Source: Cephalotus follicularis
Taxonomy: Eukaryota; Streptophyta; Magnoliopsida; Oxalidales; Cephalotaceae
Reading direction: 5' to 3'
Assembly (NCBI GenBank): GCA_001972305.1
Contig: BDDD01002246.1
Location: 124,001-188,000 of the forward strand
DNA: 64,000 nt
Below the pieces are notes generated by a model, which had not been told where the DNA came from, made no database searches, and saw only the letters and a list, made by a program, of their open reading frames with translations. Positions 1-64,000 of the stretch are shown piece by piece; within the stretch, counting starts at the first letter, position 1; each line of letters begins with the position of its first letter. The translations under genes and the position numbers were made by a program.

Positions 1-975
1 AGGTGTGACAATCCCTTATTGCGCACTCGCTTATATTCGTATAGATTCGATCATACCCAAAGACCACCCGATTTCCAGCCCTGCGCAAGAGCTGGGTAAG
101 GTGGAGATCAAAGCATAACCGTCTCCATACAATATAGAGCAGTCGCTCAGGTCTAAGGATCAGACGAGTTCAAAAAACTTGCTAAGTGACTAACACTTAT
201 ACACAACCGCAACAAGTAGGAGTCACTACTGACATGAGAATAGCGACTATCCAAATAGTGTGTCCTACGCGAGTCCAGTTCAGTGTACACGCTCCCAGCG
301 CGTACCCCGTATTTGCCCTAGTGTCCCAACACAGATGGTAGTGAGAGAATCCATCCTCCAATTCCAAAAGAAGGCAACATACGCGCAAGTCTATCCGATT
401 CATGACTTGGAACTAATTCGACATAAGGAATAAGGTAGTCAATCTCACTGCCTCCATGCTTGGCATCCAACCCTATGTCAGGGCATCACAAGTGTAAGTA
501 GGGAAATATTAAACTACTTCAATAATGTGAAAAACACAAGTGATGTTGCCATAAATACTATAAATAAAGTAGCACGTGTCATATATCAGGAATAAGATGT
601 TTATATACAAGGATAGAAATAAAACGAAAAAAACCATCCAATGGCTTGTTGGGTCATTCTATCTAACATGATGATCATCTTTGGTATATTTTTATTGTGA
701 TCCTGTTATACTCTGGTAGTACTATCTTGAGTTGTGTGTTGTTCAGCGGATTCTTTGTGTTTATCATGGGCTTATAACCTGGTCATATTCATTGTCTATT
801 CATTTCCATTATCGAGTTGCGAGCTTCTGTTATGGAGCCTTGTTGATGATTATGTTCCTTTCATGGATTGATTCTATCATATTTGTGGCCTATACTTTTG
901 CTTTTGGCATATATTTTATTCAGCGCATCCAGTTTCTTGTATGTATGCAACAGAGAATGACTTGTCCTAACTCAC

Positions 976-1016
976 TTAGTCATTTGGACTAACTCCCTCT
1001 TATTTATATTTTTCAG
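976..1016 (+). promoter_or_regulatory. LTR hairpin plus 3' splice-site-like module
   Basis: Arms are TTAGTC (976-981) and GACTAA (987-992) with a 5-base loop. The 3' arm runs into CTAAC, a good plant branch-point match, then a pyrimidine-rich stretch and TTTCAG ending at 1016. This is the TTAGTC/GACTAA version of a module found in at least ten other places in the window. Confidence 0.55.
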
Positions 1017-1387
1017 TTAAAGCAACAGTTAGCGATCCACCTGATCCACCAACATAGTAGCAGTTTGGTTTCTAGAGGTAAACCACGGGATTCAGGCACC
1101 TTACACTGGCAGTTCTGGCCAGCATCACTTGCATGCATGGGGACATATGGGATTGATATTATGCTTATAATTGAGAGTTGGATTTATAATGAAATGTAGA
1201 TATATGTTGTGTAGATATGTTGTATATGGCTAAAATGATGAGATGAAACTTAATTAAATGATCATAGTATACATATGATGGATTTGAACTAAATCAACAG
1301 TTGATTCCTCCTTCAGGAGTGTGGTGTTATAAAATGTGGTTTCTGTATAGGTGAAATGTTGGGACATGTCCATTTTTAGGGGGAACT

Positions 1388-1406
1388 CTTGCAGTTTTTC
1401 TGCAAG
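1388..1406 (+). other. Perfect inverted repeat with T5 loop
   Basis: CTTGCAG (1388-1394) and CTGCAAG (1400-1406) flank five Ts. It lies in the truncated LTR just downstream of the CTCC/GGAG hairpin. Its role is unknown; it may be part of the R/U5 leader structure. Confidence 0.4.
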
Positions 1407-2355
1407 AATTTCCACCTTTTCTGTTAGATTATTATAAGTCCAATAAAGGAATTATTGGCATGGAATAAGAATTTAAAATGATAACTAGTATATATGTCAC
1501 ACCCCGTTTCACAAACAACATATATAGTGGTGGCAATCAACATATAAATCCGGCTTATGCAATTTACCATAAATTTAAAACTTTCCAATGCCATAAACAA
1601 CTTGCGGAAGCATTTAAATATAAGCTGAATTAAAACGTAACATGCATCCCATACTACATGCTACAACAATAAACATCATCAAAGTTAACTGCCCTTAAAC
1701 GGAGCGTGAACAATATTCATCACTACATCGATTCATTTATTACAATGATCCATTAACGTCTCTCAAAAGTAGAAACAACCTAAACTCCACTTTGCTCCAC
1801 GGAGCCCAACGGTAACAATCCGCTGCATCAACCTGAAATCAAAATGAAACTCTGGCCCCTGAGTCAACCCGACCACTAGTCTTCGCTGGCATCTCCGCCA
1901 CGCAACTAGTACGGTCATAATCACAATCACAATCAGCAATCACAGTCAATCATCACATTCACAATCATCTCGATGCTCAAAACAGTTTTCCAAGTAAATT
2001 TATAAAACAAAGATACTTGAAAACAAACTCATTTTCATGATGTCACGGTTCTCGATTCACGAAGTTACAAAACTCAGTTCACGATGTTTACAAAACTCAG
2101 TTCACGACATTTACAAAACTCAGTTCACGATGTTTGGAAGCCATTTTCACAGTCCTTCAAAAATATATATTTGCTTGAACATACATTTTCGTGTAAAATA
2201 ATGATTTATAATGATCATGAATGCACTTCCAAAAGAATGATACAACAGTTCACAATCAGCAATACTCAGTCACAATCACAGTTCATCACAGTACAAGATG
2301 CATACACATGCCCACAATGCAACATAGACACAAACAAACGGCTGTCTCTCACTGA

Positions 2356-2705
2356 CAGTTGGTTGTTAGCCTTCAAACAGTCGACTGCCCAACACTGGTA
2401 GCCGGCTGAACACACTAAACAGTCGGCTGCCTCTCTCAACAGTCGGCTGCTCACACTCGACAGTCGGCTGTCATCCTTGATAGTCGGCTGTTCATACCCA
2501 ACAGTCGGCCGCTGGCCTACAGTAGTCGGCTACTCAAGCCTCTGCAGGCATTTCTCAGTAACACACAGGGATAGTCGACTGGCTCCAAAGCACAGTCGGA
2601 TAGATCCATTGAGTAGTCGGCTGTTCACACCAAACAGTCAACTGGCGCACTCGAGCAGTCGGCTGTCCTCTCGGACAGTCGGCTGGATTCTGCAGACAGT
2701 GCAGA
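2356..2705 (-). repeat. TCGA-palindrome array, CAG-TCGA-CTG class
   Basis: About 16 copies of a 10-mer reading CAGTCGGCTG on the plus strand (CAGCCGACTG on the element's strand) begin at 2356, 2378, 2399, 2420, 2440, 2461, 2481, 2502, 2523, 2572, 2593, 2614, 2635, 2656, 2676 and a degenerate 2697. Steps are 20-22 bp with one gap of 49. Spacer sequences differ, so only the 10-mer and its phase are conserved. Confidence 0.85.
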
Positions 2706-2767
2706 AAAATAGCAGCAAAACAAAGCCGCAACTCACAATGATCCATTCTAACACACAACAAATCATA

Positions 2768-2875
2768 GCGTCGACGTTTTCTCTAAGCGTCGACGTTTAT
2801 CGCGAATCAGGACTCATTCTCCGTATAACAATCCATAGCGTCGACGCTTCTTTCCTAAACGTCGACGGTTAAGCG
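2768..2875 (-). repeat. TCGA-palindrome array, GCG-TCGA-CGC class
   Basis: Four copies of a GCGTCGACG-type motif have TCGA cores at 2771, 2790, 2841 and 2862. Steps are 19, 51 and 21 bp. It adjoins the CAG-class array, so L0 carries two motif classes side by side. Confidence 0.75.
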
Positions 2876-3439
2876 AACCAAAACATGGTTCCTTCGACAC
2901 GTCTCAAAACCGATCGAGTTCAAGGCATGCAACACATGCGATCCGATCTACAATCATCATAAAACACAATATGCATAGCGGGTTAACTACTCATAGCAAC
3001 CCTAACACAGTCACACAATTCACAATCCACAGCCCACAATCATTCCAAGACACGATATGAATGCATTTCATCAAGGAACATTCATTATAATTGAACTCAA
3101 ACCACATTTATAAAATCCCCTAACTGTTACAGCAGTAACAATCGTACAGTCGAGTTGCACATTCAATTGCCAAACCTTTTCGATAACCGTTGAACCGAAG
3201 CCGGTTCTTGTCGATTGATCAGTTCCTCAATGCCAAATCCAATGGCCACTCACACACTGCACATACAACACATTTCCGTTATGTTCGACACACAAAACAT
3301 TTCCATCGCCGAAACGCCGGCCGGATTCCGACCGACACAACCAGGGGTGAAACACCCATCAACGGGTTCCACATTGAACAGTGTACTCAAAACTGGTCAA
3401 GACTCACCGGGAATTGGCGCCGAACGCCGCACCACGGCC

Positions 3440-3612
3440 GGCAGTGAGTCATGACTCACTGAGTCAACTCTCCAGACCTCCACAGGTCCGATCACCACCC
3501 AAAAACGCCACACATTCACCAGTCCTACACGTCACTGCCCGTGACTCACCGAGACTCGGCGCCAAAAGCACTGTCTTAGGCAGCCGTGAGTCGACTCGCT
3601 GAGTCAACTCGG
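3440..3612. promoter_or_regulatory. Cluster of TGAGTCA/GACTCG motifs
   Basis: Repeated GAGTCA/TGACTC elements include an 18-bp perfect palindrome, AGTGAGTCATGACTCACT, near 3441-3458, and a GAGTCGACTC-type palindrome near 3590. TGAGTCA is the GCN4/AP-1-like bZIP core. Similar clusters occur in S5 (46860-47200), S6 (52785-52830) and S7 (55005-55210), so this is a shared U3 feature and a candidate enhancer. Confidence 0.5.
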
Positions 3613-3959
3613 TCCACTGATTCTGGCCGATTCCAGCCGAATCACGCCTCACCGGTGGTCAAAATGGCAAGAGCTAGCCCTCTACACCAAAACCCACCCC
3701 ACCCGCGACGCTAACAGCGCCGGGAAACGCCGGGAGGAGGCGCGACAGTGGCGGCAAAGGAGAAGAAAAAGAAGAGAAAAAGAGAAGAAGAGGAGGAGGT
3801 TACTGTCGGTTGGATGCCCTGGGCTGACCGCCGTGCTCTCCTGGTCCGGTGGCTGGCTCCGGCGCGCTCTCTCTCCCTCTGCTCTGATCTCTCTCCCACT
3901 CTCTCTCGCACTCTCTCCCTGGAGCAGGCGCACAGAGTGCCTGCTGTTCTTTCTTGCAC

Positions 3960-4043
3960 GGGCGCGTGATGCGCCCATGTGGGGTCTCTCCCTCCCTTTA
4001 TTCTCTTAGCTTCCCTTTAGTATTTACTAGTAAAATACTAAAG
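3960..4043. other. Two U3 hairpins (GGGCGC/GCGCCC and 11-bp arms)
   Basis: GGGCGC (3960-3965) pairs with GCGCCC (3971-3976). CTTTAGTATTT (4015-4025) pairs perfectly with AAATACTAAAG (4033-4043). S5 has counterparts at similar distances from its own LTR start: a decayed GGGCGC hairpin near 47556 and a TTGGTATTT/AAATACTAA pair at about 47612-47638. S6 has GGGCGC-TAT-GCGCCC at 53366-53380. Confidence 0.55.
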
Positions 4044-4292
4044 TCTGGGTCCCGATTTTTTCGCGAATCGCGCATAAATTATCCAAACGACCACCAAAAT
4101 AATCGCAATAATATTGCGAGCATTCGGGCTTTATTTTCGCGCATTAAAAATAGGTTTTATTAGCCATCTTAGCTAACACGATTACGACTTAAATGCGTAA
4201 TGCCTTTTCATTACTCTGGGCTCTATCGATTTTATTACAATCGTACACGCACCAATTTCATAATAATTATTTATGAAATTTGGGCCGTTACA

Positions 4293-4306
4293 TCCTCCCC
4301 TCCTTA
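4293..4306 (-). other. Polypurine tract of the L0 element
   Basis: On the minus strand a purine run (AAGGAGGGGAGGA) directly precedes the LTR start TGTAACGG. This is the canonical plus-strand primer position of LTR retrotransposons and fixes the LTR boundary at 4292. Confidence 0.8.
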
Positions 4307-4640
4307 AAGAAATCTCGTCCCGAGATTCCATAGATTAAACATGTGAAGGTAGAATGCCTTCACTTCTTCCTCTCGTTCCATGTGGCTTTCCAAGCCCATG
4401 GTATTACCATCACACTTCCACCAATGTCGAGCTTCAGATCTCGATACATCTTGCTAATCGCCGGATGTACGGAGAAACTGGAGCGATAGGCTTGCGACCA
4501 CAGCTCATCCACATCAAACAATTCATAAGCATACGATCCATAACCATATGGCTTATGACCGCACGTTCCGTAACCGCACAATCTGCATCCGTTCAATCTG
4601 TAACCATATTATATCCATATCACTAGGTCTCCAAGAACCC
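4307..4640 (-). pseudogene. Gypsy pol remnant: integrase zinc-finger piece fused to pol C-terminus
   Basis: Two pieces of gypsy pol sit next to each other. Upstream is an integrase N-terminal fragment with the SVHP..SKMYRDLK signature, near 4430-4480. It is joined directly to a pol C-terminal fragment with a chromodomain-like W..HMEREEEVKAFY signature ending near 4330. The integrase catalytic core that should separate them is missing, so a deletion of most of the integrase has occurred. Upstream of that the reading frame runs into repetitive Tyr/Gly-rich sequence (about 4500-4600) that I do not recognise. It lies immediately inside the L0 polypurine tract, as expected for the 3' end of the L0 element's pol. 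It is certainly non-functional. Confidence 0.65.
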
Positions 4641-5335
4641 AACATCTTACCCATTATTATTTCGTAACTCCAAATAACTCCAATTAGCACTTATTCAGTT
4701 AATCACTTTCAATCTCCCAACAGTAAGGATCCTACACTGGTACATCCAGCACAGTTCCACAACAGTCATACTTCAATCATACTCAAAAGTGCTATAAGCT
4801 AGAACTTGAAACAATCACATCATGTCAGCGGAATAATCAGTTGAATACATTTCAACTTTTATAATCTCCCAAAAATCGGGCATGAAGTATTCGTTTACAG
4901 GACTATGCCCCCTGTAAAGAAAACACAATTTATATCCACACTCCCGAAGGAGGAACCAATAGTTTACAAATGGGCTCGGCCCTCATCAAACCACAATTCA
5001 ATAGCATTACATCATTCTAGAACCTCAAGTGTTGATCCATTAAAATCAAGCTCTTAAGATTTCTCGAAATTTCGGCATGAAGTATTCATTTATCGGACTC
5101 CATGCCACCTGATAAACCACAGTTTATATGTTTGGGGATCAACCCTCATATCTCATCACAATGTATACGCTGGGGGCTCCCCCCACACCAGACTACATCT
5201 CAATTAAATCCAAATATATCATTTGCATGCAAAGGACAATCCTTTCAACACCCTCAATGATGGGCTTGATCATATCCAATAATACCATACGCATGCGAAG
5301 GATAATCACGTCAAAACCTCAAATGATGCGAAGGA
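4640..5335 (-). repeat. Mosaic of LTR fragments
   Basis: No gene is seen. Two copies of a conserved LTR block (GGCATGAAGTATTC followed by TTTACAGG or TTATCGG) lie near 4870 and 5060. The CTCC/CGAA/GGAG hairpin is at 4941-4952. The same block occurs near the 3' ends of S5, S6 and S7 and, inverted, in plus-oriented LTRs. I read this as truncated LTR pieces lying between the L0 remnant and G1. Confidence 0.55.
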
Positions 5336-5414
5336 TAACATTACCTCAAAGAAATACAACTTAAACTCTTCACTTCGTTCCCCACACTCAACGATGTCAA
5401 TCCACTGCATCAAT

Positions 5415-5449
5415 CTAAAAATGATAGGTTAGCCGAATCCACTGGCTAA
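5415..5449 (-). promoter_or_regulatory. LTR hairpin plus 3' splice-site-like module (G1)
   Basis: On the minus strand TTAGCC (5449-5444) pairs with GGCTAA (5434-5429) across a 9-base loop. A T-rich stretch and TTTTTAG ending at 5415 follow, and then ATTGATGCAGTGGATTG. That post-AG sequence is also found after the AG in the L0 and G3 LTRs. Confidence 0.65.
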
Positions 5450-5679
5450 GTAGAGAAAATATAAACACACTTTGGGGTCAATGATAATGAATATCATGTA
5501 ATGAATGCATTCATGATGCAATACATAATATATCACAATACATATATATATATATATATATAGGTAGACGTGCCAATAGGTTCGCAACCATGCCATGTGG
5601 CTACAACCATACAATTCATCAATCAAGTCCAAAAGGACCCATCAATCCAATCCATTATTGCTTGCACTCCATGTTTAGC

Positions 5680-5860
5680 AACCTGTTACTTGCACTCAAT
5701 GTTTAGTAAGCCAAAATACATGGGAGATCCTAGCTACTTGCACTCGGTGTTTAATAGCTAATGTATGAAAATCCGTAGCTACTTGCACTCAGTGTTTAGT
5801 AGCCAACGTATGAGGAATTCCTAGCTACTTGCACTCAGTGTTTAGTAGCCATTGTATGTG
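5680..5860. repeat. Short tandem repeat in the G1 LTR
   Basis: Four imperfect units contain TACTTGCACTC followed by GTGTTTA at intervals of about 60-70 bp. The 5' LTR copy beyond S5 (47905-48010) keeps fewer units, so the copy number differs between the two LTRs of one element. Confidence 0.6.
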
Positions 5861-6264
5861 GAATTCCTCTCACAATCCATCAACAATCTCAAGATCAATC
5901 CATTTCCAAGTAGATTATAAGTTATAAAATACTGAAAAATAATACAGTTATTCAAACGTATAATCAGTCATTTGGACAATCAATCATTTCTTCGAAAATA
6001 TCCATTTTCGTATAACAATTTTCAATCTTCTGAAAATACACATTTTGTACAAAATAATGATTTATTTTAAATCATACATGCACTTTCTAAAATGACAAAA
6101 CATTTTAGAATTCATTAACAATCTAACTTGCAAGACAATCCATAACAATATGCATTCCAAACATATGCTCAAAATGCAAACAGGCTCTATTCGCGTCAAC
6201 GTGTATCGTGTAATACCCCGTACCTTTTTTTTGGAGCTTTAAGAGTTTTTTTTAAGTTGATAAT

Positions 6265-7527
6265 TGAAAAAAGCAACTCTTGCAATATACAAGAGGGGGG
6301 GGTGAATTGAATATTGATGTAAATATCAGAAAGTAAAAAATTTAAAGTAAAGAGTGTAAGGAAAGAAGAATTCTCTGTTTTAGAGTGGTTCGGCTAACTC
6401 TTGCCTACGTCCACTTTTCCCAAGGGATCTCTTTGAGTTTCCACTATCTAGAATTGATTACGGTAGTAATTCGTTACACCTTACAACTTTGGTGATTGAA
6501 CTCAATCACAAGACCTTGACCTCAAGACCTTAGAGGATTCACCTCTTTTTCAAGTGTTTGTAAATGTGTTTACAAAATAACCTCTCAATAGGTTTGATGT
6601 AGCTTATAATACAGAACACAATTGGAATCACAAGGAACAACTCAAAGGACAGAGCTATGAAGCTTTTTGAGAACACTTTAGAGCACTTGAGCTTTGTGGA
6701 ATGAGATTTACTAGAATGCTTGAATTCTTTGTTTCTTGATTGTTGTCTCTCTTGTCTTTTTGAAGGTTTTGGATCTTCCTTTATATAGACAAAAAAGTCT
6801 TTGTAGCCGTTGCATAAATCTTGGGAATTTAAGATATAAAAATGATGTGTTGATGCAACTCTGTTTTTGTGCCGGCTGAGATAAAGACGTCGATGTCTTT
6901 TCAAAGGGGTCGATGTCTTTGTCTGTTACTAGCCGTTGCAAGTGGGTTAACTAGCCGTTCCTTAATTCCTGGGTCAAACAATTTGAAAGGACGTCAATGT
7001 CTTTTATAGGCGTCGATGTCTTTTCTGTGAATGTATCAAAGCATTTGAGGTTATGGCATCACATCGATGTCTTCTTGAAGGATCGATGTCTTTTCTGGAT
7101 TTTGCAGTTGAGTCTTCAAACACATCGATGTCGAAGGAAAGGGATCGATGTCTTTTGTTGGACATCGATGTCTTCACATACAAGGATCGATGTCTTTATT
7201 CAAAATCGACCTGTACTTTTTGTGCACTAAAGATGTCGATGTCTTTTTGAAAAGGGATCGATGTCTTTCTTCAAAAATGGCCTGTAACTTTGGTAGCTCA
7301 AAGACGTCGATGTCTTTTTCGAAAGGGATCAATGTCTTTCTTCAAAAGTGGCCTGTAACTTTGGTAGCTCAAAGACATCGATGTCTTCATGAAAAGGGAT
7401 CGGTGTCTTTTCTTTATAACTGTCTTTTGCCTTTTGTGAATCTTTCAAACATCTTGCACATTAAGTGAACTTTGTTAAATGCAAATATGTTATCATCAAA
7501 ACTAGGATTGAGACTAAACCGTCAACA
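6265..7527 (-). repeat. Sirevirus 3' LTR
   Basis: This 1,263-bp LTR is bounded by TGAAAAAAGC (6265) and GTCAACA (7527) and followed by the polypurine tract. It contains the paired GTGGTTCGGC...TACGTCCACTT motif (6390-6420), which is typical of many plant copia LTRs, and the GACA-TCGA-TGTC array at 6885-7405. It resembles the right LTR with scattered substitutions and small indels. Confidence 0.9.
6885..7405 (-). repeat. TCGA-palindrome array, GACA-TCGA-TGTC class
   Basis: About 17 motif copies occur, many inside the perfect palindrome AAGACATCGATGTCTT or its GACG variant. TCGA cores include 6890, 6910, 6994, 7013, 7064, 7083, 7125, 7145, 7165, 7187, 7206, 7236, 7258, 7307, 7329, 7378 and 7400. 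Nearest-neighbour steps are mostly 19-22 bp, others 30, 49 or more. A larger duplication unit of about 70 bp is superimposed (7255-7400). Confidence 0.85.
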
Positions 7528-7542
7528 ATCTCCCCCTTTTTT
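7528..7542 (-). other. Sirevirus polypurine tract
   Basis: On the minus strand an A-run and GGGGGAGAT lie immediately before the LTR start TGTTGACGG. Two further PPT-like sites (CTCCCATAATAAG at 7608-7620 and CTCCCCCATAATAAG at 7721-7735) lie upstream, which fits the multiple PPTs known in sireviruses. Confidence 0.8.
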
Positions 7543-7983
7543 ATGATGACAAAAATTTGCTCATAAAAAGCATAATTATAGAACATAAGCAATATCAATT
7601 GAGCTATCTCCCATAATAAGCATAATTAAGCAATATGTTCATAAAAGAAAGTTCTATTGAATGCTATTGAGCTCTATCTTCCCATTTTTTGGATAGCATC
7701 AAAAAGATAGATGTAATTAGCTCCCCCATAATAAGAGCGAGGGTAAAAAATTTCAATAACATCATTAGCATCATAATATGATTAATAACATCTCAGTATC
7801 AAGAATCAGCAGTATATCACACCATAATAACAACATAATAAAACACACTATTATAACAGAAAACATTTCATTAATAAACACTTGTCTTATAACATAATAG
7901 AAGTTCAAAAATTACACAGACAACTTGTTTGATTACAACAAAAACTTGTTAAAGATATAACAGCAAGAAACAGCAATCAAGAA
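7543..7983 (-). other. Sirevirus 3' non-coding region
   Basis: This AT-rich stretch lies between the envelope-like ORF and the PPT. It has repeated CCATAATAAG/CATAATAAC elements (near 7611, 7726, 7771, 7823, 7835), two of them attached to PPT-like C-runs. No ORF is seen. Sireviruses are known to carry conserved repeated motifs in this position; the match here is by position and repetition only. Confidence 0.55.
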
Positions 7984-9116
7984 TCAACATTCAGGAGGAG
8001 GATCGGAATCATGAGAAGATTCATCGCCCGAGGTATCTTCGGATATGTCGATAGTCTTGGATGCAGCAAGCTTTCGTTCCAAGCGCTTGAGACGTCTTTT
8101 GCTGACATGTAAGTCATAGTAGATTGTGTCTTCTATTGTCTCAAAGTCGGATCGAATAGTCATGTGATCCTTTTCCAAATTTTCGCGGCGCGAATTTATT
8201 TACTGGAATTTTCCTTTAATTGATGCTTCCATCGAGTCGAACCTAGTATTCAATGCATCAAATCGAGCGCTCATGAATTCCATCATCCGATCATACTCAC
8301 TGTTAGATGAAGAGCCATGAGTTTGAGCTGGTGGTGCTTCTTGTGCTTCCCAAGGAGGGATCTCTTCATGTTCTTCTCTCTCAATTTTCTAGCCTTGGTC
8401 ACTTTTTGGACAATAAGTCCAATTGCCATCTTGTTTCTTCCATCCCATGCGATTCAAGGTGCTTTTGTTATAGGTATCTTCCTTCTTTAGCTTAGTTTCA
8501 ATCTCTCCTTCAAGACGTACCTGTGGTATCAGAAGATTTTGGTTATGATGCACCCAAAGGGAAGGATGAATTTCTTCTAGGAAAAGGCACGCACCATCGT
8601 GTGGAGCATAAGCAGTGGATAACAAAACTCGATTTTTTAAATGATGCACCACATTAGGAATGCTTGCATCCTCGTGAGTTTTGCATACCCACCACCGATA
8701 GGAAGAAGTCGATGAACAATGAGGTGATGTAGAAGACGATGATCAACCGAGAGCTTGTTTGTGCAAAGGGCTATGTTGGGATGAATGTTTTGATCATTAG
8801 GGTAGAGAATTGATAAAATGTTGTTTGGGTGAAAACCTTCGACTTCCGGCCATTTCTTGTATTCAAAGGTATAAATGCCGTTGTGAGGAATATGAAGAAT
8901 TGATGCAAGAATCCTATTATTTAAAAAGATTCTTTGACCTTTGACAGTTGAAGAGAGGGCAAATTCTTCATGAGGATTAGAAACAATCCTTAAGTTCATG
9001 TAAAATTCCTTGACAAGCTTGACATAAAACATGTCCTGAATTTGAACTAAAGGAATGAGATGTAATTCCTCTAGCCAAGAAACAAAAGAAAACTCATTGG
9101 AACAAAAGGATAACAA
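7984..9116 (-). pseudogene. Sirevirus envelope-like third ORF, broken
   Basis: Three minus-strand reading-frame pieces follow one another. The first (9116-8637, 159 aa) begins MLSFCSNEFSF and has the KLVKEFYMNLR...VKGQRIFLNN..LASILHIP pattern of the 'putative plant transposon protein' domain found in sirevirus envelope-like ORFs. The second (8652-8389, 87 aa) overlaps it in another frame, showing a frameshift near 8640, and continues the downstream part. The third (8178-7984, 64 aa) is Glu/Asp/Ser-rich with a coiled-coil-like KRRLKRLERKLAAS stretch. The protein's role in sireviruses is not established; the 'envelope-like' name is by position and predicted features. The pieces probably formed one protein of about 370-400 aa. 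I see no clear transmembrane segment. Confidence 0.65.
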
Positions 9117-9612
9117 GAACAGAAAACAAGAAAATAACCAGAATTGGAAGAAGAACGGACGAGTTTGAGGACGAGTGATGACAGAGTAGATGTTTTAAGA
9201 GTGATTACAACGATTTTTTTTTTTAAAAAAACTTTAGAGAAAAAATTTTACAGATGATCAGGGTGAGGGTAAGGTGAGAGTGGAGAAGGGAGTCGACATT
9301 TTTATGAAAAAGAATCGAAGAGAGGTAAAAGACGTCGATTTTATTACAAAGGCGTCGACGCTTTTTTTAAAAAAAACGAAAAGCATCGATCTTAAGAACA
9401 AGAAAAACGCTGCGTTTTAAATATCATCAATGCGTTACGAAGGAGATCGACGTGTTTCAAAGACATCGACGACTTTGAAAAGAGATCGACGTGTATGGTC
9501 AGAACATTAAGCATAATAAGCTAAAAACAGAACAAATAAAAAAAAAACAAGATAATCAAACACATCTAACCATCTATTTAAGCAATCACAAACATAACCA
9601 TAAAAAAAAAAA
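9117..9612 (-). other. Sirevirus pol-to-env-like intergenic region
   Basis: No ORF is supported. The region holds A-rich tracts and a TCGA-motif array (9290-9490). It lies just upstream of the third ORF on its own strand, so it could act in that ORF's expression, for example as a promoter or splice region. That is inference. Confidence 0.5.
9290..9490 (-). repeat. TCGA array inside the sirevirus interior
   Basis: TCGA or TCAA cores lie at 9293, 9315, 9335, 9355, 9386, 9427, 9447, 9466 and 9486. Steps are 22, 20, 20, 31, 41, 20, 19 and 20 bp. Flanks are mixed GTCGAC, GTCGAT and ATCGAC, so this array blends the GCG and GACA classes. It is outside any LTR. Confidence 0.75.
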
Positions 9613-12600
9613 TCAATCAAGATCACACAAGCCAAGTTCTCTTCTAAATTTTGAAAAAGAATTTTCATCTAAATGCTTAGTGAAAATGTCAGCAACTTGT
9701 TTTTCCGTAGGAATATATTCTAAAACAATATGTCCGTTTTCAATATCTCTCTTAAAAAGTGATATCTAATATCAATATGTTTTGTCCTTGAATGATGAAC
9801 AGGGTTCTTAGCAAGACAAATACTACTAATATTATCATATTTTATAGAGACATCTTTCACATAAACACCATAGTCTATCAATTGTTGCTTTTTCCATAAA
9901 ATCTGTGCACAATAACTACCTACAGCAATATATTCAGCTTTAGTGGTAGACAGTGCAACAGAATTTTGCTTTTTGCTGAACCAGGAAATAAGCATACTTC
10001 CTAGGTATTAGCATGAGCCACTAGTGCTCTTGCGATCAACTTTATATCCACCAAAGTCGGCATCCGAATATGAATGTAAATCAAAACTAGAGTCTTGGGA
10101 ATACCATAAGCCTAAAGTAGGTGTATATGCAAGATATTTGAAAATACGTTTAACAGCAAACAAATGAGATTCTTTAGGGTTTGATTGAAAACGAGCACAC
10201 AAACAAACACTAAACAATATATCAGGTCTACTAGCAGTTAGATACAATAACGACCCTATCATGCATCTATAAAGCTTTTGATCAATATTTTTACCTTGTT
10301 CGTCTTTGTCAAGCTTTGTAGAAGTGCTCATAGGAGTCTTATTTGTTTTAGCGTTCTCCATTCCAAACTTTTTGAGAATTTCTTTTACGTACTTAGTTTG
10401 GTTGATGAAGATTCCCTCTTTGGTTTGTGTAACTTGAAGTCCAAGGAAGAAGTTGAGTTCTCCATCAAGCTCATTTCAAATTCTGACTTCATAGTATTAG
10501 AAAATTCCTTGCATAAAGATTCGTTAGTCGATCCAAAAATAATGTCATCAACATATATTTGTACTATAAGTAAATCATTGCCTTTAGATTCTGTAAAAAG
10601 TGTTATATCAACATTTCCTCATTTAAAATCATTTTCAATCAAAAATTTTGTCAACCTCTCATACCAAGCTCGAGGGGCTTGTTTGAGACCATATAAAGCT
10701 TTGTTTAGTTTAAAGACATGGTTTGGAAAGAAAGGATCCTAAAAACCTTGAGGTTGTTCTACATACACTTCTTCTTTTATAAAACCATTCAAAAAGGCAC
10801 TTTTTACATCCATTTGATACAATTTAAAATCTTTAAAACAGGCAAATGCAAGTAATAATCGAATAGATTCTAATCTAGCAACAGGTGCATATGTTTCATC
10901 GTAATCTATACCTTCTTCTTGTGAATAACCTTGAGCAACTAATCTAGCTTTGTTTCTAACTATAATTCCTTGATTATCCATTTTATTTCTAAACACCCAT
11001 TTAGTCCCTATCACAGAATGACCCTTAGGTCTAGGTACTAAAAACCAAACCTTGTTCCGTTCAAACTGGTTTAATTCTTCTTGCATAGCTACTATCCAGT
11101 TTTCATCCTTTTCAGCTTCTACAAAGTTCTTGGGCTCAAAGTGAGAAAGAAAAGCAACATAATTACAAGTATTTCCATTAGACCTAGCCATAACACCATG
11201 TTGAATATTACCAATTATGGCCTCATGTGGGTGATCTTTAACTACTTTATATGTCTTATCTACAAGATCTTGTTGGTAACTATCCTTAGATTCTACATCT
11301 ATGTTCTCAGAAGGTTCATGAAAGTCTATGCTATCATGCATGTGTGTACTTGAATCATCTATCTCATCAAAAACAACATGCATAGACTCTTTTACTAGCA
11401 ATGTTCGTTTATTGAAACATCTATAAGCTCTACTAGTAAGTGAATATCCAAGAAAAATACCTTCATCTGCTTTCGAGTTGAACTTACCAAGTTGATCCTT
11501 TCCGTTGTTGTGTATGAAACACTTGCATCCGAAGGCACGAAAGTGACTTATGTTAGGCTTTCTCTCTTTCCATAACTCGCATGGAGTCTTTTTGAGAATT
11601 GACCTTATCGATGTTCTATTTAAAATGTAACATGCAGTGTTTGTGGCTTCGGCCCAAAAGTACTTTGGAAGATTGTTTTCGCAAAGCATGGTTCTAGTCA
11701 TTTCTTCTAAAGTTCTATTTCTCCTTTCAACAACACCATTTTGTTGAGGAGTTCTAGGGGTTGAGAATTCATGTTTAAAACCATTTTCAATGCAATAGTT
11801 ATCAAGAGTGTTATTTTCAAATTCTTTACCATGATATTTTTAAAATAGGAAGTCCTTTTTGTTTTTGAACATGTTTAAAAAAATTCACAAAGAATGTAAA
11901 AACTTCACTTTTATGCGCTAAAAAGAAAACCCATGTGTATCTAGTGTAGTCATCAACGATAACATAGGCATACGACTTACCACCTAAGCTTCTTATGTTT
12001 ATAGGACCGAATAGATCCATATGAAGTAGTTCGAGTGGCCTAGAAGTTGAGACAATGTTAGTTGATTTCAAACTTGCTCTAATTTGTTTTCCTTGTTGAC
12101 AAGAATCACAAATTTTATTCTTTTGAAAACTCAATTTAGGAAGACCTTTAACTAAGTCATGTTTCAAAATCTTCGCAATAGTTCTCATACTAACATGACC
12201 AAGCCTTCTATGCCACATCCAACTATATTCATTTAAACATACAAGACATTTAACATTTTGGTTTTGAAGATCATTTAAATTTATAACATACACATTGCCT
12301 TCTCTTTGTCCAAAAAACTTGGTAGCGTAATTGGTGTTGTCAACTACTCTACATGATGTGTTTTCAAAAATAACTCAGCAATTCTTGTCACACAATTGAC
12401 TTATGCTCAAGAGATTGTGTTTGAGTCCTTTAACATGCAGTACATTAGTAATAGTAATGTTTTTATTACCTATGGAACCGGTTCCAATGATTTGTCCTTT
12501 TGTGTTGTCTCCAAAGGTCACGTTTCCTCCGTCTTTTGGTTCCTAGATTACAAATAGGCTTTTGTTACTCGTCATGTGTTTGGAGCATCCACTATCAAGG

Positions 12601-12650
12601 TACCACCATTTCCTTTTTGATGATGTCTTTAGATACATCTACAAATCAAG
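9613..12650 (-). pseudogene. Sirevirus pol (protease-integrase-RT-RNase H), broken
   Basis: Domains follow the copia order on the minus strand. The protease DSG is at 12596-12588 (WYLDSGCSKHMT). GAG-pre-integrase and the integrase zinc finger (HRRLGH...CDSCQQGK) fall in 12293-11826, along with the first catalytic Asps (HMDLFGP, VDDYTRY). Past a frameshift near 11845 the frame resumes with the ..[12 protein letters not shown] glutamate region. RT spans 11701 to about 10450, with [32 protein letters not shown] and, after a stop near 10740, [15 protein letters not shown] and YVDDIIFGS. RNase H follows (SYSDADFGG, STTKAEYIA, RTKHIDIRYHF), ending ADIFTKHLDE...LGLCDLD at 9613. Stops are visible near 12543, 12375, 10740 and 10010 and frameshifts near 11845 and 9730. 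Confidence 0.88.
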
Positions 12651-12655
12651 AGAGT

Positions 12656-13930
12656 TTAAGTTGAAGACTTTGGTACCCAAGTTGCTTTGGGTCCAGGGGG
12701 GTTAGTGATAAATGTTCCTTTTGGAACCCATATAGTTCTTAACTTAAACATTTTATTTTTCAATAATATATTTCTCTTATGCATATTATTTTTCTTGTGA
12801 TAACAGTTGTGTGTAGTGTGACCATTTTTATTGCAATAGTTACAAGTTATGCTAGATGAGGTCCTTTTAATATCTTTATTTTCAAGATATTTTTGAAAAT
12901 ACTTAACATTATTCATCTCATCATAACCTAGGTCAGCCTTGTTGAAAACACACCTTTAAAGTCCTAAAAGGTTGTCAAGTTTTTCACTACTGTTTGAAAA
13001 TTTTGAAAATGTCTTCTTAAGAGCATCAACTTCTAATTTTAGGGTTTCATTTTCTTTTTCAAGAGATATAGTCTTGTTATCTAAGGATTTATTTGATAGA
13101 CATTCTATTTCATGTTTTAAATTAACATTCTCTTTATTAAGTGCTTTTATTGTCTTTTTGAGAGATGCATTTTCTTGACTAAACTTTTCAAGTAATTCAA
13201 GAAGTCCACTTACCTCGTTTTCATCTTCATCTTCATCTTCATCAAGATCGTCAATTGCCATTAATGCTAATTGTGCTACTTCTTGGTTCTCCTCTTCTTC
13301 GGAGCTAGATTCATCACTGTCCGACCATGTAGCTAGCATTGCTTTCTTCTTTTTGATTGTTTCTTTGGCTTTCTTTAACCTTGGACATTCACTTTTGTAG
13401 TGTCCGGGTTTGTTGCATTCGAAGCATATTATTTCTTCCTTCTTCGTTTCAGATTTTGAGGGAATTGATTTCTTAAAGTGTTTGCTGCCAAACTTCTTCT
13501 TTGTTAAGTATTTTTTGAATCTCCTCATTATTAAGGCCATCTCATCATCACTATCTTCTTCGCTTGAATCCGCTGTAGAATATTTGAATGCTATGACTTT
13601 CTTTTTCTTCTTGTCTTGTTCTTCATCATCTTCATGATTTTTTATTGTCATTTCGTGTGTCATGAGTGATCCAAGAAGCTCTTCAAGTGGCAAAGTTTTG
13701 AGGTCTTTTGCTTCTTCTATAGCAGTGACCTTAGGCATCCAACTCTTGGGTAGACACCTGAGTATCTTTCTAACCATCTCACTGTTAGTGTAGCACTTAT
13801 TTAAAGATTGCAGTGAGTTTATAATATTGGTAAATCGAACAAACATACTAGAAATATTTTCATTTTCTTTCATTGAGAACATTTCATATTCTCTTACTAG
13901 CATATTTATTTTTACGTCTTTTATATCAAA
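12656..13930 (-). pseudogene. Sirevirus gag, N-terminally truncated, two zinc knuckles
   Basis: The main piece (13903-12956, 315 aa) starts inside the UBN2-type gag domain (NMLVREYEMF, then MVRKILRCLPKSWMPKVTAI) and carries a CCHC knuckle, CFECNKPGHYKSEC. An acidic Glu/Asp-rich stretch and a Leu/Lys/Glu coiled coil follow (ASLKKTIKALNKEN..). After a break near 12940 a second piece (12916-12656) has another knuckle, CNYCNKNGHTTHNC, and a WVPK linker to the protease. Upstream of the first Met the gag frame continues to about 13920 (DVKIN) and then runs straight into LTR sequence, so the gag start, PBS and the LTR's last 58 bp are deleted. Confidence 0.85.
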
Positions 13931-15128
13931 AAATAAAAACTTTAAAGTAAATAGTGTAAGGAAAGAAGAATTCTCTGTTTTAGAGTGGTTCGGCTAACTC
14001 TTTCCTACGTCCACTTTTCCCAAGGGAGCTCCTTGAGTTTCCACTATCTCGAATTGATTACGGTAGCAATTTGTTACACCTTACAACTTTGGTAATTGAA
14101 CTCAATCACAAGACCTTGACCTCAAGACCTTAGAGGATTCACCTCTTTTTCAAGTGTTTGTAAATGTGTTTACAAAATAACCTCTCAATAGGTTTGACCT
14201 AGCTTATAATACAGAACACAATTTGAATCACAAGGAACAACTCAAAGGATAGAGCTATGAAGCTTTTTGAGAACACTTTAGAGCACTTGAGCTTTGTGGA
14301 ATGAGATTTACTAGAATTCTTGAATTCTTTGTTTCTTGATTGTTGTCTCTCTTGTCTTTTTGAAGGTTTTGGATCTTCCTTTATATAGACAAAAAAGTCT
14401 TTGTAGCCATTGCATAAATCTTGGGAATTTAAGATATAAAAATGATGTGTTGATGCAACTCTGTTTTTTTGCCGGCTGAGATAAAGACGTCGATGTCTTT
14501 TTAAAGGGGTCGATGTCTTTGTCTATTACTAGCCGTTGCAAGTGGGTTAACTAGCCATTCCTTATTTGCCGGGTCAAACAATTTGAAAGGACGTCGATGT
14601 CTTTTATAGGCATCGATGTCTTTTCTGGGAATGTATCCAAGGATTTGAGGTTATGAGCATCGCATCGATGTCTTCTTGAAGGATCGATGTCTTTTCTGGA
14701 TTTTGCAATTGAGTCTTCAAACACATCGATGTCGAAGGAAAGGGATCGATGTCTTTTGTTGGACATCGATGTCTTCACATACAAGGATCGATGTCTTTAT
14801 TCAAAATCGACTTGTAACTTTTGTGCACTAAAGACGTCAATGTCTTCTTGAAAAGGGATTGATGTCTTTCTTCAAAAATGGCCTGTAACTTTGGTAGCTC
14901 AAAGACGTCGATGTCTTTTTCGAAAGGGATCGATGTCTTTCTTCAAAAGTGGCCTGTAACTTTGGTAGCTCAAAGACGTCGATGTCTTCATGAAAAGGGA
15001 TCGATGTCTTTTCTTTATAACATTCTTTTGCCTTTTGTGAATCTTTCTAACATCTTGCACATTAAGTAAACTTTGTTAAATGCAAATATGTTATCATCAA
15101 AACTAGGATTGAGACTAAACCGTCAACA
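13923..15128 (-). repeat. Sirevirus 5' LTR, missing its U5 end
   Basis: It corresponds to 6323-7527 of the 3' LTR. The 58 bp equivalent to 6265-6322, the primer-binding site and the beginning of gag are absent, and LTR sequence is joined to gag at about 13920-13930. The outer end GTCAACA (15128) is intact and followed by the TSD ATAAT. A copy of the GACA-TCGA-TGTC array lies at 14485-15010. Confidence 0.85.
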
Positions 15129-15133
15129 ATAAT

Positions 15134-17849
15134 ATGCCTTCTTTTGAGTTTTGAGCTTATGTGTAATAAATGGATAAGAGAAGGATGTTAAGCCAAGGTC
15201 TAAGTGGGATTTGTGGAAGTTGAAGGACTTTTATGCAAAGCTCCTTGTAGTAGATTCCAACTTCCAAGACATTTTATGGCTTAAGTTGGGAGTTGTGTAG
15301 AGTTATCTTGAGATGTGGTCTTTCTTTCTTCTAGCTTCTGTAGAATAGAGAGAGAGCTTTAGAGAGAGAGAGTCTAGTTTTCTTTTCTTCTTCTTCTTCT
15401 TCGTTCGTGCGCCTGGACCAGTAGCAGTTGAAGCTTTCCGAGCGTAGCTGTGGAAGAAGCAGACGAGCTAGAGGAAGAGAGTAGCAGAGAAGAAGGGATG
15501 TTAGCGTCCAGGGAAGTAGCAAGAACTATGAGTGGGACATCCTTTCTTTTAAAGCTTTTTATTGTTCATCTTATGTTCTTTGAGAATCCTTTTCTTCAGC
15601 TTCTATTTGAGTAAGTGAGTTTAGATGGAAAGTTGTTTTCCCTAATGTCTTATGTTAACCATTCCTTTTTGAGTGGAGTGTTCCAAGAGCCCAGAGCAAG
15701 ACAGAAGTTAAGCTTTCTTATATCGTTTCATCCACGGATGAGGTAACATGTACGTGTTCACCCCCCTCCTCAGCGTACCTATTGTCTGTGATGGATTGTT
15801 GAACGAGTCTGCCCCCAGGTCCTACCTGGATCTCCTGTCATTGTGGCTAGGACAGTGTACAAGGTATGAGTGCAACCGAACACACGTGTACAAGTTCCTT
15901 CCTCCTCAGCCTATCATCACAGGATGAGAAGATGAGTGAGTCTGTCCCCGGTTTGCATACCTGGATCTCCTTGCATTGTTGCTAGGATAATGTGTAGGGT
16001 ATGAGTACAGTTGAGCTAAGTTATCAGATATAGTAGAGATTAGAGTCTTTTAGTAGGTTTTCTAGAGGAGGACTTTGTCCTCGGCATCAATGCCTTCGGT
16101 TCAGAGGTAGACTCTATCCTCAGTACTCATGACATCAGCTCAGATATGTAAAGCAACAATACATAGCAAGCACAGAAGGGAACCATGGGTTCTTGGCAGG
16201 TACTGCCAAGCAGGCTTCGGCCTAGATCAGCTCAGCGCCACTATAAGTTGGCAAGTATATATTATGTAACCAGCAGGCTTCGGCCTAGATCAGCACAGCA
16301 AAGAAAAGCCAGTTCTAGCTTAGTTGTTCTCCTTGGGTGTTTAGCCGGGAAGGATCCCAGTTCTTCTTTTCAAATATCTTTCTTTTAATCAGTTGTATTC
16401 TTATGTTGTTTCAGCTTTCATGAATATTCTAGAACTAGCTAAGCAGAGAAAAGAGTAAGTTTTCTTCAAGTACTTTGGGCTTTTCCTTATTGTATGCCAT
16501 GAGATATATGTTGTTTACAGTTTTTCCCCAGTTGGTATAGTTAATCATGCTCATGGTAAGTTTTCTTCAGTGCATTCCTTTCTATGGATGCACCAGAGGA
16601 TGATTCGTTCTCATTCACTTAGTCAGTTGGACTAATCCCCTCACAGCTTGTTTTGCAGACCAGCAGCCGGAGGAGACCCTCCAGCCCAGCAGTAGATAGC
16701 TTAGCAAGGTAGTTTTTGAGCTCAGCAGCACGGGACGCCAGCTCGGGCATTTAGCTTTGCATAGCATGGGGCATTCCTTGGGTTCTTTTACCCTTCTTTT
16801 GTAGTAGAGTAGCTGAGAGTGTGTAGCTTGTAAAGAAAGATAAGTTTTGTGTTCTTTTGCCTGCCAGGGGAGGCAGTGTATGTATGCCAGGCCACAAATA
16901 TGTAATGATCTGATACTTTCGAGTTATGTTATGGATGTGTGAGTTTATATATGTGTTCATCTTGTGTTTTTATGAAATTTTCATGTTTTGAGTTTTGTGA
17001 TCCCAGGCCTGGCAGGGGAGCTAGATAGTCCCCGGGCTAGTAGCGGGGATGAGCCCAGCAGGGGTGTTGTGTTATGTTACGCTTGGGAGAAAGGGTATCT
17101 TAAAGAGCTTTACCCCGGGGAGGCAGGGTGTCCCCAGGGTGATGTTGATGTTGGGCCTTGACAAGGCAGCAGGGAAGGTATCCCTGGAGAGAGTGGTCAG
17201 GGGTGCCATGTTAGAGGAGGCCCGGGATGGGCAAAAGTCTTATGTTAAGTGTTTTAACTTAAACGGTGCGCTTGTTATGTGATCCTTAGGGACTTGCAGA
17301 GGAGGTTGTACGTCGGGGGACAAGTTAGGTTTGCGTGGTCTCGAGTGTGGAGTTAAGTGATTACGTGAGGCGTGCGTGGGTTTCTCCCCAGGCGTTAGAT
17401 AGGCGCAGCATTTTGAAGCTTAAGCTAAGGATGTTTTATAAGGAGCAAGACCCGAGGACAAGGAGTGTCCCCGGGCATGTTGGACCACAGGTGGTTAAGT
17501 GTGAGCTCGTGGGTTGCACGTGGGTGCTCTCCCCGGGCATGCCTTTTGCGCGTTATGTTAAGTCCATGTGAGGAGCACGTGGGGCTTAAGAGATACAGCG
17601 CGTTTGGAGCTTGGGTTTAATTTGTGTTGGGGGGCATGAGCAGGAGTGGAGTTAGATCCTCTGCCCCGGCTGCCCCGTTAGCTGTGCGCCCAGCCTAGTC
17701 TTTCTCCATGGGCTTTTGCGCGATAGTTTCCCTTGGAGTTTTAAGACATCTCCTCGGGCAGTTTCAGTTTTAGAGGGTTGTTGGCAAGAGTAGCGCCATC
17801 CCCGATCAGGGCACGTGTCCCATAGAGTTAGCGGGAATGGGTCCTGACA
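15134..17849 (+). repeat. S1 solo LTR, main part
   Basis: No gene is seen. The part includes a GA-rich tract (15345-15375), a CTTCTTCTT run, duplicated blocks around GGATCTCCTG/GGATCTCCTTGCATTG (15815-15850 and 15960-15995) and around CAGGCTTCGGCCTAGATCAGC (two copies, 16210 and 16271). The hairpin/acceptor module is at 16619-16658. A G-rich stretch with repeated CCCCGGG and CCCCAGG words runs from 17000 to 17540. It ends GTCCTGACA. Confidence 0.7.
16619..16658 (+). promoter_or_regulatory. LTR hairpin plus 3' splice-site-like module (S1)
   Basis: TTAGTC (16619-16624) pairs with GACTAA (16630-16635) across AGTTG. TCCCCTCACAG and TTTTGCAG (AG at 16657-16658) follow. The stem is the T-A variant of the C-G pair seen in G1 and G2. 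Confidence 0.65.
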
Positions 17850-17884
17850 TATCGTATAGGCGTTAATGTCCAAAATCAGTCACT

Positions 17885-18160
17885 TCAGCATCACCGTTTA
17901 ACTCTAGGCATCGACGCTTATGTCTTTTAAGTGTCGACGCTTTAACTCTTAGCGTCAGTGCTTAGTTCAGAAGCTCTGCGCGTCAATATCCATCATCTTT
18001 GGCGTCGACGCTCAAGGCATGGACCCTTAAGCGTCGGCGCTTCAATCCTTGGCGTCGACGCTTTGAGGTAGGAACCTCACCCATCAACACTCCAGTCATT
18101 CATTTCCTTATCCAATGGTTCAAGGCGTCGAGGCTTTTACCTTAAGCGTCGATGGTTAAA
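17885..18160 (-). repeat. TCGA-palindrome array, GCG-TCGA-CGC class (G1 LTR)
   Basis: TCGA or decayed TCAN cores lie at 17891, 17911, 17934, 17955, 17983, 18005, 18034, 18055, 18084, 18128 and 18149. Steps are 20-23 or 28-29 bp, with one larger gap. The homologous 5' LTR array is at 48360-48670, where several CG dinucleotides have become CA or TG. Confidence 0.8.
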
Positions 18161-18386
18161 GAAGACTAGATCGTCTTCTCCCCCAACACACAATAAAACC
18201 AGTAGAAATCCAACCATAGTAATACATGCATCTCAATCCATCATCAATCCAAACAACATGCATGGCAGGTTAACTAAACATAGCAACCATATTATCAACC
18301 AAACAATCCATAAACCATAATGGCCATGCAAATCATCAATGATCATCCACCATTTTTGAACTCAAAATTGCATGTATATAATCCCT

Positions 18387-18391
18387 ACCTT
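18387..18391 (-). promoter_or_regulatory. Splice-donor-like AAG|GTAGGG (G1 LTR)
   Basis: On the minus strand AAG (18391-18389) is followed by GTAGGGAT. The same context occurs at 23239 and 31834 (G2), 58259 (G3), 61714 and 63637 (S8). Paired with the AG at 5415 and with S1 removed, it would give an intron of about 1.33 kb. Confidence 0.5.
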
Positions 18392-18899
18392 ATATTCCAA
18401 ATTAGGAATCGAAGTCCACCACTTTAAGTCCCTGATCAGTGTCGTTTTGAGCTCCCAGTAGCTTTTAGGCCAGTTTCAACCTCCAAAACTCAATCTTTCA
18501 AGCTCCTCACTGGTTCAACAATGGAGGAAGTAGGGTTCCTCTTCTTTCTCCTCTCTTCTCTCTCTGTGTTTTCCTCTCTTTCTCTCTATTTTCTTCCCTC
18601 TTTCTTTCCTTTCTCTTTATTTCTCAACGCCCATTGAAGGGGATGAGAGTCATGAGTTTTAATGGCGCATTTCTCTCCCCTTCTATCCTATTCCCATACA
18701 TGCATGGTCAGCCCTTCTCTCTCTTCTATTTCCCATCTGCCCTGACACACACATGCCTTCTCTCTCTTCCATTCAGTCACTGGCAGGTCCAGGAATCACA
18801 GCTGCATGTCCCACACGCCACCTCTGGTGCCATAATTTGCCAAACAGTGGTTAAACCTGCCCCTATCAAGTTTTTCTGTCAGTGTTTTAAACGTGTCTG

Positions 18900-19070
18900 A
18901 TGCTCGTCTTTAAGCGGCGATGCTTTCCTCCTAGCGTTGACGCTTAACGCGGTTTGTTCATTTGGTGTCGACGCTATCACTTGGCATCGACGCTTTCCGT
19001 GCATGTGTTCTACGCGTGCATTTGCTTTCCTTGGCGTCGACGCTTTCCTTTTAGGTGTCAACACTTAAGG
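18900..19070 (-). repeat. Second TCGA array of the G1 LTR
   Basis: GCGTCGACGC-type motifs include cores at 18968, 18987, 19037 and 19057, with decayed copies at about 18917 and 18938. Steps of 19-21 bp recur. It lies in U3, upstream of the donor-like site on the element's strand, so this LTR has one array on each side of that site. Confidence 0.7.
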
Positions 19071-19227
19071 TTATATTCAGCCTTTTTAAATCCAATATAC
19101 TCCTCTTAACATTCCTTATTCAAAATTGCAACATTACCAATTGGAAAATCCATCATTTCTCGTTAATTTATGACAACTTACATCGAGAATTACAACAGTA
19201 CATTAAATATAATTTCCGGTCATTACA

Positions 19228-19240
19228 ATCATCCCCCCTT
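19228..19240 (-). other. G1 polypurine tract
   Basis: AAGGGGGGATGAT on the minus strand abuts the 3' LTR start TGTAATGACC. It fixes the LTR edge at 19227 and lies 31 bp beyond the pol stop. Confidence 0.8.
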
Positions 19241-19270
19241 CAAAGAATTAGTCCTCAAATTTCAACATCT

Positions 19271-20272
19271 CTAGAATAAGTAAGGGTAGCGTTCCTTGAT
19301 TTCATCTTCACGTTCCCACGTTCCTTCATCAGGGTGGTGGAGCTACCATTGAACCTTTACCATAGGTATGGTTCGGTTCCTTAATACTTGAGTCTTCCAA
19401 TCCAGAATCTTCACAGGCAATTCTTCGCAAAAAAGATCATCTTGCACTGATATCGACTCATAATCCAAGATATGTGATGGATCTCGGATGTAACCTCGTA
19501 ACATAGATACATGAAAGACATCATGTACATTTGACAATGCAGGAGGTAAAGCGAGCTTATAAGCCACCTCCCCAACTCTCTCGAGAATCTGAAAAGGACC
19601 AATATATCGTGGAGCTAGCTTGCCCTTCTTCCTGAATCTTTGAACACCTTTCCAAGGGGAAACCTTCAGAAATACATGATCCTTGATATCAAAAGTTAAA
19701 GGACTCCTCTTCACGCTATCGACATAACTCTTCTGTCAACTTTGTGCTGCAAGAAATCTCTCTTTGATTACCTTGAACTTCTCTGAAGTCTCCTCAACAA
19801 GATCCGACTCGAGCAACGGTCGTTCACCAACCTTATCCCAACATATGGGTGATCTACACTTCCATCCATAAAGAGCTTCGTACGGAGCCATGTCAATGCT
19901 CGAATGGTTACTGTTATTGTATGAAAATTCTATCAAGGGAATATGATCCTCCCAAGCACCAGTGAAGTCAATAACATACGCTCAGAGCATATCCACCAAA
20001 GTCTAGATAGTATGCTCCGACTGTCTGTCCGTCTGCGAATGAAAAGTTGTGCTAAAGTTTAGCTTCATCCCAAAAGCTGTCTGAAATCTCTTCCAGAAAT
20101 TGGAAGTAAAGATCGAATCTCGATCATATACAATACTCACTGGAACACCGTGTAATCTCACAACCTCCTTAATATACAGTCGCGTTTGCTTGCTCGCTAA
20201 ATCAGTAACATGTGTAGGTAAAAAGTGAGCTGATTTTGTGAGTCTGTCAACGATAACCCACACGGCATTATG
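19271..20272 (-). pseudogene. G1 pol 3' part: integrase core to chromodomain-like tail
   Basis: Pieces on the minus strand are integrase core (20263-20003: WVIVDRLTKSAHF, VYDRDSIF with the second Asp, then Q.DRQSEH with the catalytic Glu), a middle piece (19936-19736: MIEFSYNNSNHSS, APYEALYG) and the C-terminal part (19714-19343: GPFQILERVGEVAY, NVHDVFHVSMLR). After a stop near 19342 the tail TWEREDEIKERYPYLF ends at 19271. The core motif is altered (TDRQSE for the usual TDGQSE). It continues across S2 from 35289. This is the strand-transfer integrase of a chromovirus-like gypsy element, with stops at about 20002, 19735 and 19342. Confidence 0.85.
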
Positions 20273-20815
20273 TGTAACAACCCGCTCCCGAAACCCGAGC
20301 CGTTACAGAAGACTGGGATGACTTTAACCATAACCCATGGCACAAACTGGTCATATGAAAAACCTTCTGTCATCTTCTCCTTCATTTTTTTTTCCAGCAC
20401 AGCACGAGAGCAGAGGACTGGGTGTCCACCTGTGCCTCGGCTGCCCACTGCAGCGGACTGGCTCAACACGCCAAGGTCTTGCCTATCCTCTGTCTCCACG
20501 GCAGAGGACCAGACCTACAACCATATGGACATAGCATCCATGCATACACACATACATGATAAAAGAAAGAGTAGAAAGAGACAGTCATTTTATAGTGGTT
20601 CGGCACAGAATATGCCTACATCCACTTCCTCAATCATCCCTGAGGTTCCACTAGTATGAAGTTCATTACATACAGGGTTACATATCTTAGCAAATACAGA
20701 GAATGAAAGGGTAACCACACCGGCCATACATGGCAGAGAAGCCGCACCATACTTCATTCAGTCAAGGGAGCTATGCCAACCAGAAGCCACAACTCAACAA
20801 GACCCGAGGAGAGCA

Positions 20816-21660
20816 CTCCAAGGTTGTATTACGAAGAGGAGTGGGGGACTTCAACGAGAGGAGAGCCTCACCTCACCGTTTCATTAAATCCTCAACATTG
20901 TCTTCCAAAACACCAACAACGCACTGTATCACTTAAACCCGAGGAGAGTGCCCACGAGCTCTACACGTGACTACTTAACACTGTCTTCCAAGACACCTAC
21001 ACGCACCGTATCACTTAGACCCGAGGAGAGCACCCTCATGTTCTACACGTGATCACTTAACACCTTGGTCTAAGGCCAGGGGAAACACATCCTCCACAGA
21101 CCTTCTCCTCTGGACCCTTGATCACCACCTCTACAATATGCCAGACCACAACGCCCGACAACAAGTACTGCAAGGTACCGGACCACAAGCCAGACCACAA
21201 GCACTGCCTGCCAAGACAACAAGCTAGACCACAAGCACTGCCTGCCCAAACAACAAGCGAGACCACAAGCAATGCCTGCCCAGACAACAAGCCAAACCAC
21301 AATGCCAGGGGGACCACAACGGTAGACCACAGCAGATCATAATGCCAGGGGAACCACAACGGCAAACCATAGCAGATCACAATGCCAGGGGAACCACAAC
21401 GGCATACCACAACAACAGATCACAATGCCAGAGGAACCACAACAGCAGACCATAGTAGATCACAATGCCAGGGGAACCACAACGACAGACCACCATCACT
21501 GTAAGGCACTAGACAACATGCTCCGCAAGTACCAGGCCACAAGCGCTACAAAGCACCAGGCAACAAGCTTCGCAAGTACCAGGCCACCCATGGAACAACA
21601 GCCCATCCACGGATATCAACCATCCACAGATACCAACCAACTCCCAGTACCAGACTAGGT
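20816..21660. repeat. S2 minisatellites, first block
   Basis: Several tandem families follow each other: a roughly 75-bp unit around ACCCGAGGAGAG..CTCTACACGTGA..CTTAACACTGTCTTCCAA (20810-21065, about 3 copies); a roughly 39-bp unit around GACCACAAGCACTGCCTGCC (21175-21295); and a 40-45-bp unit around CACAATGCCAGGGGAACCAC (21299-21490, about 5 copies). None has a convincing reading frame. Confidence 0.75.
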
Positions 21661-21722
21661 AGCCCGAGGAGATTCATGCCGAAGAAGGTAACTTCAACAA
21701 AACACTAGAGAAGCCACTTTGT

Positions 21723-22013
21723 TCAGTCAACGCCCGAGGAGACCATTACACAAGAGATACCCGGGGAGACCACCACACAAGCAAATGCCCGAGGAGACAA
21801 CCACACCCGCAATGCCCGGCGAGACAACTACCCCAGCAAAGCCTGCAGAGACCACCACACCAGCAAATGGCAGGGGAGACCACCACAACAGCAAAGCCTG
21901 GGGAGACCACCACAACAGCAAATGCCCGAGGAGACCACCACAACAGCCAAGCCTGGGGAGACCACCACACCAGCAAAACCTGGGGAGACCACCACAACAG
22001 CAAATGCCCGGGG
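21723..22013. repeat. S2 minisatellite, 27-28-bp unit
   Basis: About ten units of the type GCCCGRGGAGACCACCACAACAGCAAAT run up to the G2 LTR start at 22014. Sequence of the same kind resumes at about 33632 (AGCAAATGCCCG), which shows that G2 sits inside this minisatellite. Confidence 0.8.
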
Positions 22014-22174
22014 TGTAATAATCGCAAATTCAATTCGTGTACATTGTAATATTGATTAATAAAATGTGCACTCAATTGAATTTAATGTCCAATTATCATG
22101 AATTGTGATTGGTAATTGATCGGGATGAATGGAGATGCAAATTTATGAAAATCAAAATTAAGAAACCCTAAAAA

Positions 22175-22311
22175 CAGCCATCGACAACCGACTGCCACAT
22201 GGGGTAGTCGACTTCCTGGTTTATGAAAGGGCAGCCGACTGTCATAGGGGAGCAGTCGACTGCCTAATGCGTGTTGTGGACAGTCGACTGGCCAATGCAT
22301 CCAGTCGACTG
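22175..22311 (+). repeat. TCGA array 1 of the G2 LTR
   Basis: 10-mers of the CAGCCGACTG/CAGTCGACTG type start at 22185, 22205, 22232, 22253, 22281 and 22302. Steps alternate between 20-21 and 27-28 bp. The 3' LTR copy is at 30775-30911. Confidence 0.75.
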
Positions 22312-23379
22312 GATCGGTACATAACAGGTGTCTGTGCATGCCTGTGTGACTGAATCAAAGGAGGATTGCATGGTGGGCAGGTCTCACATGAGACAAGAGC
22401 TACCAGAGCAGGCAAAAAGGCATGCTTGCATGCCCTCTATTCCACCTGCAAGTTGCAGACCTGTAACCTGCAAAATCAAAGAGAGAGAGGTGAGAAAGAG
22501 ATAGAGAGAAGAGAGATAGAAGTGCATGTGATGAGAGAAGGAAGAGTTAAAGAATCTGCCGAAGTCAAGTCCCTGACCTCTATATCAGCTGTGCATGAGC
22601 TGAGAGTGAGTGTTAGAAACACTGAAAATTAAGGAGAGTTGCTAGAGGATTATTGAAAGCTTGCATTGGGGATTTGGAGTGCAACTCAAAGACTTGGGGA
22701 GCCTTAGACTTCTCCTGGTAAGTTCCAATTCGAGCTTCCTGCTGTTATTGTAATCTGTCTAGAATGTGACTAGGAATGCTAATATCTCCTGCTAAATGGC
22801 TAAGATTAGCAAATTCTAGGATGGAATTAGAAATAGTATGAAAGAGAGTAAGAAATGTGAAGCTTAGAGAATTTTAATGATTCTAATTTGAATTATAATT
22901 GTTGGTTAGTTGTATTGTGCCTACTGATTCTCTTAAGTATATATGTGTGTTCTTTGTCAACACATTTAAGATCAAAGGATCCAAAATTGAATAATAGTTG
23001 ACATAGAGTTCAAAGGAAGTTGAAAAATGGAAGCTTGAGACTTAAAGAATTGATAATAGGCTGCTGTTAGAACATCTATTGTAGCTGGCTAATAGTTAAA
23101 CCTACTGGTGCCGATGCATGTGTTCATAAACATGCATACATAGATTGTTTCTGCTGGATTGAGAGATTGTTTGTGGAAAGGACTTTGGAAACTCAAAGAG
23201 AAAGATCATTCCAATTGATCTTGGGATAGCGATTTAAGGTAGGGGTAATGATATGTTATGGAAGATATGATCATGCATATCATGTATGTTATTTTTCTGC
23301 ATTGTTGCATGCTTTGATTGTATTGAATTTGGATTGTGAAATATACAAACTACTACTGCCTGCATTTTCTAGGCAGGAG

Positions 23380-23493
23380 CAATCGACTGTTATTAATGGA
23401 AGTCGACTACTCAACCATATCCAGTCAACTGCCAAGGCAAAGCAGTCGACAACTCAACCAAAGCAGCCAGCTATTCTTGAAGGCAGCCGACTA
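23380..23493 (+). repeat. TCGA array 2 of the G2 LTR
   Basis: Six motif starts lie at 23380, 23400, 23422, 23443, 23464 and 23484, with steps of 20, 22, 21, 21 and 20 bp. Motifs vary (CAATCGACTG, AAGTCGACTA, CAGTCAACTG) but the phase is strict. The 3' LTR copy is at 31976-32090 and the S4 copy at 42311-42424. Confidence 0.85.
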
Positions 23494-24451
23494 CCCTGGA
23501 TAAAAATTGCTAATATAGGTCTGTTTAGACCTCAATTTTGAATGTAATGAGCCTGGCCTCCATTTGGATGACTAGAACAATTAATCCTGGCCTCATATAC
23601 AATTACATTCCAAAACTAAACAATGTAAACACTCATTGTGAGAGTTGCAAATGAATTGACTATGTAATGCTATTCTTTGTGAATCCTTGCATTGCTACTG
23701 ATTTATGTTGTTGCTACTGAATATGCTTCTGTCATATTAGTATATACTGTTTGGTGTCATTTAACACCAATACCACTTGTATTTCAATAATTGAAACCAA
23801 CTATGGGCTATGTACCCAAATTATGATATCAACTATCATTTTCAATGAAACCTATGGTTTAAAAGAAATTATTGATTTTCTCCTAAGAGAGATACCATAT
23901 GTTTTGTTTCCCATACTGGAAACCATTATTGTTTTGATATCGTTTTCCTCCGAAGAGATGTACGATAAATGACTTGTTATATGTTTCTAAAAGAAACCAC
24001 TTTTATATTGCATATTGCTGATATATGTAATATTATTATTGAATACTTGTATTGTTTATGCTTGTTGCCGGTAGTAGAGTGATGGCAGTGGTCACCGACT
24101 ACGGTAGGGATCCTGGGAACCAGGAGTTGGCCAGGAGATCTCCAAAACTTATCTGCATTGCAGATCTTATTTGTTAAACTACCCACCAACGCCGGTAGAA
24201 TATGTTACATGTTCTATCATCCTCGAAGCGCAGGAGATAGTTAGGTAGTGCACAGTCGGAGCTAGGAAATAGCGGCAAGTGACACCCAAACCAGGATGAA
24301 TTGTTTGTACCCTTGTGCGGTATTCTTGCATATGTATTGTTTATGGCCACTTGGCATGATTGCTTATATATTGGCTCATTAAATGTTATTTTACTATAAA
24401 CTGTCATACATGTTGCATTCATACATTCCTTAGCATACTTTATCTTCCTAC

Positions 24452-24491
24452 TTAGCCAAGTGAGGACAACGGCTAACCCCTACAATTTCAG
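24452..24491 (+). promoter_or_regulatory. LTR hairpin plus 3' splice-site-like module (G2 5' LTR)
   Basis: TTAGCC (24452-24457) pairs with GGCTAA (24471-24476) around the 13-base loop AAGTGAGGACAAC. CCCCTACAATTTCAG follows. The loop's GTGAGGACAA is kept in the G3 LTR although other sequence differs. Confidence 0.7.
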
Positions 24492-24819
24492 ATTAAGCGA
24501 AGACGTTGAAGATTGCTGCTGAAGCTTGGAGAGCTTCTACTTTCGTTTTAAGGTTGCTATTTTCATGATGTTGTACTGTATTGGTTCGAGAGGTTCATAC
24601 CTCGTTAATGTTGTACTTCCACATGTAAGGATATTTTATTTGAATTGTAACCGTACGTAGTATGGGATGCGTGCGGATGACTTATGTTATATTCTGGCTT
24701 ATTGAATGCTTCCGCATATTATTTTGTGATTTGTTAAATGAATGCTGGAATATATTCAATTACTGATATCACCACATATGCTTGTCTAATGTGATTTGGA
24801 AATACGGGGTATGACAGCA

Positions 24820-24831
24820 TGGTATCAGAGC
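24820..24831 (+). other. Primer-binding site of G2 (initiator tRNA-Met)
   Basis: TGGTATCAGAGC begins three bases after the LTR end at 24816. It is complementary to the 3' end of plant initiator methionine tRNA, the usual primer of plant LTR retrotransposons. Duplicates are at 26940-26951 and 33415-33426. Confidence 0.9.
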
Positions 24832-24921
24832 ATATTCCGTATATGCTAAGCTGGGATAAGTTTCTCAGAAATTTAAGTGAATTATTTCCTAATGATTTTG
24901 TCATTCCACATAGGAAACTGA

Positions 24922-25530
24922 ATGGACCTAAGGAGTGGTAGACGGGTAAGTCGTGGAGCCGACGAGGGGAGTAATGCTCCGCCAGTACCTGAAAATGTTC
25001 CGCCAATGAATGAAGGAGTGAACAGTCCTCCAGCGCATGACGAAAGGAGTAACTTTGACCGTATGGTTGACCTCTTTCAAAAGCAGATTCAAGCCAATGC
25101 AGCAAATATGGAGCAGATAACCGATATTATCCGACAACATATGACTGCTAGTGTCTCTCACATGGAGGAAAGGTAGCGATTGTACGTTCAAGCACAATAG
25201 GTTAGACAACGTTCTGGATGGTCTAGGCGAGCTTCCAAACAGCCTCGACAAACTACCACTCGAGATACTTCTCGTTCCAGAACTTCAATCCGAAGCCGCA
25301 GTCCGAATTTTGGAGGATGTAATTTTTGTGGTCTTCTAAATCATGAGGAAACTAATTGCTGGAAGAAGACAGGAAAGTGCCTGAGATGTGGTTCGTCTCA
25401 TCACTTAATGAGAGAGTGTCCCCGTATGAAAACTCAACCAAGTAATGATGGAGCTGGTGGAAGCGGCACGACTACTCAACTGCGAGGAGATACCGGCAAA
25501 AGAATCATGCAAGGTAAGGTTATACTCACC
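24922..25530 (+). pseudogene. G2 gag, capsid region deleted (copy 1)
   Basis: An 84-aa N-terminal piece (24922-25176) starts MDLRSGRRVSRG and has the MVDLFQKQIQANAANMEQ segment, then stops. The frame-shifted remainder shows an Arg/Ser-rich stretch and two nucleic-acid-binding knuckles, CNFCGLLNHEETNC and CLRCGSSHHLMREC (both CX2CX4HX4C). Normal gypsy gag has some 200 aa of capsid between these parts, which is absent here, so a deletion removed the capsid. An identical copy is at 27042-27650. Confidence 0.8.
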
Positions 25531-25689
25531 TAGAGGTAATATGATGTTGTTGTTGCTCATGTATCGATTGACCCTATAACCACATACTCATGCATTGCAT
25601 CATGTGCTGTACAACTTGCATTACATCACTGTTGTGTACACATGTTTCGGAGGCAAGTGCTCCAACTAGTAAATGCTTGATGACCGATG

Positions 25690-26417
25690 TGATAATAGAA
25701 GATAGTGCGATCCCGATAGTGAAAGTCCAACTGCAAGATTATCTTGACAAGGACTTTATCAGACCGAGTGTATCACCATAGGGAGCACCGGTTTAGTTTG
25801 TAAGAAGAAGGATGGATTGATGCGGCTATGCATTGACTACAGGCTGCTAAATCAAGTGACGGTGAAGAACAAGTATCCTCTGCCACATATTGAGGAGTTG
25901 TTCGACCAACTGCAAGGCTCAACTGTATTCTCCAAGCTTGACCTGAGAACAGGCTATCATCAGTTGAGGATTAGAGAGGGTGATGTGGAGAAAACCGCAT
26001 TTCGAACCAGATATGGGCACTACGAGTTTCTGATACTGCCGTTTGGTTTGACGAATGCACCTGCAGCCTTCATGTGTCTGATTAACAGAGTGTTCCAACC
26101 TTACCTGGACCAGTTTGTCGTTATATTCCTGGATGACACCCTGATCTACTCAAATAGCACTGAGGAACACATGCAGCATTTGAGAATTGTACTGCAGACA
26201 CTGCAGAAGGAACAGCTGTACGCCAAATTCAGCAAGTGCGAATTTTGGCTGGATCATGTGACGTTCCTAGGTCACATTGTGTCGTGTGAAGGATTATCAG
26301 TGGATCCTTCAAAGATTGAAAGTATTGTTGATGGGCCCCAACCAAGGAACACTACTGAGGTTCGTAGTTTCTTGGGATTGGCTGGCTACTACCGAAGATT
26401 CATCAAGGGGTTTTCGA
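25690..26417 (+). pseudogene. G2 RT fragment (copy 1)
   Basis: The protease is essentially absent. The frame picks up at the RT approach ([19 protein letters not shown], with stops before GAPV and FVKKKDG) and runs through [38 protein letters not shown] and the catalytic FLDDTLIYS (Asp-Asp present) to [16 protein letters not shown]. At 26417 it jumps into duplicated LTR sequence, so this copy cannot give a full RT. Confidence 0.85.
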
Positions 26418-26571
26418 GAATTGTTTGTACCCTTGTGCGGTATTCTTGCATATGTATTGTTTATGGCCACTTGGCATGATTGCTTATATATTGGCTCATT
26501 AAATGTTATTTTACTATAAACTGTCATACATGTTGCATTCATACATTCCTTAGCATACTTTATCTTCCTAC

Positions 26572-26611
26572 TTAGCCAAGTGAGGACAACGGCTAACCCC
26601 TACAATTTCAG
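26572..26611 (+). promoter_or_regulatory. LTR hairpin module, duplicated copy
   Basis: This is a copy of 24452-24491 carried by the tandem duplication (arms 26572-26577 and 26591-26596, AG at 26611). The donor-like site is outside the duplicated unit, so this copy has no partner donor nearby. Confidence 0.6.
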
Positions 26612-27041
26612 ATTAAGCGAAGACGTTGAAGATTGCTGCTGAAGCTTGGAGAGCTTCTACTTTCGTTTTAAGGTTGCTATTTTCATGATGTTGTACTGTA
26701 TTGGTTCGAGAGGTTCATACCTCGTTAATGTTGTACTTCCACATGTAAGGATATTTTATTTGAATTGTAACCGTACGTAGTATGGGATGCGTGCGGATGA
26801 CTTATGTTATATTCTGGCTTATTGAATGCTTCCGCATATTATTTTGTGATTTGTTAAATGAATGCTGGAATATATTCAATTACTGATATCACCACATATG
26901 CTTGTCTAATGTGATTTGGAAATACGGGGTATGACAGCATGGTATCAGAGCATATTCCGTATATGCTAAGCTGGGATAAGTTTCTCAGAAATTTAAGTGA
27001 ATTATTTCCTAATGATTTTGTCATTCCACATAGGAAACTGA

Positions 27042-27650
27042 ATGGACCTAAGGAGTGGTAGACGGGTAAGTCGTGGAGCCGACGAGGGGAGTAATGCTCC
27101 GCCAGTACCTGAAAATGTTCCGCCAATGAATGAAGGAGTGAACAGTCCTCCAGCGCATGACGAAAGGAGTAACTTTGACCGTATGGTTGACCTCTTTCAA
27201 AAGCAGATTCAAGCCAATGCAGCAAATATGGAGCAGATAACCGATATTATCCGACAACATATGACTGCTAGTGTCTCTCACATGGAGGAAAGGTAGCGAT
27301 TGTACGTTCAAGCACAATAGGTTAGACAACGTTCTGGATGGTCTAGGCGAGCTTCCAAACAGCCTCGACAAACTACCACTCGAGATACTTCTCGTTCCAG
27401 AACTTCAATCCGAAGCCGCAGTCCGAATTTTGGAGGATGTAATTTTTGTGGTCTTCTAAATCATGAGGAAACTAATTGCTGGAAGAAGACAGGAAAGTGC
27501 CTGAGATGTGGTTCGTCTCATCACTTAATGAGAGAGTGTCCCCGTATGAAAACTCAACCAAGTAATGATGGAGCTGGTGGAAGCGGCACGACTACTCAAC
27601 TGCGAGGAGATACCGGCAAAAGAATCATGCAAGGTAAGGTTATACTCACC
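27042..27650 (+). pseudogene. G2 gag, capsid region deleted (copy 2)
   Basis: An identical duplicate of the copy 1 gag remnant: 84-aa N-terminus, stop, Arg/Ser-rich linker and two CCHC knuckles. It lies 106 bp after the duplicated LTR end/PBS. Confidence 0.8.
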
Positions 27651-27809
27651 TAGAGGTAATATGATGTTGTTGTTGCTCATGTATCGATTGACCCTATAAC
27701 CACATACTCATGCATTGCATCATGTGCTGTACAACTTGCATTACATCACTGTTGTGTACACATGTTTCGGAGGCAAGTGCTCCAACTAGTAAATGCTTGA
27801 TGACCGATG

Positions 27810-29556
27810 TGATAATAGAAGATAGTGCGATCCCGATAGTGAAAGTCCAACTGCAAGATTATCTTGACAAGGACTTTATCAGACCGAGTGTATCACCATA
27901 GGGAGCACCGGTTTAGTTTGTAAGAAGAAGGATGGATTGATGCGGCTATGCATTGACTACAGGCTGCTAAATCAAGTGACGGTGAAGAACAAGTATCCTC
28001 TGCCACATATTGAGGAGTTGTTCGACCAACTGCAAGGCTCAACTGTATTCTCCAAGCTTGACCTGAGAACAGGCTATCATCAGTTGAGGATTAGAGAGGG
28101 TGATGTGGAGAAAACCGCATTTCGAACCAGATATGGGCACTACGAGTTTCTGATACTGCCGTTTGGTTTGACGAATGCACCTGCAGCCTTCATGTGTCTG
28201 ATTAACAGAGTGTTCCAACCTTACCTGGACCAGTTTGTCGTTATATTCCTGGATGACACCCTGATCTACTCAAATAGCACTGAGGAACACATGCAGCATT
28301 TGAGAATTGTACTGCAGACACTGCAGAAGGAACAGCTGTACGCCAAATTCAGCAAGTGCGAATTTTGGCTGGATCATGTGACGTTCCTAGGTCACATTGT
28401 GTCGTGTGAAGGATTATCAGTGGATCCTTCAAAGATTGAAAGTATTGTTGATGGGCCCCAACCAAGGAACACTACTGAGGTTCGTAGTTTCTTGGGATTG
28501 GCTGGCTACTACCGAAGATTCATCAAGGGGTTTTCGAAGCTTGCTACACCACTGACACAGTTGACTCAGAAGAAGTCCAGTTTTGTGTGGGACGATTCTT
28601 GTGAGGCAAGTTTCCAAGAGTTGAAGAGTCGGTTGATTTCTGCTCCAGTGTTGGCATTACCGGAGGGTAATGAGGGATCTACTGTCTACACAGATGCTTC
28701 TGGGAAAGGATTGGGATGCGTACTTATGCAACATGGTAGAGTGATTGCCTACGCATCAAGGAAGTTAAAGTCGTACGAGGAAAATTATCCCGTACACGAT
28801 CTTGAGTTGGCAGCCATAGTGTTTGCTTTGCAGAAATGGAGGCACTATCTCTATGGAGCTCAGTTTGAGATCTTTACTGACCATAAGAGCTTGAAATACT
28901 TGTTTTCCCAGAAGGAGCTCAACATGAGACAGAGGCGATGGGTGGAATTCTTCAATGACTACAACTGCAATATTCAATACCACCCGGAAAAGGCGAATGT
29001 TGTGGCGGATGCGCTGAGTCGCAAGGCGATGATCGCTAGAGCTATGGTTTCACAGTGGAAGCTATTGGAGGAATTTCAGAGATGGAATCTGTTCATGGTT
29101 TCCCGAGGAGTTATTGTGGCAAGTATGAGAGCACAACCGAAACTTCTGGAACGTATTCTGACTGCTCAGTATAATGATTCTGAATTGTGGAGTATTCATG
29201 AGAACCTGGACGCTGATTCTGAGTTCTCCCTTCATACTGATGGCATATTGAGGTTCCGGGGGAGGATATGTGTTCCGAATGACGAGAGCATCAAGAGTGA
29301 GCTACTGCAACAAGCTCACAAATCGAAGTACAGTGTTCACCCAGGAAGTTCCAAGATGTGGCACGACCTGAAAAAGAACAACCGGTGGAGTGGTATGAAA
29401 AGGGAAATCGCTGAATATGTAGCAAGATGTTTGACCTGTCAGAGAGTGAAGGCTGAACATCAGAAACCTACGGGAGTGCTACAATCATTACCAGTGGTTG
29501 AATGGAAATGGGAGCACGTGACCATGGACTTCGTGTCAGGATTACCGAGGTCATGA
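27810..29556 (+). pseudogene. G2 pol: RT, RNase H and integrase start
   Basis: The longest open frame in the window (539 aa, 27937-29556) has no internal stop. The RT palm has [26 protein letters not shown] and the thumb segment [11 protein letters not shown]. RNase H follows with [34 protein letters not shown] and VADALSRK. The integrase zinc finger is [12 protein letters not shown]...CLTCQ, and the frame ends at the first integrase catalytic Asp ([10 protein letters not shown]), where a stop ends it. Upstream (27810-27936) the RT N-terminus has stops. RT and RNase H catalytic acidic residues look intact, but the protein lacks protease and gag capsid. Confidence 0.9.
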
Positions 29557-30567
29557 AACCAGGATGAGGCTGTGTGGGTAGTAATGGACAGACTTACTAA
29601 GTCTGCACACTTTCTTCCAATGAACATGACATATTCTATCGAGAAGCTTGCTCGATTGTATATTCGGGAGATAGTGAGATTGCATGGGGTGCCAGTCAGT
29701 ATTGTTTGTGACCGAGATGCTAGATTTACCTCAAGGTTTTGGAAGAAGTTCCAAACAGCTATGGAAACGACCTTGAACTTTAGCACCGCATACCACCCAC
29801 AGACTGACGGACAGTTCGAGCGTACGATTCAGACTCTGGAGGATATGCTATGGGCTTGTATGATTGATTTTGCTGGGAGTTGGGAGGATCATCTAGCATT
29901 GATTGAATTCTCTTACAACAATAGTTTCCACACCAGCATTGGAATGGCTCCCTATGAAGCCTTGTACGGGAGAAAGTGCAAATCACCTATTTGCTGGGAT
30001 GAGGTAGGTGAGAGGCAAGTGCTTGGACCAGACTTGGTAGAAGAAACGACTGATAAAGTGGAGATGATCAAGAAGAGATTGCTAGCTGCGTAGACTCGGC
30101 AGAAGAGTTACGCCGATAGCAAGAGAAGGAAGCTAGAATTCGAGAAGGGAGATCATGTTTTCTTGAAGATCTCGCCTTCGAAAGGGATACATCGTTTTGG
30201 CCTCAAAGGAAAGTTAGCTCCAAGGTATATTGGACCTTACGAGATACTGGAGAGAGTGGGGGAGGTAGCATACCAGATTGCACTACTGCCTAGTTTGTCG
30301 GACATGCATAACGTATTTCATGTCTCTATGTTACGGGAATACGTACCCGACCCATCTCACATTTTGAGCTACGACCCTGGATTCATTAGCCCTAGATTGA
30401 CTTATGCGGAAAGGCCGACGAGGATTGTGGATCGCACGGAAAAGGTTCTGAGGAACAAGACCATTCCTATGGTCAAAGTACTGTGGCGTTTCCACGGAGC
30501 TGAGCAAGCTACGTGGGAACGTGAAGACGAAATGATGGAGACATTCCCTCCCTTGTTCGGGATGTAA
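29557..30567 (+). pseudogene. G2 integrase core and C-terminal domain
   Basis: After the stop near 29555 the frame resumes at 29572 (WVVMDRLTKSAHFLP) and has VCDRDARF (second Asp) and TDGQFERTI (catalytic Glu), then SYNNSFHTSI and APYEALYGRK. A stop near 30092 precedes the last piece (30163-30567), which has GPYEILERVGEVAY, HNVFHVSMLREY and a chromodomain-like tail, MVKVLWRFHGAEQATWERED. D,D,E residues are all present. Expected family length is reached apart from the two stops. Confidence 0.9.
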
Positions 30568-30595
30568 GGGCTAAATTCGAGGATGAATTTTCTTT

Positions 30596-30608
30596 AAGGA
30601 GGGAGGAA
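30596..30608 (+). other. G2 polypurine tract
   Basis: AAGGAGGGAGGAA lies directly before the 3' LTR. The LTR's first two bases read TA instead of TG (TATAATAACC versus TGTAATAATC in the 5' LTR). Confidence 0.85.
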
Positions 30609-33411
30609 TATAATAACCGCAAATTCAATTCGTGTACATTGTAATATTTATTAATAAAATGTGCACTCATTTGAATTTAATGTCCAATTATCATGAATTG
30701 TAATTGGTAATTGATCGGGATGAATGGAGATGCAAATTTATGAAAATCAAAATTAAGAAACCCTAAAAACAGCCATCGACAGCCGACTGCTACATGGGGC
30801 AGTCGACTTCCTGGTTTATGAAAGGGCAGCCAACTGTCACAGGGGAGCAGTCGACTGCCTGATGCGTGTTGTGGACAGTCCACTGGCCAATGCATCCAGT
30901 CGACTGGATCGGTACAGAACAGGTGTCTGTGCATGTCTGTGTGACTGAATCAAAGGAGGATTGCATGGTGGGCAGGTGTCACACGAGACAGGAGCTTCCA
31001 GAGCATGCAAAAAGGTATGCTTGCATGCCCTCCATTCCACCTGAAAGTTGCAGACCTGTAACCTATAAAATCAAAGAGAGAAAGGTGAGAAAGAGATAGA
31101 GAGAAGAGAGAAAGAAGTGCATGTGATGAGAGAAGGAAGAGTTAAAGAATCTGGCGAATTAAAGTCCCTGACCTCTATATCAGCTGTGCATGAGCTGAGA
31201 GTGAGTGTTAGAAACACTGAAAATTGAGGAGAGTTGCTAGAGGATTATTGAAAGCTTGCATTGGGGATTTGGAGTGGAACTCAAAGACTTGGGGAGCCTT
31301 AGACTTCTCCTGCTAAGTTCCAATTCGAGCTTCCTGCTGTTATTGTAATCTGTCTAGAATGTGACTAGGAATGCTAATATCTCCTGCTAAATGGCTAAGA
31401 TTAGCAAATTCTAGTATGGAATTAGAAATAGTATGAAAGAGAGTAAGAAATGTGAAGCTTAGAGAATTTTAATGAGTCTAATTTGAATTGTAATTGTTGG
31501 TTAGTTGTATTGTGCCTACTGATTCTCTTAAGTATATATGTGCGTTCTCTGTCAACACATTTAAGATCAAAGGATCCGAAATTGAATAATAGTTGACATA
31601 GAGTTCAAAGGAAGTTGAAAAATGGAAGCTTGAGACTTAAAGAATTGATAATAGGCTACTGTTAGAACATCTATTGTAGCTGGCTAATAGTTAAACCTAC
31701 TGGTACTGATGCATGTGTTCATAAACATGCATACATTGATTGTTTCTGCTGGATTGAGAGATTGTTGGTGGAAAGGACTTTGGAAACTCAAAGAGAAAGA
31801 TCATTCCAATTGATCTTGGGATAGCGATTTAAGGTAGGGGTAACGATATGTTATGGAAGATATGATCATGCATATCATGTATGTTATTTTTCTGAATTAT
31901 TGCATGCTTTGATTGTATTGAATTTGGATTGTGAAATATACAAACTGCTACTGCCTGCATTTTCTAGGCAGGAGCAATCGACTGTTCTTAATGGTAGTCG
32001 ACTACTCAACCCTATCCAGTCTACTGCCAAGGCAAAGCAGTCGACAACTCAACCAAAGCAGCCCGCTATTCTTGAAGGCAGCCGACTTCCCTGGATAAAA
32101 ATTGCTAATATAGGTCTGTTTGGACCTCAATTTTGAATGTAATGAGCCTGGCCTCCATTTGGATGACTAGAACATTTAATCCTGGCCTCATATACAATTA
32201 CATTCCAAAACTAAACAATGTACACACTCCTTGTGAGAGTTGCATATGAATTGACTATGTAATGCTATTCTTTGTGAATCCTTGCATTGCTACTGATTTC
32301 TGTTGTTGCTACTGAATATGCTTCTGTCATATTAGTATATACTGTTTGGTGTCATTTAACACCAATACCACTTGTATTTCAATAATTGAAACCAACTATG
32401 GGCTATGTACCCAAATTATGATATCAACTATCATTTTCAATGAAACCTATGGTTCAAAAGAAATTATTGATTTTCTCCTAAGAGAGATACCATCTGTTTT
32501 GTTTCCCATACTGGAAACCATTATTGTTTTGATATCGTTTTCCTCCGAAGAGATGTACGATAAATGACTTGTTATATGTTTCTAAAAGAAACCACTTTTA
32601 TATTGCATATTGCTGATATATGTAATATTATTATTGAATGCTTGTATTGTTTATGCTTGTTGCCGGTAGTCGAGTGATGGCTGTGGTCACCGACTACGGT
32701 AGGGATCCTGGGAGCCAGGAGTTGGCCAGGAGATCTCCAAATCTTATCTGCATTGCAGATCTTATTTGTTAAACTACCCACCAACGCCGGTAGTATATGT
32801 TACCTGTTCTATCATCCTCGGAGCGCAGGAGATAGTTAGGTAGTGCACAGTCGGAGCTAGGAGATAGCGGCATGTGACACCCAAACCAGGATGAATTGTT
32901 TGTACCCTTGTGCGGTATTCTTGCATATGTATTGTTTATGGCCACTTGGCATGATTGCTTATATATTGGCTCATTAAATGTTATTTTGCTATAAACTATC
33001 ATACATGTTGCATTCATATATTCCTTAGCATACTTTATCTTCCTACTTAGCCAAGTGAGGACAACGGCTAACCCCTACAATTTCAGATTAAGCGAAGACG
33101 TTGAAGATTGCTACTGAAGCTTGGAGAGCTTCTACTTTCATTTTAAGGTTGCTATTTTCATGATGTTGTACTGTATTGTTTCGAACGGTTCATACCTCGT
33201 TAATGTTGTACTTCCGCATGTAAGGATATTTTATTTGAATTGTAACCGTACGTAGTATGGGATGCGTGCGGATTACTTATGTTATATTCTGGCTTATTGA
33301 ATGCTTCCGCATGTTATTTTATGATTTGTTAAATGAATGCTGGAATATATTCAATTACTGATATCACCACATATGCTTGTCTAATGTGATTTGGAAATAC
33401 GGGGTGTGACA
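30609..33411 (+). repeat. G2 3' LTR
   Basis: 2,803 bp, the same length as the 5' LTR, with numerous substitutions spread along it. The terminal TG is mutated to TA, and the GTAAGT site is changed to CTAAGT at about 31313. The donor AAG|GTAGGGG (31834), the array (31976-32090), the hairpin (33047-33071) and the acceptor (33086) are kept. It ends GGGGTGTGACA. Confidence 0.9.
33047..33086 (+). promoter_or_regulatory. LTR hairpin plus 3' splice-site-like module (G2 3' LTR)
   Basis: Arms are TTAGCC (33047-33052) and GGCTAA (33066-33071), with TTTCAG ending at 33086. The stem and loop are unchanged relative to the 5' LTR although nearby positions differ. Confidence 0.7.
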
Positions 33412-33630
33412 GCATGGTATCAGAGCATATTCCTTATATGCTAAGCTGGGATAAGTTTCTCGGAAATTTAAGTGAATTGTTTCCTAATGATTTTGTCATT
33501 CCACATAGGAAACTGAATGGACCTAAGGAGTGGTAGACGGGTAAGGCGTGGAGCCGACGAGGGGAGTAATGCTCTGCCAGTACCTGAAAATGTTCCGCCA
33601 ATGAATGAAGGAGTGAACATTCCTCCAGCA
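33412..33630 (+). pseudogene. Second G2 leader and gag start after the 3' LTR
   Basis: Directly after the 3' LTR comes another GCA plus PBS (33415-33426) and leader, then gag MDLRSGR.. from about 33516, matching 24817-25030. It breaks off around 33630 into S2 minisatellite sequence. The locus therefore has the form LTR-interior-LTR-partial interior. This suggests a former tandem array shortened by deletion or unequal recombination. Confidence 0.85.
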
Positions 33631-35283
33631 AATGACCACCCGAACAGCAAATGCCCGTGCACAAGGAAACGACAACGTTTAACATAAGCAATGCCTGGGA
33701 TCAACGCAATGCCCGGGGACAAACGCCAAGCATTGGGACAACTACCCGAGGTCCCACCAACACTCAATTTACACTAAGGAGATGAAATCTCACCCCGTCC
33801 CAGTACCCAAGGGATCCACCAGGGCTCACCCGACAAAACATCTCAGGGACCGAGCAGATCCGAGGTCGGGAGGACGGGCAAAACTAAGGAAAACTCCTTA
33901 CTCCCACGTTTCCACAGCTGGAACCACCTCAGCAAGCACAAATAACAACTCCGTTGAAGATCCATCAACATGGTCATGGGCTACAGGACTGCACACATCC
34001 CTCATATACGCATATAGATACCCACTACCAGAGCACCGCATGAACATCGACAGAAGGGCTACACGAGCACTCCTTCCCCGGCAATCACACGTTGGCACAC
34101 TTGACTACATGAACATCGATCGAGGGGCTACGCAAGCCCACCCCCGTTCGGCAATCACCGCTCAGCCACTATCGAGGAGACACTTCAACTGGTAAATGCT
34201 CAAGAAGATGCTTGACATGCACTGCTCACCAAGGGATGCCCGACGTGGACTACTCTACAAGGAAAGCTTACTATGCACCGCTCAGCAGGGGATATACATC
34301 AACTGACTCCTCTGCCATGACGCACATCGCACTAACTCCCTGACAAGAACACGCATCTTACATGGACATAATAGCTGTATTCGTCACATAAGATCTGAGG
34401 AATCTCGTCTACCCAGAATCTAAATGTTAAAACACAAACTCACAAAACATATCAACACAAAATGGTTAAGTTAGTATAACCATAACAAAACCACATTGAA
34501 ACGTCACATACCTGGGTCTCTCAAGACCAGTTCCTGCAACGCTTACCAGTTCCTTGGAACCTCGAATCCGACATACCACTGGATTCTTCATATTTTTAGA
34601 ACTCGAACAACCCATCTAGAGCTTCGGATCTACCAGCGAATCCACATTCGCCATCTCAGATGTCAAACACACCAGGGATACCAACTCACTGCTCAGCGTA
34701 CTGAGGAAACTCCGAATCCACCATACCACACTCGGGTAGGGACATCAAGGACCAGTGACAATCATCTCCAACCACGTTTGACTACAGAAGAAATGGAGAA
34801 GAAGAGAAACAAGACTCATAGAAGAAATGCTCAGTCACGCCAGAAGTAAGGATCCAACGAAGGAGGAAGCTTGAACCTCGCAGGGAGTACTCATGACTCA
34901 CCCAGACAAAGTTCACGCAGCATCTTCCTTTTATTCCTTCTTCTTCTATTTTCTCACTAACTTCTTCTCACTAACTTCTCACTAGCTTCTTCCTATTTCT
35001 TACTCACTTCTCACTATCTGCCCAAGGCGCCAGATTATATCACTTCACACACTTTCCCTGACACACGTCTTTTCGCATTGGAAACCCTTAGCTTCTCTTG
35101 TAAGCTTCACATATGGGCTTAGTCAAAATAAATGACTTTTTCCCAATAACGCCACTTTTGGGCCTTAATAATGCACAAGAAAGGACTTCCAAATGGATCA
35201 AGGAAAATAATAGAACTCAAACCAGGCCTTCGCAAGCAGATGACAAAGAGAATCTTCTGCAAAAACTGTACATGGGTATTACA
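33631..35283 (-). repeat. S2, right part
   Basis: It resumes with minisatellite-like sequence (CCCGGGGACAAACGCC), then about 1.6 kb without a recognisable gene. There is a duplicated block around AACATCGA..GGGGCTAC (34040-34060 and 34110-34135) and a repetitive CTTCTCACTAACTTCT tract (34935-35015). It ends ATGGGTATTACA before the TSD TTATG. Confidence 0.6.
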
Positions 35284-36144
35284 TTATGGCGATTCTTAGT
35301 CAGTGGAAATCCAGAAACAAAGTCCATGGTCACGTGTTCCCATTTCCATTCCGCTACTGGCAATGACTGTAATAATCCTGTCGGCCTCTGGTGTTCGGCT
35401 TTGACTCTCTGACAAGTCAAACACTTAGCAACATATTCAGCAATCTCCCACTTCATACCGGGCCACCAATAATTCAGCTTCATATCCCGATACATCTTCG
35501 TGATACCATGATGAATACTATACCGAGATTTATGAGCTTTATAAAGCAATTCATTCTTCAATCCATCCACATTTGTAAGACAAACCCGTCCTCGATATCA
35601 CAGTATGCCATCAGAATGCACCTAGAAATCAGGTCTCGAGTCCAAATACTCTCGGATTTTCTGCAATTCCGAATCATACGCTTTAGCATTCTTTATCTCA
35701 CCAGGCAATGTTGGCTGAGCTCGAAGGCTAGCAATAAAAACTCCAGGGGACCGTACAAATGGAGTCCACTTTTGAAAATCTTCTAGCAATCTCCATTGAG
35801 ACACCATCGTACTAGCTATCATAGCTTTACTCCTCAAAGCATCAACAATGACATTTGTTTTCCCATGATGGCACTGGATGTTACAATCATAATCGTTGAA
35901 GAACTCAACACATCTACGTGCCTCATGTTCAACTCATCTTGGCAGAACAAGTACTTCAAACTCTTATGATCAGTAAATATCTCAAACTGTGCTCCATACA
36001 AATAGTGTCTCCACTTTTGAAGAGCAAAGACGATAGCAGCCAATTCGAGATCATGCATCGGGTAATTCTCTTCATAGGGTTTCAGCTTCCTCGAAGCATA
36101 GGCAATCACCCTACCACGTTGTATCAACACGCAACCCAACCCTT
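35284..36144 (-). pseudogene. G1 pol middle part: RNase H and integrase zinc finger
   Basis: On the minus strand it begins at [20 protein letters not shown] (RNase H, just after S3) and continues [12 protein letters not shown] and [12 protein letters not shown] frameshift near 35920 leads to the [12 protein letters not shown] linker (35837-35622), with two stops near 35620 and 35595. The integrase zinc finger (HKSRYSIHHG..CLTCQ) and the first catalytic Asp (MDFVSGFPLT) follow, ending at RHN where S2 is inserted. Together with 20272-19271 it gives a complete, though dead, integrase. Confidence 0.85.
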
Positions 36145-36484
36145 TGTAACACCCCACGCCCGCAGGGCGAACACGTGGCATTACTCTCAATCCAATACAC
36201 AATACAATGGTTGGGACTAGCAATATAAAAATGTGAAAAAAAAACTTAAAACTTTACAATACATGTCATGTTGCGGAAAATACAATACAATACAAATCCT
36301 TCACAATACCAATCTTTTTCAGTACACTTATCAAACTCTTCAATGCAATATTACAATGAACTCTGTCAGATCTAGACGATCCCCTCGGTCGATGGAATCT
36401 TCAATCCTTCGATCCGCTGCTACCTACTGGCCTACCTATGCCACACACAAAATGTACAACACAGCCCCACCCCAAAGGATGGGG

Positions 36485-36501
36485 TTAGCCACACTGACTA
36501 A
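36485..36501 (-). promoter_or_regulatory. LTR hairpin (S3), G-U variant
   Basis: On the minus strand TTAGTC (36501-36496) pairs with GGCTAA (36490-36485) around AGTGT. One position becomes U-G in RNA, an intermediate between the TTAGCC/GGCTAA and TTAGTC/GACTAA stems. CCCCATCC follows, but the nearest acceptor AG is not obvious. Confidence 0.55.
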
Positions 36502-37370
36502 GCAGAAACCTCATGCAGGGTGTATGCATGTATAATGTGCAATATCGGTGACAATCTATGCTATATCAATGTGCGGTGTACAATATCAATGCATGAAATG
36601 GCATATGCATGTGTACAGTTGGCGATCAGACTACCCGTATGACAATGGCCCATAACAGAGCATACAAATAGGATCTATAACAATCAATCAATGGCAGACA
36701 CTCAATGGTGGTGTATAAAACACCCAATCAAAGTCCTATAGAGCATGCAACCCCGGGTCAATACAATGTCAATCAGTTAGCAGTGATCAATCCCATGGAA
36801 GGTAATCCTTCAAAAATGGTGGGAGATCTATCTACTGTCTCAGACTGATCAGGTCTGGAACTTGTAGATCTCTAGCCTATGGCTGGGTCAATACAATCTC
36901 GATGAGCTACACGAAGGAGCTACTATTACCATTAGGGAGCTACGGCCCTCAAGGAGCATCAATCGTCAATCAATCATGCTCGTCAACAAGACAATACAAT
37001 AAATGGAACAATACAATATATTAAATGATCGACAGGATAGGTGGACAGAGCCAAAAACCTAACTTGCCGACACGAATCATAAGGTCGCTCTATAGGATCC
37101 ATACAATACAATCAATCAAGTCAAAGCAACGTCAAAGCAAGGTCAATAAGTGGTCATGTCTAATGGAGAATGGGAATGTGCATCCAACATACCGACTTAG
37201 ACTCACGACACTTATGACTCAAGCAATCATTCAATCAATGTGTCAGTACAATCATTAAAAACTGTTTTCAAACACTTGAACACCTCAAATGAGGCTCCGG
37301 TCAAGTGGCCATGTGAAAAAGGAGTTGAAAACTTGCTTTAAAATAGCTAAAAGTTTCATTCAGTCCATTA

Positions 37371-37642
37371 GGCGTCGATGTCCTTGGAGAAAGACGTTGA
37401 CGTATCTTTAAAATGGTGGAAGGACATCGATATCTTTCTCTATTTGTGTAGAGATCTGGCCGAAAGACGTCGATGTCTTGGCGAAAGACGTCGATGCGTT
37501 TCAATAAAAATGGCCTGGAAATGCGCAACGATGTTCAGCATCGATGTCTTTCCTGGGGAGAAGACATCTTGAGGCAAAGACGTCGATGTCTTTGCTGCAG
37601 AATCAAAGTGAAAGACATCGACGTCCATGGGCTGGGGTCGAT
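37371..37642 (-). repeat. TCGA-palindrome array, GACA-TCGA-TGTC class (S3)
   Basis: Cores lie at 37375, 37397 (TTGA), 37427, 37470, 37491, 37541, 37567 (decayed), 37583, 37618 and 37638. Adjacent pairs are 20-22 bp apart with larger gaps between pairs. The class is otherwise seen in the sirevirus LTR, an unrelated element type. Confidence 0.75.
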
Positions 37643-38329
37643 GTCTTTGCTGGGCGGGGTCGGTTTTTGTGCAAAAAATCAGCCGATCTCAAGTCAAAAT
37701 CCAGTTTAAAGCCATTCTTTGAAAACTAAGGGTTAAAATCAATCATTTAAGGTTGGTAAAACTTGTTACAACCTTCTAATTTCAGTTTAATCCTTCTAGA
37801 CAAGTTACATTGAGGATATCAATCAAAACCCTAGTTTTTCAATTCTATACAATACAATCATTGATTCAATCAATCATGCAATTCAATCAATCATGCAATT
37901 AAGCAATAGGCAATTCAAGTAGGGAAGTCCTACCTATAACCGAAGCTTCAAAAGTTGAGCTTCCAAACAATCGATCGGCTGAAATCACCCACGAATCAGC
38001 TGCTATCTCACTCAAATGGCAACCCACAACTTGCAATCGCTATCCTTGATGATGGAGAGGAAGATGGAGGCTGCTCGGGTAGAGAGAGAGAGGGAGAAGG
38101 ATAGAGAGAGGGAGAACCATGAGAATATTGGAGAATGAGAGTAAGAATTGACTTATATAGTCAATTCGGTCAATTCTCTAAAACTCAGCCCAAAATTATA
38201 ACTATACATGCATGTAATCAATACAATAACCAATAGGTATAGGAATACCTCAATTCAATACAATTCAATAGGTCCAATACGGTACAATATATGTATGAAC
38301 AGTACAAAAAGGAATTTTAGGTCATCACA

Positions 38330-39082
38330 CCCTTACCCAAAGCATCACTATACACAGCAAAATCTTCATTACCATCGGATAGTGCCAAGATAAGAGCGGA
38401 AATCAACCGATCCTTCAACTCTCGGAAACTAGCTTCACAGTCCTCATCCCAGACAAAGAAAGTCTTCTTATGGGTTAACTTAGTCAACGGCACGGCAATT
38501 CTCGAAAAATTCTGAATGAATCTCCGATAATAACCCGCCAATCCAAGAAAACTATGCACCTCCGTCACACTCTTCGGTTGTGGCCAGTCTCGAACAACTT
38601 TAGTCTTCAACGGATCCACCGCCAAACCTTCTCCAGAAACTATATGACCAAGAAAGATCACATGATCAAGCCAAAATTCACACTTAGCGAATTTGGCATA
38701 TAAACATTGTTCTTTGAGAATCTGCAAAACTAACCTCAGATGATGTGCATGTTCCTCCTCATTCCTCGAGTATATAAATATGTCATCAATAAATATAACC
38801 ACAAACTGATCCAGATATGATCAAAATACACCGTTCATCAATGACATGAATACTGTCGGTGCATTGGTAACACCAGACAACATCACCAGAAACTCGTAGT
38901 GACCATACCATGCCCGAAAAGCAATTTTCTCGATATCTCCTTCCTGTACCCTCAACTGGTGATAACCCGATCTCAAGTCGAGTTTAGAGAATACCCTCAA
39001 TCCTTGTAACTGATCGAACAACTCCTAAATGTGTGTAAAATGATACTTGTTCTTCATCGTTGCTTTGTTCAGCATCCGATAG
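38330..39082 (-). pseudogene. G1 reverse transcriptase
   Basis: On the minus strand are [25 protein letters not shown] and [14 protein letters not shown] (39021-38821), a stop, then [12 protein letters not shown] (the catalytic Asp-Asp), [16 protein letters not shown] and [16 protein letters not shown], and the start of RNase H (VYSDALGK), ending at the S3 insertion. Stops lie near 39023 and 38820. The upstream RT N-terminus ([12 protein letters not shown] sequence) is frameshifted around 39170-39080. Confidence 0.85.
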
Positions 39083-40194
39083 TCAATACAAAGTCTCATC
39101 GACCCATCTTTCTTCTTCACAAATAATACTGGTGCGCCCCACGGAGAAACGCTGGGTTGAACAAAGCCCTTGTCGATCAAGTCTTGCAATTGCAACTTCA
39201 ACTATCAATTTTGAGGGAGCTATTATGTACGGTGCCTTAGAAATAGGAGCTTTACCGGGTACAAGATCAATGACGAATTCCATATTCCTTTTCGGCTGCA
39301 ACGATACCAAATCTGCAGGAAACACATTAGGAAATTCATTCACAACAGGAATTTCCTCAAGACTCACCCCTTTCTCCTTTCTACTGTTAATCACATAGGC
39401 CAAATATCCTTCGCATCCCTTCTCAAGATACCTCACTGCACGAGTGAAGGATATAACGGGGTTCGACAATCCCTTGTCTCCCGTAAATTGGAATGTAGTA
39501 CCATCGGGCAGACAAAAATCCACTATCTTGCTGAAACAGTCCATACGAGCACGATGAGCTGACAGCCAATCCATACCCAAGATGACATCAAAGTCACGAA
39601 TGGGCAACACAATAAGATCCGCGTACAATGGGATACCCGCAATAGAAATCTCACAACATTTGTATACATAATCTGTACACATGGAATCCCAAGCAGGCGT
39701 ACTCACGGCAAGAACATACAATCAGGTATCATATCCCAACAGGATGCAAATCGTAAGGATATAAATGAATGTGATGCTCCTGGATCCAATAATACTCTAG
39801 CAGAAAAGACATAAATATACAAGGTACCTCCAATAACAGAAGTAGACTCCGGAACTTCTGTCTGAGTTGGAGTGAAGACTCTACCTTTCATGATGCCCTT
39901 GCCAGTATCCCTCCGCTGTGAAGGTCCAGTTGCAGCACCGCTACTACCAGCAGGTCCAGTAGGCACTGTCACTTGACCCTTCAGACAATCCCTCGCCAAA
40001 TGGCCAGATGCTCCATACTTCATGCATAACCCATTCTTCAACCAACAATCCTTCAGCTGATAGCCTATACGACCACAATGAAAACAAGCTCCAGGTTTTG
40101 TATTACTTCCTTGGCTAGGAATACCCGTAGTGGCAGACTGTTGAGATTTGTTCTTCAATGATTTGGTTGGAGAACCACTACCTTGCCGCTTCAA
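39083..40194 (-). pseudogene. G1 gag C-terminus and protease
   Basis: The first piece (40194-39703) contains two degenerate zinc knuckles. In CFHCGRIGYQLKDC the His is replaced by Tyr, and in CMKYGASGHLARDC the second Cys is replaced by Tyr. The protease motif LLDPGASHSFIS has Pro in place of the usual Ser/Thr of D-S/T-G. The second piece (39721-39083) has the protease flap region and FDVILGMDWLSAH, then the linker EEIPVVNEFPNVFP leading to RT. Several substitutions look like C-to-T type decay. Confidence 0.85.
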
Positions 40195-41014
40195 TGAAGC
40201 TAGTGCAGACTATGTGGAGGCCTGTTTAGTCTACTGTGCACGGCCCTCTCAGCACGATCTTCATTCTGAATGCTCTCCAACAATCTCGCCTTCTGAACAA
40301 CCTGTACGAAAGGCCCCAACTCCATATCTCTAATCCGTCCCCAAAGGTCCGGTCGTAAGCCTTTCAAAAACCTCTGAATCTTCTTCTCCTCATCAGCCAC
40401 AAGATAGGCTGAGTGTCTGGCTAGCTCCATGAATCTGGTCTGATATTCGGCCACGATCATTTCACCTTGGCATAGCTCTAAGAGTTCCGTCTCCCTTCGT
40501 TCTTGTTCCATTCGAGGCACATAAGCGTCAAGGAACTCTCTTTGAAACCTCTCCCAAGTACTACCGAGTCCAACTGACTCCCACTTTGCTTTGACTATCT
40601 CCCACCAGTGAGTGGCCTCGCCCCATAACCGATAAGCAACAAACTTCAATTTTTTAACATCAATGCAATCCATCACATCAAATATCTTCTCTAGATCTTG
40701 TAACCACCTCTCCGCGATAGTAGCGTCGAGTTCACCCTTGAAAGCAGGAGGATTCTGCCTCATAAACCTCTACAGATTTCTCCCAAACTGACTCGTGTCT
40801 TGTCGTGCATCATGGTCAGGAGCCATATTTTGAAGCTAAGCTTGAGCATAATATAGGCGCATTTCCTCCATATGAGTCGCATTAGCAGCCATTTGCTGCT
40901 GGAAGTAATCGGCTATGCAGTCCATCGGATCCCTTCTCTCATTTGCTTCCTGAGGAACATTCATTTCCCAAGGAACATTCTCCTCAGCAGCTCTAGCCCT
41001 TCCGTGTCTCTTTC
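40195..41014 (-). pseudogene. G1 gag capsid and N-terminal region
   Basis: The open part (40763-40200, 187 aa) is a retrotransposon gag domain: PPAFKGELDATIAERWLQDL, YRLWGEATHWWEIV, WERFQREFLDAYVP and RFMELARHSAYLV. A stop near 40765 separates it from the N-terminal stretch (41014-40780) with DCIADYFQQQMAANATHMEE. The first codons lie on the far side of S4 (gag ATG on the minus strand at 43771, MDGRK). Gag forms the particle that packages the RNA. Confidence 0.82.
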
Positions 41015-43756
41015 TGTAATAACCGCAAATTCAATTGATGTATATTGATCCAATTATTAATAAAATATACATTTTAATTGAGTTAATTGTCCAATTATTA
41101 TATTCTTTTGTGTTGGTTTATGATTGGAATGAATGGATGAACATTTGGTGAAGTATCAACTTAAGAAACCCTAAAACAACCATTGACAGCCGACTGCCAC
41201 AGGGGGGCAAGTCAACTGTCTAAATGCGTGGTATGGCAGTCGACTGCCAAGTGAAGGAAGTCCACTGGATCGGCACAGAACAGGTGTCTGTGCATGCTTG
41301 TTAAACTGAATCATGGGGCATTGCATAAAGGGACAGGTGTTGGGGGCAGACACCAGCTGCCAGAGCATGCAAAATAGAATGCATGCATGCCCTCTATTCC
41401 CTCTGCAAGGATTTCAGACCTGCAACCTGCAAATTGAAGTGAGAAGGGTAAGAAAAGAGGTGCATGTGAGATAGAGAAGAAAGGGAGAGAGGCTGAGTAA
41501 TGGAGTCTGGCGAATTCAAAGTCTCAAAGCCTTTATATCAGCTGTCCAGGAGCTGAAGGTGAGTGTTGGAAAACACTGAATTGAGGAGAATTGCTGGAAT
41601 TGGGAAGACTTGCTTTGGAAGGATTTAGAGAACTCAAAGAAGGAGCCTTTGAAGCTTTGGTCTCTCTTGGTAAGTTCTCAATCCGAACTCTCTGTTGTTA
41701 TGATGATAATGTATCTGGGAGAATGTTTAATCTTCTGTTAACATGGTTAAGGTTAACAAACTTCTAGAATTGAATTGATATGGAATGTAGCATATGATTC
41801 AAGTAAGGTGAAGATTATAATCTCTAAATTGGACTGTAGTTGTTGTTAGTTGCCATGATAAGCTTACTGATTCCCTTAGGTATAAACATACACATCTTCT
41901 GTCCACACGTTTAAAAGGCACTGAATTGATGTAGTTGGACACAAAGGGCATAGAGATGTGGTAAAAGGGGATAGTATGAAACTTACTGAACTAATGATTA
42001 ACTACTGTTGATTGGAGTGTCATAAGGTTACTGAAATTCTGGTACTAATGCATGTGTCCATAACATGCATTGTATAGATTAATCTTGCTGGAATTGAAGG
42101 GTTGGTTGGTGAAAGCTTGGAAAACTTAAAGAGAAAGATCAAACTCAATTGATCTTGGGATAGCAATTGAAGTAGGGGTAACGATATGTTTTGGAAGATA
42201 TGATCATGCATATCATGTATGTTTACTTTTCTGCATTATTGCATGTTTGATTGGATTGGTATTATAGATTGAAAATTGCAAACTGCTACTGCCTGCGTTT
42301 CCTGGGCAGAAGCAATCGACTGCTCTTCATGGCAGTCGACTACTCAACCCAATCTAGTCGACTGCCAAGGCAAAGCAGTCGACCACTCAACCAAGGCAGC
42401 CGGCTATTCTTGAAGGCAGCCGACTGTCCTGGGTAAAAAAATTACTGATATAGGTTCTATTGAGCCTCAATTTGGAATGTAATTAACTTGGCCTCCATAT
42501 GGATGATTAGAACAGTCTATCCTGGCCTCATATACAGTTACATTTCAAGATTTAAACAATGTACGCACTTCTTGTGAAAGTTGCATATGAATGACTATGA
42601 AATGCTAATTGTCTTGTGATTCCTTGAATTACTACTGCCTTTGATTATTGTTACTGCATATGCTACTTATGTTAGTATATACTGTTTGATGCTATTAACA
42701 CCACTACCACTGATAATTCAAAGATTGAAACCATCTATAGGCCTTGTACCCAAATTTATGATATTAACTATCATTTTCAAATGAAAGACTAATGCTAAAT
42801 GAACTACTGATTTTCCTCCTATATGAGAGGTACCTACTGTTTGTTTCCCAAACGGGAAACCACTACTGAATTGATCTCGTTTTCCTCACATGAGACGTAC
42901 GATAAATGAATTGTTATATGTTTCTAAAGAAACAACCTTTATATTGCATCTTATTGATATATGTAATATTACTATTGAAATGCTTGAATTGATTGTCTAT
43001 GTTTATTGTCGTAGTCGAGTGATGGAGGATATCATGGACTACGGAAGTGATCCTGGGTGCCAGAAGTTGGCCAGAGTATCACCCAAATGTCTGCCTTGCA
43101 GAACTTACTGTTAAACTACCCACCAATGCCGGTAGTAAATGTTACCTGTTCTATCATCCTCGGTGTATAGGGTGATAGTTAGGTGGTGCGCAGTTGGTGC
43201 TAGGAGTTAGCGACATGTGACACCCAAACCACTGTATGAATTGATTGTACCCTTGTGCGGTATGCTTGCATTATATTGTCCATGGCCACTTGGCATGGTT
43301 GCTTATTCATTGGAATACCAAATGTTATTTTTATATAAACTGTCATACATATTGCATCCATATATTCCTTAGCATGCATTATCTTCCTACTTAGCCAAGT
43401 GAGGACAACGGCTAACCCCTACAATTTCAGATTAAGCGAAGGCGTTTGAAGATTGCTGCTGAAGCTTGGAGAGCTTCTACTTTCATTTTAAGGTTGTTAT
43501 TTCCCTTATGATGTATTGTATCGAACGGATCACACTCCGTGTACTGTTGTATTTCCTTATGTAAGGATAATTGTTTGACTTGTTCCCGCACGTAGTATGG
43601 GATACGCGCGGGTGGCTTATATTTATATTCCGGCTTATTGACTGCTTCTGCATATTGTTTATATACTGTTGAATGAAATGCTGTAATGTATGTTAAATTC
43701 TGATATCACCACATATGCTTGTCTTAATGGTATGGAATGAATAACGGGGTGTGACA
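41015..43756 (+). mobile_element. S4: solo LTR of the G2 family in G1 gag
   Basis: 2,742 bp, TGTAATAACCGC to CGGGGTGTGACA, TSD CTTTC (41010-41014 and 43757-43761). Removing it restores the gag start of G1. It is clearly a relative of the G2 LTR but more diverged than the two G2 LTRs are from each other. Arrays are at 41185-41275 and 42311-42424, the donor-like GAA|GTAGGGG is at 42172, and the hairpin/acceptor is at 43391-43430. Confidence 0.9.
43391..43430 (+). promoter_or_regulatory. LTR hairpin plus 3' splice-site-like module (S4)
   Basis: TTAGCC (43391-43396) and GGCTAA (43410-43415) flank the same 13-base loop as in G2, with TTTCAG ending at 43430. With the donor-like GT at 42172 it would define a 1,259-bp intron. 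Confidence 0.68.
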
Positions 43757-43869
43757 CTTTCTACCGTCCATTTTTCTCCTGTAGGAAAAATGTCAGTAAT
43801 CATTTTAAGTAAACAAATTCATTAATTGCCATGGAACTTATCCAAGCTAAGCATATAATTAACATATAT

Positions 43870-43881
43870 GCTCTGATACCA
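43870..43881 (-). other. Primer-binding site of G1
   Basis: TGGTATCAGAGC on the minus strand lies four bases from the 5' LTR end at 43886. It is complementary to the initiator tRNA-Met 3' end and confirms that 43886 is the 3' edge of the G1 5' LTR. Confidence 0.9.
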
Positions 43882-44281
43882 CTGTTGTCACACCCCGTTC
43901 TCAACAATCGATTCGGAGGTCATGGCAATCAACATATATTCAGCTTATATAAAAATACTGAAAATTTAATACTTTCTAATCATATCATTTCATTGTGGAA
44001 GCATATAATCATAAGCTGAATTAAATATATAACATACATCCCATACTACATGTTACCAATGTTCAACATCAATACAATACCATCAGTGTTAACTTCCCTC
44101 AAACAGAGCATGAACTAATTCAATCAAATACATTAATCCATTTTTAACAATGTCCAACATTACATAATCGTTACACAATATCCAAAATAACATTTCCTTA
44201 AAGAAATACTACATAAAATCTTCACTTCGTTCCCGACGCTCAACAATGTCAATCCGCTGCATCAATCTAAAATTAATAGGG

Positions 44282-44302
44282 TTAGCCGAATCCACTGGCT
44301 AA
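44282..44302 (-). promoter_or_regulatory. LTR hairpin module (G1 5' LTR)
   Basis: TTAGCC (44302-44297) and GGCTAA (44287-44282) on the minus strand, loop of 9, followed by CCTATTAATTTTAG. It matches the 3' LTR copy at 5449-5429. Confidence 0.65.
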
Positions 44303-44392
44303 GTAGAGAAAATATAAACACACTTTGGGGTCAACGATAATGAATGTCATGTAATGAATGCATTCATGATGCAATACATAATATATAACAAT

Positions 44393-44414
44393 ACACACAC
44401 ACACACACACACAC

Positions 44415-44480
<66 letters not shown>
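44393..44480. repeat. Compound microsatellite
   Basis: (AC)n, A19, (AT)n and (GT)n lie in immediate succession. The (AC)n and (GT)n parts can pair as an inverted repeat around the A/T core. It replaces a simple (TA)n run at the same LTR position in the other G1 LTR. Confidence 0.9.
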
Positions 44481-44482
<2 letters not shown>

Positions 44483-45323
44483 CAATAGGTTCGCAACCAT
44501 GCCAAGTGGCTACACCATACAATCCATCAATCAAGTCCAAAAGGACCCATCTGTCGCACCCCGAACCGCGGGAGTAAACCCCCACGATCCGACGCGTGAT
44601 ATACATTCCCTTCAGTCCATTTAGTCATATAATTCATACTCCAAAAAGTGCTATAAATTTAAAACTTTAAATCAAAGTCATATAAGCGGAAGAATCATAT
44701 ATACATCTGCGGAATTAATCAATCCAAATAAAAACTAACTCTTAAAATCTCCCAAAATTTCGGCATGAAGTATTCGTTTATAGGACTAAACCCCCTGTAA
44801 AGAAAAACTCAATTTATATCTCAACACTCCCGAAGGAGGAATCGGCAGTTTATGTATATATACGGGCTCTGCCCTCAGCAATCACAACTAAACCAGTATC
44901 ATATCATTCTAATGCCTCAAATGATGGGCTTATCCCTGTTTAATACATCAATACACATATCATAAGCACTGCCACATGTCGGCAGGTCGATAGCTGAAAT
45001 AAAACATCTCTAATATATCTTTAGATCTGTCTCTTATACATAACAAGTCTAACATATCAGTACAGTTCATTTATAACTCGAGACCCTTTTTACAACTCAT
45101 ATAAACAAACTCATATCCTTTACCATAAGTAAGATCATGTACAATAGGGAAAATCAAAATATGCTATAAAGAATCCATCTGTCTCAGCCTGTCTCATTTA
45201 GTACACTTCATATAAGTAAATCCATATACAAGCAACTCCATATACAATTGGCTAACAAAAGCTATTATAAAAAACATGTCCTTCCCAGCTTACCTCACTG
45301 CAGTCCATCACCTGTGCCTGAGC

Positions 45324-45357
45324 CTGACCCATTCCGCACACAAGGGAAATGGGTCAG
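45324..45357 (-). promoter_or_regulatory. Long hairpin before an acceptor-like AG (S5)
   Basis: CTGACCCATT and AATGGGTCAG form perfect 10-bp arms (45357-45348 and 45333-45324 on the minus strand). The 3' arm is followed by GCTCAGGCACAG. It is the counterpart of 57652-57688 in S7, where the arms are identical and the loop differs. Confidence 0.65.
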
Positions 45358-46537
45358 CGACATAATGTCGTGTAGGTATACTATGCTATGCATGCAACAG
45401 TATATCAATGTATGCCATGTAGTGCATCAGCATAACGGTGATATGCGTGCAACAGTATAATATATATGTATGGTATGTGGTGTGCACAAATGACAATTGC
45501 AGACGGCGTCAATATACCAACTGTCCCTAAGCAGTGGTATACTGGGCTGGTCCTAATCACATAAAAGGCCATAGACCTGCAGACAATCCATATAACAATC
45601 AATATCAATCATAGGGACAACTAGTCCATAGGTCTGAGTACTACTCTGCCCCTCCGGCCTGAGATAGTACTACCATCGACTACCTACCCTTTTGAGGTCG
45701 TAGCCGAGTGGGGAAGCGATAACGCTGATCACATCATGGCTAAGCCGTAAAAACGGTCAGAGCCCATAAATATAGTGCTAAAGCCGTAAAAATGGTCAGA
45801 ACCCATAGTATAGTGGTAAAGCCATAAAAACGGTCAGAACCCATAGGCGCCAGGAACCTCCAATGATGATGTGATCGAGCACCCATAATCCTCACGACGG
45901 AAATGTAGGTTATGGATGGGTTATCTCATAGGTCTCAAACAATAATATATATCATAGTCGTACTTTGTAATACTCGTAAACCATAACATATATTTGTTTA
46001 AAGGATAGGGACCATTTCATAAAGGATCTCATAGGATCCACATCCGTCAAATCATATAAAGATCATTTCGTAATCATAAGTCATTTTTCATATCCAATGG
46101 CCATTTCGTGTTCATAATCCATTTTGTAATCAATTTTTCATATATCATTTGGTTGGTCCTTATCGAAGTTATAATGAACGGAAAGGGAGTCAAAATGGGA
46201 GTATCCGCGCCCAGATGTCACAATGGAAGTACCTGACCATTTTAAAATCCATAAAACAATGGAAAGGAAGTCCAAATAAGATATCCGCGTCTCGATATCC
46301 CAATGGAACTACCTGACCATTTTGAAAACCATTTAGAAACCATTTGCGTAAAACTCTTTTATTGAGTACTTTCCTTAAAACTTCACTTGAACATCGATTT
46401 AGAAATCAAAAGTGATACATAAGGATTTCCATAGGTTACAAAGCCTTAGGGAGGCTTTCTATGGAATCCGGTTGAAGATAAAACCATTTTGGATGGAAAA
46501 CCATGTAAAACAGTGTGTTTGGGCTGAATAGGGCACT

Positions 46538-46632
46538 TAGCGTCAATGCTTAGCCCCGGGCGTCAACAGTTTTAAAAAGCACAAGTATAAAGCGTCAACG
46601 GTTTGTTTTAAAGCATAAGGCGTTGACTGTTT
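46538..46632 (-). repeat. Decayed GCG-TCGA-CGC array (S5)
   Basis: GCGTCAATGC, GCGTCAACAG, GCGTCAACGG and GCGTTGACTG occur at steps of roughly 20-50 bp. All four have lost the central CG to CA or TG, as expected from methylated-CpG decay. Confidence 0.6.
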
Positions 46633-49234
46633 TGATAGCAAATGCAGTTTGTGAAAGAGTTCGTAAAGCTCGGAAATCCTCTATCCTTGATCGTTTCGTT
46701 TATCCTTGATCGTTTCATTTATCCTGCATGCACAACACATTTCTGTTACACTCTACACATGGAAACCAAGAACAGCAGCCATCGGAGCTTCGGCCAGTTT
46801 CCGGCAAACTCACTCAGCTCCGGCGAAACCCAAAAACAGGTTCCACATTGGACGATATGTTCAAAACCACCGGAGGCTCACCGTGACTCATCGTGAAACG
46901 CGCTGTCACGGCCGGCAATGAGTTAACTCGCCGGTCAACCACAGCTTCGGTCACCACCTAAAATCACCACACAATCATCAATCTTACGTGTCACTACCAG
47001 AGACTCGTCGTGAAATGCGCTGTCACGGCCGGCCAGTGAGTTCAACTCACTGAGTTGACTCGCTGGTCAACTACAGCTCCGGCCACCACCATAAAAAGCA
47101 TCACAATCATCATATCAACACATCTATGCCCTTAACTCGCCGAGACTCGGCACTAAACGCACGGTCCAAGGCGGAGCGGGTCAACTCGCTGAGTCGACTC
47201 GTCAGTTCAAATCCGGCCGTTTTCGGCCGAATGGCCCCAAATCGGTCACTGAAATAGGTGTAGCCGGCCTCCTAAGTGAAGACTGGACCCACCCGCGACG
47301 TTAACCGGTGGTGGAACGCACGGCAACGCGCGATAGTGATGGCGTCGGGGAGGAGAAAACGGGCAAAAAGAGAAGAAAAGAGAAGAAAAGAATGAAGGAG
47401 GCTTACCGCCGGCAGTGGAGGCTCTGACCGGTGAGCTCCTGGTCCGGCGACGTCGTCTTCTCCTGCGCCGAGATCTCCCTCTCTCCCTTTCTCTCCCACT
47501 GGTCTCTCCCGATGTCTCTCTCTCTCAATGCGTCTCCTGCTTCTTTTCTTTGCACGGGCGCCTTATGCACCTATGTGTCATTTCTTTGTCCTTTATTCAA
47601 TTTTTGCTTCCCTTCTTGGTATTTACTGGTCAAAATACTAAGGCCTGAGTCCCGTTTAATCCGCAAACGGCAATATTAATTATCCGAACGGGTACCAAAA
47701 TAATCGCAATAAAAATGCGAACATAGGGCCTTGTTGTCGCGCATTAAAAATGGGCTTTATTAATCATTTTGGGCCTTATGATTTGCGACTCCAATACGCG
47801 ATACTTTTTATCGATTCGGGCTCCATCGGCTCAATACAGCCATACACTATGCCAATATTAAAATAATTATTTATAAAATTCTGAGCGTTACACCATCAAT
47901 CCAATCCATGGTTGCTTGCACTCCGTGTTTAGCAACCTGTTACTTGCATTCAATGTTTAGTTGCCAACGTATGAGGAATTCCTAACTACTTGCACTCAGT
48001 GTTTAGTAGCCATTGTATGTGGAATTCCTCTTACAATCCATGAACAGTCTCAAGATCAATCCATTTCCAAGTAGATTATAATTTATAAAATACTGGAAAA
48101 TATTACATTTATTCAAACGTATAATCAGTCATTTGGACAATCAATCATCTCTTCGAAAATATCCAATTTCGTATAACAATTTCAATCTTTTGAAAATATG
48201 CATTTCGTACAAAATAATGATTTATTTTAAATCATACATGCACTTTCTAAAATGACAAGAAATTTTAGAATTCATTAACAATCAAACATGCAAGACAATC
48301 CATAACAATATGCAATGCAAACATATGCTCAAAATGCAAACAGGCTCTATTCGCGTCAACGTGTGTGGTATTGGCGTTAACTTCCAAAATCAGTCACTTC
48401 AGCGTCGCCGTTTAACTCTAGGCGCCGACGCTTATGTCCTTTAAGCGTCGACGCTTTAACTCTTAGTGTCAGTACTTAGTTCAGAAGCTTTGCGCGTCAA
48501 TATCCAACCTCTTTGGCGTCGACGCTCAAGGCATGGACCCTTAAGCGTCAGTGCTTCAATCCTTGGCGTCGACACTTTGAGGTAGGAACCTCACATGTCA
48601 ACGCTCCAGTCATTCATTTCCTTATCCAATGGTTCAAGGCATCAACACGTTTAACTTAAGCGTCAATGGTTAAAGAAGACCAGATCGTCTTCTCCCCCAA
48701 CATATAATAAAACCAGTAGAAATCCAAGCATAGTAATACATGCATCTCAATCCATCATCAATCCGAACAACATGCATGGTAGGTTAACTAAACATAGAAA
48801 CCATATTATCAACCAAACAATCCATAAACCATAATGTCCATGCAAATCATCAATGATCATCCACCATTTTTGTCACACCCCACTTTCGATAAAAAGACGT
48901 AAAGGTGGTAAAGGCGATTAACATTAGGATTCAGGTTATACAAATACCATAAAATTTAAACTTTTCAAATAAGATATCAGTTGCGGAAGCATTAAAACTC
49001 ATAAGCTGAAAACACGTAACGTGCATGCCATACTGCACGCTGCTCAATACAAGTCTGTCATAGTTAAAAGCCCACAAATGGAGCGTGATCCATAATACAT
49101 TACCTAGTAACATCAAAAGTCTAGTAACTGGAAAATACATTTCACAACACCCAAAGGGGATATAACCCCTGGTAAAACATTACTAAAACTGGTACTTCAT
49201 CCACGCTGATCCCCAGCTGGTCCACTGCATCAAT

Positions 49235-49274
49235 CTGTAAAGTAGGGGGTTAGCCTTTGTCCTCACTCAGCTAA
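49235..49274 (-). promoter_or_regulatory. LTR hairpin plus 3' splice-site-like module (G3)
   Basis: TTAGCT (49274-49269) and GGCTAA (49255-49250) on the minus strand, with one U-G pair, around GAGTGAGGACAAA. CCCCCTACTTTACAG follows, with AG at 49236-49235, then ATTGATGCAGTGGA as in G1. The loop is nearly the G2 loop. Confidence 0.68.
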
Positions 49275-49631
49275 GTCATAAAAGTACATTGGGATCAAAA
49301 TTACGTGCATGTCATGTGATGTATTCATAGATGATGCAGTAAAGTAGAAATACCAGTTTACGTATATATATGAAGATATATATATAATTTAACAGTACGG
49401 TAAAATGACAGTAGGAACATATAAGAAAATATATGTATGCAACAACAGTACAGTGGTAGCCTGGCCAAGGCTACGTCAAACAGACACAGTAATGTCCGAG
49501 AAGGACTAGTAGGCAGTACAGTAAGTCCACAAAGGGACCACAAACATGCAGAATGCCGCCAACTCCTGGCCCCACGTTACACCCCCACTTCGGTCCCTAC
49601 TCCAGGCAACCAAGCAAGACAACAGTATAGT

Positions 49632-51368
49632 TGTCACACCCGTCCCTGACAAAAATCGATATCCTACCGAGAACGGATATGACATTCCACATAATAACTT
49701 ACTTTCGGAAGTCACCATATGATTGTTATAAAACCACTTTAAACTTGAAAATCAAGAAGTTAAACTTTTCCAAAAAAGTTAAAAAAATTTCTAACTCTTA
49801 AATGTTTACGAAAATCGGGCATGTAGTATCCGTTTATCGGACTATGCCCTCTGTAAAGAAAAACACAGTTTATATCCGCACTTCCGAAGGAGGAATCAAC
49901 AATTTTAAAATGGGCTTAGCCCTCAAAAAACCACAATTTAAAGCAGTAAACATGGGTTGGGCTCAGCCTCAACCATATCATCAAAGCAAGAAGCATAAAT
50001 ATATAGGGCTCGGCCCTTTTTAATCAAAACCATAAGAGAAAACATTTATATAAAAATTTAAGTAAATGAATAATTTAAATGTTGATGTAGTTATGCTATG
50101 CATGTGTTGAAACCCTGGTAGCATGCCCTGCCCTCGTGGTCCATCATCTACTACAGCTGACCTAGCAACTCCTTGCCATCATCTGAAAAGAAAACACTGG
50201 GAGGGAAAGAAAAATGAGGGGGTTAGTCCAAATCACTAAGTGAGTAGAAACAACAAATACATCTCCCATAACTATATACCGAATAAAAAGAGAAATGATA
50301 TAAGCTCAAAGTAGAATGCAATGTAAATCTACGGTAAGAATGAAATCAAGAATCACAAAGGAAATCAAGATCCAAAAGGATAGTCAAAATCAACAGAAGA
50401 TGTCAAGATCCATAATAACTCATGATCCACAAAAGGATATCGAGATCACAAAGGAATATCGAGATCCTCGAAGGATATCAAGTTCCACAAACGTTAACTC
50501 ACAAAAAAAGAAATCAAGATACGCAAGCATAAATGAAATCCGAGAAGAAAATCTCGATACTTAACAATGGCTCCATAATATGAACATCGACATTAACAAA
50601 GCGCCACATTGAAACTGACATAATGTAATCAAGTGAATAAGCAACAAAAATGAAATAATGTAAATCCATAGAAACGAAGCTCAAATCTCAACAACGGAAA
50701 TAAAAACGGGCTCTAATATGAACTAGACTACAAGCACAAGGTAGAATAAGGTACTTTATGGATGCAAACTCAATGCTCAAGGAAAGAGCTCCATAAAAGA
50801 ACGATCAAACTCATCAAATGCAATAACGTAAGAATCCATGAAACAATCTCAATGATCATGTCAATACTATACAATACGATGGACTCACAATGAATTAACC
50901 AAGGACTCATCAAGGAAGTCCACTGAACGAATATCAAAATCAAGGCAGAAATCAAATACATGAGAGTCACAATAAATCCAAGTATCTGAATATCAAAACT
51001 CAAAGATACGATCATAAATCAAATATTAAACATCAAGAATGTAATATGTGCCCAAAGAATCATAAACAACAAAATATAAGGGGATGTTGGTACCAATCCT
51101 ATCACTGTCTCATATCCCCGCCAAATCACATGACATCATATCATATCCCCGCCAAATCACATGGCGTCATAACATAACAGCTGCAGCAATAATATAGGCC
51201 AATAGGCTACAGGATGTGATCATCATCCATCATACACCGGTGTAGAGTGCCTATGGTAAGCATAACATCCAAACCTCGCACGAGGGGCCAGCATATACCG
51301 CACAGACCCTAGCCCTCGCCGAGAAACCCGCACGCATAACTCAACCTCATCTGAGGGACCCGCGTGCA

Positions 51369-51400
<32 letters not shown>

Positions 51401-53560
51401 GTAACCAAACACAGCCCAATAGGAGGGTAATGGAGCAGCTCTGCTGCACTCACACTCAGCATACCATCATAGACAATAGTATGTCGTAGATCTAGGTATG
51501 GAACCCGGGGGCAGTTTCCACATAACACCCCATCATAGACCAATGGGCCTACTAAGTAGAGTTGAGCGTCGAACACATACCACTCCTTGGACCAGTAGAA
51601 CCATATGCATAATCCCGGTACCCAACATCAAAGTAAAACATAGTAAAATAATATAACAAGTCAAAAGTGTGAGAAGGTGACCAAGTCACCCAGAGCATCG
51701 AGCATATAACCGCTCGGAATCACATAACAATCATGAATACGTTAACAGAAGACAGCCGGGATACAAATCCCAACCAAGATCACATATCACAAGAAACCGG
51801 GCACATATGAAAACAACAGGACTCTCAAATAAAGAATTGCTCAACGGCATCAACAACAAAGCTCAAGTATAAGATTGCGGAAACCAATCAAACTCAACAA
51901 ATCCGGCCCTCAATAGCTATCTCATAAAAGAACCACAAAAGAACACATAGCTAACAACACAACTCAAACATGACAATACGAAGCTAGAATGAATATAACA
52001 ATAGCAATAGAATGAAATAGATCTTTGTAGAAGTGAACAGATATAACAACAACAACAGAAATAATATATGTCCGCAGGAGTCAATAAGGATACGACATCA
52101 AGAGGTGAAATGAATATACGATCACAAGGTCTCATATCAAAGTAGAAGTTCAAACGAAAATACTCAAACGATTCCCGAATAACCAACGATGAAATCGTCT
52201 TATGACAAGTCAATAATAAGGTCTACCAACAAATATATATATATAACATTGAAGAAGTAAAATCGAAGTATAATCAACGATGGAAATATCAGGAAACAAG
52301 TCATATCATATGATGAAATCGAATAACAAAGGCTAGTATCGAGCTTGGGAATCGGCAATATAGGATATCAACAAGTCAAAATCGACAATATAGGATATCA
52401 ACAAGTCATACGAATAACAACAATAAGAATAAACATCCATCATCAAAAATTCAAGAACAAATAAGAAAAGATAAGGAAGGAGATGTTCTACTCACAATAT
52501 CAGAGCCGATACTACCACGGACTAACCCCGTTAAGCTTTGAATCGACTATCGGGTTCTCGTCATCGTTTTGAAACTCTATCAACCGTCACACTGAATTAA
52601 CAACACATAATCGTTACTTTCTACACATACGCAGTTAACACTGTGCGTCACCGGAGCTTTGGCCAATTTCCGATCAACCTGCCAAAGTTCTGATGACACC
52701 CAAAATAACCCCTAAAACAACTGATCAACTCACATTACTGATCGAAACTCACGGCGACTCGCCCGGAAACGGGCAGCCACTGCCGACAGTGAGTTTGACT
52801 CACTAAGTCAACTCACCGGTCATCCAATAATTATGGCCACTTCACAAAAAGGTGTCCACGAGGCATGTACTACGCGTCTCTGACCGTTACTCGTCGAGAA
52901 TCGGCGGTTGCCGCCGCGCCAGAGCTCCGATCGAGACGCCATTGCTCCGGTCTCGCCACCAGTAGCCTCCACGGCATCCAGGCTACTCATTGGTGGCCAA
53001 GACTCGTCGGGATTCGGTGCCAAACGTGGCGTCACAACCGGCAGCGCGTCAGCTCGACTCAATCGACTAATTTTCGATCAATTTTTGGCCGATTCAAGCC
53101 TCAACCGTCATCAAAATGGGAAGGGCTGGTCTTCTAGACGATGACCGGCCCAACCCGCGATGAAATCGATGGCAGAGGAGCAATGGTAGTGACGCCCAGA
53201 AGAAGAGAAAAAAAAGAGAAAAAAGGAGAAAGAGGGAGAAGGAAGGCTTACCGGCGGCTGGAGGAAGACTCGGGCGCAATCTCCCGGTCAGATGCCTTCG
53301 TCTGGCGCCGTCTTCTCCCGACGTTCTCTCTCTCTGCAACTGTCTCTCGTTCTTTGTTCATTCTCGGGCGCTATGCGCCCAAGCCCCCCCCCCTTTTTTT
53401 ATTTGCCTGGCACGTCTAGCGCCTTTTAGACGCGCCCGACGTGTTTTTTTTACATATAATGAGAACAACAATAATAATTATTACTAAAATGCCACTCAAG
53501 AAATTTCCACGCTCACGTGTTTTGCAAACCAGCTTCATAAATGTGACACGGGGTGTCACA
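49632..53560 (-). mobile_element. S6: solo LTR in the G3 LTR
   Basis: 3,929 bp, TGTCACACCCG to GGGTGTCACA (imperfect terminal inverted repeats), TSD ATAGT (49627-49631 and 53561-53565). Features on the minus strand are a GGGCGC-TAT-GCGCCC hairpin (53366-53380), a GAGTCA cluster, a long repetitive AT-rich middle with GAATAACAA and ATCAAGAT words, two copies of CATATCCCCGCCAAATCACATG (51112 and 51142), a (TA)n run (51369-51393), the hairpin module (50239-50223) and a UUCG-type hairpin (49892-49881). No gene is seen, and I see no clear TCGA array. Confidence 0.88.
50223..50239 (-). promoter_or_regulatory. LTR hairpin (S6), 5-bp variant
   Basis: TTAGT (50239-50235) and ACTAA (50227-50223) on the minus strand around GATTTGG. 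A CCCCCTCATTTTTCTTTCCC-type pyrimidine tract and then TTTTCAG near 50186 follow. This tract is the longest of the set. Confidence 0.58.
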
Positions 53561-53599
53561 ATAGTACAGTGAGTTACCCAGCCAACTCCTAACTCCTAG

Positions 53600-53665
53600 G
53601 TCAACCCTGCCACTAGCCAGTGCTGGCAGTCTCTGCCATGCGACTAGTGGCTCAAGCACAACCAC
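53600..53665 (-). other. Nested hairpin in the G3 LTR
   Basis: On the minus strand GCCACTAG and CTAGTGGC form 8-bp arms enclosing a second hairpin, TGGCAG-AGA-CTGCCA. L0 has a partly decayed equivalent (1910-1860) with ACTAGT arms and an inner TGGC/GCCA, located just before its acceptor-like site. Confidence 0.55.
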
Positions 53666-54074
53666 ATAAAATTCACGAAGCAAATAGTGAATAGTTACAG
53701 TAATCAGTACAGTAATGATCGTTAGATCAACAACAGGCAGTTTATTTCAAACTGTTTTCGAAAGTCATAAACATTTGAAATATGTATTTTCAGTAGTGGA
53801 AACTACTTTTAAACGGTTCAGTAGGTGGAAATTGCTTTCCCAGTTGTTCAAAAATATGTTATTATCAAATATCTATTTTGTACTCAAAATAGTCATTTTC
53901 AGTTTCACATATGCATTTCTCAATTAACATAGTAATCTAGAAATCATAAATAGTTTATAATCAGTCAATAAACAACCAGTAAATAGTACATATGCAATGC
54001 ATACAGATGTCCTAATGTATCCTAATGGGAGTCGGGATCATCGCGCATCGTTTTAAGTAAGAGAGGCCCAATCA

Positions 54075-54250
54075 GCAGCTTGGCAGTCGGCTGGATTCTT
54101 CACCAGTCGGCTGTTTTGGGTAATCAGTACATAAGTAGTCTGCTGGTTCCTTCTACCAGTTGACTTGTTCATTAGGCAGCCGGTTGTTATCCTTCAACAG
54201 TCGACTGTTTCGATTGAGCATTCGGCTGTCTTCCTTAGACAGTCGACTGT
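54075..54250 (-). repeat. TCGA-palindrome array, CAG class (G3 LTR)
   Basis: Motifs such as CAGTCGGCTG, TAGTCTGCTG, CAGTTGACTT, CAGCCGGTTG, CAGTCGACTG and CATTCGGCTG follow at about 20-22 bp. On the element's strand these read as the CAGCCGACTG type. A second set (CAGTCGGCTG, CAGTTGGCTG, CAGTCGGATA and others) lies at 58750-58905. Confidence 0.75.
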
Positions 54251-54576
54251 TCTGGGAAACCAGTTACGTGCAATCCTATGTATATCACTTAAACAGACCA
54301 TTGCAAGCATCCATATATATTCTCAAGACATAATATCATTAATCAGTCCTCAAAAGGTTCATAGAACACAACAGTAAACATGCATTTTATCCAGCAATTT
54401 AATACCAAGATAAAACTCAACATGCATGTACATGAACTCAAATGATTCTCAAGAGTAAGCATGGCATGCGAAAAACTAGTAGTAACCATGGCATATCAAC
54501 TGAACATCATAGCTCATACAAGCAGGCAACGAATCGCAGAACATTCAGTAATCTTGAGCTCAAAATACAAACATAA

Positions 54577-57500
54577 TGTAATACCCCGGATATATATATG
54601 TATATAATATTAAATATATACATAAAAAAATAAGAAGAAAATGGGCCAACAGGCACATAACACAAGTGTGTTATACGTCGGGCGCATTTAACTTACGCCA
54701 AAGAAAGAGAGACGGGAGAGACAACCAGAGAGTGGGAGAGAGATGGCGCCGGGAGAAGATGACGCCGGACGAATGCGTCGGACCGGGAGATGGCGCGCAC
54801 GAGACTTTCTCCAGCCGGTAACCTCCTTTCTTTTCTTCTTTTTTCTTTTGTTTCTCCCTGTCACTGTCACCTCTGTCACGCCACTGCCGTGCGTTCCACC
54901 ACCAGGAGCTGTCACGGGTAGAGCGGGTTTTGGTCGTGATGACTAGCTCTTCCCCTTTGGTGGCTGTTGAGGCATTGTTCGACCAAAAACGGCCGGGAAT
55001 GGTTGACTGAGTTAACCCAGCGAGCTTGACTCACTGCCTACTGTGACCGTTGGTTCCTTGGTGAGTCTCGGCGAGTTTAAGGCGGGCATGTGTTAATCTG
55101 AAGATGGTGTGGTGTTTTTGGGTGGTAGCCGGAGCTGTTGAATGTCTGGCGAGTCAACTCAGTAAGTTGACTCACTGCCAGCTGTGACTGTGCGATTCAC
55201 AGTGAGTCATGGCTACCAGTGCATAGATTGGCCAATTTGGAGCCTAATTATGGCATGGTTGGAGTTTCGATGTGTTGGCCGGAATTGGCCGGAGCTCCGG
55301 TGAGGAAAATGTGTAATTGCTACCTGTGTGTAGATCGTAACGGAAGGTGTGATTGCTATTGCAGTGATACAATGAGAGAAAGAGAACTCTATTGACAGAT
55401 GATGAAGATGTGCTCGTGACAATGAGTGAAGCTTAGAGGAAGTGGCAGTTCGTGGATTCTGCTGCAAGTCCTCCCGACTCGCAAGCTCAACCGTTAACAG
55501 GTAGGTATACATATGTTCCGATGGTACGTGCTCCAGATGAATATAGACTTGATCCCATTTGTATACGCCGATATGGGACGATAGTATATGAATGGTAGAT
55601 CACTAGAGTAGGATTCACTAGTTTACTTGCATTCATGCATTCTAAATGGTTATATGGATTGATATGTGTATGTATTGTAATTGTATGGATGTATGATTGT
55701 GTGTGTGTATATATGTATGTATACGAGAATACGGATGGATGTGTATATTGCATGTGGCATATGGTATAAGGGTTAGATATTGAATTGGGAGGAGATGAGT
55801 TCTTGCCTTCTCTCAATTCATGGGCTGTGGGATGAAGCTTAAAAAGGGGCTTTGAAGTGGTTTTGAACATGGTTTTCACTGAATTGCAAACTTTTTTACA
55901 AAACGATATTTCTGCAAAACCGTCGGCGCTTTCTTCTTAACTGTCGACGCTTTTGTGTGTTAAACTAAATAGTCGATACTTTACGCTTTTAAACTAAACT
56001 AGTCGACGCTTAATACCCTGTTTAGCCCAAACACACAGTTTTATATGGTTTTCAATTCAAAATGGTTTTATCTTCAAAAGGATTCCATAGGAAGCTTCCC
56101 TAAGGCCTTGTAGCCTATGGAAATCCTCTTTTAGTACTTTTAATCTCCAAACCGATTTTCAAATGGATATCGAAATGATTCTCAAATGGATATTGAAATG
56201 GTTCTCAAATGGATATCAAAATAGTTTTCAATGGTTTTCAAAATGGTTTCCAATGGATGGTTAGGATGGCCCGATTGGGATGTCTGGACACGGATATCCT
56301 AATTGGACTTCCTCTCCATTGTTTTTCAACTCCGATAGGGACCAATGAATGGAAAATGGTTTATGGATATGGAAATGGTTTATGGAAATGGAAAATGGTT
56401 TATGAAAAATGGTTATGGTTATGGAAATGGTTATAAATGGTTTTGACGGATGTGGATCCTATGTGATCCTTTATAAAATGTCCCTATCTTTCATATGGGT
56501 TTATGGTTATGAGTTATGGCTATCATATGGATTGATTGATTATATTGTATAAGACCTAATGAGATAACCCATTCATAATATTCATCTCCGTCATGGGGAT
56601 TATGAGTGTCAAACCACATCTTATGGAATTAACGGAATATGGATGGTATCGGCTGGGACCATTGTGGACAAGCCGATTGGTATAGGCTAGGACCGTCATG
56701 GACAAGCCTTATGGATGGTATTGGCTGGGACCATATGCGGACAAGCCAAATGGTAAGGGCTGGGACCATTGAGGACAAGCCCTATGGTATGGATGGTGTG
56801 GTTAGTGTTATCTTGACCTCACATGTCTACGACACAGAGTGTATGTAGATAGTGGGATGGACCTTATGGATTGTTTGACACATGGTATGGTTATGTATCA
56901 TTATGGATTGTCTGTAGGCCTATGGCCTTTGTTGTGATTAGGATTAGCTAAGTATACCCCCGCTTAGCGACGGTTGGTACATTGAAGCTGTCCACAATTG
57001 TCATTCATGTACATGACATTACATGGCATACGATTTGATGGTTATATTGGTTACATGCATAGCATACTGCTACCCTGTTGCATGCATGACATATCGTTAC
57101 ATTGTTGCATCGCATGGCATATAGTATAGCCTTCCGTCGTATGGATACGGTACGATTAAGGAATGTATATGGAATGGTCATGGAATGGTTGTGGGTCGTA
57201 TCATTAAGGATCGTAATGGTCCAGATTGTGATGGTACATGGATATTGATGGTAGCCGTAGCTAGAGAGACCGGTGTTAGAGAAGTTTCATCTTCTCTTCC
57301 CTGTTCTACTTACGAATGCTACTCTAGTCTACCGGTGGAATAAGGACCTCTGCCTAAAACACCAAAAGCGTCTAGTCTGTTACCTCGGCAAGGAAGGCCG
57401 AGAAAATCTTGTACATGCTTTGAAAGGACTTTGGAATGATATGGACGCCGAATGATAATGGATTTGTGTTGGAATCATATGGATATGGTTGTTGAACCGT

Positions 57501-58244
57501 GGCTACTATGGAAAATGGCATGGTTCCAAATGCTAGTTCTCATAGCATGGTTTATATCGATTGTCATGCATACATCTCTCATATGTCATACTTATCTGTT
57601 GCACTCCTATATGTACCTTGCATATGTCTATCCTACACAACCTTCGGGTTGCTGACCCATTGCATTGTATTGTAATGTAATGGGTCAGGTTCAGGTGAAG
57701 CGCAGCAGTGACCAGCCAGGTTAAATCGCATGGTAAGGATCTACATCTCCTCTGACCTACTTTGTATAATGTGGTAATTGTAAATGGAAATATATTGAAT
57801 ATGGATGTATTTATGGTTTTATGTAAGAGACATGTTTATTTCTGTATTTGAGCTGCCGACTTGTGGCAGTGCTTGTTTAATATGTGTGTTGATGGAAAGG
57901 AAATGGATGGGTCCATATATTGTGATATACTGCTGATTCCTCCTTCGGGAGTGTTGTTGCTGAGGGCTAAGCCCAAGATATAAATTGAGTTTTCTTTACA
58001 GGGAGTTATAGTCCGATAAACGAATACTTCATGCCAAAATTTTGGGAGTTTTTAAGAGTTAGAATATATTCAATATGATTCTTCCGCTTATATGGCTTTG
58101 ATTTAAAGTTTTATATGTATATCACTTTGGGAAATGATTGACAAATGATATGGGGTATGATTTATATTTGATTGAACGGACTGAATGGAATGTATCTCAC
58201 GCGTCGGATCGTGGGGGTTTACTCTCGCGATTCGGGGCGTGACA
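54577..58244 (+). mobile_element. S7: solo LTR in the G3 LTR
   Basis: 3,668 bp, TGTAATACCCCGG to TTCGGGGCGTGACA. TSD is CATAA (54572-54576) versus CGTAA (58245-58249), one mismatch. Landmarks are a GAGTCA cluster (55005-55210), donor-like AACAG|GTAGGTAT (55501), a GCG-class array (55918-56010), (GGTTTATGGA)-type repetitive sequence (56160-56440), the long hairpin (57652-57688), acceptor-like TTCAG (57694), the UUCG hairpin (57940-57951) and the LTR end. It is related to S5. No gene is supported. Confidence 0.85.
57652..57694 (+). promoter_or_regulatory. Long hairpin plus acceptor-like AG (S7)
   Basis: CTGACCCATT (57652-57661) and AATGGGTCAG (57679-57688) are perfect 10-bp arms with a 17-base loop. 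GTTCAG ends at 57694. With GT at 55501 it would give a 2,194-bp intron. Confidence 0.6.
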
Positions 58245-59055
58245 CGTAACTTCCCCTACCTTTTGATTCCAAGTTAGGAATCTGTAAGTCCACCTCTTTG
58301 TGTTCCAACAGTGACGTTTTGAGCACCCCAGACGCTTCAACTCCAACCCAATAGCTCCAACCCGTCACGTCCAAACTCCTCTTGGTTCAACAATTTGAGA
58401 ATCTCTCTCTCTTTCTTTCGTGATTCATCACTCTTTTTTCTTTGTAATTCTCACTGGTTTTCTTTCCTTGCATACACTGGGCGGGAGAGGTGAAGATGAT
58501 AACGTTTTATGCAGGTGGTTCTCTCTCTCTTTTCTCCAGCCCATTTCCCATGGCACTAAATGCCATACTCCTCTCATATCTACATGCACACACACACTAG
58601 ACTGGTTCTCCCTGTCCCATGACCTGCATGGCGCACAGGTGTTAACTCTTCCCTCTGCATTGACCGCATGACACACAGATGGCACACCCTTCCTCCTTGT
58701 CAGTCGTTGCATGTGATTTCATCACATGCAAATAAAATAGAGCATAATCCAGTCGGCTGTTCTTCCCCGGCAGTTGGCTGTCCTCTTGGCTATGGTTGCC
58801 AGGTGGCTCGACAGCCCTCCAGTCGGCTGGTTCGTCCCACCAGTTGGCTGCTTCATTTAAATGGTCCATCAGTCGGATAGTCTATTACACCAGCCGACTG
58901 TCCCCGTCAATATTTCAACAATCATACTTCTAAGTGTTTTGATTTGATTTGCGAATCAAAATATTTGCCGGGACATTTATCTTTCTCATTATTTTAATAA
59001 CAAGATTGCATTTGGAATTTAAATATTACAACGTGTGAAAATTCTGGGTGTTACA

Positions 59056-59070
59056 TCAACCCCTCCTTCA
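59056..59070 (-). other. G3 polypurine tract
   Basis: TTTGAAGGAGGGGTTGA on the minus strand abuts the LTR start TGTAACACCC at 59055. Its position matches that of the G1 PPT relative to the pol end. Confidence 0.75.
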
Positions 59071-59101
59071 AAGAATTCCGTCCTCGAAATCAAAAACAAT
59101 A

Positions 59102-61084
59102 CTAGAACAAGTGCTGGTAACGCTCTTGGATATCCTCCTCACGTTCCCAAGTGGCCTCATCCGATCGGTGGAACTGCCATTGAACCTTGACCATGGAGAT
59201 GGTTCGGTTCCTCAAAGTCTGCGTCTTCCAATCTAGGATCCGCACAGGAAACTCCTCACAACATAAATCATCTCGTACAGGAACAGTATCATAATCCAGG
59301 ACATGTGACAGATCTGGGATATATCTCCTCAGCATAGATACATGAAAGACGTCGTGCACGTTTGACAGTGCGGGAGGTAAGGCAAGCTGGTAGGCTACCT
59401 CCCCAACTCTCTCCAAAATCTCAAAAGGACCAATGTAGCGTGGAGCTAACTTGCTCTTTTTCCCAAACCTTTGCAGGCCCTTCCATGGTGAAACCTTTAA
59501 GAACACATGATCACTAATACTAAAGGTCAAAGGCCTCATCTTGACACTGTCCACATAGCTCTTCTGCCGGCTCTGAGCAGCAAACAGCTTCTCTTTAATC
59601 ATCTTGATCTTTTCTGAAGTTTCCTCCACTAACTCAGTCCCGAGTAAAGGTCGCTCCCCGACCTCATCCCAACAAACAAGAGATCTACACTTCCTCCCAT
59701 ACAGTGCTTCAAATGGCGCTATACCGATACTGGAATGATAGCTGTTATTATAAGAGAACTCTATCAAAGGAATGTGATCCTCCCATGTTCTTGCAAAGTC
59801 AATAACGCATGCCCGTAGCATATCCTCCAAGGTCTAGATGGTACGCTCAGACTGCCCATCGGTCTGCGGGTGAAAGGCAGTACTCAGGTTCAGCTTCATC
59901 CTGAAAGTTGTCTGAAATCTCTTCCAAAAGTTGGAAGTGAAGATGGCATCTATATCACATACGATGTTGACTTGAACACCGTGTAACCTCACTATCTCCT
60001 TCACATACAAACGAGCCAGCTTGTTCGCTGAGTTTGTAACATGAGTGGGTAGAAAATGAGCTGACTTCGTGAGTCTATCCACGATAACCCACACTGCATT
60101 GTGACGATGTCTAGTCAGTGGAAATCCTGAAACAAAATCCATAGTTATGTGTTCCCACTTCCACTCCACTACTGGCAAAGGCTGTAATAACCCTGCTAGG
60201 CTCTGGTGTTCAGTCTTGACCTACTGACAAGTCAGACACTTCGCAACATACTCGGCAATCTCACGTTTCATACCCGACCACCAGTAATTCTTCTTCATAT
60301 CTTGATACATTTTTGTGCTACCATGATGGATGCTGTAACGAGACTTGTGAGCCATATAGAGTAACTCACTTTTCAATCCGTCTTCATCCGGTACACACAC
60401 CCATCCCCGAAATCTCAGAATACCATCGGCATGTAGCCAAAAATCGGACTCCGAGTCCAGATTCTCTCGAATCTGCTGCAATTCAAGATCATGTGCTTGA
60501 GCGTTCTTTATTTCGTCAAGCAATGCCGGCTGTACTCGCATGTCAGCCACAAAGATCCCTGGTGACTGATTAAACGGAGACCACTCTTGGAGATCTTCCA
60601 ACATCTTCCATTGCAACACCATCGTACTGGCAATCATGGCCTTGCGACTCAAGGCATCAGCGACTACATTTGCTTTTCCGGGGTGGTGTTACACACTGCA
60701 ATCATAATCGTTAAAGAATTCCACCCACCTTTGTTGCCTCATGTTCAGTGTATTCTGGCAGAACAGGTACCTCAAACTCTTATAATCTGTAAAGATCCCA
60801 AACTGTGCCCCATAAAAATAGTGCCTCCACTTTTGAAGGGCGAAGATAATAGCTGCGAGTTCAAGGTCATGTGTCAGGTAGTTCTCTTTATAGGGCTTCA
60901 ACTTCCTCGAGGCAAATACAATCACTCTGCCCCGCTGCATCAACACATAGCCCAAGCTCTTACCCGATGCATCACTATAGACTGTGAACCCTCATTACCA
61001 TCAAGTAATGCCAAGATAGGAAAGGAAACTAACCGATCCTTCAGTTCATGGAAACTAACTTCACAATCTTCATCCCAAACAAAT
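59102..61084 (-). pseudogene. G3 pol: RNase H and integrase
   Basis: On the minus strand RNase H is partial (60955-60689: [42 protein letters not shown]), with a stop before HHPGK. The linker and integrase zinc finger (60652-60221: SRKAMIAS, HKSRYSIHHGS..CLTCQ) end in a stop. The integrase core (60178-59834: MDFVSGFPLTRHRHNAVW, VCDIDAIF, TDGQSERTI) is followed by a stop and the last part (59830-59102: GPFEILERVGEVAY, VHDVFHVSMLRRY and the tail DEATWEREEDIQERYQHLF). The RT/RNase H boundary (about 61084-60960) is frameshifted. It is a close relative of G1 pol. Confidence 0.88.
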
Positions 61085-61894
61085 TGTAACGCCCGAGATT
61101 TTCGTTAATGTGTAATATTACATTTTTAATGTAATTTTATACGTGGAATTAATGAGAATTGTGTTTTTCCCCCTTTGGTGTGGTAAAAGGTGCAAGAAAA
61201 AGTGTGTTGTGTGCTTTTGGTGCAGGGGGCAGCCGACTGCCACAGGGAGGCAGCCGACTGGACTCCCCTAGTAAAGTTGGCAGCCAGCTGTTGTGAGGAG
61301 GCAGCCGGCTGTTTTGAATGTCGACAGAAACAGTCGACTGCCAAGGCATGGCAGCAGACTGCCATGCACCAGACAGCCACGTGCTGTCAGCCTTTAAAAG
61401 AGAAAAAGGGGATGTTTTGGCATTTTGTGGACATGGCAGAAAGAGGGGCCGGGTCTCCTTGATAAAAACGCAAGCTTCTATTCTCCAATCTCCATTCTTC
61501 CTCTGTGATTTCATGTGTTTTTGGGAGTAGAGGAAACGGAGTGAAAGCGTGTATGTTGTGGAGATACGGAGCTTGGCGTTGAACCGTGAGCTTGGAGGCT
61601 GGACCAGTAGAGGAACCGGACCAGTGGAGGCTGCTGGACGCGTTTGGAGGTGCAAGGACCTCGGATCTAGGACTTAAAGAGGTGGATTGCAACTCCTAAC
61701 TTGGAGTTCTAAGGTAGGGGAAAGCTATATTTGTGATTCAGAGTCATTTATAATGATGTTATAAGTGAAGTGCATGTGATATTGTGATAGAAGCCTGAAT
61801 ATGTGCTTTGATAATGGTATTTTATGGTTGGTTTGGTTTAAATGTGGATTGAAGTGTGTGTTTTACTGCTGTTTTTGGGCACTGCCCGTGGGGG

Positions 61895-62380
61895 CAGTCG
61901 ACTGTCCAGGGAGGACAGCCGACTGTCCAAGGCTAGCAGTCGACTGTTTTGGGTAATAGCCGACTGTCAAGGGAGAACAGCCGACTGGGCACTGGAGCCA
62001 GTCAACTGTTGTGCCTGGAATTGCAGGTTTCTTCTTGTTGTTTGTGTAGCCGACTGCCAAGGAAGGCAGCCGACTGTGTGGTGGTCCAGCCGACTGTTTT
62101 GGGTAACAGCCGACTGTCCACGTGTCACTCTCCCGGACATGCTGGGACAGGTTGCAGCAAGGGATGTGTATTGTATTGGACCAGCCGACTGCCTGGAGAG
62201 GGCAGCCGACTGCTATGTGAGGGACAGCCAACTGCCGAGGAGGGCAGCCGACTGTTGGCATGGGACAGCCGACTGCCAAGGAGGGCAGCCGACTGTTGGT
62301 TAAGGGCAGCTGACTGCCAAGTGTGGGACAGCCGACTGTTGAAGGAAAACAGCCGACTCTCAGTGAGAAATGACCGACTG
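61895..62380 (+). repeat. Largest TCGA-type array, CAGCCGACTG (S8)
   Basis: Motif starts are 61895, 61916, 61937, 61957, 61978, 61999, 62047, 62067, 62087, 62107, 62182, 62203, 62225, 62245, 62266, 62286, 62307, 62329, 62350 and 62371. Within each run the steps are 20, 21 or 22 bp; the gaps are 48 and 75. Consensus is CAG[C/T]CGACTG. Spacers differ but are often GRGGGA or CCAAGG-like. A second, shorter array lies at 61225-61355. Confidence 0.9.
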
Positions 62381-62758
62381 TTGGAACCGTCTTGCATTGT
62401 GAGCATATGTATGCATATTGTACTGTGTTAAATTGTATTTCAAGTTGGTTATTGAGGATTGTGAAACGTTTTACCCTTTTTGGAAGTGCAAATGTGATTT
62501 ACATAAATTATTACTTTATGTGAAATGTACGTTTTGAGATATATACCTATTCTCGAAAGATTGTGAAAATGGTTTCCAAAAGGATTGTGAAAACGTGTTT
62601 GGTCAATGATTTATTAAAATCATGGGTGTTTGGGAAATGGTTTCCAAAAGGATTGTGAAAATGGCTTTCGAGAGATTGCGAAACTGATATACAAATATGT
62701 ATTTTTGAGGTATTTGAATGTAGTTCAAATAACCGGGTTTTACGAAAGTGTATTGTCA

Positions 62759-63022
62759 CAAGTATTTTGATACTTGAGTTTTGGGAAAATGATCGTTATA
62801 TGTATTTTGAAAATATATATGTTGCAAGTATTTATATCTATAAATTACTTGAAATGTTTAAAGAGAACTGTATTGTTGCAAGTATTTTATGAATCATAAT
62901 TTACTTGGGAAACGAAGTGTTATATATATGTTTTGACAAATATATATATGTCGAAAGTATTTATACTTTAACCGTTTTGGGAACGAGATGTTTTGATCAA
63001 GTATTTATTTTATAAACTACTT
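62759..63022 (+). other. Series of four CAAGTA...TACTTG hairpins
   Basis: CAAGTA and TACTTG arms recur at 62759-62776, 62825-62851, 62879-62907 and 62998-63022. The second also pairs TTTATA with TATAAA around TC, with one bulged T. They lie in AT-rich sequence between the array and the second duplication unit. Confidence 0.5.
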
Positions 63023-64000
63023 GAGTGGATTTGAGTAATATTACATTTTTAATGTAATTTTATACGTGGAATTAATGAGAATTGTGTTTTTCCCCCTTTG
63101 GTGTGGTAAAAGGTGCAAGAAAAAGTGTGTTGTGTGCTTTTGGTGCAGGGGGCAGCCGACTGCCACAGGGAGGCAGCCGACTGGACTCCCCTAGTAAAGT
63201 TGGCAGCCAGCTGTTGTGAGGAGGCAGCCGGCTGTTTTGAATGTCGGCAGAAACAGTCGACTGCCAAGGCATGGCAGCAGACTGCCATGCACCAGACAGC
63301 CACGTGCTGTCAGCCTTTAAAAGAGAAAAAGGGGATGTTTTGGCATTTTGTGGACATGGCAGAAAGAGGGGCCGGGTCTCCTTGATAAAAACGCAAGCTT
63401 CTATTCTCCAATCTCCATTCTTCCTCTGTGATTTCATGTGTTTTTGGGAGTAGAGGAAACAGAGTGAAAGCGTGTATGTTGTGGAGATACGGAGCTTGGC
63501 GTTGAACCGTGAGCTTGGAGGCTGGACCAGTAGAGGAACCGGACCAGTGCAGGCTGCTGGACGCGTTTGGAGGTGCAAGGACCTCGGATCTAGGACTTAA
63601 AGAGGTGGATTGCAACTCCTAACTTGGAGTTCTAAGGTAGGGGAAAGCTATATTTGTGATTCAAAGTCATTTAAAATGATGTTATAAGTGAAGTGCATGT
63701 GATATTGTAATAGAAGCATGAATATGTGCTTTGATAATGGTATTTTATGGTTGGTTTGGTTTAAATGTGGATTGAAGTGTGTGTTTTACTGCTGTTTTTG
63801 GGCACTGCCCGTGGGGGCAGTCGACTGTCCAGGGAGGACAGCCGACTGTCCAAGGCTAGCAGTCGACTGTTTTGGGTAATAGCCGACTGTCAAGGGAGAA
63901 CAGCCGACTGGGCACTGGAGCCAGTCAACTGTTGTGCCTGGAATTGCAGGTTTCTTCTTGTTGTTTGTGTAGCCGACTGCCAAGGAAGGCAGCCGACTGT

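Follow-up and report, generated by a model that had tools for sequence, protein, structure and literature searches.

Arrays of palindromes that share a YCGR centre and stand mostly whole helical turns apart occur in the long terminal repeats (LTRs) of unrelated retrotransposons, both within a 64,000-nucleotide stretch of a plant genome (the window; C2246:124001-188000 of a 1.58-Gb assembly) and elsewhere in the same genome. The reading preferred here, at slightly better than an even chance, is that these are phased cis-regulatory arrays bound by a protein, with a host factor as the more likely reader, and that they raise transcription.

The array first noted lies in an LTR at the end of the window, in which the following features were delimited:

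61085..63031, plus strand: first part of a Ty3/gypsy-type LTR, beginning TGTAACG
61230..61361, unstranded: second CAG-class array of this LTR, steps of 21, 30, 21, 29 and 21 bp
61895..62359, unstranded: CAG-class array, 19 sites with no more than one mismatch from CAGYCGRCTG
63032..64000, plus strand: second repeat unit of the LTR, running on past the window
63153..63284 and 63818..63999: arrays in the second repeat unit, the latter reaching the window edge

Consecutive sites in the array at 61895-62359 are separated by 21, 21, 20, 21, 21, 48, 20, 20, 20, 75, 21, 22, 20, 21, 20, 21, 22 and 21 bp, so that steps of 20–22 bp predominate and the exceptions are one step of 48 and one of 75 bp. A first-pass annotation of the sequence had proposed arrays of palindromes here and in other LTRs, and this is borne out by the 19 sites of this array and by the occurrence of arrays of at least three sites at 18 places in the window. 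The LTR (61085 onwards) probably belongs to Ty3/gypsy, as judged from its end (L028:1955, beyond the window), from the initiator-Met-type primer binding site (PBS) that follows at L028:1960, and from the related gag start of an internally deleted copy; the interior has been lost, the gag start alone is left, and its translation is related to the Ty3/gypsy element 22016-33636 (E 3e-11). A CAAAT target-site copy at 61080-61084, just before the LTR, is found again at L028:2619-2623 after the last LTR end. The LTR also contains a tandem duplication of ~1.92 kb (61109-64000; second unit from 63032) at 99% identity, by which the arrays are doubled.

The sites fall into two classes with the YCGR centre in common, CAGYCGRCTG (purines mostly before and pyrimidines mostly after it) and RCRTCGAYGY flanked by AAAG..CTTT, represented after flank dereplication by 90 CAG and 75 RCR sites and carrying information over ~14 and ~18 bp, respectively. 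Three arm classes had been claimed from the first pass; two of them, GCG..CGC and (G)ACA..TGTC, are one class, namely RCRTCGAYGY within AAAG..CTTT. Chance occurrence is excluded by the counts in 22 random 10-kb stretches (220 kb, with some runs of N) set against a first-order Markov expectation: 34 exact CAG sites vs 0.25 expected, 106 exact RCR sites vs 3.3, and 29 extended RCR sites vs 0. AT repeats aside, the most enriched palindromic 10-mers (seen at least four times) are CAGTCGACTG, GCGTCGACGC, and ACGTCGACGT. A set of 19 random 10-kb stretches holds 28 arrays, spread over 14 of them. Across the whole assembly CAGYCGACTG-N7-15-CAGYCGACTG gives 83,849 plus-strand matches vs 287 for a reversed-pattern control; this and the other whole-genome counts given below tally copies within amplified families and do not represent independent events.

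The proposal that such arrays are carried by unrelated retroelements also holds, since they are found in the LTRs and a linker of a Ty1/copia Sirevirus-like element as well as in Ty3/gypsy LTRs. The features that carry this contrast, which rests on RVT_2 vs RVT_1, are:

6887..7406, unstranded: RCR-class array in one copia LTR, 14 sites
8640..9194, minus strand: post-pol open reading frame (ORF) of 185 aa between stops, PF20167, placed where Sireviruses have their env-like gene
9332..9492, unstranded: RCR-class array in the copia linker between pol and post-pol ORF, upstream of the minus-strand ORF 9194-8640
10011..13993, minus strand: copia coding pieces gag, integrase and RVT_2 (Pfam)
14487..15007, unstranded: RCR-class array in the other copia LTR, 14 sites
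36145..38329, minus strand: solo LTR of Ty3/gypsy family C (probably chromovirus), inserted in the pol of another gypsy element
37372..37644, unstranded: RCR-class array in gypsy LTR C, steps of 52, 43, 21, 50, 42, 35 and 20 bp

The copia element (6323-15130) has gag, integrase and RVT_2 domains with the PF20167 ORF after pol, and is termed Sirevirus-like on the basis of this layout; several PPT-like runs, identified by eye, precede its 3' LTR. AAAG-RCRTCGAYGY-CTTT arrays are present in both LTRs and in the linker before the PF20167 ORF. Steps are 20, 103, 51, 19, 42, 20, 20, 22, 49, 22, 49, 71 and 22 bp in the array at 6887-7406 (a 71-bp tandem repeat overlaps 7184-7410), and 20, 84, 19, 52, 19, 42, 20, 20, 22, 120, 22, 49 and 22 bp in the one at 14487-15007 (71-bp tandem repeat overlapping 14785-15011).

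The family assignment of the solo LTR comes from another genome stretch (L013), in which the family C LTR stands beside an initiator-Met-type PBS at 2411, gag to the last pol match covers 2583-6405, and an LTR part begins at 6457. The gag-pol between these LTR parts is of the gypsy kind, and the stretch matches by tblastn an ORF with a sub-cut-off Chromo domain. The gaps are ~170 bp between PBS and gag match and 52 bp between last pol match and LTR, and are therefore too short to hold a further ORF of sizeable length next to gag-pol. The extended RCR motif is common to the copia LTR and gypsy LTR C, and once motifs are masked a single 16-bp match between the two is left; the idea that copia and gypsy had recently exchanged a block of LTR sequence was rejected for this reason. 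Every carrier with an assignment is an LTR retrotransposon, and none qualified as a Mutator-like DNA transposon. In the four LTRs measured the arrays occupy the first half, up to the middle. TATA-like boxes lie 100 bp after the array in the copia LTR, with others before and inside it, and no TATAWA box was found after the array in gypsy LTR C.

One step in the solo LTR, 35 bp at 37580-37624, is among only 75 such strict-motif places genome-wide; the related family C array in L016 (steps of 52, 20, 42, 22, 50, 41, 20, 51 and 21 bp) has steps of 50–52 bp, which suggests that a local deletion broke the phase in the solo copy. When mismatches are allowed, two 13-bp steps appear in copies of gypsy LTR C.

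The remaining arrays delimited in the window are the following:

2378..2847, unstranded: mixed array in which a 92-bp step connects 12 CAG-class with 3 RCR-class sites
17908..18134, unstranded: RCR-class array, steps of 94, 29, 21 and 73 bp
22185..22311, unstranded: CAG-class array near the LTR start of Ty3/gypsy element 22016-33636, steps of 47, 21, 28 and 21 bp
23380..23493, unstranded: second CAG-class array in the first LTR of that element, steps of 42 and 62 bp
30780..30906, unstranded: CAG-class array in its second LTR, steps of 20, 27, 21, 28 and 21 bp
31975..32088, unstranded: second CAG-class array in its second LTR, steps of 42 and 62 bp
42313..42426, unstranded: CAG-class array in an LTR related to that at 22016
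48422..48525, unstranded: RCR-class array in a relative of 17854-18358
54084..54249, unstranded: CAG-class array, steps of 20, 73, 21, 21 and 21 bp
58750..58900, unstranded: CAG-class array, steps of 21, 49, 21 and 50 bp

Element 22016-33636 matches RVT_1, SH3_Tf2-1 and, below the cut-off, Chromo in Pfam; its pol end is 47 bp from the LTR, which excludes an extra ORF on the 3' side only. Chromo matches in the right place fall under the Pfam cut-off (17.2 and 23.0 bits vs 25.1), and the gypsy elements of the window are probably chromoviruses. Among 20 ORFs scanned with Pfam 15 had matches, mostly to LTR-retrotransposon domains, and ten further ORFs gave one weak match in total. Within the same gypsy element two adjoining head-to-tail copies of a 2,120-bp stretch are 100% identical (24298-26417 / 26418-28537), either a very recent event or an assembly artefact, and unlike tandem repeats (periods of 82, 34, 40, 17 and 27/55/82 bp) are clustered at 20894-22013, directly before its LTR at 22016.

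Palindromic LTR arrays are already known as a Sirevirus feature. Bousios et al. 2010 (PMC2829016) describe arrays of palindromic repeated motifs (RMs) in Sirevirus LTRs, upstream of the TATA box, for which a regulatory role is no more than proposed and which they call Sirevirus-specific and absent from classic retrotransposons. RMs are high-copy palindromes of the first half of the LTR and of the region before the env-like gene, and the copia element shows this layout, with 14 sites per LTR and further copies before the ORF in env-like position (9332-9492); moreover, two of the 13 motifs given in that paper have a TCGA centre (Vitis CGGTCGACCG and Tnd-1 ACAATCGATTGT). The CGG-CCG core of RMs, in contrast, is replaced here by YCGR between RCR or CAG arms (among the 13 published RMs, Tnd-1 is likewise without CGG-CCG, according to PMC2829016), and the motifs are not confined to Sireviruses, the extended RCR motif and the CAG class both being present in Ty3/gypsy LTRs. 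In the main text of PMC2829016 the terms spacer, interval and spaced are absent and "helical" appears in a reference title only. The palindromic cis-regions of maize Sirevirus LTRs (Bousios et al. 2016, as presented in PMC5311732) are likewise palindrome-rich, regulatory and highly variable in sequence, but in that account they concern Ty1/copia only and come with no spacing rule.

The first-pass annotation had named as closest precedent the targets of the VANC proteins of VANDAL transposons (Hosaka et al. 2017, PMC5735166); these are only an analogy, and the palindromic Sirevirus RMs are closer. VANC targets resemble the arrays in being many short noncoding motif copies whose density is important, and differ in belonging to DNA transposons, in being read by an element-encoded factor, and in consisting of a 9-bp non-palindromic motif of tandem-repeat origin; PMC5735166 uses none of the terms spacing, intervals, palindrom and periodic. 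No VANC protein was found among the 30 of 57 stop-to-stop ORFs (at least 110 aa) of the window scanned with Pfam, many of which come from broken elements. A machine-learning survey of LTR binding sites in 75 plant species (PMC11656987) reports an LTR association for sites of DREB1 stress factors, but treats single-site features, and "palindrom" and "TCGA" are absent from its text. Among the literature matches listed (titles and abstract openings), none describes phased palindromic arrays in Ty3/gypsy LTRs, and among those listed for the motif strings none is, by title, on plant LTRs. Arrays in Ty3/gypsy LTRs, one motif common to copia and gypsy, and helical quantisation of the spacing thus look new.

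The helix phasing that had been proposed is upheld by several counts of distance. When 256 palindromic 8-mers were scanned in the random sample for pairs 18–23 bp apart, AGTCGACT, CGTCGACG, CATCGATG, and AGCCGGCT were among the top, AT repeats ranking above these four YCGR 8-mers and TTTTAAAA and AAAATTTT between them. Of the palindromic 8-mers 42 have 25 or more pairs each, and only four of these, all of them YCGR, are phased at ~10.3 bp (AGTCGACT, z 15.3; AGCCGGCT, 9.5; CATCGATG, 9.0; CGTCGACG, 8.2), and the next palindrome reaches 2.0. Six of 253 random non-palindromic 8-mers with enough pairs reach z values of 5.8–8.9; GGTCGATG, AAGCCGAC, CAGCCGTC, ATATCGAT, and GAGACATC are, by eye, neighbours of the motif, an explanation that does not extend to the sixth, CCAGGAAC. 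In 420 dereplicated pairs, pooled from the window (its first 63 kb) and from 19 random stretches, distances peak at 20–21, 28–31, 41–42, 49–50, 62–63, 70–71, 83–84, 91, 104, and 112 bp. The best period is 10.2–10.3 bp in the CAG and RCR classes taken separately, and both give one lattice. With one representative from each of 14 families the phase value is 0.515 vs a null maximum of 0.185 (0 of 5000 random placements); CAG only (7 families) and RCR only (7 families) each likewise gave 0 of 5000.

A constant step of two turns, as originally claimed, is too narrow a description, given that 27–31, 41–43, 47–52, and 69–75 bp are favoured too and that steps cluster near 2, 3, 4, 5, and 7 turns. Consecutive RCR steps (n = 107, from 16 arrays whose families are not all independent and two of which belong to a hold-out) comprise 72 even-turn, 21 odd-turn and 14 that are neither. 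Exact ACRTCGAYGT pairs in the whole genome number 17,400 at 19–22 bp (reversed-pattern control 54), 118 at 24–27 bp (0), 4,354 at 29–32 bp (10), 75 at 34–37 bp (1), 11,293 at 49–52 bp (15), and 638 at 54–57 bp (3), and pairs of CAGTCGACTG at 34–37 bp number 41. Several unlike spacers are found among the matches listed at 29–32 and 49–52 bp, and each of these steps therefore involves more than one family; RCR pairs 54 bp apart come mostly from one family among the matches listed and lie ~2–3 bp off the lattice.

The lattice is less exact at odd turn numbers. The "three-turn" step of the CAG class is 27–30 bp, about 2 bp short of three turns, and the cosine mean at 10.3 bp of the steps not near multiples of 20.7 (26 steps, 14 representatives) is only 0.197 because many fall 1–3 bp short of an odd turn number. 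The hold-out (30 kb, two RCR arrays, only 16 pairs) shows no phase signal, its cosine mean at 10.3 bp being 0.04, although five of its nine steps are 20–22 bp and two more are 62 and 64 bp. A gap of 98 bp (~9.5 turns) in the RCR arrays L010:3297 and L033:5077 is an exception to whole-turn spacing; under relaxed site calling the gap at L033:5077 becomes 31+67, and L021:1781, of the same family as L010, reads 31+18+49.

A helical period need not imply a specific protein, as TCGA steps at every turn might serve the rotational positioning of nucleosomes; the period of 10.2–10.3 bp agrees with nucleosome rotation, and in arrays with masked motifs the spacing of WW dinucleotides peaks weakly at 10 and 20–22 bp. 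Nucleosome rotation would also favour one turn, however, and the dereplicated list contains no motif pairs at 10–14 bp; the long arms are, in addition, conserved and palindromic, so that this reading is considered very improbable. A register of phased 21-nt small RNAs was discarded, as it would not yield the peaks at 29–32 or 49–52 bp.

Tandem duplication of a ~21-bp unit followed by decay, with the motif as its best-preserved part, deserves closer attention, since steps of ~20.5n bp could by themselves arise in this way. Tandem Repeats Finder assigns units of 20–21 bp to the target arrays and units of 71 bp to part of those in the copia LTRs, and spacer identity is 0.394 within an array vs 0.307 between families, chance being 0.258. 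The spacers are nonetheless close to chance identity beside near-perfect motifs, the peaks at 29–32 and 49–52 bp are no multiples of 21 (the bins flanking the 4,354 pairs hold 118 and 75), several RCR arrays, 37372-37644 and 17908-18134 among them, have no Tandem Repeats Finder row, which makes RCR the class better suited to this question, and two motif classes occupy one lattice. As the whole cause tandem duplication was rejected on the strength of the three- and five-turn peaks together with the near-random spacers, and hardly any probability is assigned to this reading; as a contributor to the arrays it is accepted. The concern raised in the first-pass annotation that the spacing might be no sharper than local duplication would give is countered by three- and five-turn peaks that duplication of a 21-bp unit does not predict.

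Selection acts on the motif rather than the spacer, as had been suggested. In 66 alignments of diverged homologous stretches (62–85% identity, at least 250 bp, pairs in both directions) motif columns are identical in 2270 of 2600 cases (87.3%) vs 12033 of 16626 (72.4%) for spacer columns, and the possibility that spacers are as conserved as motifs is thereby answered in the negative. The statement that spacers are not conserved needs correction for the AAAG/CTTT next to RCR, which is conserved and part of the motif. Of 260 core CpGs 224 (86%) are retained, vs 352 of 593 other CpGs inside arrays and 639 of 1115 outside (57–59%). Plant LTRs are usually methylated, and methylated CpG is expected to decay fast; if these LTRs are methylated, the retention of CpG despite expected decay is therefore strong evidence that the core matters. 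The spacing itself behaves differently: in diverged homologous LTRs the distance between motif pairs changes by no more than 1 bp in 111 of 134 cases (83%) and that between control anchors in 1744 of 2092 (83%), and because the two are equal a phase constraint is not seen directly at that scale. Gap openings per 100 columns are 3.47 in spacers vs 2.27 in the rest, and among the larger spacing changes 9 of 17 amount to whole turns vs 66 of 244 in controls, a marginal difference (p 0.048).

Retention of CpG also bears on a role of the arrays in host silencing, by which a DNA-binding factor would bring RNA-directed DNA methylation to them and the sites would be kept for another reason. The palindromes of maize Sirevirus LTRs are small-RNA hotspots, as presented in PMC5311732, which is in line with such a role; selection that keeps CpG against decay is more readily understood if the element uses the sites than if it is targeted through them, and silencing as the main explanation is decidedly improbable.

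In the preferred reading of phased regulatory arrays, each palindrome would be the putative site of a dimeric DNA-binding protein, the dimer reading the CpG-centred YCGR core together with the arms of its class (CAG/CTG or AAAGAC/GTCTTT). Adjacent dimers would share almost one side of the helix, at distances of mostly 2, 3, 4, 5, or 7 turns, where they may touch or share a co-factor, and the footprint of a dimer would explain why one-turn spacing is hardly ever found. Dimers side by side on one face fit the data because the motifs are long and symmetric with a CpG core maintained by selection, the steps are whole turns and one-turn steps are nearly absent. The array would most likely boost transcription from the LTR, and the array in the copia linker might also boost the post-pol ORF.

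If the reader is a known kind of host activator, a stress-response factor comes to mind: the GYCGAC / RTCGAC core resembles the DRE/CRT site of DREB/CBF (AP2) proteins, and the LTRs would then be cold- or drought-inducible. The centre of the CAG class reads GYCGAC, with GCCGAC in CCGA-type and GTCGAC in TCGA-type sites vs the DRE/CRT core RCCGAC, and barley HvCBF2 prefers (G/a)(T/c)CGAC. PMC11656987 reports an LTR association of DREB1D sites in its survey of 75 plant species, and Sirevirus RMs matched stress-factor sites as given in PMC2829016. The information content of ~14 bp (CAG) and ~18 bp (RCR), on the other hand, exceeds what a DRE core needs, and ACATCGATGT has CGAC on neither strand, which makes this identification quite unlikely.

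A regulator encoded by the elements themselves is an unlikely but still considerable alternative. A VANC-like protein, for example the product of the PF20167 ORF, would bind the arrays of its own family for anti-silencing or activation, and gypsy elements would borrow the sites or would formerly have encoded such a protein. The copia element has this ORF after pol, the array directly before it keeps the idea alive, and arms differ between classes as expected of co-evolving protein/site pairs; among 11 sequences judged by eye, some of the longer PF20167 relatives show an N-terminus rich in lysine or a heptad-like stretch at the C-terminus. A search for relatives of the ORF passed 130 proteins, of which the 120 listed are all named Cephalotus, and identity to a Cephalotus follicularis protein is 88% over 85% of the length. 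Against an element-encoded regulator, the RCR class is also present in gypsy L013, which is without room for a sizeable extra ORF, and the Pfam line of PF20167 carries no DNA-binding annotation. This domain, Transposase_32, stands here after the pol of a Ty1/copia element (8640-9194), and in PMC11728184 it is linked to Athila ORF1 of Ty3/gypsy elements; the ORF may have passed between lineages.

A host protein is favoured because the RCR class occurs both in copia and in gypsy L013, where an ORF has no room; a host factor, or a small set of paralogous host proteins, would be more probable than one regulator per element. A bolder version of this proposal is tentative and rather doubtful: a single host protein family, exploited independently by copia and gypsy, would polymerise on one face of the LTR into a filament that the elements share as an enhancer or as a defence against silencing, the arrays would be convergent, and the filament would govern most LTR retrotransposons of the genome.

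A whole-turn spacing rule common to copia and gypsy LTRs would mean that the readers cooperate along one face of the DNA. Motif and step together provide an exact bait for the factor, and moving the sites by half a turn offers a clean control. Should the arrays be read by a host factor, many retrotransposon families would be under the control of a single plant protein at the same time.
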